Shown piece by piece: positions 1 through 49,457 of a DNA stretch of 49,457 nucleotides. Made by a program: the position numbers and the translations under genes. Each line of letters begins with the position of its first letter. Within the stretch, counting starts at the first letter, position 1. This DNA is from Alphaproteobacteria bacterium (GTDB lineage: Bacteria; Pseudomonadota; Alphaproteobacteria; Rickettsiales; JABCZZ01). Where the stretch lies: NCBI GenBank assembly GCA_013286285.1, contig JABDGA010000007.1, positions 1-49,457 on the forward strand, given 5' to 3'. The notes under the pieces were generated by a model. That model saw nothing but the letters and a program-made list of their open reading frames with translations, made no database searches and had not been told where the DNA came from.

Positions 1-322
1 AGACGATGCGTCTGCAGGATTCGGGCAAAAGATTATCCATGAAAAAACGGCCCAGTGTTGAAGACGGCACATGTGTCTTCTCAAATATGGCGGAAGCGTT
101 AAAGCCGGTAAAAGAACGGCTGTCCATCGGGAGTATATGGACGGAATAGGGCTGCAGAAAACGCGCGATTGCCTCCACCACCGTATCTTCCACGTCCAGC
201 GTGAAAATATAGATATCGGCCTTCTGCGCGGGAACATATTTCCGCACACCGACGACGGAAGCCAGCGTCGGCATCAGGAAATTCAGATCCGATACATAAC
301 ACACTGCACAGTCTGCAGTCAT
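1..322 (-). CDS. Glycosyltransferase family 8 protein, partial (C-terminus off the window)
   Basis: The first 107 codons of a protein that continues beyond the left edge. The N-terminus begins MTADCAVCYVSDLNFLMPTL, followed by a region rich in alternating hydrophobic residues (YIFTLD). This is the usual opening of GT8 retaining glycosyltransferases of the LgtC/WaaJ type, which use UDP-sugars and bind a metal through a DXD motif. That motif would come later and is outside the window or not obvious. The ATG is preceded by GGGAG and, further up, AAGGAGG. The gene lies 32 bases after the UDP-galactopyranose mutase gene on the same strand, so the two are probably co-transcribed. A role in building a surface glycan is inferred from context. 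Substrate unknown. Confidence 0.75.
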   Translation of the reverse strand, partial: MTADCAVCYVSDLNFLMPTLASVVGVRKYVPAQKADIYIFTLDVEDTVVEAIARFLQPYSVHILPMDSRSFTGFNASAIFEKTHVPSSTLGRFFMDNLLPESCRRIV

Positions 323-354
323 ACTATTGCTCCCGGCCTCCTTCCCTGTGAATT

Positions 355-1485
355 TCAGGCTGCGGAGGCGATTGATTTCTCAAACAACGCTAATGCCCGC
401 GCACAGGCTTGATCCATATTATAATACGCATAGTCTCCCAGCCTGCCTGCAAACCAGACCTTGCCTGCATGCTCCTCCGCCAGGGCCTTATAGGGCTTGA
501 GCTTCTCCGCCGTATCCCTGGTGGGAATAGGGTAGTAAGGCTCGTTTTTGCCGGGGGTATAGGCTTCGGCATATTCCCGGATCAAAATGGTTCCCGGCGC
601 ATTCTGATGCTGGTTGCCCAGGCGTTTGAGTTCGGTAATGCGGGTAAAGTCAAACTCATTGGGGTAATTAACCGTTCCGCTGGGCTGTGCGTATTGCGTT
701 TCTTTATATATTTCCTCGAAGCGCAGGCTGCGATAGGGCAGCGCGCCATATTGGTAGGCGAAATATTCGTCGATAGGGCCGGTAAAGATGACCCGCGCCT
801 TCGGATGTGCATCGCGGATATCCTTATAATCGGTGTTGAGCCGCGTAGTAATATTTTTGTGGGAAAGCATCTTGGTAAACATCGCCGTATACCCTTCCAG
901 CGGCATCGCCTGATAGGTATCGTTAAAATACCGATCGTCGCGGCTGATATAGACGGGGACACGCGCAGTCACAAAGGGATCGAGGTCTTCCGGGTTCAGT
1001 TCCCACTGCTTGAACGTATAGTTTTTGAAGACGTTGCGGTAAATATAATCGGCAATGAACGCGAGATCAGTATCCTTGCTTTCACGCAGCTTGAGGATAG
1101 GGACTTTTTCGCCATAACCATATGTCTCAATTAACTTGCGCGAGATATTCTCCGCCATGAAAGGTGGGAAAAGCGCCGCGATTGTATTCAGGTTAAAGGG
1201 CAGGGGGACATGCTTGCCTTCCACCACCGCCAGCACATGATGGTAATAGGGCTCCCAATTCGTGAACTGTGACAGGTAATCCCATACTTTTTTGCTGTTG
1301 GTATGGAAGATATGCGGGCCATATTTATGAATGAGAATTCCATGCTTACCGGGATAATCATACGCATTGCCGGCGATGTGATCGCGCCGGTCTATCAGCA
1401 GCACTTTCCTGTCCAGTTGCGAGGCGATGCGTTCCGCCAGCGTCGTCCCTGTAAATCCTGCGCCTACTATAATCCAATCCACCAT
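355..1485 (-). CDS. glf: UDP-galactopyranose mutase
   Basis: A 376-residue flavoenzyme that interconverts UDP-galactopyranose and UDP-galactofuranose, giving Galf donors for surface polysaccharide. The dinucleotide-binding motif GAGFTG sits at residues 8-13, followed by LLIDRRDHIAGNAYDY, a hallmark of this family. The family-typical HIFHTN segment follows shortly after, and the C-terminal WFAGRLGDYAYYNMDQ segment closes the FAD site. Length matches bacterial Glf (about 370-390 residues). The ATG at 1485 has AAGGA a few bases upstream. It is flanked by a GT8 gene downstream and a Wzx-type flippase upstream on the same strand, consistent with Galf being a component of the polymer made by this locus. 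Confidence 0.95.
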   Translation of the reverse strand: MVDWIIVGAGFTGTTLAERIASQLDRKVLLIDRRDHIAGNAYDYPGKHGILIHKYGPHIFHTNSKKVWDYLSQFTNWEPYYHHVLAVVEGKHVPLPFNLNTIAALFPPFMAENISRKLIETYGYGEKVPILKLRESKDTDLAFIADYIYRNVFKNYTFKQWELNPEDLDPFVTARVPVYISRDDRYFNDTYQAMPLEGYTAMFTKMLSHKNITTRLNTDYKDIRDAHPKARVIFTGPIDEYFAYQYGALPYRSLRFEEIYKETQYAQPSGTVNYPNEFDFTRITELKRLGNQHQNAPGTILIREYAEAYTPGKNEPYYPIPTRDTAEKLKPYKALAEEHAGKVWFAGRLGDYAYYNMDQACARALALFEKSIASAA

Positions 1486-1552
1486 TATACCTAGTCCTTA
1501 TACATGCATGCCGCTTGTAGCGCATTCCGGCTGTTACGGAAAGCCTAAATGC

Positions 1553-2845
1553 TTAGCGCTCGTCGTGTTTTGTATCGCTGATTCGTCGCATATTCCTGGA
1601 GTATAACAACACCACGGACATCGCGCCTGTGACGAAAGCCTCCGCCAGCGTGGCCGCGGCGGCTCCTCCCGCCGCGCCATAGCGCGGGCATAGGATAAGC
1701 ATCAGCAGAAAATTGATGGCCGCGGACGCCATCACAATCAGCGTAAACGCATTTTTCATCCCTAGCGGTAACATGATATTGATGCCGAGCACGTTGCTGA
1801 TGCCGACCAGGAACGGGATAGGGGATAGCCATTCCACCACCGCAACCGCATGGATGAATTCCTTGCCAAGCGCGAAGGGCACGCCCCAGGGAGCGACAAA
1901 AAACATAATGATACTGAGCAGGAATGTCAGGCCGCCCTGCCCGATGAGTGTCATCATCATGAGCTTATGCGCGGCGGCGCGATCGTGCATCAGCAGGTTA
2001 TTGATGCGTGGGAATATGGCTGTTCCTATCGGGCCGACCAGCATCTGCACGGCACGGCGGATGCGATCGCCGCCATGAAACAGGCCAGCTTCGGCATTGC
2101 CTGCCAGCATGCCTATGATCAGCACGTTGCTTTGCGTATAGAGATTAATAGCGCCGGTGGAGAGGAAGATCTTCGCGCCCGCTCGCAATTGCTTCAGGCT
2201 TCCCGCGATGTTGAAACGCAAGGGCAGCAGGCGCACCAGGCGGTTGGCGACGACAAAAGAAATAGCGCAGGAGAAAATGCCGCACAGGCCGGGAATCAGC
2301 GCTGCCATGGCGACATCCTCCGGTGTACGCACCAGCAGGAAAGTCAGGGGTATGGTAAGCAGTCTCCCCGCCATGAGGGTGGTGACAAATGCTCCCATGC
2401 GCTCCAGCCCCTGCAGGAACCAGTTGACGCTGAGCATGGCGGTCAGCGTCTGCGTGGACGCAGCCAGCAGCACTCCGCCCAGCATGCCGACCGAAGGCAC
2501 CAGCGAGAACGATGTGACGATGAACAGGATAAGAAAGGCCAGTACCCCTAACCCCATCCTTGCCCAGAATGTATCCCAGAATATGGTGTGCAGCATTTCA
2601 GGGTTGCCTGCATTACGTGCAACATCCTGAGTGGCGGTCCAGGAAAACCCCCAATCAGTGAGCAGTGTCATCAGCGATACGATGCCGAGCGCGATGCCCA
2701 TCACGCCGAAATGCGCCACGCCAAGCGTGCGCGTAAGGTAAGGCAAGGTAACCATCGGCACCAGGTACATGGCTATCTGAAAGATGAATAGATAGGAGAT
2801 ATTCTTAAATAAATTCTTACGAAATAAGTCGATGAAGATTTTCAT
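1553..2845 (-). CDS. Wzx-type polysaccharide flippase (MATE/MOP superfamily)
   Basis: A 430-residue, very hydrophobic protein with about 12 predicted membrane helices. The N-terminus (FRKNLFKNISYLFIFQIAMY, then PMVTLPYLTRTLG) is the characteristic opening of O-antigen/capsule repeat-unit flippases, in which a short basic segment precedes the first helix and the PYLTR-L loop. Such proteins move undecaprenyl-linked repeat units across the inner membrane for Wzy polymerisation. It lies 67 bases upstream of glf and 105 bases downstream of a GT4 gene, all minus strand, matching a Wzx/Wzy locus. The ribosome site before the ATG is weak. A teichoic-acid or lipid-II type MOP transporter is the alternative, but the neighbours argue against it. 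Confidence 0.85.
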   Translation of the reverse strand: MKIFIDLFRKNLFKNISYLFIFQIAMYLVPMVTLPYLTRTLGVAHFGVMGIALGIVSLMTLLTDWGFSWTATQDVARNAGNPEMLHTIFWDTFWARMGLGVLAFLILFIVTSFSLVPSVGMLGGVLLAASTQTLTAMLSVNWFLQGLERMGAFVTTLMAGRLLTIPLTFLLVRTPEDVAMAALIPGLCGIFSCAISFVVANRLVRLLPLRFNIAGSLKQLRAGAKIFLSTGAINLYTQSNVLIIGMLAGNAEAGLFHGGDRIRRAVQMLVGPIGTAIFPRINNLLMHDRAAAHKLMMMTLIGQGGLTFLLSIIMFFVAPWGVPFALGKEFIHAVAVVEWLSPIPFLVGISNVLGINIMLPLGMKNAFTLIVMASAAINFLLMLILCPRYGAAGGAAAATLAEAFVTGAMSVVLLYSRNMRRISDTKHDER

Positions 2846-2950
2846 GGCAATTGTTCTTGCTCTCTTTTCTGATGCATATGGCTATTTATATTCTGTTGTA
2901 TGTTAGGGGAAGTTTTATAGTATGCTGTACGGGTTCACACAATACCTACA

Positions 2951-4165
2951 CTATTTTTGCCTTTCCGCCATAAGCGCATCGGTAAGCGCCAGAATCTTAT
3001 GCCCGTTGGTATCCTGATCGAATTTCTGCGTATGGGTTTTGGCATAGGCGCTCCATGTTTCCAGCTGTGCCGGATTTTCAAGGACTGAACGAATGGCTTC
3101 TTCCCATGCGGCAGAATCATTCGGGGGAATAAGCTGGCCGTTTTTCCCGTGTTCGATCAGTTCTGGAATGCCGCCGATAGCGCTGCCTAAGACCGGCAGC
3201 CCCAGAACCAGCGCGTGGATGACCACATCCCCAAGCGGTTCGGTCCATATGGACGGGGTACAAAGCATGTCGCTTTGCGCCATGTAGTTGCTGACCTCGG
3301 TTTGGGGCACGTGCCCCCTGAAACGGCACCAGGCATGTTGCCCGAAGCGAGCGCGCCAGACGGCGGCATCCGCGCCTTCGCCCAGCAGATCGATCGTGAA
3401 GCGGTAAGAGGTGGCAAGCTTTTCCAGCACTTCCAGCAACATACCCACCCCTTTAGTGGCGTGCATCCGTCCTACATAGAGAAAGCGTACATGATTCGAT
3501 GATGTACGAGGCAGGGTAGCGGCAGGATAGGTATTGGCATTCAGGATGGCGGCAGTCTTGAATTTTTCCAACGGCAGCACCGAAGCTGCTTTTTCAAGGT
3601 TGGCGCATGAGGGAGAGCAAAAGGCAAGGGCGGGGATGCTGGTGGCAGCGGCAAAACGGATATGGCTTGCAACACGGCATTTTGTACAGCGCGTGGCGCA
3701 AATCTTGCCATCTTTGAACATACCGCCCCACAGGCAGGCAAGGCTCAGGTCATGCAAAAAATAAATGGCGGGGATGTTACGCCGCCCAATCTCGCGTAGG
3801 CTGTTATACCCGATGCCGGCGGGGGTATGGATATATACGCAGTCTGGTCTGAAACCCTCCAGGGCGATGGCCATCAGGCGGCGGTTTCTTGGGTCGAAAT
3901 GATCCTGCAGATACCACAAAGGCTTCCACCATTTGGAAACTTTCGTATGGTTCCAGAACGTGTAGGGTCGGGGAAAGGCAAGCCGCCACACGCGCATTCC
4001 CTCGATAGGATCGCCGTAAAGCTCGGGATCGGTTTTGTCCGCTGCGGTGATGATGCCTACCTCATGGCCCTGTCTGACCAGCCATCTGGCCAGGTTGAGG
4101 GCAGACACCTCTCCTCCTCCGTAGAAATGGGGAGGAAATGCGGATAAGACAATAAGTATTTTCAC
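2951..4165 (-). CDS. Glycosyltransferase family 4 protein
   Basis: A 404-residue GT-B fold enzyme. The N-terminal domain starts KILIVLSAFPPHFYGGGEVS, the usual GT4 pattern with a Gly-rich acceptor-side loop. The C-terminal domain carries FLYVGRMHATKGVGMLLEVL and the donor-sugar region TPSIWTEPLGDVVIHALVLG then GGIPE. In most GT4 enzymes this region contains a Glu-x7-Glu motif. Here the first Glu is present but the second position is His (EPLGDVVIH), an atypical active site. A Cys cluster near residues 150-170 (CLWGGMFKDGKICATRCTKC) resembles the metal-like CxxC insert seen in some GT4 proteins. The start is GTG at 4165 with GGTGA upstream; no better ATG is close. It probably adds one sugar of the repeat unit. 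Confidence 0.85.
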   Translation of the reverse strand: MKILIVLSAFPPHFYGGGEVSALNLARWLVRQGHEVGIITAADKTDPELYGDPIEGMRVWRLAFPRPYTFWNHTKVSKWWKPLWYLQDHFDPRNRRLMAIALEGFRPDCVYIHTPAGIGYNSLREIGRRNIPAIYFLHDLSLACLWGGMFKDGKICATRCTKCRVASHIRFAAATSIPALAFCSPSCANLEKAASVLPLEKFKTAAILNANTYPAATLPRTSSNHVRFLYVGRMHATKGVGMLLEVLEKLATSYRFTIDLLGEGADAAVWRARFGQHAWCRFRGHVPQTEVSNYMAQSDMLCTPSIWTEPLGDVVIHALVLGLPVLGSAIGGIPELIEHGKNGQLIPPNDSAAWEEAIRSVLENPAQLETWSAYAKTHTQKFDQDTNGHKILALTDALMAERQK

Positions 4166-4301
4166 GACGTATTCACCTGCTTCCAGATTCTTTTGACGGG
4201 AATTCTATAGGGAAAAACAGGAAATCATATAAATTCTTTTAGGTAATATGCTATGTGTATGTATAAGTTAAGGCCGGTTTCTAGATGGTATTGAAAATAA
4301 T

Positions 4302-5399
4302 ATGAATATCTTTCAGGAAGAAGCGGTTAAGGCGCGATTTTCATTATCCTTACATGCATTGCGGGGAATAGCGTCGGTAATAGTGTTATGCGGCCATGTC
4401 ATGCAACGTAGCGCTATGACTATGGGCGGTCTTCCTGGTGGTCATGGCATTTCAGGGATTCCATTCAATGGGAATGCGTCTGTTATCTTTTTCTTTGTGT
4501 TAAGCGGATTGGTTCTTGGGATGTCACTGGCAAAAGAAGAGCTGACCGTCATGAATTATAGTATATATGCAATAAGACGCGCTTTCCGGATTATACCATT
4601 GTTCGCCGTTACGATGATAATCGGCATGCTGTATATAGCCTTTATCGATCCCTCCATGCCGATTAAATTCGTACCGGATGGATTAACGGGATATAGTGTG
4701 CCCAACCCGCCGACATGGTCAATCTACGTCGAGTTAGTGGTGTCTGCGTTTTTACCTTTTATGGTGCTGGCAGGACGCAACAGAAGGCTTGCAATATTGG
4801 TTGGTGCAGGATTTTTGATCCTAGGATCATTTCATATCGGCCAGCACTCTCACCTGAATCTTTTCATGATAGATTTTTTTCTGGGCGTTACAGTGCTTTG
4901 GTGGGGAAGAGCATTTACACAATGGATAAGCTGCTTTAGTCACCGGATTTTCTGGTCACTTGTTGCTGTTTTATTTGGCATTTTTTATCTTCTTGGGGTA
5001 ACCGTTTACGATTCTAATTATATTGTCTTTAATTTCATGGAGACATTCTCTATCACTCCTCTGATTGCTATCGTATTCTTCTGCCCTCAGCGGTTTAAAT
5101 ACCTGGAAAGGCGTGAACTGCAGTTTCTAGGCACCATATCCTATAGCCTCTATCTTATTCATTTTTCCCTCGTGGCGTTATGTTATAATCTATTAATAAT
5201 ACTGTTCCCTGCAGCCTCATACTATCCGATAATAACTACTGCTATTATGCTTATAGGGCTGCCCTCAATGTGTATTGCCATCGCTGCCTTGTCCTATCGT
5301 TATATAGAAAAGCCGGGAATCGCTTGGGGGGAAAAAATGATTGCTGTTACTCGCCATGCACTCCATCAAGATATTGAACCGACACATCTTATCGATTAA
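4302..5399 (+). CDS. Acyltransferase family 3 (OafA/YrhL-like) membrane protein
   Basis: A 365-residue polytopic protein of the acyltransferase-3 family, which transfers acetyl or other acyl groups onto sugars of surface polysaccharides. The N-terminus has the family signature LHALRGIASVIVLCGHV, with the conserved Arg and the His at the end of the first helix. A later PPTWSIYVELVVSAF segment corresponds to the conserved W-S/E region. About ten membrane helices follow. It is the only plus-strand gene in the polysaccharide locus, and its 3' end overlaps the convergent wzy-like gene by 11 bases. The sequence is noticeably more AT-rich than its neighbours, a hint of separate acquisition. It likely acetylates the polymer made by this cluster; the sugar target is unknown. 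Confidence 0.85.
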   Translation: MNIFQEEAVKARFSLSLHALRGIASVIVLCGHVMQRSAMTMGGLPGGHGISGIPFNGNASVIFFFVLSGLVLGMSLAKEELTVMNYSIYAIRRAFRIIPLFAVTMIIGMLYIAFIDPSMPIKFVPDGLTGYSVPNPPTWSIYVELVVSAFLPFMVLAGRNRRLAILVGAGFLILGSFHIGQHSHLNLFMIDFFLGVTVLWWGRAFTQWISCFSHRIFWSLVAVLFGIFYLLGVTVYDSNYIVFNFMETFSITPLIAIVFFCPQRFKYLERRELQFLGTISYSLYLIHFSLVALCYNLLIILFPAASYYPIITTAIMLIGLPSMCIAIAALSYRYIEKPGIAWGEKMIAVTRHALHQDIEPTHLID

Positions 5400-6582
5400 T
5401 CAATTCTTCTTTACCAGGGTTCCGGTACGATACTCCCATCAACAGCCAGAGAATTGCGGCGGTTTTTGAGCTGTAGAATGAAGTGCCGCTGATGAGGAGC
5501 AGCCCTAAGCAGTATACCGCGAGCATTGCCCGGAAACGCATTCCCTGCTCCGTGCAGATAGGGAATGCGGCAAATATTATCCATAAAATAATCACGAGTA
5601 ACAGCCCAAAGATTTCAAGGCTATAAGGAATGCCGGAGTCATAGAGCGCTTCCGGAATATCCAGCCCGAAAATATGCAGTATATCCATGTGGATGAGTGT
5701 TTCACCGGTTCTCATCAACCTGCCTGAAAGATCGTCCATTCTTGCATCTGCCAGTCCCATATGCGTATAGAGCATAAGGCCAGAAAGGGTAAGCACGGGC
5801 AATAGCAGTAGTACTGCCGGTTTCTGGGTAAGGGGGAATAACCGCACCAGCATCAGCAGAAACAGGATCATGCTGGCAAAACGCGAATCAGAGGCGATGA
5901 CAAGCACCACAGCGACGATGAAATGCCCTATGCCTTTGCGCCAGTCTTGTCGATCGAAACTCAACGCCCACATCCCCACAATCACGGCATAATTGCCCAT
6001 GGAAACCGGCTCCAGAAATACAGATGACACACGCAGATCACCAAGGAAGGGCAGTAAGTTACGTCCTCCGGGCCGTATTCCGCTGATAAACACATTCGTT
6101 TGCGCATGGGCCATATCGGATTCTGTCGCCATCTCGCGCGCCATATAATAATGCAGAATGTCGAATTGCTTGAGATACGTGTCGGTAAATGCATATTCAA
6201 AAAAGCCGAAAAACAGCACAATGGTGGAAAGGTACCAGACAATTTTATTGGCGTCGTCTCTATGGTTAATGGATTGTCCTAACCAGAAGAAAACCAGTAT
6301 GATGAGTATATTGCGCGGCCCCAGCGTGTCCGTTTCCCCCCTCATGGCCCATAACGCGGCAAAATAAGCTGCCAGGAAAGCCAACAATGCCATATTACCT
6401 AAGGGACGCCGGGGAAGCACGCGGCATGTAACTGCCATGACGATACAGGCTTCCGTCGCCGCTACAATATTATTGGATATGGATATGCCGTGTGTATTGA
6501 GAAAACATAATACAACCTGATAGCATGCCAGCGCAACGATGGTAGCCAATGAGAAACGGTAGTTAAAGAGTGCTTCGCTCAT
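5389..6582 (-). CDS. O-antigen/exopolysaccharide polymerase-like membrane protein (Wzy-like)
   Basis: A 397-residue protein with about ten hydrophobic segments and a large periplasmic loop in the second half (about residues 130-190 and 270-320). This is the architecture of Wzy polymerases and O-antigen ligases (WaaL). Sequence identity among Wzy proteins is very low, so the call rests on topology and position. It lies between a GT4 gene, whose stop codon overlaps its start (ATGA), and the convergent acyltransferase, inside a locus that also has Wzx, Wza-like and initiating transferase genes. An Arg-rich motif ISGIRPGGRNLLPFLGDLRV and the following FLEPVSMGN resemble the conserved loop of exopolysaccharide polymerases. 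Ligase activity cannot be excluded. Confidence 0.7.
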   Translation of the reverse strand: MSEALFNYRFSLATIVALACYQVVLCFLNTHGISISNNIVAATEACIVMAVTCRVLPRRPLGNMALLAFLAAYFAALWAMRGETDTLGPRNILIILVFFWLGQSINHRDDANKIVWYLSTIVLFFGFFEYAFTDTYLKQFDILHYYMAREMATESDMAHAQTNVFISGIRPGGRNLLPFLGDLRVSSVFLEPVSMGNYAVIVGMWALSFDRQDWRKGIGHFIVAVVLVIASDSRFASMILFLLMLVRLFPLTQKPAVLLLLPVLTLSGLMLYTHMGLADARMDDLSGRLMRTGETLIHMDILHIFGLDIPEALYDSGIPYSLEIFGLLLVIILWIIFAAFPICTEQGMRFRAMLAVYCLGLLLISGTSFYSSKTAAILWLLMGVSYRNPGKEELINR

Positions 6583-7703
6583 CCGTGCCTGATTCCCAAA
6601 CTATCCTCATACACGCTGAGGAATCGCAGTGCCACGTCATCCCAGGCGTAATGCTTTGCCAGCGTCATGCAGCGGTTGCGCAACGTCTGAGTATCACCCA
6701 CCAGAGTCTGGTGGAAAGCTTCAATTGAGACAGCGGATGCCATAAGGTCCGACGGATCAATCCGACCGCCAAATTCCAGCTCCTTAAGCAGCCTCTCAAA
6801 AGGCGGGATAGGGCTTAGTAATGGCACCAACCCTGCAGACAGGCCTTCCACAATGCTGATGCCGAACCCTTCATAGTCCGACGCAGAGACGATATAACTT
6901 GCGGACGTGATCAACTGCCTGATACCGTCCTCACCGGGGGAAATATGGATATGCACCGCATCTTCCACCTGTAGCTTGCGCACGGTAGCCTGTAATGTAT
7001 TCATATCGTCGTCTGATGGCAGGCCGACAATGTGCAGGCGCCAGTCCGTACCCAGCTTTCTGAGTTCACTCACCAGCGCAATCAGCAAGGGCACCCGTTT
7101 GTTTCTCGACCACCTGCCGATGAAAATCATGGTTCTTTCGGCGGATTTACTTCCGCAATCGTGCCACTTCTCCACGTTCACGCCGTTTTCTATGGTAATG
7201 ATATTGCCTTGGGATATGCGGCTGAATGTATTGGCGTCGTTCTCGCTGGAAGCGCATATGTAGCGGTATGCGCGGCAGGAAAGCCTCGTGACGGTCTGGA
7301 AGAATATTTTTTTCAGCCGTGCGGCAAAGCGTGTATGAAAAAAACCTCCATGCGTGGAAGCCACAAGAGGCTTATGATGCAGGAATTGTGTCCATGCCAG
7401 AAAGTCAAAAAAGAAATCGATGGCGTGCACATGTACGATATCTGCAGTCTGGATGGTTTTCATCACACCGAATGCCAGCGGATAGCGGGTAGAACCGAAC
7501 CAGGGAATCCGGGTGACTTCAATTCCGTCAATCACTTCCTCTGCCGGCAATATGACCGCAGGGGCGGAGAAAATCCTGTCCAGGGTCACTACCCTGACAT
7601 GCACGCCCGGCATCTGTGATAGTTTTCCGCAAAGATTCCTAACCACATCTTCAAGGCCGCCAACGGAAGGAGGATATTGGCGTATTACGTGAACAACTTC
7701 CAT
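6579..7703 (-). CDS. Glycosyltransferase family 4 protein
   Basis: A 374-residue GT-B enzyme. The N-terminal half opens VVHVIRQYPPSVGGLEDVVR, the Gly-Gly-x-E/D loop typical of GT4. The C-terminal half has IFIGRWSRNKRVPLLIALVS and the donor-site segment SASDYEGFGISIVEGLSAG, in which the Glu-x7-Glu pair (EGFGISIVE) is intact, unlike the GT4 encoded at 2951-4165. GAGG lies upstream of the ATG at 7703. The 3' end overlaps the wzy-like gene by four bases (ATGA), so the two are translationally coupled. The predicted role is addition of a sugar to the lipid-linked repeat unit at the cytoplasmic face of the membrane. Donor and linkage are unknown. Confidence 0.85.
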   Translation of the reverse strand: MEVVHVIRQYPPSVGGLEDVVRNLCGKLSQMPGVHVRVVTLDRIFSAPAVILPAEEVIDGIEVTRIPWFGSTRYPLAFGVMKTIQTADIVHVHAIDFFFDFLAWTQFLHHKPLVASTHGGFFHTRFAARLKKIFFQTVTRLSCRAYRYICASSENDANTFSRISQGNIITIENGVNVEKWHDCGSKSAERTMIFIGRWSRNKRVPLLIALVSELRKLGTDWRLHIVGLPSDDDMNTLQATVRKLQVEDAVHIHISPGEDGIRQLITSASYIVSASDYEGFGISIVEGLSAGLVPLLSPIPPFERLLKELEFGGRIDPSDLMASAVSIEAFHQTLVGDTQTLRNRCMTLAKHYAWDDVALRFLSVYEDSLGIRHG

Positions 7704-7805
7704 CAGGCTTCCTCTGCAACTCTACTGCGACGGAAAATCTGCTTGCAAATTCCGTACTCAAAACTCACGTACTTTATTTTTGCCATATTGGGATAAGGCC
7801 GCGCG

Positions 7806-8543
7806 CTATCTGCTAAATACACTCGTCTGCGGACTAAGCGCGTAGCTAAATCCAAACGGCACAAATTGCTGCACATATTGCTGGAAGTAAAGATAGACAT
7901 CGCCAACCCCGCTGCGCGGGACGTACACCACATCGTAGCTTGCCAGCCGTACATCACTTTTGGGATCTTCTCCTGAGGCTGCGGCTTTATAGTTAGCGGA
8001 ATACACTTCCTGTGTCTCCCCATCTCCCCGGCGGATAATGATGAGGTTATCCGGCTGCGCGGAGTTCTTTAACCCGCCCGCCCTTGCAATCGCCTGCAAT
8101 AACGTAAGGTTTGGCCCGGAACTGATAAATTCGCCCGGACTGTTTACTTCGCCTGCCACATATACACGGCTGGGAGCGGATGAGCGTATAATCACTCCCA
8201 TATATTTAGTGTCTTTCAGGACATCGGCATATTTTTCCTTGAGCACTTCCTTCAATTCCTTGACGGTAAGGCCATAGGCAAGCGTATCGTCCACATAAGT
8301 AGTGGAAATCATGCCATCCTGCCTGACGGCGACATGCTCATCCAGCTCCGGGTTAGATGCAAACTTGATATCAATCACATCGCCTACCTGTAAGCGGTAA
8401 GGGGGAAGAACGGCGGAAGGTGCGGGAGGAGGCGTTCCGTTTTTAGAAGCCGATGGGAGACCAGACTTGGCTGGAATGCTGATACAGCTGAGTAATAATG
8501 CCGTGCAGCATAGGCTGAGAAGAAGAAATGCAATTCGTTTCAA
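7806..8543 (-). CDS. Wza-like polysaccharide export lipoprotein
   Basis: A 245-residue outer-membrane auxiliary protein. It begins with a lipoprotein signal (KRIAFLLLSLCCTALLLSC, lipobox LLSC at residues 17-20) followed by a Ser/Pro-rich linker. The Poly_export domain starts at YRLQVGDVIDIKFASNPELD and includes VRQDGMISTTYVDDTLAYGL. An SLBB-type domain follows (VYVAGEVNSPGEF and LTLLQAIARAGGL). Such proteins form the export channel for capsule or exopolysaccharide. It is shorter than Wza (about 380 residues), with one SLBB rather than two and no clear C-terminal membrane helix, as in Sinorhizobium-type exporters. The start codon is TTG; no ATG is placed to include the signal peptide. It leads the minus-strand run of polysaccharide genes. 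Confidence 0.85.
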   Translation of the reverse strand: MKRIAFLLLSLCCTALLLSCISIPAKSGLPSASKNGTPPPAPSAVLPPYRLQVGDVIDIKFASNPELDEHVAVRQDGMISTTYVDDTLAYGLTVKELKEVLKEKYADVLKDTKYMGVIIRSSAPSRVYVAGEVNSPGEFISSGPNLTLLQAIARAGGLKNSAQPDNLIIIRRGDGETQEVYSANYKAAASGEDPKSDVRLASYDVVYVPRSGVGDVYLYFQQYVQQFVPFGFSYALSPQTSVFSR

Positions 8544-8665
8544 AGTATTACTCTATTTTTGATTGGCCGCATGCAATACAAGCTTAAGGCTACCGAATCC
8601 ACCTTTTTATACCAAAAATCCACTATGCTAAAGCTATACATAACTTCGCCATACTGCAACAAGAT

Positions 8666-9055
8666 TCAATGGTAAATGCCTATAGTCTCTTCGTGATTTT
8701 TCTTTTGCTTCGCGTCCTCTTGTACAGAGTTATCCATGCATACGGCATTTCTTCTTTTTGCCTCATCTTCGCAACTTGCCCGATCCGGATACATGCATTC
8801 ATAGGACAGCGTTGCGTCAATGACGCAATAATCCCCGATATCCTTCGGAAGCGATATCTCTTCAGGATTGGCAATGCAACTGCCTGAAATCTTTGCCGCG
8901 CGCCGCCTGCATGCCGCCACATCCACGTAATCGCATTGCGGGGCAACACCATCCAGTTCAAGGCAAAATGGCGCTGCAATGGAATCGTGTAGATTCAGCA
9001 GGAAAGACATCATGCTTGCTGTCATGAACCGCAGGATGGACAATTTTCTGAACAT
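8666..9055 (-). CDS. Secreted Cys-rich protein with two tandem DUF3551-like modules
   Basis: About 129 residues with an N-terminal hydrophobic stretch ending near SIAAP, probably a signal peptide. The mature part contains two modules with the same Cys spacing, C-x9-C-x7-C-x10-C-x2-N. The first starts FCLELDGVAPQC and ends SCIANP; the second starts YCVIDATLSYEC and ends VCMDN. The C-x7-C-x10-C-xx-N pattern matches DUF3551, a small secreted family in alphaproteobacteria that normally has one copy. Eight conserved Cys suggest disulfides in the periplasm. Function unknown. The start is uncertain: TTG at 9064, ATG at 9055 (chosen) or ATG at 9025 are all possible. It sits between the Wza-like gene and the initiating transferase gene but need not belong to the pathway. 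Confidence 0.6.
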   Translation of the reverse strand: MFRKLSILRFMTASMMSFLLNLHDSIAAPFCLELDGVAPQCDYVDVAACRRRAAKISGSCIANPEEISLPKDIGDYCVIDATLSYECMYPDRASCEDEAKRRNAVCMDNSVQEDAKQKKNHEETIGIYH

Positions 9056-9113
9056 ATGCCTCAACTATTAATTTATAAGTCGTTCCAAATAACTTTTGTA
9101 TAGTTTCCTATCA

Positions 9114-9214
9114 GTCATACCGCTGCTTGACAGCGGTATCTCATGGAGAAAGCCTGAGATTCCGGCTTTCGCCGGAATGACGGATATGTATTGGAATTTG
9201 GGCAAGTGAGTATA
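9114..9214. repeat. 101-bp dispersed palindromic repeat, copy 1
   Basis: Identical over 101 bases to 36248-36348. It contains two hairpins: ATACCGCTG/CAGCGGTAT with a 5-base loop, and ATTCCGGC/GCCGGAAT with a 4-base loop. The second is the common REP-type hairpin of proteobacterial intergenic DNA. The copy lies between two minus-strand genes. Flanks differ immediately outside the repeat. Confidence 0.9.
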
Positions 9215-9276
9215 TCGCGGTATGACGGTTATAAAAATATATAATACACTGACAATCCAAGGCCGGATTACGCATT

Positions 9277-10686
9277 CTAAAATACCGTATCCCTATTTAA
9301 TAGGGCAGGCAGAGTTTTCAGAAGAATGACGATATCCATCCACAGGCTCCAATTGCGCGCATAGTTGCATTCAAGATGAACGCGTTCGGAGAAAGTAAGC
9401 CTGTTTCTTCCGCTCACCTGCCACGGTCCCGTAATGCCGGGGCGCACACTTTCATAGTAAGTGAAATCATCGCCATAAAATTCCCGCTGTTCAGGCATAA
9501 TGGGACGGGGGCCGACAAGACTCATATCGCCCTTGAGCACATTCAGAAGCTGGGGCAATTCATCTATGCTGGTCTTACGGATAAACCTTCCGATTTTTGT
9601 AATGCGTACGTCCTTCTTAAGCTTTTGATATTTTTTCCATTCTGCCGCCGCTTCGGGATTGCTTGCAAGGTAGTGCTCCAGGAGTGTCTCCGCATTCATC
9701 CGCATGGAGCGGAATTTATAGCAAGGAAACATTTTGCCATTCCTGCCTACGCGGTGTTGCACGAAAAATGCCGGGCCGCCGTCCCTTTTGATGAGCATTA
9801 TAATGGGAATAAACACCGGCAGTAACATCAGCAAAGCCAGGCCTGAGCATAGAATGTCAACGCTGCGTTTCAGGAAGCACGGGACCGGCAGGTAAAGCCT
9901 GTTCGTATCATGCAGCAGCAATACATCATGCATCAGGAAATGATGTTGGGATAAAGTACCGGTAGGCAACGCCATCCATGGCGGAATGATTGAGCAGGGA
10001 ACCCGTTCCCGTACCAGGTGCTTAAGCGCATGCTGCTGTTCGAATTCCGTGGCTTCCAGTGCAAGAAAAATATGGCTGGCTTCGCAGGCGATCAGCAGTT
10101 TTTTCCAGGCATCAGGGTATGTCAGAGTATGGATATCTTCCGGAGCGATCTGCTCCACGATGGAAAATCCCATGTCAGGTTCCCGCCTTAAGGCATGCAA
10201 CACTGCTTCTGCAGAAACCCCGTTTCCTATAATAATAGCGGGAACCTGCCATTTGCCGCTGGCCTCAAGCTTCCGGCGTATCAGGTTGCGCGCGGTAAAA
10301 ACCAGCACGACAAATAATAGCCAGCTGCATCCAAACCATATATGGGAAAACGATTTGTTAGACAGGAATGCCCCGGATATACCGGTGAGCAAGCCTATAA
10401 AAGCAATAGCCAGTATGTGTGATACCGTTTCCCAGTAGGGGAGGCGGTGCCGGTAGTGCCCCTTGGTGTCAAGCCACAAAATGGATGCTACTCCTATTCC
10501 CAGAAAAACTAGGGATTGTTTTAAAGTATATATGCCCAATAACGCATGAGGGCTAGTTTTCAATATATGCGAATTGATAATACGCGCTATAATGCCGCTA
10601 TCTATAAATGCTATAAGCAGGGCGGCGATGTCCCCTAACAAGATCCAGCGTGCGGAAACGCGTATAGTACGTAAGAGATGCTGCAT
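9277..10686 (-). CDS. Undecaprenyl-phosphate sugar phosphotransferase (WbaP/WcaJ type)
   Basis: A 469-residue polyisoprenyl-phosphate hexose-1-phosphate transferase that starts repeat-unit assembly by loading the first sugar phosphate onto undecaprenyl phosphate. The N-terminal third has four to five membrane helices, then a CoA-binding-like middle domain (about residues 140-260). The catalytic domain begins [20 protein letters not shown] and contains [20 protein letters not shown], the Asp-Glu pair in [20 protein letters not shown] and the PRP motif. It ends with [13 protein letters not shown], and the C-terminal DTVF resembles WbaP-type proteins. Full length for the family. The sugar (galactose or glucose) cannot be told by eye. 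It is the first gene of the polysaccharide locus in the reading direction, 220 bases upstream of the Cys-rich gene. Confidence 0.9.
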
Positions 10687-10802
10687 GCGTTATAAATAAA
10701 TTGTCATAGTCCCACTATCGTCACTGGCATCAGTAACGTCCAAGACATGGATATTGTTTAAACGTAGCATAAAGGCTGAAACAGAAACCGGCTACTTATA
10801 AA

Positions 10803-12383
10803 TCATGCCGCACGTAGCAAGCTGTAGCCGTCGCTTGTCTGACACAACTCAACGATGCCTGTTTCATCAATAACTGATTTTAATTGAGAAAAATCAATTG
10901 GTTTTGTTAAATATCCGATGGCGCCCAATGCCCTGGCTTTCTTCATGTCTTTATCGTAGCTGGATCCTGTGCACATCACTACGGGGACTTTGCGTAGCGC
11001 TTCGTTGGCCAGCATCCGCTCCAGCAGCTCGAAGCCGTCCATTTCCGGCATATTGATGTCCAACAACATCAGATCCACCGGCAGGTTTTCCTCTATTCTG
11101 CCCTGTAGCAGCGTAAGTGCCTCTTCTCCATTGCGGGCGACAAGAAGATTGCACCGTAATCCTGGTCGTTCAATAACCCGGAACTGGGTAATTTCAATAT
11201 CCGCCTTGTTATCATCCACCAGCAGCATATTGGCCAGCGGTTTTACATCGCTTTGGGAAGATTTGGGTACAGCGACCGTTTTCGGCAATGGAGGGCTGTT
11301 TTCCATGATCGCGGATAATGCCTTCGGCAGGGTGAATAGAAAACTCGTGCCCGCCCCTAACTGGGATTCACACCATATCTTGCCATCGTGGGACTCAACA
11401 ATTTTCTTGCATATGGCAAGCCCTAATCCCGCTCCTTGTTTTTCATGAAGTGTCAGGCGTTTGAAAGGCTCAAAGATCTTCTGAAAATGCACGCTGTCGA
11501 TGCCCGGGCCATTATCGCTGACGCTGAATAGCCAATGCTCCGGCTGTTCTTCGGCGTGTATATGTATGGTGACTTCTTTCTTGCTATGATGTATGGCATT
11601 GCTGATCAGATTTTGCAGCAATTGTATCAATTGCACGCGATTCACGTACACTTCCGGTAATGTGTCACAACGGATGACAGCGCCGCGCTCACGGATCAGC
11701 GTATCAAGATTTTCCTGCACTTCATGCAGTATTGCGGTGGTATTACAGTTTTCTCTGGCCATCTTTCGCGGATCATCCAGTCTTGTATAGAGAAACACGG
11801 TATCAATAAGCATGTGCATGCGATTCGCCGCATTCTGGATATGCTGAAAATACCGCCCGGTTTTTTCCGTGAAAGCGTTGGATTCGGCAATCAGTTCCGT
11901 AAATGACTGGATAGTGCGCACCGGCTCCTTTAAATCATGCGCAAGCGCATGGGTGAATACCTCCAGCGAGGTGCGCTGCTCATGAATGCGTTTCTGCAAG
12001 GTACAATGTTCTATTGCCATCTGGATCACATGATCCAGCATTTCCTGGGTAATATGAGATTTGGATATATAGTTCTGCGCGCCTTTCTGCATGGCTTCGA
12101 CCGCCACGTTCTCGTTGCCCTGCCCAGTCATCATAATCAGCGGCAGAAAAGGATAATTAAGGTGTATCTCTTCCAGAATCCGGATGCCGTTATGTCCAGG
12201 CAGCGAATAATCCAGCAGTACGCAGGCGGGCTGTTCATCCTTAATATACGCCAGCCCTTCTTCGCCATCGCTTGCCTCCAGGATAACATAGTTCCTGTCG
12301 GACATTTTTTTTAATGTCCGGCGGCAAAGAAGGCGATCGTCCTCATTGTCATCAATGACAAGTATTTTTACAGTGTTATCCAC
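10803..12383 (-). CDS. REC-histidine kinase-REC protein (soluble hybrid signalling protein)
   Basis: A 526-residue soluble protein. An N-terminal receiver has acidic pair DD at 11-12 and phospho-acceptor D58 in VLLDYSLPG. It is followed by a HisKA helix with FTHALAHDLKEPVRTIQSF (His near 150), an HATPase domain with SNAIHHSKK, DNGPGID and GAGLGLAICKKIVESHDGKI, and a C-terminal receiver with LMLLDINMPEMDG. No membrane segment. The chosen start is GTG at 12383, with AAGGAG just upstream and an 8-base overlap with the end of the preceding response regulator gene. A TTG further up would add eleven residues with no ribosome site. The position suggests it receives phosphate or signals from the upstream membrane kinase and single receiver. 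The final output is not visible. Confidence 0.88.
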   Translation of the reverse strand: MDNTVKILVIDDNEDDRLLCRRTLKKMSDRNYVILEASDGEEGLAYIKDEQPACVLLDYSLPGHNGIRILEEIHLNYPFLPLIMMTGQGNENVAVEAMQKGAQNYISKSHITQEMLDHVIQMAIEHCTLQKRIHEQRTSLEVFTHALAHDLKEPVRTIQSFTELIAESNAFTEKTGRYFQHIQNAANRMHMLIDTVFLYTRLDDPRKMARENCNTTAILHEVQENLDTLIRERGAVIRCDTLPEVYVNRVQLIQLLQNLISNAIHHSKKEVTIHIHAEEQPEHWLFSVSDNGPGIDSVHFQKIFEPFKRLTLHEKQGAGLGLAICKKIVESHDGKIWCESQLGAGTSFLFTLPKALSAIMENSPPLPKTVAVPKSSQSDVKPLANMLLVDDNKADIEITQFRVIERPGLRCNLLVARNGEEALTLLQGRIEENLPVDLMLLDINMPEMDGFELLERMLANEALRKVPVVMCTGSSYDKDMKKARALGAIGYLTKPIDFSQLKSVIDETGIVELCQTSDGYSLLRAA

Positions 12384-12837
12384 GAGGGCTCTCCTTCGGC
12401 AATAAGGCAATTTCAAACCAATATTCCTTCAGGCGTTTAATTGCTTCAATCAGGCCATCAAAATCCACCGGCTTCTGCACATAGGTGTTGGCGCCAATCT
12501 GGTAGCAGGCTTCGATATCACGCTCGTCGGAAGAGGTGGTAAGAATGATGACCGGTATGTTCTTCAGATCCGGATCCTGCTTTATGAGCTGAAGCGTTTT
12601 GCGACCGTCCAGGCCCGGCATATTTAAATCCAGCAGGATCAGCCCCGGCCTGTTATGATCCTGGTGTTTATAACCGCCGTCCTGCTTGAGACAATTAAGT
12701 GCTTCCTCTCCTGATCTGCACCAGATGACAGGATTATGTAAGTTGATTTTTTTAAAGGCGCGGATAGTGGCTTCATAATCATCTTCGCTATCCTCGATCA
12801 TCATTATCAGTTGGGCTTTGAGTGAAGAATTGCTCAT
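12376..12837 (-). CDS. Single-domain response regulator (Rcp1-like)
   Basis: A 153-residue receiver-only protein. The acidic cluster is MIEDSEDD, the phospho-acceptor lies in LILLDLNMPGLDGRKTL, the Thr switch is in VIILTTSSDE and the Lys is in VQKPVDFDGL. The loop before the phospho-Asp (GGYKHQDHNRPGLILL) is longer than in CheY and typical of Rcp1-type regulators that partner with phytochrome-like or PAS kinases of the same His-kinase class. AGAGGAATATA precedes the ATG. It follows the NIT/PAS kinase gene after a 149-base gap, and its stop overlaps the next gene's GTG start. It probably shuttles phosphate between the membrane kinase and the downstream REC-kinase-REC protein; that link is inferred from order only. 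Confidence 0.88.
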   Translation of the reverse strand: MSNSSLKAQLIMMIEDSEDDYEATIRAFKKINLHNPVIWCRSGEEALNCLKQDGGYKHQDHNRPGLILLDLNMPGLDGRKTLQLIKQDPDLKNIPVIILTTSSDERDIEACYQIGANTYVQKPVDFDGLIEAIKRLKEYWFEIALLPKESPRG

Positions 12838-12986
12838 TATATTCCTCTCTTGATTTAAAGAAACACTCTCTGATCCTGGCCTTCAATTACACTATGGCTC
12901 TTCGTTCCGTTGTTTAATAATATCCTGTTCTTTATATGGAAAATAAATTATAACACATTGCTGCCCTCATAGACAGAGGGAAATAC

Positions 12987-15335
12987 TTACGCACTTGGTT
13001 TTATATCATCATCCCCATATTTCAATGTAAAATAAAACGTTGTTCCCCGACCCACTTCGGATTCCAGCCAGATTTTTCCGCCATGGCGTTCGATAATCTT
13101 TTTTACGAACGTCAGGCCGACTCCCGTTCCTTCTTCACGTTGATCTTTTACGCTTTGCAGCCGCTTAAATATTCGGAATATTTCCTGATAAAATCCGGGA
13201 GCTATTCCTTTCCCGTTATCCTTGACATAAAATACGTCTGCGAGCGCAGGCGTTGTGGTGTCATTTGGCGGCGTATAGGTGCGTAGAAAGCCGATCTCCA
13301 CAATCTTCTCCGGATTATCGTTGTATTTTATCGCATTAGTGATGAGATTACGGAATGCCTCAGTAATGCGCGGCTTGTCACATATAATGGTGGGCAATGT
13401 CTCGGGAATGGTAATGCGGCCATGGCGTTCTTCCAGGAATACATCCAGCGTGCTTTCGATGTCATGGATTACGTCATTGATGTCTGTGGGACCGATGGCA
13501 AGCTCCTGTCGTCCCAGGCGTGAGAAATAGAGAAGATCATTGACCAGTCTTTCCATGCGCTGGCTGAGATAAGACAGACGCTCAAGTCGGGACACGCTGT
13601 CAGCATCCAGCGCCTCCCTGTTGTCTTCCAGCAGGAAGCGCGAATGATTGTGAATGCCACGCAAGGGCTCTTTCAGGTCATGCGATGCGATATAGGCAAA
13701 ATCGTCCAGCTCTTTATTGCTGCGTTCCAGCGCCTGCGTATAACGCACGAGTTCATGCCGGGCTTTTTTTTCTGCGGTTATATTTCGGATAACTTTCGAC
13801 GTGCCGATGATATTGCCGGACGAATCGTAAATAGGAGAGGCAATGATTGAAACATCAATATAATTCCCATCCTTGTGCCTGCGCAATGTTTCAAATTGGT
13901 TCACACCCTTGCCATGGGAGATTTGCGTAATGATATACTGCTCTTCTTCCACGCGCTCCGGAGGGATTATCAGGTTGATATGCTGGCCAATGGCCTCGGA
14001 CGGGCTATATCCGAGCACGCGTTCGGCGCCTGGGTTCCACGACATAATGATGCCGTCGAGTGATTTGCTGACGATGGCATTTTCCGAAGATTCAACAATG
14101 GCCGCAAGAAGCGAATGGGATTTTTCCGCCTGATGTATCTTTTCCGTATTCTGCTGAAACGCATGCAGCACCTGTGCAAGCTGTCCGATTTCGTCATGAC
14201 GCTCAAAAGTAAGCGGTGCGACGGATACCGCTTTGCCCTGGATGGCCTGCATTAATACCTCAATCATGGCATGGATTGGATTAATGACGCGGTACGTAAT
14301 TACACGAAAGCTATACAGGCACACACCCAGCGCGAGCATCAAAAATAGGGAGTTAAGCCATATTTTCCGCTGCGCTTTTAGTTCGAGAGCATCCACATAA
14401 CGCTGCGTCTCTTTTAAAGAGGCGTCTTTAAGGGCATCCAGCGAATCGGTGGTTTGTGATGCCATATCGAGCCAGAACGCAGCACTGACGGGATAGGAAG
14501 CGCCATGCTTCTTGCCGGGAATGTAGAAAATATCACGCGCCATGTCATATACGGTGAAATAATGGCTTTTGGCATCCTTGAAATAGGGCATGATATAGGG
14601 GTAAAGCCCTCCCTGATCGGCGAGCGTATCATTTAAGTACCAGCTTACCTCTACTGCTCCGTGCCACTGCAGCAGCTGCGCCTGTTCCTGCGGCGTCGGA
14701 TCCGCGTTTTCCGCTAATAGCCGCCCGATGAGAGAGCGCTCGCGTCCGGTATATTCCATGATGACTCCTAGAATATGCTTGAACCGCATATGCCGGATTA
14801 CAAAAGGATCAATAGCGGTGAAGTGCTTGATGAGCGCCATCCACAGACCCTGCGTCTGGATAATCATCGTTGTGGATTGTGTGAACCAATGCTGTGCAAG
14901 ATCGCGTTTCTGCGGATTCCGTATGGCAGGCTCCGCCGCGTGGCGTAATTCCTGTAATCCCGAATATTGCATTTCAATTTGCTGTACCATGCTATTGATT
15001 TCAGGAAAGTTATATTTCTTCAGCGAATCGAGCACCGTTCTTAAGGCCAGATCCGTCTGTGTCTGACTGTCTTGCAGTTTTTCCAGTAAGGTATTGCTAA
15101 CTTGCTCATGCGGCGTGCTGAGTATGGAATAAGTAATGTCGCGTTCGGCGGACAGCGTTTCTTCCATATCGAACAGCTCATCGCCCAATACCGTTACTGC
15201 CTTGAGAGTATGGATTTGCGACAGGCGTTGCCCTTGTACATAGGCTTCCTGTGCCACGAGTAATATAATCAGTAATGTCAGTGTCGCGATCGTCAGTAGC
15301 AGGATATTGCGGATGGAGAGTTTCTGTAATCCCAT
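12987..15335 (-). CDS. Membrane histidine kinase with NIT-like sensor, HAMP and PAS domains
   Basis: A 782-residue sensor kinase. One helix lies near residues 10-30, then an all-helical periplasmic region of about 300 residues with two ERxxxY/R-L-type segments (EETLSAERDITYSILS and TGRERSLIGRLLAEN). This resembles the nitrate/nitrite-sensing (NIT) four-helix-bundle domain. A second helix lies near 325-345, followed by HAMP, a PAS with PAC tail (NAIVSKSLDGIIMSWNPGAE; GNIIGTSKVIRNIT), and HisKA with FAYIASHDLKEPLRGI. The HATPase has NLITNAIKYND, DNGKGIAPG and GTGVGLTFVKKI. All catalytic boxes look intact. Its start shares one base with the stop of the yfiR-like gene (TAATG), so the two are co-translated. 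The ligand is unknown; nitrate is only one option. Confidence 0.85.
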   Translation of the reverse strand: MGLQKLSIRNILLLTIATLTLLIILLVAQEAYVQGQRLSQIHTLKAVTVLGDELFDMEETLSAERDITYSILSTPHEQVSNTLLEKLQDSQTQTDLALRTVLDSLKKYNFPEINSMVQQIEMQYSGLQELRHAAEPAIRNPQKRDLAQHWFTQSTTMIIQTQGLWMALIKHFTAIDPFVIRHMRFKHILGVIMEYTGRERSLIGRLLAENADPTPQEQAQLLQWHGAVEVSWYLNDTLADQGGLYPYIMPYFKDAKSHYFTVYDMARDIFYIPGKKHGASYPVSAAFWLDMASQTTDSLDALKDASLKETQRYVDALELKAQRKIWLNSLFLMLALGVCLYSFRVITYRVINPIHAMIEVLMQAIQGKAVSVAPLTFERHDEIGQLAQVLHAFQQNTEKIHQAEKSHSLLAAIVESSENAIVSKSLDGIIMSWNPGAERVLGYSPSEAIGQHINLIIPPERVEEEQYIITQISHGKGVNQFETLRRHKDGNYIDVSIIASPIYDSSGNIIGTSKVIRNITAEKKARHELVRYTQALERSNKELDDFAYIASHDLKEPLRGIHNHSRFLLEDNREALDADSVSRLERLSYLSQRMERLVNDLLYFSRLGRQELAIGPTDINDVIHDIESTLDVFLEERHGRITIPETLPTIICDKPRITEAFRNLITNAIKYNDNPEKIVEIGFLRTYTPPNDTTTPALADVFYVKDNGKGIAPGFYQEIFRIFKRLQSVKDQREEGTGVGLTFVKKIIERHGGKIWLESEVGRGTTFYFTLKYGDDDIKPSA

Positions 15336-15907
15336 TATTTGACTCCTTCCACAGAGGGGTGAATAACGGTCACCAGCTTTAACAGTCGCTCCTGCACGTG
15401 CAGATGTGCGGCGATCGTGGCATCCATATTCAGATCCGCGCTTATATGCGCTTCTTTCTTACCGAACTCTATCATACCCCCGGAGGCGGCAAACCCTTCA
15501 AAATCACTGACGGTCAATATGCTCTTGTCCGCCAGAAATTTTTGCAGCTCCGGCCATTGCTTTTTCTCTGCGGCATTCACAAATACAAGATTGCATGTGC
15601 CGGTTTCAGCGATGGCATAGGTAAAACGGAGCATTATTTCCACCCGGTTTACACTGCGCCCTGCCATAGGTTGCAGATATCCCTCAAACGGATCTTCACC
15701 AAATACACACACCGTCATGGAGGAAGGGGGAGCCGGCCATTCGGTATATTTGAGGAAGTTATACAGTAATCCTGCCTTGATTTCCTGTGCGTGCAGCTGG
15801 AGGGGATCGGTGGCGTAAGTAGATGTGCACAGCCCCAGCATCAAAGGCACCGCCATCGCAAGCCGCCTGAGGCGGAAGGGGTATCGCTCTGGCCTTAATA
15901 CTGCCAT
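15335..15907 (-). CDS. YfiR/DUF4154-family periplasmic protein
   Basis: A 190-residue exported protein with a signal peptide (basic RLRRLAM, then VPLMLGLCTSTYA). The mature region has the family features IKAGLLYNFLKYTEWP, CVFGEDPF, LVFVNAAEKKQ and the C-terminal SDFEGFAASGGMIEFGKKE. YfiR of Pseudomonas is a periplasmic redox-responsive repressor of the diguanylate cyclase YfiN. In many genomes DUF4154 proteins lie beside a TonB-dependent receptor and a membrane signalling enzyme. Here it overlaps the receptor gene by 13 bases and the kinase gene by one base. The likely partner is therefore the kinase encoded downstream rather than a cyclase; no GGDEF protein lies in the window. A second homologue is encoded at 28603-29205. 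Confidence 0.88.
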   Translation of the reverse strand: MAVLRPERYPFRLRRLAMAVPLMLGLCTSTYATDPLQLHAQEIKAGLLYNFLKYTEWPAPPSSMTVCVFGEDPFEGYLQPMAGRSVNRVEIMLRFTYAIAETGTCNLVFVNAAEKKQWPELQKFLADKSILTVSDFEGFAASGGMIEFGKKEAHISADLNMDATIAAHLHVQERLLKLVTVIHPSVEGVK

Positions 15908-17967
15908 GTAAGATTACCAAAGATGCTCTGGTTGATAAGGGCGGCATTTGCGTCGGTGGCTGAAGAGAATTCACGGTGCGGCGGGGCCAGCAGATTCTGT
16001 CCTACCAGGCTGAACTGAAGCCCGTTCATGATTTTCCAGGCGAGCCGCATATCCAGGCGCCAGTAGTCATCCACCGCATAGGCGGGCAGGGAGCTGACAT
16101 AATACAGCGTCGTATCGAAGGAGATATTCTTTCTGATGTCCCATTGCCCACGGATATTGAACTGGTAGGTTGGCGATTCCTGCTGGGCAAGCTCGGAGCC
16201 GATAGCTTGGTCGGGAGTGGGGCCGTGCAGATGCATTTCCAGGATGCTATAGGAGGTAGAGAATTTCAGGGTATCCAGCGCCCGCCAGTCCAGGACTGTC
16301 TCTATACCATGTGTCTCCCCGTAGGTATTGTTGGTGAAGGTCACAGGAAAAAGAAAATGCGCTGGCGGGGTGAAGACGATGGAAGGCGTAAGGAAATTCA
16401 GCGTCGCCAGATAGGTGTAATGGTTATAGAAGGCCGTTACATCCAGCAGGGTTTTAGGCGTCAGTTGGTTACGGTAGCCGAGTTCGTAGGCGATCATGTC
16501 CTCGCTGGCATAATAGTTGTTGGGCTGCAGCAAGAGTTCGGCAGGCGTGCCGCCCAGGGATAGGACTCCTTCGTTAATCGTCAATTCGCGCTCCAGGATG
16601 CTGGGGGTACGCACCGCCCGTGAAACCGAACCCCATGCCATCTGCCGATCATTTATCTGCCATTGCAGGCGTGCATCGGGCTCTATTTCAAACCCGGTAA
16701 AGTCATTATGCTCCAGCTTGGAGCCGAGCGTCAGGAACCAGTCTTGGGGTACAAGCGTGATTTTATCCTGAGCGAACGCATTCATGATATTGGTGGCCTG
16801 ATAGCCGTTCTGAAAGGTGATTATCTGTGACTGGGTCAGCTGATCTGCGTTATAACGGTAGCCTCCGCCTAGGATGATTTTGTGCCTGCCCAATGCCGGT
16901 AACGCATACTGGGCGTCCATATCCAATGTGGTCTCCCGATCCCCCAGAGTCAGCTGATCGCGGGAAGTATAATCCACATAACTCTGCACAGTGAGGTAGG
17001 AATCGTCAGAAAAAGCGCGGTTCCACCGTCCCAGTATATTAGCACCGCGGGCATCGATATTTTCATTCTGCAATTGCGAAAATGGAGACACAAATGTGGG
17101 AACGGAGCGGAAATCACTGGTATCGCTGCGATACATATCGCCCTGTACGGTAAAATCGTCCCGCGCGGTTTTGTCGTTTTTCCAGTCGGCGCGTAATCCG
17201 GTGCGTCCCTGTGCCAGCCCATCATGGGCGTCTGTGCCTGCGGGCGTGGTTTCATCGTTGCGATCCAGATATTTACCGTAGACACGGTAATAGCCGGCAT
17301 CGCCCAGCCTACCGCCGTAACGTTCCTCCACAATGCCTTTTTCCTGATTGCCTGCAGTCAGGCTTACCAGATTACCCTGCGTATCCTGCGCTTTTTTGGT
17401 AATGATGTTGATGACACCATTGACAGCATTGGCTCCCCATAACGCTGCTCCTGGACCGCGAATCACTTCTATGCGCTCAACATCTTCCAGCATCGTGTTC
17501 TGTATATCCCAATACACCCCGGCAAAGAGCGGATCATAGACTTCCCGGCCATCCATAAGCACCAGCAGCTTGTCGGCGAGTGCACCGTTAAAGCCACGCA
17601 CGCTTATGGCCCAACTGTTGGCATTGACCTGCGCGACTTGTACGCCTGGTACGATGCGCAACGCCTCCGGGATGGAAGTGGCACCCGACCGCAGGATATC
17701 TTCATTTGTAAGCACATACACGGCGGCGGGCGCATCCATCAGCTTTTCCGATGTCTTGGAAACCGACATCACCGTGGCATCGAAAAGCTGTTCTGGGGAA
17801 AGCTCAAAATTATCAACGTTCTCATTAGCCTGTGCCTCGGAAATCACGAAGGGAATAAGGACGGCTGCAAGAAAAAATGTCCAGCGTGCATAAAATGGGG
17901 AAGGCATAAAAGTTTTGCTATGACGGATAGAGTAGATCAGCGTGCCGAGGATAATTATGCTATTCAT
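15895..17967 (-). CDS. TonB-dependent outer-membrane receptor
   Basis: About 690 residues. The plug domain runs from near residue 60, with APAAVYVLTNEDILRSGATS, IPEALRIVPGVQVAQV and ERIEVIRGPGAALWGANAVN GV (broken here), the classic TonB receptor signature. The rest is a beta-barrel of alternating strands with aromatic girdles, ending NLTWQY. It looks like the IroN/Cir/colicin-I class, or the DUF4154-linked receptors whose substrate is unknown. The start is debatable. ATG at 17967 has AGGGA five bases away and gives a long N-terminus; ATG at 17907 gives a cleaner signal peptide (FYARWTFFLAAVLIPFVISE) but no ribosome site. It is first in the operon receptor-yfiR-kinase-regulator-hybrid, so it may act as the outer-membrane sensor of that system. 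Confidence 0.88.
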   Translation of the reverse strand: MNSIIILGTLIYSIRHSKTFMPSPFYARWTFFLAAVLIPFVISEAQANENVDNFELSPEQLFDATVMSVSKTSEKLMDAPAAVYVLTNEDILRSGATSIPEALRIVPGVQVAQVNANSWAISVRGFNGALADKLLVLMDGREVYDPLFAGVYWDIQNTMLEDVERIEVIRGPGAALWGANAVNGVINIITKKAQDTQGNLVSLTAGNQEKGIVEERYGGRLGDAGYYRVYGKYLDRNDETTPAGTDAHDGLAQGRTGLRADWKNDKTARDDFTVQGDMYRSDTSDFRSVPTFVSPFSQLQNENIDARGANILGRWNRAFSDDSYLTVQSYVDYTSRDQLTLGDRETTLDMDAQYALPALGRHKIILGGGYRYNADQLTQSQIITFQNGYQATNIMNAFAQDKITLVPQDWFLTLGSKLEHNDFTGFEIEPDARLQWQINDRQMAWGSVSRAVRTPSILERELTINEGVLSLGGTPAELLLQPNNYYASEDMIAYELGYRNQLTPKTLLDVTAFYNHYTYLATLNFLTPSIVFTPPAHFLFPVTFTNNTYGETHGIETVLDWRALDTLKFSTSYSILEMHLHGPTPDQAIGSELAQQESPTYQFNIRGQWDIRKNISFDTTLYYVSSLPAYAVDDYWRLDMRLAWKIMNGLQFSLVGQNLLAPPHREFSSATDANAALINQSIFGNLTWQY

Positions 17968-18107
17968 AGAATCCCTGTTTCTTGGCTGTAGCCTGTAGTG
18001 GCTATAATACATAATAATACAGGCGTGGTGTAATATTATGGGAGCATTATAACCACAGCACAAAACTATACGCACTAGGAATCCTTTTAGAATATATTTA
18101 CAATCAA

Positions 18108-18269
18108 ATGTTTCCCATTTTCTTATATCCAGGAAATTGCGAAGCAGCAGATCCGCATAAAGATGTGAAGTATGAAGCAGTCGTATCTGAGGGTAAGATA
18201 AAAATGGAATCAGGATGTTTTTCGCCTCTGGCAAAAGAATATTACATTCCTTCTGTCAAAGTGGATTAA
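18108..18269 (+). CDS. Possible small ORF, 53 aa
   Basis: The 314-base gap between the receptor gene and luxI is otherwise empty. An ATG frame here begins MFPIFLYPGNCEAADPHKD and ends YYIPSVKVD, stopping 12 bases before the convergent luxI stop. There is no clear ribosome site and no recognised family, so this may be chance. Composition is ordinary. It is listed because it is the only open frame of the gap. Confidence 0.2.
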   Translation: MFPIFLYPGNCEAADPHKDVKYEAVVSEGKIKMESGCFSPLAKEYYIPSVKVD

Positions 18270-18281
18270 ACATAAGGCTTT

Positions 18282-19094
18282 TTATATCCAGGCCATGACT
18301 TGTTGATATAGACCCTCCTTTGTCCCCATGCTGCCGGCTTCATCCTTCATAAGAAACGCTTCAAAAGGCTCCTGTGTCATTTCAGTTTTGGAGTGGCCGT
18401 TTATAGCGGTTACTGAAAGTGGGGCAGGGAATCGCTTTGGGGAGGGCAGGATAGAATCCCTTGCCAGTAGATGGCCAATTCCCTTGTTATCATTTAATAA
18501 GGAATGCGTGATATTGGTCTTTTTGCTCAGATTCTGCAGTATTGCATGTTTTACAAATATCCAGCCGGCGACGACTTTTTCTCCGGACTCCAACTCGGTC
18601 ACCGGCCCTATATGATTTACTGGCCATCCCGAATTTACAAAAACAGCGCGCCATATCAGCGGAGGCATCACCCCGATCATTCCCCGTATACCTACGGCTA
18701 AGGCATATTCGATTTTCGCCTGAAGAATTTCCAATTTTATTCTCTGGCGCATGGGTGCAGCCAACTCACTGTCGATACAGAAACGCGAGGATTCCCAAAT
18801 ATCGGGATGATTAGGCAGGACAATGGATGTGACCATGTCCGGCCACAGATTCTTGATCATATATTCCCTGTCCGTAGGGGCCATACGGGAGCAACCGCGT
18901 ACCACTCCACCCTGATCGCGCCAGATTACATATATTGTGGCAGGAGTATCATACGTGTCATATTCCATGCATTTAAAGGTAGGGATATCGTAGTTCTGGC
19001 GTGTCTTGAATTCTTTATAGCGGAGCCTGAGCATCTGGGGCACGACATCTCCATACTCATGAGAGTTTTCTATAGAGATTACGCATGGTCCCAT
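18282..19094 (-). CDS. luxI: LuxI-family N-acyl-homoserine lactone synthase with C-terminal extension
   Basis: A 270-residue autoinducer synthase that makes acyl-homoserine lactone from S-adenosylmethionine and acyl-ACP or acyl-CoA. The invariant residues line up: R25, F29, D46, D49, R70 (in RGCSRMAPT), E101 and R104 (in WESSRFCID). The position of the usual Trp34 is Tyr35. The first 200 residues cover the family. About 60 further residues beyond ILQNLSKKTN have no counterpart in standard LuxI (190-220 residues) and look Ser/Pro/Lys-rich and disordered. The start at 19094 was chosen for its AGGAGG with a 7-base spacer; a longer frame adds 22 residues of poor quality. It lies just downstream of luxR on the same strand, with a 20-bp palindrome between them. 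Confidence 0.9.
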   Translation of the reverse strand: MGPCVISIENSHEYGDVVPQMLRLRYKEFKTRQNYDIPTFKCMEYDTYDTPATIYVIWRDQGGVVRGCSRMAPTDREYMIKNLWPDMVTSIVLPNHPDIWESSRFCIDSELAAPMRQRIKLEILQAKIEYALAVGIRGMIGVMPPLIWRAVFVNSGWPVNHIGPVTELESGEKVVAGWIFVKHAILQNLSKKTNITHSLLNDNKGIGHLLARDSILPSPKRFPAPLSVTAINGHSKTEMTQEPFEAFLMKDEAGSMGTKEGLYQQVMAWI

Positions 19095-19150
19095 ACACTC
19101 GCCTCCTATTGAATTTAGAAGAGAGCTATGGCAATGGCATAAAAAAGTAA

Positions 19151-19170
19151 TGTCACCCAATCGGGTGACA
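19151..19170. promoter_or_regulatory. Perfect 20-bp palindrome between luxR and luxI (lux-box-like operator or terminator)
   Basis: The minus strand reads TGTCACCCGATTGGGTGACA, with 8-bp perfect arms around a 4-base centre. It begins at the base after the luxR stop and is followed by TTACTTTTTT. Two readings are possible: a lux-box-like operator centred 66 bases before the luxI ATG (20 bp is the usual lux-box length, but the CT-N12-AG consensus is not met), or a factor-independent terminator of luxR. It may serve as both. Confidence 0.6.
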
Positions 19171-19926
19171 CTATGCTATTGTGGTATATTTATGAGGTAC
19201 ATTAGGGTGTATTAACCCAAGCATTACCGCCTTTATGACGGCAAGCTGGATGGAATTGACTCCCAGTTTCAGATATATCCGGTTAATATAGGTTTTGACG
19301 GTATCGTCACTGATATTCAGGATTTCGCCGATGCTTGTTTTGCTTTTTCCTTCCGCTGCCCAGGTCAGGACCTCCTTTTCCCGCCTGGAAAGGTGGATGA
19401 CTTCCGTGTGCAGTTTTCTCTCTTTTTCCTGATAGAAAATGTGAAACTGGGAACATAAGGCGTAGACTAAGCCAAGAGTGTTTTTATCTGCCATGGTGCC
19501 TCCGGCACTGCTTGCCACTCCCATACCCACAATCTGGCCGCAAGTGCCATGCAGGGATAGCCCGATGCCGTCCAGCAATTTGGCTTCACGCGCTTCTTCC
19601 ATTAATATATGCTCATCACGCTCGATGCCATTTTTAAGCTTAGGCACCTGCTCCCATAAAAACGGCCCGGATTTTTGCTTGATAATCTTGATGACCGGAT
19701 CTACATCAAGATAGCCTTTGGAGAAATAATATTTCATCCAGTCTTCCGGATAATTTCTTAAGATGCCGTGGCCGCGTTTCTGGTGGAGGTGAGGGTGGTC
19801 GGTAATAAGCGAATACACCACCCTGTCAAATCCCAGTGATGCCAGGATTCTTTGCATAATATTGAAGGCTTCTTCAACATTATCCGCATTATTAATTGCG
19901 GCTATGTACTGGACAAAATCTACCAT
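19171..19926 (-). CDS. luxR: LuxR-family quorum-sensing transcription factor
   Basis: A 251-residue regulator. The N-terminal autoinducer-binding domain (about residues 20-165) has the conserved pattern W and Y in DWMKYYFSKGYLDVDPV, Asp and Pro in DVDPV, and the second Trp in GPFLWEQVP. The C-terminal GerE-type helix-turn-helix (LSRREKEVLTWAAEGKSKTS, IGEILNISDDTVKTYINRIY, LKLGVNSIQLAVIKA) is complete. It is expected to bind the lactone made by the adjacent LuxI and to activate or repress its targets. AAGGA lies about 11 bases before the ATG. The luxR-luxI order on one strand is common in alphaproteobacteria. It is the only recognised LuxR-type DNA-binding regulator in the window. Confidence 0.93.
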   Translation of the reverse strand: MVDFVQYIAAINNADNVEEAFNIMQRILASLGFDRVVYSLITDHPHLHQKRGHGILRNYPEDWMKYYFSKGYLDVDPVIKIIKQKSGPFLWEQVPKLKNGIERDEHILMEEAREAKLLDGIGLSLHGTCGQIVGMGVASSAGGTMADKNTLGLVYALCSQFHIFYQEKERKLHTEVIHLSRREKEVLTWAAEGKSKTSIGEILNISDDTVKTYINRIYLKLGVNSIQLAVIKAVMLGLIHPNVPHKYTTIA

Positions 19927-20100
19927 AAATGGAGTTGTCCTTATGCCAATTTTACTGCTGAGTAAATTAATTCACTTCATAAGCAATAGGATATATGCAC
20001 TCATTCTACAGATATGCATATTAAAATAAATTGGCAAGTAAAGAGTTTTTTAGATAATGTCTCAGTTATAAATTTCGGCTTGCCCAGTTCTTGTGCTGCG

Positions 20101-20124
20101 TCATTCCCGCCTGCGCAGGAATGA
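20101..20124. repeat. REP-like hairpin
   Basis: Short palindromic unit, TCATTCC and GGAATGA around a central CCTGCGCAGG palindrome. It is of the same general type as the hairpins at 36065-36138 and inside the 101-bp repeat. It sits in the 720-base gap between luxR and the hybrid kinase gene, which otherwise holds only one doubtful ORF. Confidence 0.6.
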
Positions 20125-20192
20125 TGAGAAGAAAATCAACCAAGGCACTCCCGTTTTTCAACTCTTAAAACGCCGGCAGTATATGGGTAACG

Positions 20193-20423
20193 TCAGTGGG
20201 GCAATAGGTTTGCAGGCAGTGTATCTGGGTCTGCCATTCCAGGGTTATCGTTGGCGGCTTCCAGAAGCTGCCGGGTAATGAAGGGGTTGTGCTCAAGCCA
20301 CCTTATCAGCTCATGGCCATGACACTCATCATCCGCTTCCAGAATGGGTTCCCAGGATCCGGAATCACAAAGCTTTACAAAGACAAAGAAGCTTACAGCA
20401 TAATATTGGCATGAATATATCAT
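20193..20423 (-). CDS. Doubtful hypothetical ORF, 76 aa
   Basis: An open frame beginning MIYSCQYYAVSFFVFVKLCD with a soluble second half (HELIRWLEHNPFITRQLLEA). No recognised family and no clear ribosome site before the ATG. It lies alone in the gap between luxR and the hybrid kinase. The helical, amphipathic second half is somewhat protein-like, so it is kept at low confidence. Confidence 0.25.
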   Translation of the reverse strand: MIYSCQYYAVSFFVFVKLCDSGSWEPILEADDECHGHELIRWLEHNPFITRQLLEAANDNPGMADPDTLPANLLPH

Positions 20424-20647
20424 AAGAAGTGCGATGAGGGGTGAAAAGAGGCGGTATATTAGAATCTTACTTGTTCAGATTCTGAGATTTTATGCATACA
20501 TATTCAAAGTCATAATAAAGCCCACCAGCGTCCCAAAACGAACCGCCACCTCATATACTCACGGATTATAAATGTCAATTGGAGGGAATTACGGATATCT
20601 TCATACTCCGTGCTTGTACTCATCTAATTCAAAAGTGAGTTGCGTCA

Positions 20648-23368
20648 CTAAACACTGGCATCATCGCCGTTTTTGGGCAGGCGTTTTTCCAGGGGGGGCA
20701 GCCATTCCATGAGTATGTTATGTAGCGCGCCTTTGCGCAAAGGCTTGGTAAGATAATCATTCATGCCGGATGCCAAGCAGCGTTCCTTATCTCCCTTCAT
20801 GGCATTTGCAGTGAGCGCTATGATGGGAATATCCGCTATTTCACCGTGTTCTTTCATGCGGCGCAATATGGAACTGGCCTCAAAACCGTCCATCTCGGGC
20901 ATCTGGCAGTCCATAAGGATAAGATCAAAAGTGCGTTTCTTGACAATCTCGACGGCCTCTTCCCCATTATGCACTGCGGTCGGATGACAGGAGAGATTCT
21001 CAAGCAGCTTGATGCCAAGCTCACGGTTTGGCTTATTATCCTCCACCAGCAGTATTTCCGCATTTTTCAGAAACACATTATCTTCCGTCGGCACCGGGGT
21101 ATGTTTCTTGCCGGAAATAGCGGCAGGTATTGGTACACTTGTATTCTTTCCGGAACGTTTTGCTAAAAATACGGCTTCCAGCATGCTGATAAGCTGTGAT
21201 TTCCGGATTGGTTTGAGCAGGCAGGCGTCGCATATTCCATTGATAAACAGATGGGTACATCCTTTTTCCGCCAGTGAGGTAATAATAATATGCATATCCG
21301 GGCACCGCTCTTTTGCGCGTTTTATAAACGCCTCATTGCTGGCTTCCGATGCGGTGCCGTCGATGATCAACAGATCGAACGGCGTCTTGGCTTCCCTTGC
21401 CTCCTCAAGCATTTTCAACGCTGCAGGAAAATTATCGGTGCCAGAAGAGATAAGGCCGGCATTGCTCAATTGTTCCGCCAACAGGGTATGGCTGGGCTCT
21501 GCATCATCCACAAGCAAGGCTTTCTTGTCTTTTAATATCGGACTGTAAGAGGGAGGCTCTTTTTCCTGGGCTTCCTTGTCCAGTTTCAGGACCATGGAAA
21601 AGCTGAAGCTGGAACCTTTGCCGTAGATGCTTTCGGCAATTACCTCTCCCTGCATCATTTCTGCAAGCTGCCTGCAGATGGAAAGCCCGAGTCCCGTACC
21701 GCCGAATTTGCGGGTAGTGGAGGTATCGGCCTGGGTAAATTTCTCAAAAATAATATTCAGTTTATCTTTGGGAATGCCAATACCCGTATCCTGTACGGAG
21801 ATTTTAATTTTCACGGCGTTTGCAGGCACAATATCGGCCATTTTTTCGGCTGTAATTAATATATGGCCTTCTTCCGTAAATTTGATGGCGTTATTGATCA
21901 GGTTCGCCAGTATCTGCTTTACCCGCATGACGTCGCCTATGAGATGACGCGGCGTTCCGGACACAAAGCGTACTAACAGATCCAGTCGCCGATCCTTGGC
22001 CCTGGCCTTGGGGGCAAACAGCTCCAGCATATCCTCTATGGCGGTCTGGAGATCAAACGCTATCGGGTCCAGTTCCAGCTTGCCAGCTTCAATTTTAGAA
22101 AAGTCCAGCATGTCATTGATGAGCTCGAGCAAGATTTCTCCCGAGCTTAAAATGGTGCTGATATGGCTTTTCTGCTGTACCGTGAGTTCTGTTTCCATCA
22201 CCAGATCCGCCAATCCAATCATGCTGCTCAAAGGCGTGCGCATTTCATGGCTGATGTTAGCCAGAAAATCACTCTTTGCCTTGTTTGCAGCCTCTGCGGC
22301 CTCTTTGGCGCTCTGGAGGTCTATGCTGCGGGCCTTGAGCTGGTTGCTGGTGTAAAGAAGGTCCAGCGTGCGCTCACGTATCGTATGTTCGGTGCGCACA
22401 TTCTGCCCGATAAGATGAAATAGAAACGCTCCGGTCATACCGGAGAGCAGCACGCAGGTTGCCATCACGATCCAGGGCGCAAACGTGTTGGCCCGTGATA
22501 TATATTTGCTGGTGGGAATAAAAATGACCTTCCATTGCTGTGAAAACAGATGAATGGTTTCATGATAGGAAAACGCCGCTGTGTTGCTGATGATTTCAGA
22601 ATGCGGCAGGTCATGGTACAGAAATGCCTTATGCATGAAGGCATCCGGTTTGCCGTAGAACATTTTTTCCGTCCCGTCTTCAAGCACGTCAAAAATATAC
22701 TCACTGGTATTATCGAAACTTTCCTCATCACGTATGGCCTCAAACCGTGCCCCGGGATCTAAGAGTGCTACAATAGCTTCCGTTGCCTGTCCCGCGCGCA
22801 GCAGAGGAAAAATAACCGCTATTTTATTATCTTCTTCGGTATCGCCTGCGAAGGTAATCGGGGCGGTGGCTGCAGGCTTCCTGGTGGTAATGCTATTGAT
22901 AATGGCAGTAGTCAGCGATGATTGCAGGAGCAAGTCGTCGGGATTTCTTCCGCGTGTTACTGCGGATATCACCTGGGCATGTCTCGCGGTGATATTATCG
23001 ACTTTGACCAGATAGATTCCATTAAATACATCGCGTTCTATGGTGTGGTGTACGAGGATATGAAACATTTTTTCTTCGGAATCTTCATCCACCGCGCTTA
23101 AGAAATGTGATAATTTCTCGACTTCGCTTACGTTGAGCGAGAGCCAGTCCTTAAACATGTTAATCTGGAGCTTGCTGTCGCTGTTGAATTCTATTTCCAG
23201 CTGCTTTGTGTTAATGTGCAGCATGAGCACAAACATGAAAATAGCCACTGCGACTCCCACGCAGATAACAATCGTGGGCAATTTATATTTGTTTAACTCA
23301 TCATCAGACTGAGTCGGTGACGTATTGGAAGGTGAGGGGGCGGATAAATGTGCAAGCTTTGGTGACAT
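20648..23368 (-). CDS. CHASE-type membrane hybrid histidine kinase with two receivers
   Basis: A 906-residue hybrid kinase. One helix lies at about 30-50, a periplasmic sensor of about 240 residues resembles CHASE (HHTIERDVFNGIYLVKVDN; later FSQQWKVIFIPTSKYISR), and a second helix lies at about 300-320. HisKA has FLANISHEMRTPLSSMIGLA; HATPase has NLINNAIKFTEEGHI, DTGIGIPKD and GGTGLGLSICRQL. Receiver 1 (ALLVDDAEPSH, LLIIDGTA, LLKPIR) is more divergent but keeps its Asp and Lys. Receiver 2 (ILLVEDNKPN, LILMDCQMPEMDG, LTKPLRKG) is canonical. No HPt domain is attached and none was seen in the window. The gene starts 9 bases after the stop of the ethylene-receptor-like gene, implying co-expression and perhaps a joint complex. 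Confidence 0.9.
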   Translation of the reverse strand: MSPKLAHLSAPSPSNTSPTQSDDELNKYKLPTIVICVGVAVAIFMFVLMLHINTKQLEIEFNSDSKLQINMFKDWLSLNVSEVEKLSHFLSAVDEDSEEKMFHILVHHTIERDVFNGIYLVKVDNITARHAQVISAVTRGRNPDDLLLQSSLTTAIINSITTRKPAATAPITFAGDTEEDNKIAVIFPLLRAGQATEAIVALLDPGARFEAIRDEESFDNTSEYIFDVLEDGTEKMFYGKPDAFMHKAFLYHDLPHSEIISNTAAFSYHETIHLFSQQWKVIFIPTSKYISRANTFAPWIVMATCVLLSGMTGAFLFHLIGQNVRTEHTIRERTLDLLYTSNQLKARSIDLQSAKEAAEAANKAKSDFLANISHEMRTPLSSMIGLADLVMETELTVQQKSHISTILSSGEILLELINDMLDFSKIEAGKLELDPIAFDLQTAIEDMLELFAPKARAKDRRLDLLVRFVSGTPRHLIGDVMRVKQILANLINNAIKFTEEGHILITAEKMADIVPANAVKIKISVQDTGIGIPKDKLNIIFEKFTQADTSTTRKFGGTGLGLSICRQLAEMMQGEVIAESIYGKGSSFSFSMVLKLDKEAQEKEPPSYSPILKDKKALLVDDAEPSHTLLAEQLSNAGLISSGTDNFPAALKMLEEAREAKTPFDLLIIDGTASEASNEAFIKRAKERCPDMHIIITSLAEKGCTHLFINGICDACLLKPIRKSQLISMLEAVFLAKRSGKNTSVPIPAAISGKKHTPVPTEDNVFLKNAEILLVEDNKPNRELGIKLLENLSCHPTAVHNGEEAVEIVKKRTFDLILMDCQMPEMDGFEASSILRRMKEHGEIADIPIIALTANAMKGDKERCLASGMNDYLTKPLRKGALHNILMEWLPPLEKRLPKNGDDASV

Positions 23369-23377
23369 GGAACATAC

Positions 23378-23800
23378 TTATTTGTTGTGCCCATTATGTT
23401 CTTTCGTATTTTCTTCCAGTATTTCCATATGATCAAATGCCCGTAATACTTTAGGAACGACAGGAAGAATCAGTATTGCCGATGCGATGGAGACAATGGC
23501 AGTCATCGCCTTGACGATGGCTTCAATCCAGTAGACCCCTACCCAGATGGTCCATATTTCCAGCACATGCGTTGTGCCGCACATGAAAATAAATATGGAG
23601 AATAAGGCAAGCACCCATTTATAGGGAATGTTTCTGCGTTTGCGCATAATGTAGAGAAGCGTCATGGGAATGGAGTAATAGGCGATGACAATAGTGACAT
23701 CTGAAACCACTTGCAGCCACAAGAGCCCTGGGCGCCAGAGGATGCAATCCCCATGGGGCATAAATGTTTCCGATGATATCAGTTCCCAGATGGATGCCAT
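23378..23800 (-). CDS. Free-standing ethylene-receptor-like (ETR1 N-terminal) membrane domain
   Basis: A 140-residue, three-to-four-helix membrane protein that aligns by eye with the sensor domain of plant ETR1 and the cyanobacterial ethylene receptor. Residues needed for copper and ethylene binding in ETR1 all have counterparts: D34 (ETR1 D25), Y41 (Y32), I44 and P45 (I35, P36) in AYYSIP, and C74 and H78 (C65, H69) in MCGTTH. The segment IPYKWVLALFSIFIFMCGTT and the following VKAMTAIVSIASAI also match. In known receptors this domain is fused to GAF and kinase domains. Here it ends shortly after with a hydrophilic tail rich in His, Glu and Asn. The hybrid kinase gene follows 9 bases later. 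Ethylene binding is inferred, not shown. Confidence 0.85.
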   Translation of the reverse strand: MASIWELISSETFMPHGDCILWRPGLLWLQVVSDVTIVIAYYSIPMTLLYIMRKRRNIPYKWVLALFSIFIFMCGTTHVLEIWTIWVGVYWIEAIVKAMTAIVSIASAILILPVVPKVLRAFDHMEILEENTKEHNGHNK

Positions 23801-23839
23801 GTCACTACTACTTTATAACAGGATACAGGCTCTTAGAAT

Positions 23840-23973
23840 CCGTTTGGTAATTCTACTCTGTCTTGCTGCAAACGTGGTCTTCTGCACTTCCGCTGCTCAC
23901 GTACTTAAACGTACGCTCCGTTGCGGTTCTCAAACACTACGTTTTCGCTACGGCACAGCGAATTACCAAACGG
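23840..23973. repeat. Nested inverted-repeat element A
   Basis: Bounded by perfect 14-bp inverted repeats CCGTTTGGTAATTC (23840-23853) and its complement (23960-23973). Inside are CTGCACTTCCGCTGCTCACG, a CGTAC/GTACG palindrome and GTTCTC. The core resembles elements B (25489-25642) and C (36703-36834). The 298 bases from 23974 to 24271 are AT-rich and I see nothing further there. Confidence 0.7.
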
Positions 23974-24271
23974 CTTCTTAACGTTCACAGAGCACCGATA
24001 GGGTAATTATAATAGTAATTGATTAATAAATATTAAATTCTCTTTTTTATTTGTTTTCTGGGGTAACAAAAGAAAATTCCAGCAAATTTTATATAAATGC
24101 CGTCAGATAATTAATTAGACCTTTGACGGTGTTAGTGGTAAAATAATAGATGGACTATACTCTCCAATACGGCTTCTAACTGCTGTTTTAAGCATTTCCT
24201 GTATAAAACTTATATAAATAAGTAAAAGATAAAATTTCATTAATCTAATTCTGAATCTGGAGTTATTAATA

Positions 24272-25042
24272 ATGAATTTAAAAGCCGCCGTTCAAAACCC
24301 TGAACCTTCTCAACCCGAGTGGAATCCTTATGAATCCCTTGCTGCGCAATTGGAGCGTGCCAAGGAAGAATTAGAACTTGTCAGCTATGTCACGTCGCAC
24401 GATTTAAACGCGCCGCTTCGTGCCATATTGGACGCGTGTGAAGAGCTAGGCAGCAATGCTGCGATTGCCGCGGATAGGGAAGCCAGCGCAGGATTGCACA
24501 AAATTACGAACAACGCGGGACACATGAAAATCCTGATGCAGGGATTGCTGGATTACCTGCGCCTGGAAACTTTCGGCCCGGCACATTCGTTGCTGGATAT
24601 GAATGAAATAGTCGCTGCCGCCCAGACGATTCTGGAAGAAAAGATCCGGGCAACCGGCGCCAGAATCACGTGTGATTCCCTTCCGCAATTTTATGGTCAC
24701 CGGGGGAGAATGACGCGTCTTTTTGTCAGCCTCATCGAGAACGCTCTGAAATTCCATAGCGCGGAACAGGCGGAAATACATATATCGGCACAGCTTAGCG
24801 GGACGAACCTGGAGTTCCTCGTCAAAGATAACGGGATCGGGATAGACGAAGAATATCATACGATTATTTTTAATTTATTTCAACGCCTGCATACGGAGGC
24901 GGAATATCCCGGATATGGCATAGGGCTTGCGTTGAGCCGTAAGATTGTAGAGTCGCATTCTGGAAGGATCTGGGTGGAGTCCGCCTTGGAAAAAGGCAGC
25001 TCTTTCCGGTTTATATTACCCATGCGAAAACCTAAGAACTGA
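24272..25042 (+). CDS. Small soluble histidine kinase
   Basis: A 256-residue kinase core without a sensor or membrane segment. The HisKA helix carries SYVTSHDLNAPLRAILDAC, and a short coiled stretch precedes it (AAQLERAKEELELV). The HATPase has SLIENALKFHS, DNGIGID and GYGIGLALSRKIVESHSG. It belongs to the same kinase class as those at 10803-12383 and 12987-15335 (SHDL-x-PLR H-box). GGAG lies nine bases before the ATG. A receiver-only gene follows after six bases, so the two form a compact two-component pair. With no sensor of its own, it probably listens to another protein, or the N-terminal 35 residues dock a partner. Confidence 0.85.
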   Translation: MNLKAAVQNPEPSQPEWNPYESLAAQLERAKEELELVSYVTSHDLNAPLRAILDACEELGSNAAIAADREASAGLHKITNNAGHMKILMQGLLDYLRLETFGPAHSLLDMNEIVAAAQTILEEKIRATGARITCDSLPQFYGHRGRMTRLFVSLIENALKFHSAEQAEIHISAQLSGTNLEFLVKDNGIGIDEEYHTIIFNLFQRLHTEAEYPGYGIGLALSRKIVESHSGRIWVESALEKGSSFRFILPMRKPKN

Positions 25043-25048
25043 GGAAAT

Positions 25049-25483
25049 ATGCAACCGAATATAAAAAGAAAAGAACGCACGGAACAGTCCGATATTAATG
25101 TATTGCTTATTGAGGATTCGCTGGAAGATGGCGTGGCAATCACCAAGGTATTGTTTGAAAGCGAGATGTATTACTATTTTAAAGTCATCAGGAAATATAC
25201 CCTTGCGGGAGGGCTTGATTTGCTGAAAACAGAGCGGTTCGATGTCGTGCTGCTGGATTTGGGATTGCCGGATGCGAGGGGGCTTAAAGCCGTAAAAGAA
25301 ATCAATAAATCATATCCGGAGTTGCCAATCGTCATTATCAGCGGATATTCAGATATTGATATGATACAGGATGCATTGCAAAGCGGCGCCCAGGAATTTC
25401 TTGTAAAAGGCGAATCCAGCACGGCAGTCATCCGGCAAAGCATTTACCAGGCCATTGCCCGCAAGAAAATCAAACCGTCTTAG
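25049..25483 (+). CDS. Single-domain response regulator
   Basis: A 144-residue receiver. The acidic cluster is LLIEDSLEDG, the phospho-acceptor Asp is in DVVLLDLGLPDARGLKAVKE, the Ser switch is in IVIISGYSD and the Lys is in FLVKGESS. No output domain. GAGGAA lies just before the ATG, six bases after the kinase stop. It is the likely phosphoacceptor of that kinase. The usual Pro after the conserved Lys is replaced by Gly (VKGE), as in some cyanobacterial and proteobacterial PAS-kinase partners. The downstream target is unknown. Confidence 0.88.
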   Translation: MQPNIKRKERTEQSDINVLLIEDSLEDGVAITKVLFESEMYYYFKVIRKYTLAGGLDLLKTERFDVVLLDLGLPDARGLKAVKEINKSYPELPIVIISGYSDIDMIQDALQSGAQEFLVKGESSTAVIRQSIYQAIARKKIKPS

Positions 25484-25488
25484 GTTCC

Positions 25489-25642
25489 TATAGCCAAAAT
25501 TCCGATAACGTGCTGCAAACAACGGATTACTGCGCTTCCGGCTTTCATGTACTATTTGTAAGCTGGAACTTCCGGTTCTCTTAATCCGTTGTTTTGGCTT
25601 CGCTGACCTTCGATTCGCTATGCTCTCGCCATTTTGGCTGTA
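25489..25642. repeat. Nested inverted-repeat element B
   Basis: The outer arms are TATAGCCAAAATT (25489-25501) and ATTTTGGCTGTA (25631-25642), imperfect. The inner arms are perfect over 13 bp: AAACAACGGATTA (25517-25529) and its complement (25582-25594). The core CTGCGCTTCCGGCTTTCATG, a TACTATTTGTA stretch and GGTTCTC parallel elements A and C. It fills the gap between two response regulator genes. Confidence 0.65.
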
Positions 25643-25721
25643 GAATTTGGGCGTTGTTAACTAATTATTTACGCAATTGTGAAATAATTGAGTATGGAGT
25701 CTCATCACAAGAGGGAACGCT

Positions 25722-26207
25722 ATGAGTGAATATGGCAAAAGCATCAGGATGGCCTATCGCCCGGAACTGGTCATACTTATAGTAGAAGATCACATGCTGT
25801 TTACCAAGGATGTGAAGCACGCTTTGCCGGAGCATACGGTGTTTTTTGCGCGTAGCGTAGAAGAGGCCAAGGCGCTCTATGGCAAACACCTGCCGGATAT
25901 CACGTTTCTGGATATCGATCTCCCGGACGGCGATGGTTTTGAATTTCTGGATTTTATCCGGAAAGAGGAACCGGATGCTTTTGTGGTGATGCTGACGGGA
26001 AGCAAGATACAGTCCGACTTTGCGATTTCTCAGCAAAAAGGAGCGCGTGGCTATGTTATAAAGCCGTTTACGAAATCAAAAATTGAAAAATATATATCCG
26101 AATATCTGGAATTCAGGAAAAAACAAATCGAACTGTCTTTGAAGCAGACAGAAGCACACCGTAATGAGCAGTTCGTTGTGTTGTCGCATGACAATATAGT
26201 AAAGTAA
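25722..26207 (+). CDS. Single-domain response regulator
   Basis: A 161-residue receiver with a C-terminal tail. The acidic pair is in LIVEDHMLFTKD, the phospho-acceptor is in ITFLDIDLPDGDGFEFLDFI, the Thr is in VVMLTGSKIQ and the Lys is in GYVIKPFTKSKIEKYI. The last 35 residues (FRKKQIELSLKQTEAHRNEQ) are charged and helical, not a DNA-binding domain. GGGA precedes the ATG. It is separated from the previous regulator by the nested repeat, so it may have its own promoter. It ends 46 bases before the outer boundary of the integrated element. Confidence 0.85.
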   Translation: MSEYGKSIRMAYRPELVILIVEDHMLFTKDVKHALPEHTVFFARSVEEAKALYGKHLPDITFLDIDLPDGDGFEFLDFIRKEEPDAFVVMLTGSKIQSDFAISQQKGARGYVIKPFTKSKIEKYISEYLEFRKKQIELSLKQTEAHRNEQFVVLSHDNIVK

Positions 26208-26253
26208 GTACTACCTAACGGAAAATCGAAATCTACTAACTTATTGAAAAGTT

Positions 26254-26298
26254 TGGTGCCCAGAGCCGGAATCGAACCAGCGACACAGGGATTTTCAG
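26254..26298. repeat. att direct repeat, left (tRNA-Phe 3' fragment)
   Basis: Forty-five bases identical to 31575-31619, i.e. the 3' half of tRNA-Phe from the anticodon arm to CCA. Sequence diverges immediately on both sides. It is the displaced end left by integration, not a functional tRNA. Confidence 0.92.
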
Positions 26299-26404
26299 CG
26301 CCAAATTGTTAATCTGGATTTATTATTAAACAACTACTTGCAACGCTTGTCACTTCTGCAACCGTAGCCAGATTATAGCTAATCCTACCATTATGCAGCC
26401 CTCC

Positions 26405-26424
26405 TGTGACACAGTTACGTCACA
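26405..26424. promoter_or_regulatory. Possible operator palindrome upstream of rep
   Basis: TGTGAC and GTCACA arms separated by eight bases, about 160 bases before the rep start in the 285-base leader between the left att and rep. It could be a binding site for a regulator of element replication. Six-base arms can occur by chance. I see nothing else convincing in this leader. Confidence 0.25.
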
Positions 26425-26583
26425 TGATGATGCGCGTAAATATTATAACAATTTTTAACCAATTATTCGGAATAGTTGCAATGAGCATCATTTTATTTGT
26501 CATTCCTATTAACGTGCCGCGAGCGCGCTGCACCGGAAGGATGAGGACAGCGCTAGCGAGCGGCCAGCATTCAGGAGTTTGTT

Positions 26584-27450
26584 ATGGTTCTGAAACCTCA
26601 GCCGGAGAGGGCTTGTCCTCTTAATACAATATCACAGTACAAACATTCATTCCCGGTTCATCGGCGTATCCTTCGTATGCAGCGCATTGTTTGCAACGCT
26701 GCTGCCCAGATTCAATTGGAAGTCGTACAGGCTGCCAAGGGCTTTCGTATGATGCCTTGGCTTATCACTCTTACCTACAAGGATGTGGATGGCTATCAAC
26801 CCGGCCATATCCAGCCCATGCTGGATTACCTGTATAAGTGGTTAAAGAGACAGCGTGTTAAACACTGGTGTTCATTATGGGTGGCGGAATTGCAGCAGCG
26901 TGGCGCGGTTCATTACCATATAGCAATCTGGCTTCCTTATGGCGTTACACCCCCTAAACCGGATAAACAAGGCTGGTGGAAGCATGGCTCCACAAATGTA
27001 AGAGACCAGAGTCGCCGTAAGCATAGGAATATCATCTCTTATTTAGCCAAGTATATCAGCAAGGGTACAGGCGCACGTGCGTTTCCCAAAAATTGCCGCA
27101 CCTATGGTTTTCGTAATTTATCTCCTCAGGCTAATTTTTATCGCCGTAAATATACAAAACTCCCTGCTTGGCTTATTCGTATCCTGCCGGATGATGCCAC
27201 TGCTGATAGATGCAGAGAGTGGCCGGATTATTGGTATTCCGAAGATACAGGGAAATCGTACCGGAGTCCCTATGAACTGGACTGGAAATACTCCAAGCTA
27301 ACCGAATATGCGCCTTCTCCTTATGACACTCTGCCATTTGATATAGATTTTATCGAAGATATGGAGGTATTTGACGGTAAATGGATTTGGCACACCGTAA
27401 ACGGGATAAATGCGGATAGGCGGGAGAATCAGGTCTATTATATTGATTAA
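26584..27450 (+). CDS. HUH-type rolling-circle replication initiator (G2P/Rep-like)
   Basis: A 288-residue protein. ITLTYKDVDGYQ forms the first strand motif of HUH endonucleases. AVHYHIAIWLPYG holds the metal-binding His-hydrophobic-His equivalent (H110, H112). The catalytic Tyr motif is ISYLAKYISKG (Y153/Y157, K160). This is the pattern of the REP_ORF2/G2P family of filamentous phages and small rolling-circle plasmids, which nick one strand at a hairpin origin. AGGAG with a six-base spacer precedes the ATG. The C-terminal 100 residues are rich in Trp, Tyr and Pro (WPDYWYSEDTGKSYRSPYEL) and have no helicase motif, so a host helicase would be needed. It is the first gene of the element. Confidence 0.82.
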   Translation: MVLKPQPERACPLNTISQYKHSFPVHRRILRMQRIVCNAAAQIQLEVVQAAKGFRMMPWLITLTYKDVDGYQPGHIQPMLDYLYKWLKRQRVKHWCSLWVAELQQRGAVHYHIAIWLPYGVTPPKPDKQGWWKHGSTNVRDQSRRKHRNIISYLAKYISKGTGARAFPKNCRTYGFRNLSPQANFYRRKYTKLPAWLIRILPDDATADRCREWPDYWYSEDTGKSYRSPYELDWKYSKLTEYAPSPYDTLPFDIDFIEDMEVFDGKWIWHTVNGINADRRENQVYYID

Positions 27451-27684
27451 TATATTGCTTTGCAAGCCATGTAATAAAAATTTAATATTTCCTCGCTATG
27501 AAGAAAGACTGTCAGAAGGTAAAATAATAGTGATTACTACCGGCTTGTTAAAATCCAAAAGCAATTATGTTTTGGATGTAATGCGTAGGTTGTAGCAGAT
27601 ACTCCTGTTGGCGCATGAGAATATTTGCTGAAGCATATATCATTTCCGTGATTTGGAGATGTTTTTTCTAAGGAGGAAAGAAAT

Positions 27685-28245
27685 ATGTCAAAAACAAAAG
27701 CGGCGTACCCAATTTTCGCCGCAATTTGCCTTAGTCTGATGCTGCTGATTGCCGCGTGTGCCGTCGGTAGTGCGGTAAAGCCTGCCACTTCTACTACACC
27801 CACGGCTACACCCACGGCGTTGTGGACTGCATGCCCGTTGACTTCGTATGGCTCTTCCCCAGTATACGAGCCGATGAAAGTGCTGGGCACCCCTATTCAG
27901 GGAATGGCATTCTTTGGGAAAACTGGTAAGGATAACAGCGATTGGTTTGGACTATCCTCTGTTTTTGCAGAGCAGGTAGCTAATAACCGTGTTAGCCTTA
28001 TTGTACCTTTGAAAGTACACTTCTTCGCCTATAAAGTGGGTGATTGCTTGTCGCAGGGAGCATTGTTGTTTGAGCCGGTACGGTATCCTTCTTCCCAAAA
28101 GGAACTTAATTTCCTGACAGGAGAAACGGCGCACAATTTGGGAGGAGTAAATGTTTCCGGTATGGGGACAACGGTAGATATAAAAAACTACCGTGAAGTA
28201 ACCACGCGTACTATCCCTGCGGAAGTCACTATCCTGCTCTCATAG
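27685..28245 (+). CDS. Putative lipoprotein of the integrated element
   Basis: A 186-residue exported protein. It has a basic start, a hydrophobic segment ending LLIAAC (lipobox) and a Thr/Pro-rich linker (STTPTATPTA). A globular domain with two Cys follows (ALWTACPLT; YKVGDCLSQ). No family recognised. AAGGAGG eight bases before the ATG is the strongest ribosome site in the element. A clear terminator follows 22 bases after the stop, so it forms its own transcription unit. The 234 bases between rep and this gene hold nothing obvious. Exclusion, adsorption or envelope modification are possible roles for a lipoprotein carried by such an element; none is supported directly. Confidence 0.7.
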   Translation: MSKTKAAYPIFAAICLSLMLLIAACAVGSAVKPATSTTPTATPTALWTACPLTSYGSSPVYEPMKVLGTPIQGMAFFGKTGKDNSDWFGLSSVFAEQVANNRVSLIVPLKVHFFAYKVGDCLSQGALLFEPVRYPSSQKELNFLTGETAHNLGGVNVSGMGTTVDIKNYREVTTRTIPAEVTILLS

Positions 28246-28267
28246 GGGATAAGCCGGGCAGTAATTG

Positions 28268-28294
28268 AAGAGGGTGCGCCAGCCCTCTTTTTTT
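28268..28294 (+). terminator. Factor-independent terminator after the element lipoprotein gene
   Basis: Stem AAGAGGG/CCCTCTT (28268-28274 with 28283-28289), 8-base loop, followed by a run of T to 28294. Placed 22 bases after the stop codon. Confidence 0.85.
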
Positions 28295-28411
28295 ATGTCA
28301 TAAAATTTCACCATAGGAAGATAAAAGCTAGCAGATTGTTTCGGTCCGCTAATATTTTTCCAACATATTTTTGACCAAATTTGGTTTCTAATATATACTG
28401 ACAATTGAGGG

Positions 28412-28598
28412 GCTCAAATCCCCGTTTGTGCGAATTTGTAGGCTCGTGTCAACAAGTCTTGCTTCCGGCATGTCGTGTCGGGAGTAGACCAAATATAATA
28501 CCCGAAAGGGGAATAAGTCTGCGTCCAAACGGCGTTTGAGCTCCCGATTCCAGTCGGTTTATCCGGCTGGAATTACTCCAACTCAAGGAGTCGGGAGC
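28412..28598 (+). promoter_or_regulatory. Highly structured leader upstream of the element yfiR-like gene, with alternative pairings
   Basis: Two nested long-range pairings close the upstream part: GCTCAAA (28412-28418) with TTTGAGC (28535-28541), and CCGTTTG (28422-28428) with CAAACGG (28526-28532). Inside are AGAC/GTCT and CCC-GAAA-GGG (28501-28510). Downstream, GCTCCCGA (28540-28547) pairs with TCGGGAGC (28591-28598), enclosing a 10-bp hairpin (28548-28572, one G-U) and a CTCC/GGAG hairpin (28576-28590). CTCCCGA can instead pair with TCGGGAG at 28478-28484, so two structures compete. The downstream form buries the AAGGAG and GGGAG that precede the ATG at 28603. It could be a cis-regulatory RNA, or a single-strand DNA origin or packaging structure. 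Confidence 0.6.
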
Positions 28599-28602
28599 AT
28601 AT

Positions 28603-29205
28603 ATGACAGACGAACCGAATTGTATTATCAGGCATCATCAGTCAGCAATCAAGCAATTCATTATTATAGCTTTAATTACAACATACTTATTCGTAGCCTT
28701 ATCCGCACAGGCAAACGAGGCTTCTGAGGAATACTCTATCCGAGCCGCTTTTATCTATAATTTTCTGAAATTCGTCACATGGCCGGGGAAGGACTCTCCC
28801 AGCAAAACCGGTACAGCAACCATATGTGTTCGTGGCGATGTAAGATTTGCAGCCTATCTCCGCACATTACAGGAGAATAAGGCTCAAGGCATTGCCCTTC
28901 GCGTCAATTATCCTGTTACTGCCAGCACTGTTTCCTTGTGCCAAATCCTTATTATAGGTGAATTAGATGAAAAATGTCTTGCTCCTATTCTTGCAGATGC
29001 AAAACACTATCCGGTTTTGACTATAAGCGAAATCAGAAACTTTGCCGATAATGGCGGGATGATAGAAATGGTGCAGGCTGAAAATACGATTGGCCTGTTT
29101 TCCAAGGATAAAATCAATCTGCGGATTAATATCAGCAACGCGCAGCATAGCGGCCTTATTATTGATGCAAGGTTGCTACAAATCGCCGCTGAGGTGATTA
29201 AATGA
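28603..29205 (+). CDS. YfiR/DUF4154-family protein carried by the integrated element
   Basis: A 200-residue exported protein. The N-terminal signal is FIIIALITTYLFVALSAQAN; the mature part opens YSIRAAFIYNFLKFVTWPGK, the DUF4154 hallmark, and has ATICVRGDVRFAAYL, CQILIIGELDE and ISEIRNFADNGGMIEM. It is clearly related to, but diverged from, the chromosomal homologue at 15335-15907 (shared YNFLK-x-WP, C-x-G and GGMIE). YfiR proteins act in the periplasm on inner-membrane signalling enzymes. No partner receptor, kinase or cyclase is encoded on the element, so it may act on a host partner, for instance altering biofilm or envelope signalling. The long structured leader ends four bases before the ATG. 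Confidence 0.85.
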   Translation: MTDEPNCIIRHHQSAIKQFIIIALITTYLFVALSAQANEASEEYSIRAAFIYNFLKFVTWPGKDSPSKTGTATICVRGDVRFAAYLRTLQENKAQGIALRVNYPVTASTVSLCQILIIGELDEKCLAPILADAKHYPVLTISEIRNFADNGGMIEMVQAENTIGLFSKDKINLRINISNAQHSGLIIDARLLQIAAEVIK

Positions 29206-29245
29206 CTTGTTATGAAGTTGGATATATAGTTTCATAAGTTTACGC

Positions 29246-29429
29246 ATGAAAGCCTGCCTCCCGGCGAGGGCAGGGGATAAAAGAGTCAAGCTAAAAACAG
29301 GAAGCTTCATGCATTGCGAATGAAAGCCTCTTTTCCGTTAAGAGGAAAAAGGAAGGTTCGTTAGTCCATGCCATTATATATCCATGAAAGCCTGTTTTTA
29401 TCTTGACGCATAGGGGGATTGCGCCCCCT
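29246..29429. repeat. Triplicated ATGAAAGCCT repeats with hairpins
   Basis: ATGAAAGCCT occurs at 29246, 29320 and 29384. The first two copies run directly into hairpins (CCTGCC/GGGCAGG; CCTCTTTTCC with GGAAAAAGG). The stretch 29285-29310 is an imperfect inverted copy of 29383-29407 (about 25 bp). A GGGGG/CCCCC hairpin follows at 29412-29429. There is no coding sequence in this 265-base space. It could be a single-strand origin, packaging signal or iteron-like Rep site. Confidence 0.65.
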
Positions 29430-29470
29430 TCCATTCATCTGTAATATGTTTCAATACCTACGGACATTTT

Positions 29471-29803
29471 ATGGAAAACGAAGCGCTATTAGCCTATCTG
29501 GATAAAATCTGCACCGATTTCGATGGCGATTCCACGCAACTGGAAACAGCGATTGGCGCTTTCATCTTCGGGCGGCATTTGGGCTGGAAGCCTCTGTTTT
29601 TAATCCATAGCAAACGAACCATGAATAAATATCAGGAGATATTAGGCTTGGATTTCCGCAAGGAATTACCTGAAGTTGGCAAACTGGCACGAAAATCGGT
29701 TGCATGGCGCTCTGCGGAAACGCTTTCCAATTTCTGGAAGGCCGTTACCGGAAATACTCCCGGCCATCGTTCCACCGAGATAGATAAAAAGCCACCTAAA
29801 TGA
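29471..29803 (+). CDS. Hypothetical protein of the integrated element, 110 aa
   Basis: A soluble, largely helical protein. It begins MENEALLAYLDKICTDFDGD and has a central segment GAFIFGRHLGWKPLFLIHSK and a basic, Pro-containing tail. No family recognised. There is no strong ribosome site, but the ATG follows a T-rich stretch 42 bases after the last hairpin of the repeat region. Codon use looks ordinary. It lies between the YfiR-like gene and the excision/integration module, so a role in maintenance or copy control is possible but unsupported. Confidence 0.55.
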   Translation: MENEALLAYLDKICTDFDGDSTQLETAIGAFIFGRHLGWKPLFLIHSKRTMNKYQEILGLDFRKELPEVGKLARKSVAWRSAETLSNFWKAVTGNTPGHRSTEIDKKPPK

Positions 29804-29887
29804 ACTATTGTTCATGCGAATTGAACTTGCATTCATTCCCTATTTCTGTCATACTGGCTTTGTGGGTAAATGAATGTGGAGCGTTTT

Positions 29888-30169
29888 ATGCGTTATCATG
29901 TTTCCTGCAAATCTCCGATTTCTCGTTTTCCGAGGAATCTGGTGTATCTCGTAGATGATGTAGGCTTCGATATTGAAGCTACTGACCCCGGCGAAGCTTT
30001 ATTTCTGGCGTCTATTCGCGTTTTTGGGATTTTATCCAAGGCTGGCAAACGCGGTGCGGCTCTATATCAGAAATCGTTTGGTCATTCTTTTGTATCTGAT
30101 GGTATCCGGCCTGTTCAGGATTGGCTGTTTGTAAATTGTAATGTGAAATCAGTTAATGATTGTAATTGA
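29888..30169 (+). CDS. Hypothetical protein of the integrated element, 93 aa
   Basis: Begins MRYHVSCKSPISRFPRNLVY with later segments EALFLASIRVFGILSKAGKR and FVNCNVKSVNDCN. No family recognised. The frame opens six codons earlier at 29870, but ATG 29888 has GGAG with a six-base spacer and is preferred. Small, basic and probably cytoplasmic. It sits just before the excisionase-like gene. Confidence 0.5.
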   Translation: MRYHVSCKSPISRFPRNLVYLVDDVGFDIEATDPGEALFLASIRVFGILSKAGKRGAALYQKSFGHSFVSDGIRPVQDWLFVNCNVKSVNDCN

Positions 30170-30265
30170 GTTTCTTAAAGGCGTTTAGGGCATTTTAGTA
30201 TTTTATGTTCATTGTATTGGAAAAACTTATGCATATTATCAACAACCTTTACAGTGAGGCATTCG

Positions 30266-30619
30266 ATGTCTGCACCAGTAGATGCGGTAAATTCATCACC
30301 GCTATTGCATAACCACATAATCACGACTTTCAATCTTTTGGAAGCCGCTGCTTTTCTCAAAATGAATCCTGAAGTCTTGCGCCGCAAGGCTAAATCCGGT
30401 GTCGTCCCAGCGGCTAAGGTAGGGAAGTCTTGGGTATTTATCGCCCAAGACCTTGCGGATTATGTGCGTTCCCTGTATAGAACTGCTTGGCAAGCGTTGC
30501 GAGTGCATCATAAGGAGACTTTATGTCACTCTTCAAACGCGGTAACACGTGGTGGATTGATTTCACCACAGCAAGCGGCCAGCGCATTAGATGCTCTGCT
30601 CGCACAGAAGACAAAATAG
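30266..30619 (+). CDS. Excisionase-like helix-turn-helix protein
   Basis: A 117-residue protein with a MerR/excisionase-type winged HTH (HTH_17). FNLLEAAAFLKMNPEVLRRK is the helix-turn-helix, and VPAAKVGKSWVFIAQDLADY is the wing and the usual end of the domain. Such proteins bend DNA to direct integrase toward excision, or regulate element genes. ATG 30266 with GAGG six bases upstream is preferred over an earlier ATG at 30212. The last 97 bases overlap the start of the integrase gene in another frame, a tight arrangement suggesting coupled control of xis and int. Confidence 0.78.
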   Translation: MSAPVDAVNSSPLLHNHIITTFNLLEAAAFLKMNPEVLRRKAKSGVVPAAKVGKSWVFIAQDLADYVRSLYRTAWQALRVHHKETLCHSSNAVTRGGLISPQQAASALDALLAQKTK

Positions 30620-31572
30620 CTGCTCAAGAATACCATGATAAGTTGAAACACGATGCATGGAAGATTGAGCAACTGGGAGAAAAGAGAAAGGATTATACTT
30701 GGGAGGAAGCTGCCTATAAATGGCTGCAAGAGTCATCGCATAAGAAGACGCATCAGAAAGATGTCGCTCATATTGCATGGTTCCATCAGTTTTTCAAAGG
30801 CAAGCTGCTTACTGAGTTAACGAAGGATGTTATCTTCGAGGTTGCTGAGCAGAAACGCAAGGAAACCAGTGGTTCCACAGCGAATCGCCATCTTGCCCTG
30901 ATTAGGGCTATTTTACGACGCGCTGAACATGAATGGGGATGGATAGACAAGGCTCCCTTCATCAGGTTTTACAAAGAACCGAAGCGCCGTATTAGATGGC
31001 TTGAGTCGGAACAGGTAAAAATATTACTTCGAGAATTGCCGGAACATCTGGCGGAGATGGTAATATTTTCGTTAGCGACTGGGCTGCGTCAAGCAAATGT
31101 ACTACGGTTAGAATGGTCACAAGTGAAGATGGCGAGTAAAACCGCATGGATTCACGGAGACCAGGCTAAAGCCGGAAGGGATTTTCACGTTACACTGAAT
31201 GCCCTTGCATTGAAGGTACTGGAAAAACGTTTAGGAAAACATCCCAAGTATGTTTTTACATACAAGGGCAATCCTGTCCGCCAAGCCAGTACCAAGGCTT
31301 GGTACAATGCTTTGACACGTGCCGGGATAGAAAACTTCCGCTGGCATGATTTGCGGCATACTTGGGCAAGTTGGTTAGCTCAAGGAGGCGTGCCTCTGAA
31401 TGTGATTCAGGAAATGGGTGCATGGGAGTCTGTCGAGATGGTCAGGCGCTATGCACACCTTGCTCCTGAGAAATTCGGTAAGTATGCCGCTATTGTAGAT
31501 GATAAGCTACAAGACACATATTTGGCACATGAAGCCCTGCAAGGTTTCTCTGGCTTACCTAACCTGCTGTAA
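30523..31572 (+). CDS. int: Tyrosine site-specific recombinase (integrase)
   Basis: A 349-residue phage-type integrase. The SAM-like N-terminal core-binding domain (about 60-150) is followed by the catalytic domain with R189 (TGLRQANVLRLEW), Lys near 216, H275 and R278 (WHDLRHTWASWLA), W301 in the His/Trp position and nucleophile Y310 (VRRYAHL). All six positions are present, so the enzyme should be active. AAGGAG precedes the ATG. The stop lies three bases before the CCA end of tRNA-Phe, the integration site, as expected for elements whose integrase abuts attR. Confidence 0.95.
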   Translation: MSLFKRGNTWWIDFTTASGQRIRCSARTEDKIAAQEYHDKLKHDAWKIEQLGEKRKDYTWEEAAYKWLQESSHKKTHQKDVAHIAWFHQFFKGKLLTELTKDVIFEVAEQKRKETSGSTANRHLALIRAILRRAEHEWGWIDKAPFIRFYKEPKRRIRWLESEQVKILLRELPEHLAEMVIFSLATGLRQANVLRLEWSQVKMASKTAWIHGDQAKAGRDFHVTLNALALKVLEKRLGKHPKYVFTYKGNPVRQASTKAWYNALTRAGIENFRWHDLRHTWASWLAQGGVPLNVIQEMGAWESVEMVRRYAHLAPEKFGKYAAIVDDKLQDTYLAHEALQGFSGLPNLL

Positions 31573-31574
31573 AA

Positions 31575-31619
31575 TGGTGCCCAGAGCCGGAATCGAACCA
31601 GCGACACAGGGATTTTCAG
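31575..31619. repeat. att direct repeat, right (3' half of tRNA-Phe)
   Basis: Same 45 bases as 26254-26298, here forming part of the intact tRNA-Phe gene. The crossover occurs somewhere within these bases, so the tRNA stays functional after integration. Confidence 0.92.
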
Positions 31620-31650
31620 TCCCTTGCTCTACCAACTGAGCTATCTGGGC
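31575..31650 (-). tRNA. tRNA-Phe (anticodon GAA)
   Basis: A 76-base gene with encoded CCA. The acceptor GCCCAGA pairs with TCTGGGC. The D arm is GCTC...GAGC, the anticodon loop is CTGAAAA with anticodon GAA, and the T arm has GGTTCGATTCC. It is the integration target of the 5.3-kb element; its 3' half is duplicated at 26254-26298. Confidence 0.97.
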
Positions 31651-31832
31651 ATATATTATGAAAAGATTTCAAAAAACAAACCGCTTATAAAAGAAGGACA
31701 GGGTCTTGTCCAGAAACGATTTGAAAATTTCTTTGTGCGACAGGATTCTTTAATTATTGTTTTCTTTCAGTGTTATAAAAGGGGAAGAAGTAATATGGTG
31801 CCTGTTGAAGTGGAGAGCCGCACGCAGCATAA

Positions 31833-31866
31833 ATAAAGGCCGGCCAGTAATGGGGCCGGCCTTTAT
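31833..31866. terminator. Strong bidirectional hairpin terminator
   Basis: A perfect 13-bp stem ATAAAGGCCGGCC with its complement and an 8-base loop. It is flanked by A/T on both sides and lies 22 bases after the stop of the EF-hand gene (minus strand). Confidence 0.8.
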
Positions 31867-31888
31867 CTGGTCATTATTTTGTATAAAA

Positions 31889-32263
31889 TCAGTTATGTTC
31901 CGCTTCCTCGGTATCTCCGTTATCATCCTCATGTGCATGGTGCGCATGCTGCTTCAGTTTTTCCTTTTCCCGCTTCAGCTGTGCCGTAAATTCTTCAAAG
32001 GTCAGCTTGCCATTGTGACTGGCATCGGCTTCTTTGAACCATTTGTGGGTATATTCATCCAGTTCCTTCCGGGTGATGACGCCATTTCCATCCTTATCGA
32101 TAGTATGAAACAGCGCTTCCGTCATCATATGATGGGCTTTATGTTCCCCATCCTGGCGGTATTCACTGCTTGGTTGCGTAGGGGGATAACTATTATCATG
32201 CGTGCATGCTGATGTTGCAAGGGATAGCGATAGCACGCTAAAAATTAATAAAGACCTTTTCAT
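31889..32263 (-). CDS. Exported EF-hand calcium-binding protein
   Basis: A 124-residue protein. The N-terminal signal KRSLLIFSVLSLSLATSAC may be a lipoprotein signal, though the lipobox is imperfect. Two EF-hand loops follow: DKDGNGVITRKEL and DASHNGKLTFEEF. Both have acidic and Asn/Asp ligands at positions 1, 3 and 5 and Glu at 12 (the second has Ser at 3). A Lys/Glu helix and a His/Glu/Asp-rich tail end the protein. It probably binds Ca2+ in the periplasm; the role is unknown. ATG 32263 (with GAGG upstream) is preferred over an in-frame TTG five codons earlier. It is followed by a strong terminator. Confidence 0.82.
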   Translation of the reverse strand: MKRSLLIFSVLSLSLATSACTHDNSYPPTQPSSEYRQDGEHKAHHMMTEALFHTIDKDGNGVITRKELDEYTHKWFKEADASHNGKLTFEEFTAQLKREKEKLKQHAHHAHEDDNGDTEEAEHN

Positions 32264-32461
32264 AACTAAATACCTCAATTTATCTTAATAAAAAACAAGG
32301 CCAAGTTATCCTCAGGCGGTATAAATAATCCGTATGGATTAATAAATTTTATGTGTATTATATCAGGATAAAGGATTTTTGGATGCAGGGTTATGTGTGA
32401 AATGCATGGACGCACCAGCCATTCTTATATGGAAATTTTATCTGAGATCTATATATATGAC

Positions 32462-32542
32462 CTAGTGTACCGTCCCATGCAGTGTTTTACCTAATGGCTT
32501 ATGCCATAGTCTGTAGGCAGCATGGGACGAAAAGTACACTAG
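32462..32542. repeat. Long bulged hairpin 1
   Basis: A 19-bp stem. Left arm CTAGTGTAC plus CGTCCCATGC (32462-32480); right arm GCATGGGACG, a 4-base AAAA bulge, then GTACACTAG (32520-32542). The inner loop contains ATGGC/GCCAT. It lies in the 430-base space upstream of the secreted-protein gene at 32697. Confidence 0.75.
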
Positions 32543-32554
32543 CCATTATAATGA

Positions 32555-32624
32555 GTGTAGTGTTTACCCGCGCAGGCAACGGACTTTCAATCTTGTGGGG
32601 TAAGTGCTGCGCGGGACACTACAC
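32555..32624. repeat. Long bulged hairpin 2 (mirror layout of hairpin 1)
   Basis: A 17-bp stem. Left arm GTGTAGTGT, a 3-base TTA bulge, CCCGCGCA (32555-32574); right arm TGCGCGGG then ACACTACAC (32608-32624). Size and design match hairpin 1, but the bulge is on the opposite arm, as if the unit were inverted. The stem sequences are similar only in outline. Confidence 0.72.
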
Positions 32625-32696
32625 TAGTGAAGGAAGATATAGGATGAAACCGTATTTGCCCGGCGCGGTGCAAAAACACCTTTGGAAAGGAATTTT

Positions 32697-33257
32697 ATGA
32701 GACTACGCACAGTCCTGGTAACTACGTGCATGTTTAGTGCGGTTATGGGCGTTGGCATGCTTCCGGCCATCGCGCAGGATACGGTTGAGCAAAAGGGATT
32801 GGTTCCTTCTTCTGACGCGAAAGAGACGAAGGCGCCGGATCAGCCTTTTGAACATCCCGCCAATGACAGTTCCTATTCAAAGGATGTGCCGGAGAATGAA
32901 CATGCAGGTAAGTCTGAGGCTTCCGACAACGGTAGCGTGCGCTATGTATCTGGTGGCGTAGGCGAGGGCGGCATGAAGGCTATGGATGCGCAGGAAAAAG
33001 ATTATAACCTTAAGCTTACCTTCGTCGCACAGGGTGAATATCTGGCAGATATTAATGTAAATATGACCGATGGCAAGGGTAACAGCGTGCTGGTTACTAA
33101 GACAGAAGGGCCGGTGCTGCTCGTTAAAACACCACCAGGACACTATACCGTCGTAGCCCAGGATGCCGCCGGAACCACGCTTAAAAAATACATTAAGGTA
33201 GGAAAAACCCATCTTTCCACCTATGTATTGCGCTATCCAGATATCACTAATGATTAA
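32697..33257 (+). CDS. Secreted protein with a carboxypeptidase-regulatory-like beta domain
   Basis: A 186-residue protein with a signal peptide (RLRTVLVTTCMFSAVMGVGM ... AIAQ), then a disordered, acidic linker of about 70 residues and a compact beta-rich domain. That domain contains YNLKLTFVAQGEYLADINVN, VLLVKTPPGHYTVVAQDAAG and YIKVGKTHLSTYVLRYPD. The PPGHYTV turn resembles carboxypeptidase-regulatory-like or PEGA folds. Function unknown; probably periplasmic. The ATG has AAGG upstream; a TTG five codons earlier is less likely. The preceding space holds the two long hairpins, which may influence its expression. Confidence 0.7.
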   Translation: MRLRTVLVTTCMFSAVMGVGMLPAIAQDTVEQKGLVPSSDAKETKAPDQPFEHPANDSSYSKDVPENEHAGKSEASDNGSVRYVSGGVGEGGMKAMDAQEKDYNLKLTFVAQGEYLADINVNMTDGKGNSVLVTKTEGPVLLVKTPPGHYTVVAQDAAGTTLKKYIKVGKTHLSTYVLRYPDITND

Positions 33258-33321
33258 GGTTTGTTTGAAAAGGCATAGCAGCCTTTCCAGGCGGGGCTAA
33301 GAGGTCGGGAGGCTACGCTCT

Positions 33322-34086
33322 CTAGAACTGTTTCTTGTTAAAATCCGCCATTGTGGCCAGTATCAGCAGCGGAATGAAGATTACGGTCTGGATGACAAAT
33401 ACTTCCAGGTCAGCTGCATGTTTCGCACCGGAAATCAGCCATTCATCATGGGCAAAGAAGTCAAGGCGCGGCATGATAATCGATACGCCCTTCAGGATAT
33501 ATATGACAATGTTATTCAACCATTGATTCTCAAACAAGAAGGCGGTGCGCGTGGCGGCGATGAAAAATATCATCATGCGCGCCAGAATATAAAAGCCCAT
33601 GCTGGCCAGAACTGCGGCGACGTTACTCCTAAGCGTGAAAGCAGAAAACAATGCGATGGCCACTACCAGCCAGCATTCCAGCAACAAGGAAACCGACCAG
33701 AGGATGAAGCCTTTCCAGTTCACCACGTCCTGCCAAGCAAGTAATACTATAACCGCGGATGCGTGTATCAGCGCTACATAGGCAAATCCTACCCAGTAGG
33801 ACAATATCAGTTTTGTCCGGGTAATCGGGCGCGACAGGAACACATCAATTTCATGCGTATGAAATGCATTATGCAAATGCGAGCATACAAAAATGATAAG
33901 GCCCGTGACGATCATGATCCGCGCCGCGTTGCTGCTGTAGGAGACCGTTAATTCGCGCGTATTGACAGGAGCCGTGGTGCCCAGCATATGGGCAATAACG
34001 CCCGCCGCCAGAATGCCGACCAGTAATACCCAGAACATCCTGTCGCGCCAGGCAGTAAGAAATATATAGCGTATCGTCGATAACAT
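33322..34086 (-). CDS. ABC-2-type membrane permease, lone
   Basis: A 254-residue inner-membrane protein with six hydrophobic segments. It opens with a typical ABC-2 start (MLSTIRYIFLTAWRDRMFWV) and carries the segment HTHEIDVFLSRPITRTKLIL, in which the SRPITR motif between helices 2 and 3 is characteristic of NosY/CcmB-like ABC permeases. No ATPase gene adjoins it, so the partner must be encoded elsewhere. The downstream 65 bases run to the convergent secreted-protein gene. Substrate unknown. Confidence 0.72.
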   Translation of the reverse strand: MLSTIRYIFLTAWRDRMFWVLLVGILAAGVIAHMLGTTAPVNTRELTVSYSSNAARIMIVTGLIIFVCSHLHNAFHTHEIDVFLSRPITRTKLILSYWVGFAYVALIHASAVIVLLAWQDVVNWKGFILWSVSLLLECWLVVAIALFSAFTLRSNVAAVLASMGFYILARMMIFFIAATRTAFLFENQWLNNIVIYILKGVSIIMPRLDFFAHDEWLISGAKHAADLEVFVIQTVIFIPLLILATMADFNKKQF

Positions 34087-34149
34087 AAGACTATTAAATC
34101 ACATGGCAACAGTAACGCAACGGGTACGGTAAACTATAAAACTATTATA

Positions 34150-35250
34150 TCACTGAGAGGGTGACTGATGTAAAGGCACATTTTCATCCGTGGAATCAAA
34201 CCCTTTTTTAAGGGCATTAATGAATGCATTATAGAATATATTGCCAATCGTTGCCCAGATATTTGTTTGAATATTATGTAAACTGCCTTCAAGGGGAATT
34301 GGGGTCGCGAATTGATCGTGCGTATGGTTGGTAAAGAGTGTAATAACGGCAGATACGAAGGATTCCCATACCAGTTTTACGGGATTGGACTCCTTGCGCA
34401 AATCGATGATGGCAATATGCTCTGCCACCGGTTTGATATACCCTGACACTTCATTATCCTTAATAATAAATTTGGAATAGAGGCTAAAATCACCGTCTTT
34501 GAAATCAAATCCTCCATAGGCGTTGCTATAATCGTTTAGGGCGGGGAGATGCACGTCCTCTATTTTGGTCAGTAGCTCCATATCCGGCACCTGCTTAAGA
34601 ATATTCATTTTTCCCCGAATGCTGAGGCTGCCATTGCCAATAGAATCGCCCTCGACGGTAAGGAAGGAGGGCAACGGAGCGGTTCCATTGACGACGTTGC
34701 GAAGATTAGTGATTTCCCCTCGCATATGGTGAATATAAATGTTTACATTGGGGGTGGAGGCGAAATCCTGATAGGAAATTTTACCTTCAGTAAATCGTAC
34801 ACGGTTAATGTCAATAGGCATAAGCTGTTTGATGGGGACTGTCCAATCCACATTTTCACCGGCCTGCCTGACGGTCTTATTGACCGCGAAGTTGATGACC
34901 GGATCTATAAGAGTAACGTCAGATACTATCCTGCCATGCATCAGTGCGCGCCACTGGACAGAGAAATCCGTTACTTCGATGGAAATAAATGGAGTAGGAA
35001 TAGCACCCTCTTTTTTATTCAGCACTAGCTTATTAAGACGATACGCGCCGCGATAGAGGTCGATATCAATGCTTTGCACGGCTCCTTCATACCCATGAAT
35101 GTGATGCAATACATCATTAACGTAACGCAACAGCCAGCCAGCGAAATACGTATGCACCACAATGATTGCCATGAGCAGAATAGCCACTGCGCTACCGGTG
35201 GCGTAATGCTTCCAAGAATAAGCGCGCTGTGTGGCCATGTGTACTGCCAT
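34150..35250 (-). CDS. DUF748 / AsmA-like envelope protein
   Basis: A 366-residue protein. It has a single N-terminal membrane helix (VAILLMAIIVVHTYFAGWLL) followed by repeated beta segments such as IDIDLYRGAYRLNKLVLNKK and SIEVTDFSVQWRALMHGRIV, then VTLIDPVINFAVN, the typical DUF748 (AsmA-like) pattern. Related proteins are anchored in the inner membrane, span the periplasm and are linked to lipid transport or outer-membrane homeostasis. The ATG at 35250 follows AGGAAATGAT. It starts eight bases after the lipoprotein gene, so they form an operon. Length is in the lower range for the family. Confidence 0.8.
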   Translation of the reverse strand: MAVHMATQRAYSWKHYATGSAVAILLMAIIVVHTYFAGWLLRYVNDVLHHIHGYEGAVQSIDIDLYRGAYRLNKLVLNKKEGAIPTPFISIEVTDFSVQWRALMHGRIVSDVTLIDPVINFAVNKTVRQAGENVDWTVPIKQLMPIDINRVRFTEGKISYQDFASTPNVNIYIHHMRGEITNLRNVVNGTAPLPSFLTVEGDSIGNGSLSIRGKMNILKQVPDMELLTKIEDVHLPALNDYSNAYGGFDFKDGDFSLYSKFIIKDNEVSGYIKPVAEHIAIIDLRKESNPVKLVWESFVSAVITLFTNHTHDQFATPIPLEGSLHNIQTNIWATIGNIFYNAFINALKKGFDSTDENVPLHQSPSQ

Positions 35251-35258
35251 ATCATTTC

Positions 35259-35996
35259 CTAACGTGCGATGGCTGGAAGCGTTTTCGGCTGAATGGGTTG
35301 TGAAGAGGTTGAGGGGGCGCCTGAGGCAGGGGAGTATCCGTTTCCATTTATCTCCATATGCGGCTTTGCTTCTTTCTGAGAATCCTCATTCGTTACTATT
35401 TTTTCTGTTTCGGCGTTTTCCGGGAGATAGTCACTATCTGTCCAGGAAATCAGAACAAGCACTGTTTTCTTGATACTATGCGAGAAACCATATTGCGGTT
35501 CCTGTACGGCCACTAGCGTGCCCTTCTTGGAATCGTATGCAGCATAGGCGAATTTGGCTACGCCTTTTTGCTCTTCCTTGCCATAGAAGGATATTTCCGG
35601 GAAAGGGAGGGGAGAAGATGCCAGAGGGATGGGAATATTAAATTGTGGGATGCCAATCATGAAGCTTTTGCGATCCGTAGACAATGCACCGGCGCGGATT
35701 TCGAGAATGATATCGGCGTTCTTTTTATCGTTAGCCAACCGTATGCCGCCTTGTAGCAAATGACTGCGGATGCTGGCTATCGCATATTTACCATCGGTGC
35801 CTTCAAAGTTGCTACTCTCTATAAAGACAGTCTTATCCGCTGGAATCTCTGGCATAAGCTTTTCCGCCGCGCGGTCGGAAGCGGTTGAAATTAACATTTC
35901 TTCGGTTGCAGTGCGTGCGGGATTGGATTGAATATTGGTGGTACAGCTGCTTAAGGTCAGCAGCAGGCAGCTTATAATGATTCCATATTTTATCAT
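35259..35996 (-). CDS. Lipoprotein, possibly DUF6655 family
   Basis: A 245-residue lipoprotein (signal KYGIIISCLLLTLSSC; lipobox LSSC). The mature part includes TTNIQSNPARTATEEMLIST, KTVFIESSNFEGTDGKYAIA, ADIILEIRAGALSTDRKSFM and a C-terminal Pro/Ser-rich tail. I associate the N-terminal TTNI-x5-ARTATEE-LL pattern with DUF6655, without certainty. Function unknown. It is the first gene of a two-gene operon with the DUF748 gene, so a shared envelope role is likely. The ribosome site is weak. Confidence 0.7.
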   Translation of the reverse strand: MIKYGIIISCLLLTLSSCTTNIQSNPARTATEEMLISTASDRAAEKLMPEIPADKTVFIESSNFEGTDGKYAIASIRSHLLQGGIRLANDKKNADIILEIRAGALSTDRKSFMIGIPQFNIPIPLASSPLPFPEISFYGKEEQKGVAKFAYAAYDSKKGTLVAVQEPQYGFSHSIKKTVLVLISWTDSDYLPENAETEKIVTNEDSQKEAKPHMEINGNGYSPASGAPSTSSQPIQPKTLPAIAR

Positions 35997-36064
35997 GCGG
36001 GATCCAATGTTTAAAAGTATAAAGATTACTTGGTAGTGTCTCCGTTTGAATTTTTCATCTCGTC

Positions 36065-36138
36065 ATGCCTGCGAAGGCAGGCATCTCTGTATAAATGCAA
36101 TCCTTTTTTGCGAGAGGGATTCCCGCCTTCGCGGGAAT
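36065..36138. repeat. Two REP-like hairpins
   Basis: ATGCCTGC/GCAGGCAT with GAAG loop (36065-36084) and ATTCCCGC/GCGGGAAT with CTTC loop (36119-36138). Together with the 101-bp repeat they make the 440-base space after the DUF6655-like gene largely repetitive. Confidence 0.75.
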
Positions 36139-36247
36139 GACACGGCATAAGAACGGGGCAAGTTGGAATTTGAAATTGAGATATTACCGATTACTTAAAG
36201 AACATTTGCTCTATATCTATACTCATTCGCCTAAATAAAAAGAGATC

Positions 36248-36348
36248 GTCATACCGCTGCTTGACAGCGGTATCTCATGGAGAAAGCCTGAGATTCCGGC
36301 TTTCGCCGGAATGACGGATATGTATTGGAATTTGGGCAAGTGAGTATA
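36248..36348. repeat. 101-bp dispersed palindromic repeat, copy 2
   Basis: Identical to 9114-9214, same orientation, 27 kb away. Contains the same two hairpins. Confidence 0.9.
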
Positions 36349-36438
36349 GGAGCTGAAATTACTAAACGAGAATTGCCATCCCTATGCTCTACTGGCATGA
36401 CAATTTTTTGGATTGCCTGTATACATAGCCATAGCTTC

Positions 36439-36612
36439 TTAGAAGCTATAACTTCTTAGCAATTGGAACTCTTCTTCTTCCGCTAAGGTATGGTTGTCTT
36501 CTATTAAAAGATCATCCATACAATCGTTTATATTATCGTCACCCGCAAATTCTTCCTGGAGCATCATCAATGCTTCGTCGAGTTGTGCCAGCGGCTCATA
36601 TATAGTATGCAT
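36439..36612 (-). CDS. Small acidic protein, 57 aa
   Basis: ATG at 36612 with a strong AAGGAG five bases upstream. The product begins MHTIYEPLAQLDEALMMLQE and is very acidic (DDNINDCMDD; EEEEF), helical and without membrane segments. No family recognised. The ribosome site, codon pattern and stop right after a helical stretch suggest a real gene rather than chance. Its neighbours are repeats on both sides, so no operon context helps. Confidence 0.55.
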   Translation of the reverse strand: MHTIYEPLAQLDEALMMLQEEFAGDDNINDCMDDLLIEDNHTLAEEEEFQLLRSYSF

Positions 36613-36702
36613 ATATTCTCCTTAGATTAGGTTTATCCATTCCTGTTATAGTGGAGAGGAATGTCTTACCTAACCAAAAGCAGAATAAATTTTCCATCTG
36701 AC

Positions 36703-36834
36703 TTCCCAATTACTATTATCGCTTGGTTCACAAACAACAGTACTGCGCTTCCGCTGCTCATATACTGTAACGTACGCTCCGCGCCGGTTCTTCTCATAAT
36801 CCGTTTTTTCGCTGACGCGATAGCGTAATTTGAA
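36703..36834. repeat. Nested inverted-repeat element C
   Basis: The core CTGCGCTTCCGCTGCTCATA, AACGTACGCTCCG, CGGTTCTTCTC and ATCCGTTTTTTCGCTG match element A closely and B more loosely. The outer arms (CCAATTACTATTATCGC and GCGATAGCGTAATT) are imperfect inverted repeats. It lies 62 bases after the stop of the KdpD-like kinase gene. Confidence 0.6.
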
Positions 36835-36896
36835 GTGCGTTATTGGAATGTAATGTCTCGATAGGTTATTCACGTATTTTAAAGCTCTACATACAC

Positions 36897-38882
36897 CTAT
36901 GCGTATTTCTTAGCACTGCCTGCTACGCGCCACTGAGGAATATGCAGGGTGAATATGGCGCCGCCTTCAGGATGGTTGGCCACTTTTATCGAACCTCCCT
37001 GCGCTTCTATGACGCTTTTGCAGATCGCAAGCCCAAGACCGGTGCCGGCAATTTGCGAGTCACGCATCTGCAGGCGTGCATATTTATCGAAGATGCGCTC
37101 CATTTTTTCCGGCGGAATGCCGCCGCCATGATCGCGTACCTCATAGTAAAACCCTTTATCCTTATCCGTCATCATCCGCAGTTCAATCGTGGTGCCGGAA
37201 GAGGTGTATTTGCAGGCATTATCGACGATATTCTGCAGCACCTGCCCAGTCATCATGGAATCCATATAGACCTCGGTCTTTTCCTCATAGGCGTGCAGGA
37301 CAATTTTGTGATTGCGCAGCCGGTACTCTAACCGTTTTAGAACCTCATCCACCGGAGTCCTGGGATCATACCAGTTTTGCTTGAAATGGATTTTTTTGCT
37401 CTCCAGCCGGGTCATGTCGAGGATATTGGTAATGAAGCTGTCGAGGCGCTCGGCTTCGCCAAGCGCAGTCTCGATAAGCGCGGTACGCTTCTTGTCGTCA
37501 AGCTGGTTGCGGCGGCTATGATAGATATTGAGCGCGCCGATGATAGAGGCAAGCGGCGTCTTTAAATCATGCGAAACGCTGGAAAGCAGCATGGAACGCA
37601 GTTTTTCCCGCTCCTCGCTGATGCGTGTGGTTTCCATGGTGCGCGCCAGCTCGATATTTTCTATGATCGTGGCCATCTGGTCCGCGATGGTCATCAGCAT
37701 CTCGCCGAACCAGACATAAATCTGTGAGCGGTTATTAGGCTTCACCCCTATGACACCAATGGTTCCGCTTTGTGCCAGCATGGGGTTGAACCGCCAGGCG
37801 GAATCACGGAAAGAGGGCGAGCCTAGCCCGGTTATTTTCATCTCTTTCCAACATAGCTCCAGTGCTTTTACATCGGCATCCCTTAATATGATATCATGGG
37901 GATAGGTGAGTTCAATTCCTTCGGGATTAATGGCAGGTGGAAGAAAAAAAGCGACTTCTATCTTAAGCGTCCGCGCCAGATGATCGCATAGCTTTTCCAG
38001 CGCCTGCTGACGTGATGCCACCCCCGAAGTGATCCGGTAGAGATTGAATAAGACCTGCATGCTGAGTTCACGTCTGGCGGATTTTTCGGCAACGTTGCGC
38101 GTCTGGCTAGTAAAAAAAGAGATAAGAAAGGCGGCGGAAAGAAAAATGCCCATATTCAGCAGATCGGTGACGCTGGTGAAACTGTTCTGGTAATAAGGAG
38201 CAGTAAAAAAATAATTTATGGCGAAGAAGCTTGTCACCGATGCAACCAGCCCGGGTATAAGACCGAAGCGCCCGGCGGAAAACGCGCAGGCGATCATGAA
38301 TAACAGTCCGATGTTCTGGGTATTGATACGGAACAGGGCAGGGGAAAGAAAGTAGCGCAATGCAAGCGCTCCAAGGTAAGCGACGCCGACGCTACATAAT
38401 GCGTACAGTATATGCCGGAAGTGAAACATACGGAAGCGTTCCAGCAGAGAATAGCGGTATTGGCCGGAAACCTGGAGCACTTCCACTGGAATGCGTTTTT
38501 TATATGCGTAGCCTGCAATGGTTTCCGATACAGTACGGCGGATTCGGAATATGCGGTGATATTCCATGCCGCTTACGATCAGGAGCGCGATCTGATTTTT
38601 TTCTTCCTCCAGCATTTTGGCAGCGGCGCTTTCAGCGTTAGTGGCGGTGATATGCATGGTTTCCCCGCCCATTTGCGCGGCAAGCGTCAACAAGCGGAGC
38701 ATGCGCTCCTGTGTGCCGTTATTTGCGGGGGCTGCCTGAGTCAGGGTTTCTACAAAAACAATCCGCCACCTGCCACCCATCTGCAATGCGCGGTTACGCG
38801 CGATGCGCAGCATGACAGTTGCCCTTGGATGATCCTCAAGGCAAGCAATCACTAAGTTCCGATGCAGGGATGTTTCTTCCAT
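36897..38882 (-). CDS. KdpD-like (DUF4118) histidine kinase lacking the KdpD N-terminal domain
   Basis: A 661-residue kinase. Residues 1-140 resemble a UspA-like domain (RNLVIACLEDHPRATVMLRI; LIVSGMEYHRIFRIRRTVSE). Four closely spaced helices (about 155-265, containing FSAGRFGLIPGLVASVTSFF) form the DUF4118 domain of KdpD. A GAF-like domain follows (about 290-410), then HisKA (SSVSHDLKTPLASIIGAL) and HATPase (NIVDNACKYTSSG, DHGGGIPPE, GTGLGLAICKSV). The KdpD N-terminal ATP-binding sensor (Walker motif) is missing, and neither kdpE nor kdpFABC is nearby. It may sense potassium, turgor or something else. AAGG lies just before the ATG. Confidence 0.87.
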   Translation of the reverse strand: MEETSLHRNLVIACLEDHPRATVMLRIARNRALQMGGRWRIVFVETLTQAAPANNGTQERMLRLLTLAAQMGGETMHITATNAESAAAKMLEEEKNQIALLIVSGMEYHRIFRIRRTVSETIAGYAYKKRIPVEVLQVSGQYRYSLLERFRMFHFRHILYALCSVGVAYLGALALRYFLSPALFRINTQNIGLLFMIACAFSAGRFGLIPGLVASVTSFFAINYFFTAPYYQNSFTSVTDLLNMGIFLSAAFLISFFTSQTRNVAEKSARRELSMQVLFNLYRITSGVASRQQALEKLCDHLARTLKIEVAFFLPPAINPEGIELTYPHDIILRDADVKALELCWKEMKITGLGSPSFRDSAWRFNPMLAQSGTIGVIGVKPNNRSQIYVWFGEMLMTIADQMATIIENIELARTMETTRISEEREKLRSMLLSSVSHDLKTPLASIIGALNIYHSRRNQLDDKKRTALIETALGEAERLDSFITNILDMTRLESKKIHFKQNWYDPRTPVDEVLKRLEYRLRNHKIVLHAYEEKTEVYMDSMMTGQVLQNIVDNACKYTSSGTTIELRMMTDKDKGFYYEVRDHGGGIPPEKMERIFDKYARLQMRDSQIAGTGLGLAICKSVIEAQGGSIKVANHPEGGAIFTLHIPQWRVAGSAKKYA

Positions 38883-39265
38883 TCTATACCTTGCTTTATC
38901 CCCTTGAGATTAACATATTACCTGCGATATGGTGACGGATAGCATATAAAAACTCTATACATACTTTGCCTGAGAATGGCGGAAATGCTGATATATTTCT
39001 TCTTCTTTCCTGTATGTATATGGGAGAGTCTAATAATACGGAACTTTCTATATTATTAATAGAAATTTATATTTGTCTATATATTTGTCTGGCTCCACGC
39101 ATTTCCTAACCTGAAGGGTAGGAAAAAAGAGGGGCGGGTATGCACTTCGGCGTGATAACCCTCAGCACCAGCGCTTGTGCGGCGGCCTCTCACGTATTCA
39201 CGGGATTGATTAACCGTCTGCAGTATAGTACATAGTGTCTTTATTATTTTTTCAGGGCAACATTC
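38883..39265. other. Intergenic space without a supported gene
   Basis: 383 bases between divergent genes (KdpD-like kinase and the lipoprotein). A short hairpin with CCTA/TAGG ends lies near 39105-39122. A weak open frame on the minus strand has no ribosome site. Promoters for both neighbours must lie here, but I cannot place them. Confidence 0.5.
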
Positions 39266-40099
39266 ATGCAAACTAGCGTTTATCGTGCTATAGCGCCTTT
39301 CCTTATTCTTTTTGTTTTATTGTCTGCATTGTGCTCTTGTGTCACCACCCCCCCTCTTTCCAAGGGGCAGCCTCCAAAAGGAATAGTGAAGAAAGAAGCC
39401 AAAAAAGCATTATCGCCCGCCTCCATGCCAGAACCGGCCCCCGAAAAAGCGCATTATCTGATGACCGCCTATGTGAAGCAGCTTTCGCTGGCCAGAATTA
39501 TGGCAGAGAAAAATACTGCGGATAACATTATGCTTAGATCCCGGCTGTCGGCTGTTGAAGGGTTTGTTGCCGAGCAACAGGAAAGCACGCTTTTCGAGCC
39601 GGTTATTATCGTGTCTTACCATCTGAAGAAAAAGCAAGATATCCACCAGCTTATTGCGCCTTTCAAAATGTCGAGCCATATTTCGGAGTTTCCGGATCTG
39701 CTGGAGGTGCTCTCGCAGCTTCAGGAAACGGACTATACCTTGCAGGATGTACACCCGGCGATTCTGGTTAACCTGCCCGCAAGGGATCTGAAATTCCCGG
39801 CAAATGACGTTGCACAAACCAAAGCCATGCTGGAACGGGAGGTAAATATGCTGCTGCGTGACCGATCCTCGCTTACGGACTCGGATGAAGCGCGTGTACA
39901 GTTAAGCCTGCTGCGATTCTTTATTACGTTCCATATACGTGACGCTGCTTACCTGGCGGCGGAAAATGCAAAGCAGTCGCTGGCGGCGGCGGAGAATAAT
40001 GCAAAGGATTTTAGTGCGATTAACGAACTCTCCGCCGAACTCGACCGATTAGAGAACCAGCTGCACCGTGAGATGCCTTTTACGATAAAGGCTTTTTAA
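39266..40099 (+). CDS. Putative lipoprotein, 277 aa
   Basis: N-terminal signal RAIAPFLILFVLLSALCSC with lipobox LCSC, a Pro-rich linker, then a helical domain (KAHYLMTAYVKQLSLARIMA; AQTKAMLEREVNMLLRDRSS; ARVQLSLLRFFITFHIRDAA). The C-terminus, rich in Ala, Glu and Asn, is predicted helical, perhaps coiled coil. No family recognised. AGGG precedes the ATG. It runs alone on the plus strand, convergent with the RutE-like gene after 15 bases. Anchoring in the outer membrane is likely. Confidence 0.65.
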   Translation: MQTSVYRAIAPFLILFVLLSALCSCVTTPPLSKGQPPKGIVKKEAKKALSPASMPEPAPEKAHYLMTAYVKQLSLARIMAEKNTADNIMLRSRLSAVEGFVAEQQESTLFEPVIIVSYHLKKKQDIHQLIAPFKMSSHISEFPDLLEVLSQLQETDYTLQDVHPAILVNLPARDLKFPANDVAQTKAMLEREVNMLLRDRSSLTDSDEARVQLSLLRFFITFHIRDAAYLAAENAKQSLAAAENNAKDFSAINELSAELDRLENQLHREMPFTIKAF

Positions 40100-40114
40100 C
40101 AAGGACTGCCTTTA

Positions 40115-40696
40115 TCACATAATCTTGCACGCTTCATCAAATTCCAGCCTTGGTGAGCGTGGTGGCAGTTTGCTTGTATCTCCATAGCCCAGATTGCAGA
40201 GAAAGTTGGATTTGATTTGGGTGCCCTTGAAAAATTCAGCATCGACCTTGTCATTATCAAAGCCTGACATCGGCCCGCAATTGAGTCCCAGCATCCGCGC
40301 CGCTAATATGAAGTATGCACCCTGCAGCGATCCGTTGCGAAATGCGGTTGTCTTAATCAATGCCTCATTGCCGGCGAACCAGGATTTTGCATCCGTATGT
40401 GGAAAAAGTTTTGGCAGCAGGTTATAAAATTCCATATCATATCCGATAATAGCAGTTACCGGCGCAGCCATGGTTTTCTCTACATTCCCCGAAGAAAGGC
40501 AGGGCCTGAGCCGTTCTTTTGCCGCATGCGATTTTACGAATGTGATCCGCATCGGAGAAGAGTTGGCGCTGGTCGGCCCCCATTTGGCAAGATTATATAC
40601 CTGTTGCAGCAGCGTATCATCCACCTGCCTGTCCCGCCAGTGGCTATGCGTGCGTGCAGTGTAAAAAACAAGATCGAAGATTTTGTCGTCAGTCAT
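40115..40696 (-). CDS. rutE: RutE-like nitroreductase-family malonic semialdehyde reductase
   Basis: A 193-residue flavoprotein. It matches E. coli RutE along its length: [100 protein letters not shown] and [20 protein letters not shown]. RutE reduces malonic semialdehyde to 3-hydroxypropionate in the Rut pyrimidine pathway. No other rut gene is in the window, so the role may be a general semialdehyde or quinone reductase. The start at 40696 was chosen because homology begins at once and GGAG lies upstream; the longer frame extends 74 residues into a hairpin-rich leader. Confidence 0.9.
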
Positions 40697-40755
40697 CGTA
40701 AAACATCTCCATTTTATGCTTCCATTTTGATACAATTTGAGGATAAATAATACAT

Positions 40756-40789
40756 ATGCGCATCGCAACTCTTTAGTTGCGATGCGCAT
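40756..40789. repeat. Perfect 15-bp hairpin in a divergent intergenic space
   Basis: ATGCGCATCGCAACT and its exact complement with loop CTTT, 60 bases before the RutE-like start. No T-run follows on either side, so a terminator is unlikely. Confidence 0.75.
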
Positions 40790-40840
40790 GTCAAACTCTG
40801 CGCTGAAAGCACGGGGTTTGCGCCGCGTAGCAGGCGAGAC

Positions 40841-40869
40841 GCATATCAAGAGTGCTGCTCTTGGTATGC
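40841..40869. repeat. 12-bp hairpin in the same space
   Basis: GCATATCAAGAG and CTCTTGGTATGC with loop TGCTG (one G-U pair on the plus strand). A smaller CGCC/GGCG hairpin lies between it and the previous one. It ends 69 bases before the next plus-strand gene. Confidence 0.65.
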
Positions 40870-40938
40870 AAAAGCTACATAAACTACGCTGAATATCTGC
40901 TGAAGAATACGTGTTCAATAATCCAGGAAGGATACGTT

Positions 40939-41223
40939 ATGAACAACAGCTTCCAGAAGCCGCCGCTCTCCCAATTGCATTCCGACTTTGGCCCCGTACA
41001 CATCATGTACGATAATGCCGTATTTGTCCCCCAGAAAAGCCGTTTTGAGATATTGCCGCCGAAAGAATTTAGGACGCTCATTGAGGCAATCCGATATGCT
41101 TTTAATAGCCCCAACTTCAAAAGCATGTACCTGACATGGAGCGACCCGGAATCCGGCATTTTATGGCGCTGGGATCATAAAGAGTTGGAACGGGAATGCA
41201 AGAAACTGGTGCTCGAAGTGTAG
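40939..41223 (+). CDS. Hypothetical protein, 94 aa
   Basis: Begins MNNSFQKPPLSQLHSDFGPV and ends WRWDHKELERECKKLVLEV. Soluble, with a mid-region PPKEFRTLIEAIRYAFNSPN. No family recognised. AGGAAGGA lies before the ATG, and 12 bases separate its stop from the convergent icd gene. A longer frame starting upstream lacks a ribosome site. Confidence 0.6.
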   Translation: MNNSFQKPPLSQLHSDFGPVHIMYDNAVFVPQKSRFEILPPKEFRTLIEAIRYAFNSPNFKSMYLTWSDPESGILWRWDHKELERECKKLVLEV

Positions 41224-41235
41224 GGAAGGGAGGAG

Positions 41236-42438
41236 TTAGCTTAATTTTTCCGCCACTTTCTCCAAGAACTGCCGAGTGGTAAGGGATTTCTGATCCTTGC
41301 CCACCAATAAGGCAAGATCCTTGGTCATGAAGCCTGTTTCGACTGCCCCGATGGTTGCTTTTTCCAGCCTGTCTGCAAATGTTATGACTTCGGGGGTGCC
41401 ATCGAACTTTCCCCGGTAACGCAGGGCAGAGGTCCATGCGAAAATTGAAGCGATGGGGTTAGTAGACGTATCATTGCCTTTCTGGTATTCGCGAAAGTGC
41501 CGGGTAACCGTGCCGTGCGCCGCTTCAGTCTCTACGGTTTTGCCATCAGGAGTAATCAGGATAGACGTCATGAGCCCCAGCGATCCAAACCCCTGTGCCA
41601 CAATGTCTGACTCCACGTCGCCATCGTAATTTTTGCATGCCCAGAGGAAGCCGCCACTCGATTTTATGGTAAACGCTACCAGATCGTCGATCAGCCGGTG
41701 CTCGTAAAAAAGTTTGGCTTCGGCATATTTTTCCTTGAACTCGCTCTCGAAAATGGAGTGGAAGATATCCTTGAATCTGCCGTCATATTTTTTAAGAATG
41801 GTGTTCTTGGTGCTTAAATATACCGGTACGGCACGTAGTAAACCGTAGGTGAAACAGGCGCGGGCAAAGCCGGCGATGGAGTCATCAAGATTATACATCG
41901 CCATGGCTACGCCGCTGCCCTCAAATTCCATAATATTATATTCGCTGGGGGCCACGCCGCTTCTGGGGGTGAACTTCATCGTCAGTTTGCCCGGCTCTTT
42001 CACCACGAAATCCGTCGCCTTATATTGATCGCCGAACGCATGCCTGCCGACGATGATGGGCTTCGTCCAGCCCTGCACGTAGCGCGGCACGTTATGGCAG
42101 ATGATGGGCTCGCGAAAAATCGTGCCGTCCAGTATATTGCGGATGGTGCCGTTAGGGGATTTCCACATCTGTTTGAGGGTGAATTCCTTTACGCGCGCTT
42201 CGTCCGGCGTGATGGTCGCGCATTTCACGCCGACGCCGTGCTTTTTAATGGCGTTGGCAGCGTCAACGGTAATTTTGTCTTCCGTCCGGTTGCGGTTTTC
42301 AATCGAAAGATCGAAATATTGCAAATCCACGTCAAGATGGGGTAAAATAAGTAGGTCTTTTATCATTTTCCACATGACGCGCGCCATTTCGTCGCCGTCT
42401 ATCTCCACCAGTGGATTCTTAACCTGCACCTTTGCCAT
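41236..42438 (-). CDS. icd: NADP-dependent isocitrate dehydrogenase
   Basis: A 400-residue enzyme converting isocitrate to 2-oxoglutarate and CO2 in the TCA cycle. It belongs to the homodimeric, eukaryote-like subfamily common in alphaproteobacteria: [20 protein letters not shown], the substrate-binding [12 protein letters not shown] and [36 protein letters not shown], and [20 protein letters not shown] with metal-binding Asp residues. The C-terminal part has [15 protein letters not shown]. All key residues appear present. GGGAG seven bases upstream supports the ATG at 42438; an upstream frame start is less likely. Confidence 0.96.
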
Positions 42439-42487
42439 GACAGCACTCCCAGATAATTGCACCCCTAGTAATAAAACGACATGCAAG

Positions 42488-43186
42488 GTGTGGCAAGCAG
42501 CAAGTGATGGTAAAAATTTCTTACTTCCGATAGCTTGCGATGCATGGCACCATTATTATCATTACCAGTCATCCGCACAGTATCTGTGGCTTGCGGAAAC
42601 GCTTGCAATTTTAGGAAAACCAGAAGACGCGCTTACGGCCTATGACAAGGCGATATTTCAGGATCATTTGAATAATGTGGCGATAGAGGGAAGGAAGGGA
42701 ATTACAGGTGCGATTCATTATACTAAGCATCCGATATGGGATGCAGAATTTTGTGTATCCATAGGAGAGCAGCCGGACGAGGCCGCACAGATGCATGATG
42801 AAGCAGTAAGCCATTACCTTGCAGGCGATTATATACAGGCGTTATTAGTGCTGCCTGCGGATACACATCATAGTAATAGCCATTTCCTGAGAGGCAAATG
42901 CCGGTTTCAGCTAAAAGCATATCGTGAGGCGTATGAGGAATTTTCTGAGGCGGTGCGGCTTTCCCATATCCGTCACGACGTGTACCATCGGTTTGCATCA
43001 CAGCAACATGTATGGCGTGGGGAAAAATTATTTGACGAAGGCCATATCGATTTGGCGATTGCTGATTTCACCAAGGCGCTGGACTTATATGATGGCAATA
43101 AGGATGCCATGAAAGCAAGAGCGGTCGCCTATTATGCCAAAGGCAATATCCGCTTGGCGCAGGCCGATGAAATGGCGATAGCTTAG
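42488..43186 (+). CDS. Tetratricopeptide-repeat protein, start uncertain
   Basis: About 232 residues. At least three TPR-like helix pairs: [40 protein letters not shown] and [23 protein letters not shown] proteins act as scaffolds; no specific partner is visible. No good ATG with a ribosome site is seen. GTG 42488 is the first in-frame candidate outside icd, which lies divergently just upstream, and translation could also begin later. The 3' end overlaps the stop of yidC by four bases (convergent). Confidence 0.65.
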
Positions 43187-44868
43187 GCTGCCGCCTTCTT
43201 ATCCGCGTGCTTATGCTTGATATACCATTGCTGCAGAATGGTGAGCGTATTGCTCCATGACCAGTAAATCACTAAGCCTGCGGCAAAGGAAGAGAACAGG
43301 AAAAGGAAGAACAGCGGCAGGAATTTCATCATTTTTGCCTGTACCGGATCGGGCGGTGGCGGCGATTGCTGTTGCTGTATGAACATGGTGAGCGCCATGA
43401 TCATCGGCCAGATGCCCAGATGCATGAAGGTGGGCGGGCTCCAGTGGAGAAGGCCAAAGAGCGTGAAGAGGTTGGTGGGATCGGGTGCGGAGAGATCGTG
43501 TATCCAGCCGAAGAAGGGGGCCTGGCGCATTTCCAGCGTCACATACAGCACTTTATAGAGTGAGAAGAACACCGGGATCTGGATAAACATCGGCAGGCAG
43601 CCCGATGCCGGGTTTACTTTTTCACGCTTGTAAAGCTCCATCATCTCCTGATTGATCTTGAGCTTGTCTTCCTTGTAACGTTCGCGGATTTCCAGGATCT
43701 TCGGCTGCAGCTTTTTCATTTGGTTCATCGAGCGGAACGATTTGCTGGCCAGCGGATACATGAATAATTTGACGATGACCGTAAGCAGCAGAATGGCGAT
43801 GCCGAAATTGCCGGTCAGGCCATAGAAATAGGTAAGGGTTTTGAGGATGGGCTTAGTGAGGAAGTCAAACAGCCCCAGATCCACGGCATGATCGAAAAGC
43901 GGAATATTATAACGGGCTTCATAATCATCCAGAATGGCCATTTCCTTGGCGCCGGCGAACAGGCGCAGCTCGGTATCGCCTTTGTCGGTTTTGAGGTACT
44001 GTACCTGGAAGTGATCACGTCCGTCGCGGCCATCGTATAGATATTGGGATGAACATTCCCCATGCGGCAGGACAAGCGCCGCCAGCCAGTATTTATCGGT
44101 GATGCCGAACCAGCCGGATTGTGAATGATAGGATTCTTCCTTCTGCTCGGAAAGCTTCTTATATGGGGTTTCGTGCAATATGCCGTCGAACACGCCGATG
44201 GGGCCTTCATGCAGTATGCCCAGCGCCGGGTGCGACTTGATATCATATACGCGGTTGATGCTGGCGTAATTCTGCACATCCGCAGGCTTGCCAGCGGCAT
44301 CTGTCGCAGAGGTGCTGATGGTGAACATGTAATTCTCATCCAGCGCTACCTTAACTTTAAAGGTGACTCCTCCGCCATTATTCCAGGTCAGGGTAACTGG
44401 ATGTTCTGGCGTCAACTCCTTGCTGTCGGAAGACCACAGCGTATCTTTCGAAGGCACGACGATACTGCCACTATCCGCTGGCAGCCAGCCGATTTCGGTA
44501 TAATAACTGTCCTTGCCCTTGGCTGGTGAAAAGAGGGTGACTTCCGGGCTATCGGGATTCAGTGTTTCATGGTATTTGACCAGCGCGAGTTCGTCAAAGC
44601 GTAGGCCTTTGAGGGCAATCGAACCGTGCAGGCGATCGGATTTCACGGTGATGCGCGGCGACTCCGCCAGTAATTCTTCGCGTGATTTGAACAGTTCTGA
44701 GTTGTCTTCCTTGCGCGTTATCTGCTGTGATTGGGCTTTCAGGCGCTCAGTCAGCACCTCCTGTTCCCGGCGGGGATTCTCAATGAAGTACTGCCAGTAG
44801 CCCATGATCAGCATGGAAATGACCAGGGCCACAATCAAGTTCTGCATGTCGGAGTGTTTTTTATGCAT
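43183..44868 (-). CDS. yidC: Membrane protein insertase YidC
   Basis: A 561-residue Oxa1-family insertase with the Gram-negative layout: N-terminal helix (VALVISMLIMGYWQYFIEN), a large periplasmic beta domain (about 60-340), then the conserved core. Core motifs include FGIAILLLTVIVKLFMYPLA, SFRSMNQMKKLQPKILEIRE, KVNPASGCLPMFIQIPVFFS and, near the end, SFAAGLVIYWSWSNTLTILQ. The hydrophilic-groove Arg lies in the ASKSFRSM segment region. Inserts and folds inner-membrane proteins alone or with Sec. ATG 44868 is preferred over a TTG eight codons earlier; a later ATG (MQNLIVAL) is also possible. It lies 76 bases after a pseudopilin gene. Confidence 0.95.
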   Translation of the reverse strand: MHKKHSDMQNLIVALVISMLIMGYWQYFIENPRREQEVLTERLKAQSQQITRKEDNSELFKSREELLAESPRITVKSDRLHGSIALKGLRFDELALVKYHETLNPDSPEVTLFSPAKGKDSYYTEIGWLPADSGSIVVPSKDTLWSSDSKELTPEHPVTLTWNNGGGVTFKVKVALDENYMFTISTSATDAAGKPADVQNYASINRVYDIKSHPALGILHEGPIGVFDGILHETPYKKLSEQKEESYHSQSGWFGITDKYWLAALVLPHGECSSQYLYDGRDGRDHFQVQYLKTDKGDTELRLFAGAKEMAILDDYEARYNIPLFDHAVDLGLFDFLTKPILKTLTYFYGLTGNFGIAILLLTVIVKLFMYPLASKSFRSMNQMKKLQPKILEIRERYKEDKLKINQEMMELYKREKVNPASGCLPMFIQIPVFFSLYKVLYVTLEMRQAPFFGWIHDLSAPDPTNLFTLFGLLHWSPPTFMHLGIWPMIMALTMFIQQQQSPPPPDPVQAKMMKFLPLFFLFLFSSFAAGLVIYWSWSNTLTILQQWYIKHKHADKKAAA

Positions 44869-44944
44869 AGTTTTTGATGAGTGTTTATCCAACGGGTTAC
44901 ACGCTATACAGCAAATTATCCATCAAGACAATGTGAAGATTCGC

Positions 44945-45853
44945 TTACTGGAACTTAAATGATAGGGCGCAGTTTTGAGCAGTAGCGTTTTGCAACTGAT
45001 AATTTTGAATTGCCGCGCTGCCGCCAGCATAGCTGTTATCATAGCAATTAGTGGTTGCGTAGGAAGTGACATTCGTAGTGGGGCCATACAATGGCCATGA
45101 ATTATTATTGGCTCCCTGGGTGCCTGCACCGGACGACCACACAATAGCATGACCGTTAATATGATAATTCACATAATCTGCCATGACACTACCCGATTGC
45201 GGCAACCCATCATCAATTTTTTTATCGATATTATATGCCTGCTGTACGGTCACCCCTGTTAAATTGCTGCTAAATATTTCCACAGAAAGATTAACGTCAT
45301 AAACAGATGAAAGACCAAAATAATTATTGCCAAATGCACTCCAAATATAGACAAAGTTGCCATTGCCAATTTTAGCGTTTGGAATACGCTGAGATGGAGT
45401 GTTGGTATAGGAATTAGAGGTTGCATTTGGAAAGCCCCCCTGCTGGGATATGCCTGTGTCTATAAGATTCGCAGTGGTTAAATCCGTCCAGAATAGAGCA
45501 AGTTCGCCGCATCCTTCATCAAAGCCATTATTGCCGCCGGATGCAGCATTAGTGCAGTTGCCTTCTATCACTCCGTTTCCGTCACCTTCACCCGGATTTG
45601 TGCCTCTTGCGATAAACCCAAAATTACTTGCATATGGAGCAGGAATATCACCCGGCAGATACCCGTATTTTCCCTGAAAAGTATGCACCGCCGTATTGTA
45701 TTTTTCAATCTGGGCAATTTGTGCACGTTGCGCAGCGGCATCTATCAAATCCTTTCCGGCCAAAATGGCACCGACAATTAGGCCGATAATCACCAGCACG
45801 ATGCTCAGTTCGATAAGGGTAAAGCCGGATATATCTTTGCCGTTTTGCATCAT
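44945..45853 (-). CDS. Pseudopilin-like protein 2 (prepilin-type N-terminus)
   Basis: A 302-residue protein with a prepilin leader and cleavage site (GKDISG then FTLIELSIVLVIIGLIVGAI), Glu at position +5. The next segment AAAQRAQIAQIEKYNTAVHT is the pilin helix. A Gly/Asn/Ser-rich globular domain follows (GEGDGNGVIEGNC; GVTVQQAYNIDKKIDDGLPQ), ending QNCALSFKFQ. It is clearly a paralogue of the gene just upstream, from which it is separated by one base. The preferred start is ATG 45853. A processed major or minor pilin or pseudopilin is likely, but no assembly ATPase, prepilin peptidase or secretin gene is nearby. Confidence 0.85.
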   Translation of the reverse strand: MMQNGKDISGFTLIELSIVLVIIGLIVGAILAGKDLIDAAAQRAQIAQIEKYNTAVHTFQGKYGYLPGDIPAPYASNFGFIARGTNPGEGDGNGVIEGNCTNAASGGNNGFDEGCGELALFWTDLTTANLIDTGISQQGGFPNATSNSYTNTPSQRIPNAKIGNGNFVYIWSAFGNNYFGLSSVYDVNLSVEIFSSNLTGVTVQQAYNIDKKIDDGLPQSGSVMADYVNYHINGHAIVWSSGAGTQGANNNSWPLYGPTTNVTSYATTNCYDNSYAGGSAAIQNYQLQNATAQNCALSFKFQ

Positions 45854-45854
45854 C

Positions 45855-46802
45855 TCACTGAAACTTGAAAGACAGAGCGCAGTTTTGGGTATTGGCATTC
45901 GTGCTTACGGAATAGGTCATGGTTCCTGTGGTGTTGTTGTTTCCGAAGCAGTCTGTACTTGCCGGGGAAGTGGCTGTGGTGGTTGGGTTACAATAACTGC
46001 CGCTACAGCAGCCCCCAAAATTGGGATTAGGTAAAAGACCTCCGTTTGCTCCTTTGACCATGCCACCAGAAGCATAAATTAAATTATAATTCTCAACGTT
46101 ATAATTAGTGTAACATGCCGTGACATTGCCGGATTGGGGCCATCCATCGTCCATTTTCTTATCAATATTATACGCCTGCTGAACGGTTATGCCAGGATTC
46201 GCAGAGGAATATATATCGTTATTACAGCAACTGGTAATCGAAGAAACCGTGAAGTAGTTGCCGGTAGCCGCGTACGAAGTGGGATATACGAAATTATTCG
46301 CGCCGCCAATCTTCGCAGACGGAAACCACCCGTTTAGGGAAGGGGTACTAGTAGGCGTGATGAGTGAAGAGCCGCCGTTGATCCAGGGATATCCCAGCCC
46401 ATTCGTATCATGGCCTTTCATATTGGCATCAATCAGGCCGGCGGTGCTTAAGTCCTGCCAGAAAACGGCAAGCTCTCCACAACGTTGCAAGTTAGAAGCT
46501 GCCGCATTGGGGGTATTCCCGCAATTGCTTTCCAGAATGCCGTTGCCGTCTCCTTCGCCGTTATATAAACCTCGCGGCTGAAATCCGAATTGCGCTGCGA
46601 TCGGAAGATCGCCCGGTAAGCCGCCATATTTGCCTTGAAACGTGCGAACGGATGTTTGGTATCTTTCTATCTGCGTAATCTGCGCCCGCTGTGCAGCCGC
46701 GTCTATCAGATCTCGCCCGGTCAGAATGCCGCCGACAATCAGCCCGATAATCACCAGCACTATGGAAAGCTCGATGAGCGTGAAGCCAGATTTCAGCCTC
46801 AT
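45855..46802 (-). CDS. Pseudopilin-like protein 1 (prepilin-type N-terminus)
   Basis: A 315-residue protein with a short basic leader and FTLIELSIVLVIIGLIVGGI, cleaved after Gly in MRLKSG. The helix continues AAAQRAQITQIERYQTSVRT. The globular domain shares segments with its neighbour, including the GEGDGNGILESNC, GITVQQAYNIDKKMDDGWPQ and C-terminal QNCALSFKFQ segments, but has extra Cys clusters (SCCNND; GGCCSGSYC). It lies 10 bases after hflC, with one base before the paralogue. Fusion to the hflK-hflC string is unusual. Confidence 0.85.
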   Translation of the reverse strand: MRLKSGFTLIELSIVLVIIGLIVGGILTGRDLIDAAAQRAQITQIERYQTSVRTFQGKYGGLPGDLPIAAQFGFQPRGLYNGEGDGNGILESNCGNTPNAAASNLQRCGELAVFWQDLSTAGLIDANMKGHDTNGLGYPWINGGSSLITPTSTPSLNGWFPSAKIGGANNFVYPTSYAATGNYFTVSSITSCCNNDIYSSANPGITVQQAYNIDKKMDDGWPQSGNVTACYTNYNVENYNLIYASGGMVKGANGGLLPNPNFGGCCSGSYCNPTTTATSPASTDCFGNNNTTGTMTYSVSTNANTQNCALSFKFQ

Positions 46803-46812
46803 ACGCAGTGCC

Positions 46813-47766
46813 TTAATTTTTGTCCGGATTATCGAAAAGTTTAAGGAATTTGCTTTCCGGAGAAAGAATGACAGTGGTATCCTTTGGATTCATTGAGCGC
46901 GTATACGCCTGCATGGAACGGTAAAATTCAAAAAACTTCGGATCCTTACCGAAGGCAGCGGCGAAAATGCCGGAAGCTTCCGCATCACCTTCACCGCGCA
47001 GTATTTCTGCCTTTTTCTGCGCTTCCGCGAGAATCACTGTACGATCGCGATCCGCTCCTGCGCGGATGCGTTGCGATTCCTCGTCCCCTTTTGCACGGTA
47101 GCTGGTCGCCTCACGTTTGCGTTCCGCCTGCATTCGCTTGAAGATCGCCTCGCTGTTTTCCGGTGGCAGATCCGCTTTCACGATCCGTACGTCCACAATT
47201 TCAATCCCGAAGCCGTTTTTGGGTGCTTCGGCGGCGGGCGCTCCCACTTCCACGCCATCACTCACCTTGGAATATAATGCCTGTTTACTGACGAGATCCC
47301 GTATCTCATGCATGACGTCTTCACGCTCAGGCGACAGCAGAGCGTTAAGCGGAATACCGCCAATCACTTGGCGCAGGCTGGAACCCAGCAAGTTGGCGAG
47401 CTGCAGGTTCATGGTGGAAACCCGGTTGCCGCCAATGCCCGCTGTGCGGGTAGCACGCGCAAACGCTAGCGGATCGACGATGCGCCAGCGCAGGTAGGCT
47501 TCAAGCCGTATCCGTTTCTCGTCCGATGCATTGATCTCAATCTCGTCCGGCATGTAATATTCCAGCAGGCGATTATCGAAATATTCCACAGTCTGGATAA
47601 ACGGTACTTTGAACCGGAGGCCGGGTTCCATCTCGACGGTGACGGGGTTGCCGAACTGGGTCACAAGCGCCGTTTCGGTCTGTTCGACGACATATGCCGA
47701 ATTGTAGGCGATAATCACTGCGAACAGGACAATGAAAATAAGGGTGGGAAGAAAGCGGGGATGCAT
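46813..47766 (-). CDS. hflC: HflC, membrane protease modulator subunit
   Basis: A 317-residue SPFH/band-7 protein. It has one N-terminal helix (LIFIVLFAVIIAYNSAYVV), then ETALVTQFGNPV and the SPFH core (RIRLEAYLRWRIVDPLAFAR). The C-terminal coiled coil contains MQAERKREATSYRAKGDEES and AQKKAEILRGEGDAEASGIF. With HflK it forms large assemblies around FtsH that limit its proteolysis. ATG 47766 shares one base with the hflK stop (TGATG); an in-frame GTG one codon earlier is possible. Confidence 0.93.
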   Translation of the reverse strand: MHPRFLPTLIFIVLFAVIIAYNSAYVVEQTETALVTQFGNPVTVEMEPGLRFKVPFIQTVEYFDNRLLEYYMPDEIEINASDEKRIRLEAYLRWRIVDPLAFARATRTAGIGGNRVSTMNLQLANLLGSSLRQVIGGIPLNALLSPEREDVMHEIRDLVSKQALYSKVSDGVEVGAPAAEAPKNGFGIEIVDVRIVKADLPPENSEAIFKRMQAERKREATSYRAKGDEESQRIRAGADRDRTVILAEAQKKAEILRGEGDAEASGIFAAAFGKDPKFFEFYRSMQAYTRSMNPKDTTVILSPESKFLKLFDNPDKN

Positions 47767-48869
47767 CACTGGCTGTCCTTTTTCTCAACAGGCTTCTCAG
47801 CATTGGCGCGATCGAGGATACCCGGCACCTGCATCATATAGGGCAGTACGTTCGACTGGCTGTCAATGACGACCTTGCTGGTGCCATTCATGATTTTTTC
47901 CATCGTCTCAAGATACATGCGCTTGCGGGTTACGTCTTCCGCCAGCTTGTACTGGTTATAGACCGAGGTGAAGCGTCCTGCATCGCCCTGGGCCTGAGCA
48001 ACGACTTCCCGTTTATAGCCTTCGGCCTCCTGTATCATGCGTTCGGCCTGTCCGCGTGCGCGCGGTATGATATAGTTGCTATAGGCTTCCGCTTCGTTAC
48101 GCGCGCGCTCCTGATCGGCACGCGCCGCCTGCACGTCGCGGGCGGCATCCACCACTTCCTTGGGGAAGCTTGCGTCAAGCATGTTCACGTTGATGATGTC
48201 CACCCCGGCCTTGTAATTGTCAAGCGTCGCCTGCGTGAGGGAACGCGTCTCATCTTGCACTTTGAGCTTCCCCTCGGTGAGCGCCGAGGTTATCGTCGTC
48301 CGCCCGATGACCTCGCGCATCGCGCTTTCTGCCACGGCACGCACGGTCTGCTCGGGATTGGGGATATTGAAAACAAAGTCCTTGGCGTTTCTTACTTTCC
48401 ACTGCACATTGAAGCTCAGGCTGACAACATTCTCATCGCCGGTCAGCATAAGTATCTCATCATCGCCCGAACCGGAAGGCGCATTGCGTGCAGAAACGCT
48501 GCGATCGCCTACCAGCGTTTCCATCCGTATGGCTTCAGTATTGACGATCTCCACCGATTCAAACGGTGTGGGAAGATGATAGCGGAGACCAGACGTGGAA
48601 ATGCGGTTGAACTTACCAAAACGCATAACCACTCCCTGCTCACCGGGTTGCAACTGGTATGCGCCGGAAGCAAGCCAGAGCAGGAAAAATATAAATAACG
48701 CAGCAATGATGCCGCGATTGCCATGCTCCCCGCTGAAGAAATCGTTAAAGCGGTTTTTCAAATCAGCCAGCAATTCGTCCAGATCACCGGGACCACCTTT
48801 AGGGGGGCGTCCACCCGGCTTCCAGTCGCCGCCGCCGCTTCTAGGCTTGCCCCAAGGGCCCTGATCCAT
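47766..48869 (-). CDS. hflK: HflK, membrane protease modulator subunit
   Basis: About 367 residues. A Gly/Pro-rich N-terminal tail typical of HflK (MDQGPWGKPRSGGGDWKPGG) is followed by a single helix and the SPFH domain (PGEQGVVMRFGKFNRIST; VVSLSFNVQWKVRNAKDFVF). The coiled coil has ARADQERARNEAEAYSNYII and EAEGYKREVVAQAQGDAGRF. The start at 48869 was chosen because homology begins with MDQGPWG; an upstream ATG at 48893 adds eight unrelated residues. Neither has a good ribosome site. It heads the operon hflK-hflC-pseudopilins-yidC. Confidence 0.93.
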   Translation of the reverse strand: MDQGPWGKPRSGGGDWKPGGRPPKGGPGDLDELLADLKNRFNDFFSGEHGNRGIIAALFIFFLLWLASGAYQLQPGEQGVVMRFGKFNRISTSGLRYHLPTPFESVEIVNTEAIRMETLVGDRSVSARNAPSGSGDDEILMLTGDENVVSLSFNVQWKVRNAKDFVFNIPNPEQTVRAVAESAMREVIGRTTITSALTEGKLKVQDETRSLTQATLDNYKAGVDIINVNMLDASFPKEVVDAARDVQAARADQERARNEAEAYSNYIIPRARGQAERMIQEAEGYKREVVAQAQGDAGRFTSVYNQYKLAEDVTRKRMYLETMEKIMNGTSKVVIDSQSNVLPYMMQVPGILDRANAEKPVEKKDSQ

Positions 48870-48953
48870 GGAATGAATAATCATAGTACGCATAATTGTT
48901 AAGCGGAAAACATAGATTATCCCGGCCCTCTTGTAAATATGCAGGCGGTATAT

Positions 48954-49169
48954 TTATTCGGTGTGTGACTCATCAATGATTTTATATTCTCCTTCAATGA
49001 CTTTATCATTTTTATGATGCTGCTTTCTCGGTTCATTTTCCTCCGGCATGAGCGCCTGGGGCATACTCATGCGCATTTTCAGGAATAATGCTGCCGCAAG
49101 TCCGCATACGAGAAGCAGGAAAACAGCAGAGATGATAAAGAACAGCCGTATAATCAGGATAATCATCAT
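48954..49169 (-). CDS. Small single-pass membrane protein, 71 aa
   Basis: One N-terminal helix (IRLFFIISAVFLLLVCGLAA) and a short basic, charged cytoplasmic or periplasmic tail ending DKVIEGEYKIIDESHTE. Two ATG codons in tandem give the start. No family recognised. It lies 84 bases upstream of hflK on the same strand and may be co-transcribed. Confidence 0.6.
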   Translation of the reverse strand: MMIILIIRLFFIISAVFLLLVCGLAAALFLKMRMSMPQALMPEENEPRKQHHKNDKVIEGEYKIIDESHTE

Positions 49170-49312
49170 TCTTTACAGCGCAAAATAGCGGGAAACATAA
49201 GGTTTCTTATAGATTTGTAGTGATAAATTGTACAGCATATGTTAAAATATAATTGATAATCTCCGCTATAAAGGCTAAGAGCCGCGGTGATTTTGAAAGT
49301 TTTTTAAAGTGA

Positions 49313-49457
49313 ATGCCCGACTTATTTAATTATAACCTGTTTCTGGATACATCCCTCGCGCAGCTTAAAGCCGAGGGGCGTTACCGCTTTTTTCATGATC
49401 TGGAACGTCGCGCCGGTGAGTTTCCAGTAGCTTACAGTCACGCCTTGGGCAAAAACA
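49313..49457 (+). CDS. hemA: 5-aminolevulinate synthase, partial (start only)
   Basis: The first 48 codons of a gene running off the right edge. The N-terminus MPDLFNYNLFLDTSLAQLKA and the following GRYRFFHDLERRAGEFP match the alphaproteobacterial ALAS family, which condenses glycine with succinyl-CoA in a pyridoxal-phosphate reaction, the first step of haem synthesis by the C4 route. The catalytic core is outside the window. The 143 bases before it (49170-49312) hold the divergent promoters, which I cannot place. Confidence 0.88.
   Translation, partial: MPDLFNYNLFLDTSLAQLKAEGRYRFFHDLERRAGEFPVAYSHALGKN

Follow-up and report, generated by a model that had tools for sequence, protein, structure and literature searches.

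Nearly all work on YfiR proteins concerns their role in Pseudomonas and E. coli as the inhibitor of a single biofilm cyclase. In the YfiBNR (TpbB) system of Pseudomonas aeruginosa, it was demonstrated experimentally that YfiR represses a PAS-domain enzyme and is itself sequestered at the outer membrane. The YfiR-binding motif of P. aeruginosa YfiN is AAVVF, and two cysteine pairs have been distinguished in YfiR: the redox-active Cys71/Cys110 and the structural Cys145-Cys152. Malone et al. 2012 (PMC3375315) described divergent Yfi systems in which sensor histidine kinases, HPT, GGDEF-EAL or MCP outputs take the place of GGDEF and from which YfiB is usually missing; the kinase outputs were reported, on the basis of in silico analysis, for a "YfiR-YfiN[PAS] core". 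The coupling of YfiR to a kinase, considered novel in an earlier note on the DNA analysed here, had therefore already been described. The term 'TonB' does not occur in the main text of that article.

The locus of interest resides in a 49,457-nucleotide stretch of alphaproteobacterial DNA (hereafter the window). It is composed of five genes, given here from the upstream end:

15895-17967, minus strand: TonB-dependent receptor (TBDR) of 690 aa, with its ATG at 17967 and the reading frame open to 18234
15335-15907, minus strand: YfiR/DUF4154 periplasmic protein of 190 aa with a signal peptide (Pfam DUF4154, E 8.5e-34)
12987-15335, minus strand: membrane histidine kinase of 782 aa (Pfam NIT, PAS, HisKA and HATPase)
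12376-12837, minus strand: single-domain response regulator, Rcp1/RcpB-like (Pfam REC, 1.2e-20; Asp70)
10803-12383, minus strand: REC-HisKA-HATPase-REC protein of 526 aa (Pfam), with a GTG start at 12383

This gene set (TBDR, YfiR, NIT/PAS kinase and two regulators) is the one recognized in the earlier note, and it was confirmed by Pfam. The overlaps of 13, 1 and 8 bases reported there are borne out by the coordinates: they span the receptor stop (15895) and the yfiR ATG (15907), join the yfiR stop and the kinase ATG (both at 15335), and span the REC stop (12376) and the GTG of the REC-HK-REC gene (12383). Between the kinase and the first regulator there is a gap of 149 bp, which weakens the claim of a single transcript for the window genome. 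A terminator-like site on the operon strand was looked for in this gap and none was seen, and the counts of promoter-like and terminator-like sites in the operon region were not above those in shuffled sequence.

The receptor has a CirA-like plug and barrel (Pfam Plug, 1.4e-23; barrel, 7e-23), with the colicin I receptor CirA (2hdf) as its best solved relative (E 7.7e-24); these were its only Pfam domains, and no STN signalling domain was found. The kinase is composed of a TM helix, a periplasmic NIT domain (residues about 30-325), a second TM helix, a HAMP-like region, PAS, HisKA (His552) and HATPase, an arrangement (NIT between two TM helices, followed by a kinase core) that places it among the NIT-domain histidine kinases. 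Its core gives its best matches with bacteriophytochromes, and the HATPase is of the bacteriophytochrome type. The single-domain regulator belongs to the Rcp1-like proteins (RcpB 1k66, E 5.4e-37; Rcp1 1i3c, 2.4e-28). Phospho-acceptor residues are present in the REC-HK-REC protein (Asp58, His149 and Asp442), as well as in the kinase and the single-domain regulator. Neither of the two regulators contains a DNA-binding domain detectable by Pfam.

The YfiR protein is a clear member of its family: the DUF4154 match covers positions 2-141 of 143, a hydrophobic leader is present, and the protein aligns with the solved YfiR structures 4yn7/5y61 (phmmer, E 2e-7). The mature form has two cysteines, Cys67 and Cys105, which correspond to Cys71 and Cys110 of P. 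aeruginosa and are nearly invariant in the family; the Cys145/Cys152 pair is absent.

A second, solitary YfiR gene (28603-29205), with neither a kinase nor a cyclase gene beside it, is carried in the window by an integrated element of approximately 5.3 kb (26254-31619). The element is bounded by 45-bp perfect direct repeats (26254-26298 and 31575-31619), the second of which lies inside a tRNA-Phe gene, and it encodes a tyrosine integrase (30523-31572) and a G2P-like rolling-circle replication protein (26584-27450). A mobile element with a free YfiR could tamper with YfiR-controlled kinases of its host. Relatives of YfiR were also sought in viral contigs, and none were found there.

The order of the five genes is kept in four other alphaproteobacterial genomes: the complete genome of a member of the same genus (locus L033) and three soil MAGs (L166, L167 and L168). 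A scan of genome contigs with the YfiR pair of the window and L033 as query yielded L166-L169. The 13-bp receptor/yfiR overlap was found again in L033, L166 and L167, and in all four orthologous operons the regulator gene abuts or overlaps that of the kinase, as opposed to the 149-bp gap in the window. The fifth protein of L168 is more diverged, with identical domains (Pfam). The YfiR proteins of the five genomes, only about 50-63% identical, form one clade with full support in the YfiR tree. Directly upstream of the receptor gene of the window (18282-19926, minus strand) there are genes for a luxI-type autoinducer synthase and a luxR-type regulator; these were rejected as parts of the system, because they are not found upstream in L033 or L166-L168. 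Elsewhere in the window (20648-23800, minus strand), a 140-aa ORF with an ETR1-type ethylene-receptor N-terminal domain (PF25487, 7.9e-38) is followed just downstream by a hybrid histidine kinase, the two forming a split ethylene-receptor-like pair.

A search for the DUF4154 domain gave hits in 22 of 386 alphaproteobacterial genomes and in 84 of 397 Pseudomonadota genomes. The neighbourhoods of the resulting 106 YfiR loci, a sample that includes near relatives within some families, were fetched and classified by phmmer with the window proteins and by motif rules. A histidine kinase gene lies directly downstream of yfiR in 66 of the 106 loci, always within 50 bp, and YfiR-HK fusion proteins, confirmed by Pfam, are encoded at two further loci, compared with 20 of 106 loci at which a GGDEF enzyme is found downstream. 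According to the tree listing, 27 families are represented among the kinase loci and 10 among the GGDEF loci. In both fusions (L157, 4121-6088; L161, 4085-6055), DUF4154 precedes HisKA/HATPase, and a TonB receptor gene adjoins. Of the 66 kinase loci, 52 have a TBDR gene no more than two genes away, as do both fusion loci; the same holds for only 4 of 20 loci with a GGDEF enzyme. The complete same-genus genome has just 6 TonB plugs in 2.6 Mb, so that the chance of a TBDR being adjacent can be estimated at about one per cent (assuming about 2,500 genes). Two further arrangements are L039, in which a single kinase is served by two YfiR genes, and L042, with two tandem YfiR-kinase pairs; at neither is there a TonB receptor within two genes.

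The earlier note had granted that its claim of novelty would fall if GGDEF enzymes were the regular neighbours of YfiR and the kinase incidental. The preponderance of kinases (66 plus two fusions versus 20 GGDEF enzymes) and the concentration of TBDRs at kinase loci point the other way: the kinase gene regularly and closely accompanies those of YfiR and the receptor. Together with the order kept in five genomes, the position of a kinase after YfiR in 66 of 106 loci makes the gene association more than a matter of chance. Of the trans-envelope variant proposed in that note, the regular linkage of kinase, YfiR and receptor therefore stands, and the novelty of YfiR-kinase coupling as such does not.

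What is unusual in the window, and was missed in the earlier note, is the periplasmic part of the kinase. The CHASE8/YfiN-PAS docking domain is present in almost every YfiR-linked kinase but not in that of the window. Pfam detects CHASE8 in most of the YfiR-linked kinases and in the tested cyclases. A CHASE8 profile, iterated on the partner set itself, matched 65 of the 66 kinase partners and all 20 cyclase partners, weak members such as L034 and L037 being assigned by this profile rather than by Pfam. As a control, 45 kinases and cyclases that are not YfiR partners were scanned with it; the only matches were two GGDEF proteins, both of which adjoin YfiR in another gene order. Counted by alignment column, the docking Phe of AAVVF is aligned in all 85 CHASE8 partners (65 of 65 kinases and 20 of 20 cyclases) and is followed by Asp in 63 of 65 kinases and 20 of 20 cyclases. 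The presence of CHASE8 and of the invariant Phe in kinases and cyclases alike indicates, at the level of sequence, that YfiR and its CHASE8 receptor are one module with interchangeable outputs, which agrees with the proposal of Malone et al. Loci of this common type (TBDR, YfiR and CHASE8-like kinase) occur in the genome of the window itself (L037, on contig C6, with the receptor three genes away) and in the same genus (L034); CHASE8 and NIT variants thus coexist in one genome.

The sole kinase partner in the survey without CHASE8 was the orthologue of the window kinase in L033. In the window kinase no CHASE8 match was obtained even at E 10 and the AAVVF motif is also absent; the kinases of L166-L168 gave no CHASE8 match either. 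In its place Pfam reports NIT in the window (9.9e-9, above the cut-off) and in L168 (2.6e-9), with L033 below the cut-off and NIT not among the Pfam matches of L166 and L167; over the NIT region, the four relatives align to the window kinase at 41-51% identity. A sequence profile of this region found no significant solved relative; the fold search succeeded instead. The AlphaFold2 model is all-helical (mean pLDDT 82.8), and the predicted fold matches NasR (4akk) with Z 27.6 over 276 residues (Foldseek E 1e-4), the next structure having Z 14.5; the TorS sensor fold was also among the matches. Two arginines, Arg65 in helix 1 and Arg200 in helix 5, do not vary among the five orthologues. In their helix positions they resemble the predicted nitrate pocket of NasR, which holds E175/R176 on helix 5, a similarity suggestive of putative nitrate/nitrite binding.

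In this lineage, then, a NIT domain has most likely replaced the CHASE8/PAS docking domain, with YfiR and the TBDR retained. As the YfiR tree has no support at its deep branches, the direction from CHASE8 to NIT rests on rarity (5 NIT rows versus 85 CHASE8 partners) and not on rooting. The NIT region is kept in all five orthologues, among which the cytoplasmic PAS domain is swapped or lost; such a pattern would be expected of a periplasmic face that contacts a conserved partner. The missing docking surface is the main difficulty, because a kinase with neither CHASE8 nor its motif cannot be bound by YfiR in the known way: either YfiR has acquired a surface that binds NIT, or control by YfiR has given way to sensing through NIT.

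We consider it rather probable that the five genes form one envelope-spanning phosphorelay that is gated by YfiR, which now acts on a NIT-type sensor. Its physical contacts (YfiR-NIT binding included), sign of control, ligand and direction of phosphotransfer we infer as follows. The TBDR, the proposed outer-membrane partner, would occupy the place held by YfiB in P. aeruginosa; the two are unrelated proteins, and sequestration of YfiR by the receptor is proposed by analogy. YfiR would be the periplasmic go-between and the NIT-HAMP-PAS histidine kinase the inner-membrane enzyme. If YfiBNR is a guide, free YfiR would bind the periplasmic domain of the kinase and lock it in a single state, probably the inactive one. 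The pool of free YfiR, and thereby kinase activity, would change when the receptor is occupied or moves, and the oxidation state of Cys67/Cys105 may provide a further input. Once released, the kinase would phosphorylate the Rcp1-like regulator, the receiver domains of the REC-HK-REC protein, or both. With NIT in place of CHASE8, YfiR might dock through a new surface; alternatively, the kinase might combine the YfiR input with that of a small ligand, for example nitrate.

In a rival explanation, the kinase is an ordinary NIT nitrate/nitrite sensor and the receptor and YfiR share its transcript as relics of a displaced CHASE8 kinase, exerting no control. The fold match to NasR, the invariant Arg65 and Arg200, one of them on the helix that bears E175/R176 in NasR, and the absence of the CHASE8 docking domain would all fit; we nevertheless judge this unlikely, as an uncoupled YfiR is expected to be lost or relocated, whereas YfiR, receptor and NIT kinase have stayed together, overlapping or abutting, in five genomes despite the divergence of their YfiR proteins. 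Receptors are often regulated by neighbouring two-component systems, and the kinase and regulators could set the expression of what would be a receptor for some scarce nutrient, with YfiR acting on some other CHASE8 protein. The same genome does offer a CHASE8-type YfiR-HK pair (L037) and the solitary YfiR at 28603-29205, but neither neighbouring regulator has a DNA-binding domain, and the strict phylum-wide adjacency of YfiR and kinase, like the YfiR-HK fusions, points to direct pairing; we give this explanation little credence. Chance adjacency or a mis-called operon, for which the 149-bp gap before the first regulator might be cited, is scarcely believable given the order in five genomes, the overlaps at most junctions and the phylum-wide association.

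A broader and more tentative view, to which we lend somewhat less than even credence, is that YfiR is a portable periplasmic adaptor by which TBDRs command histidine kinases, that this is its commonest wiring in the sampled Pseudomonadota, and that here it has been moved from CHASE8/PAS to an unrelated NIT domain. In our sample, YfiR is most often encoded next to a histidine kinase and a TonB receptor. This suggests that there is a general, little-explored route from outer-membrane receptors to the cytoplasm, and the NIT variant represents a natural domain-swap experiment on what YfiR recognises. In the open-access literature we found no paper on the pairing of TBDR and YfiR and no description of the CHASE8-to-NIT swap; the usual TBDR partnership of YfiR-kinase pairs and the NIT swap of the window thus seem to be undescribed.

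Several known systems share part of this design. Like YfiBNR, the locus places a YfiR gene beside that of a two-TM inner-membrane enzyme, pairs it with an outer-membrane protein and retains the equivalents of Cys71/Cys110; it differs in having a HisKA/HATPase kinase and not a GGDEF output, a TBDR instead of a Pal-like YfiB, and a NIT domain in place of CHASE8/PAS with the docking Phe. The divergent YfiR-YfiN[PAS] kinase systems (PMC3375315) are similar in that YfiR lies beside a sensor histidine kinase and YfiB is absent, but they keep the PAS/CHASE8 docking surface that the kinase of the window lacks. In accessory-protein kinases (QseG-QseE, PMC12691602; TorT-TorS), a periplasmic or outer-membrane accessory protein also acts on a histidine kinase; here, the accessory protein is of the YfiR family and a TBDR is encoded in the same operon. 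NIT sensors (NasR 4AKK, the McpN/PilJ chemoreceptors and NIT kinases) share the two-bundle all-helical fold predicted by the model, whereas the kinase of the window is encoded with YfiR and a TonB receptor. In FecA/FecR/FecI, the signal of an outer-membrane TonB receptor reaches the cytoplasm via an anti-sigma factor; the go-between in our locus would be a soluble YfiR and a phosphorelay, and its TBDR, unlike FecA-type transducers, has no STN domain according to Pfam. Finally, bacteriophytochromes commonly pair with Rcp1-like single-domain regulators, and such modules are the nearest to the kinase core and single-domain regulator of the window, whose kinase differs from them in lacking photosensory domains and in having a membrane NIT domain as its input.
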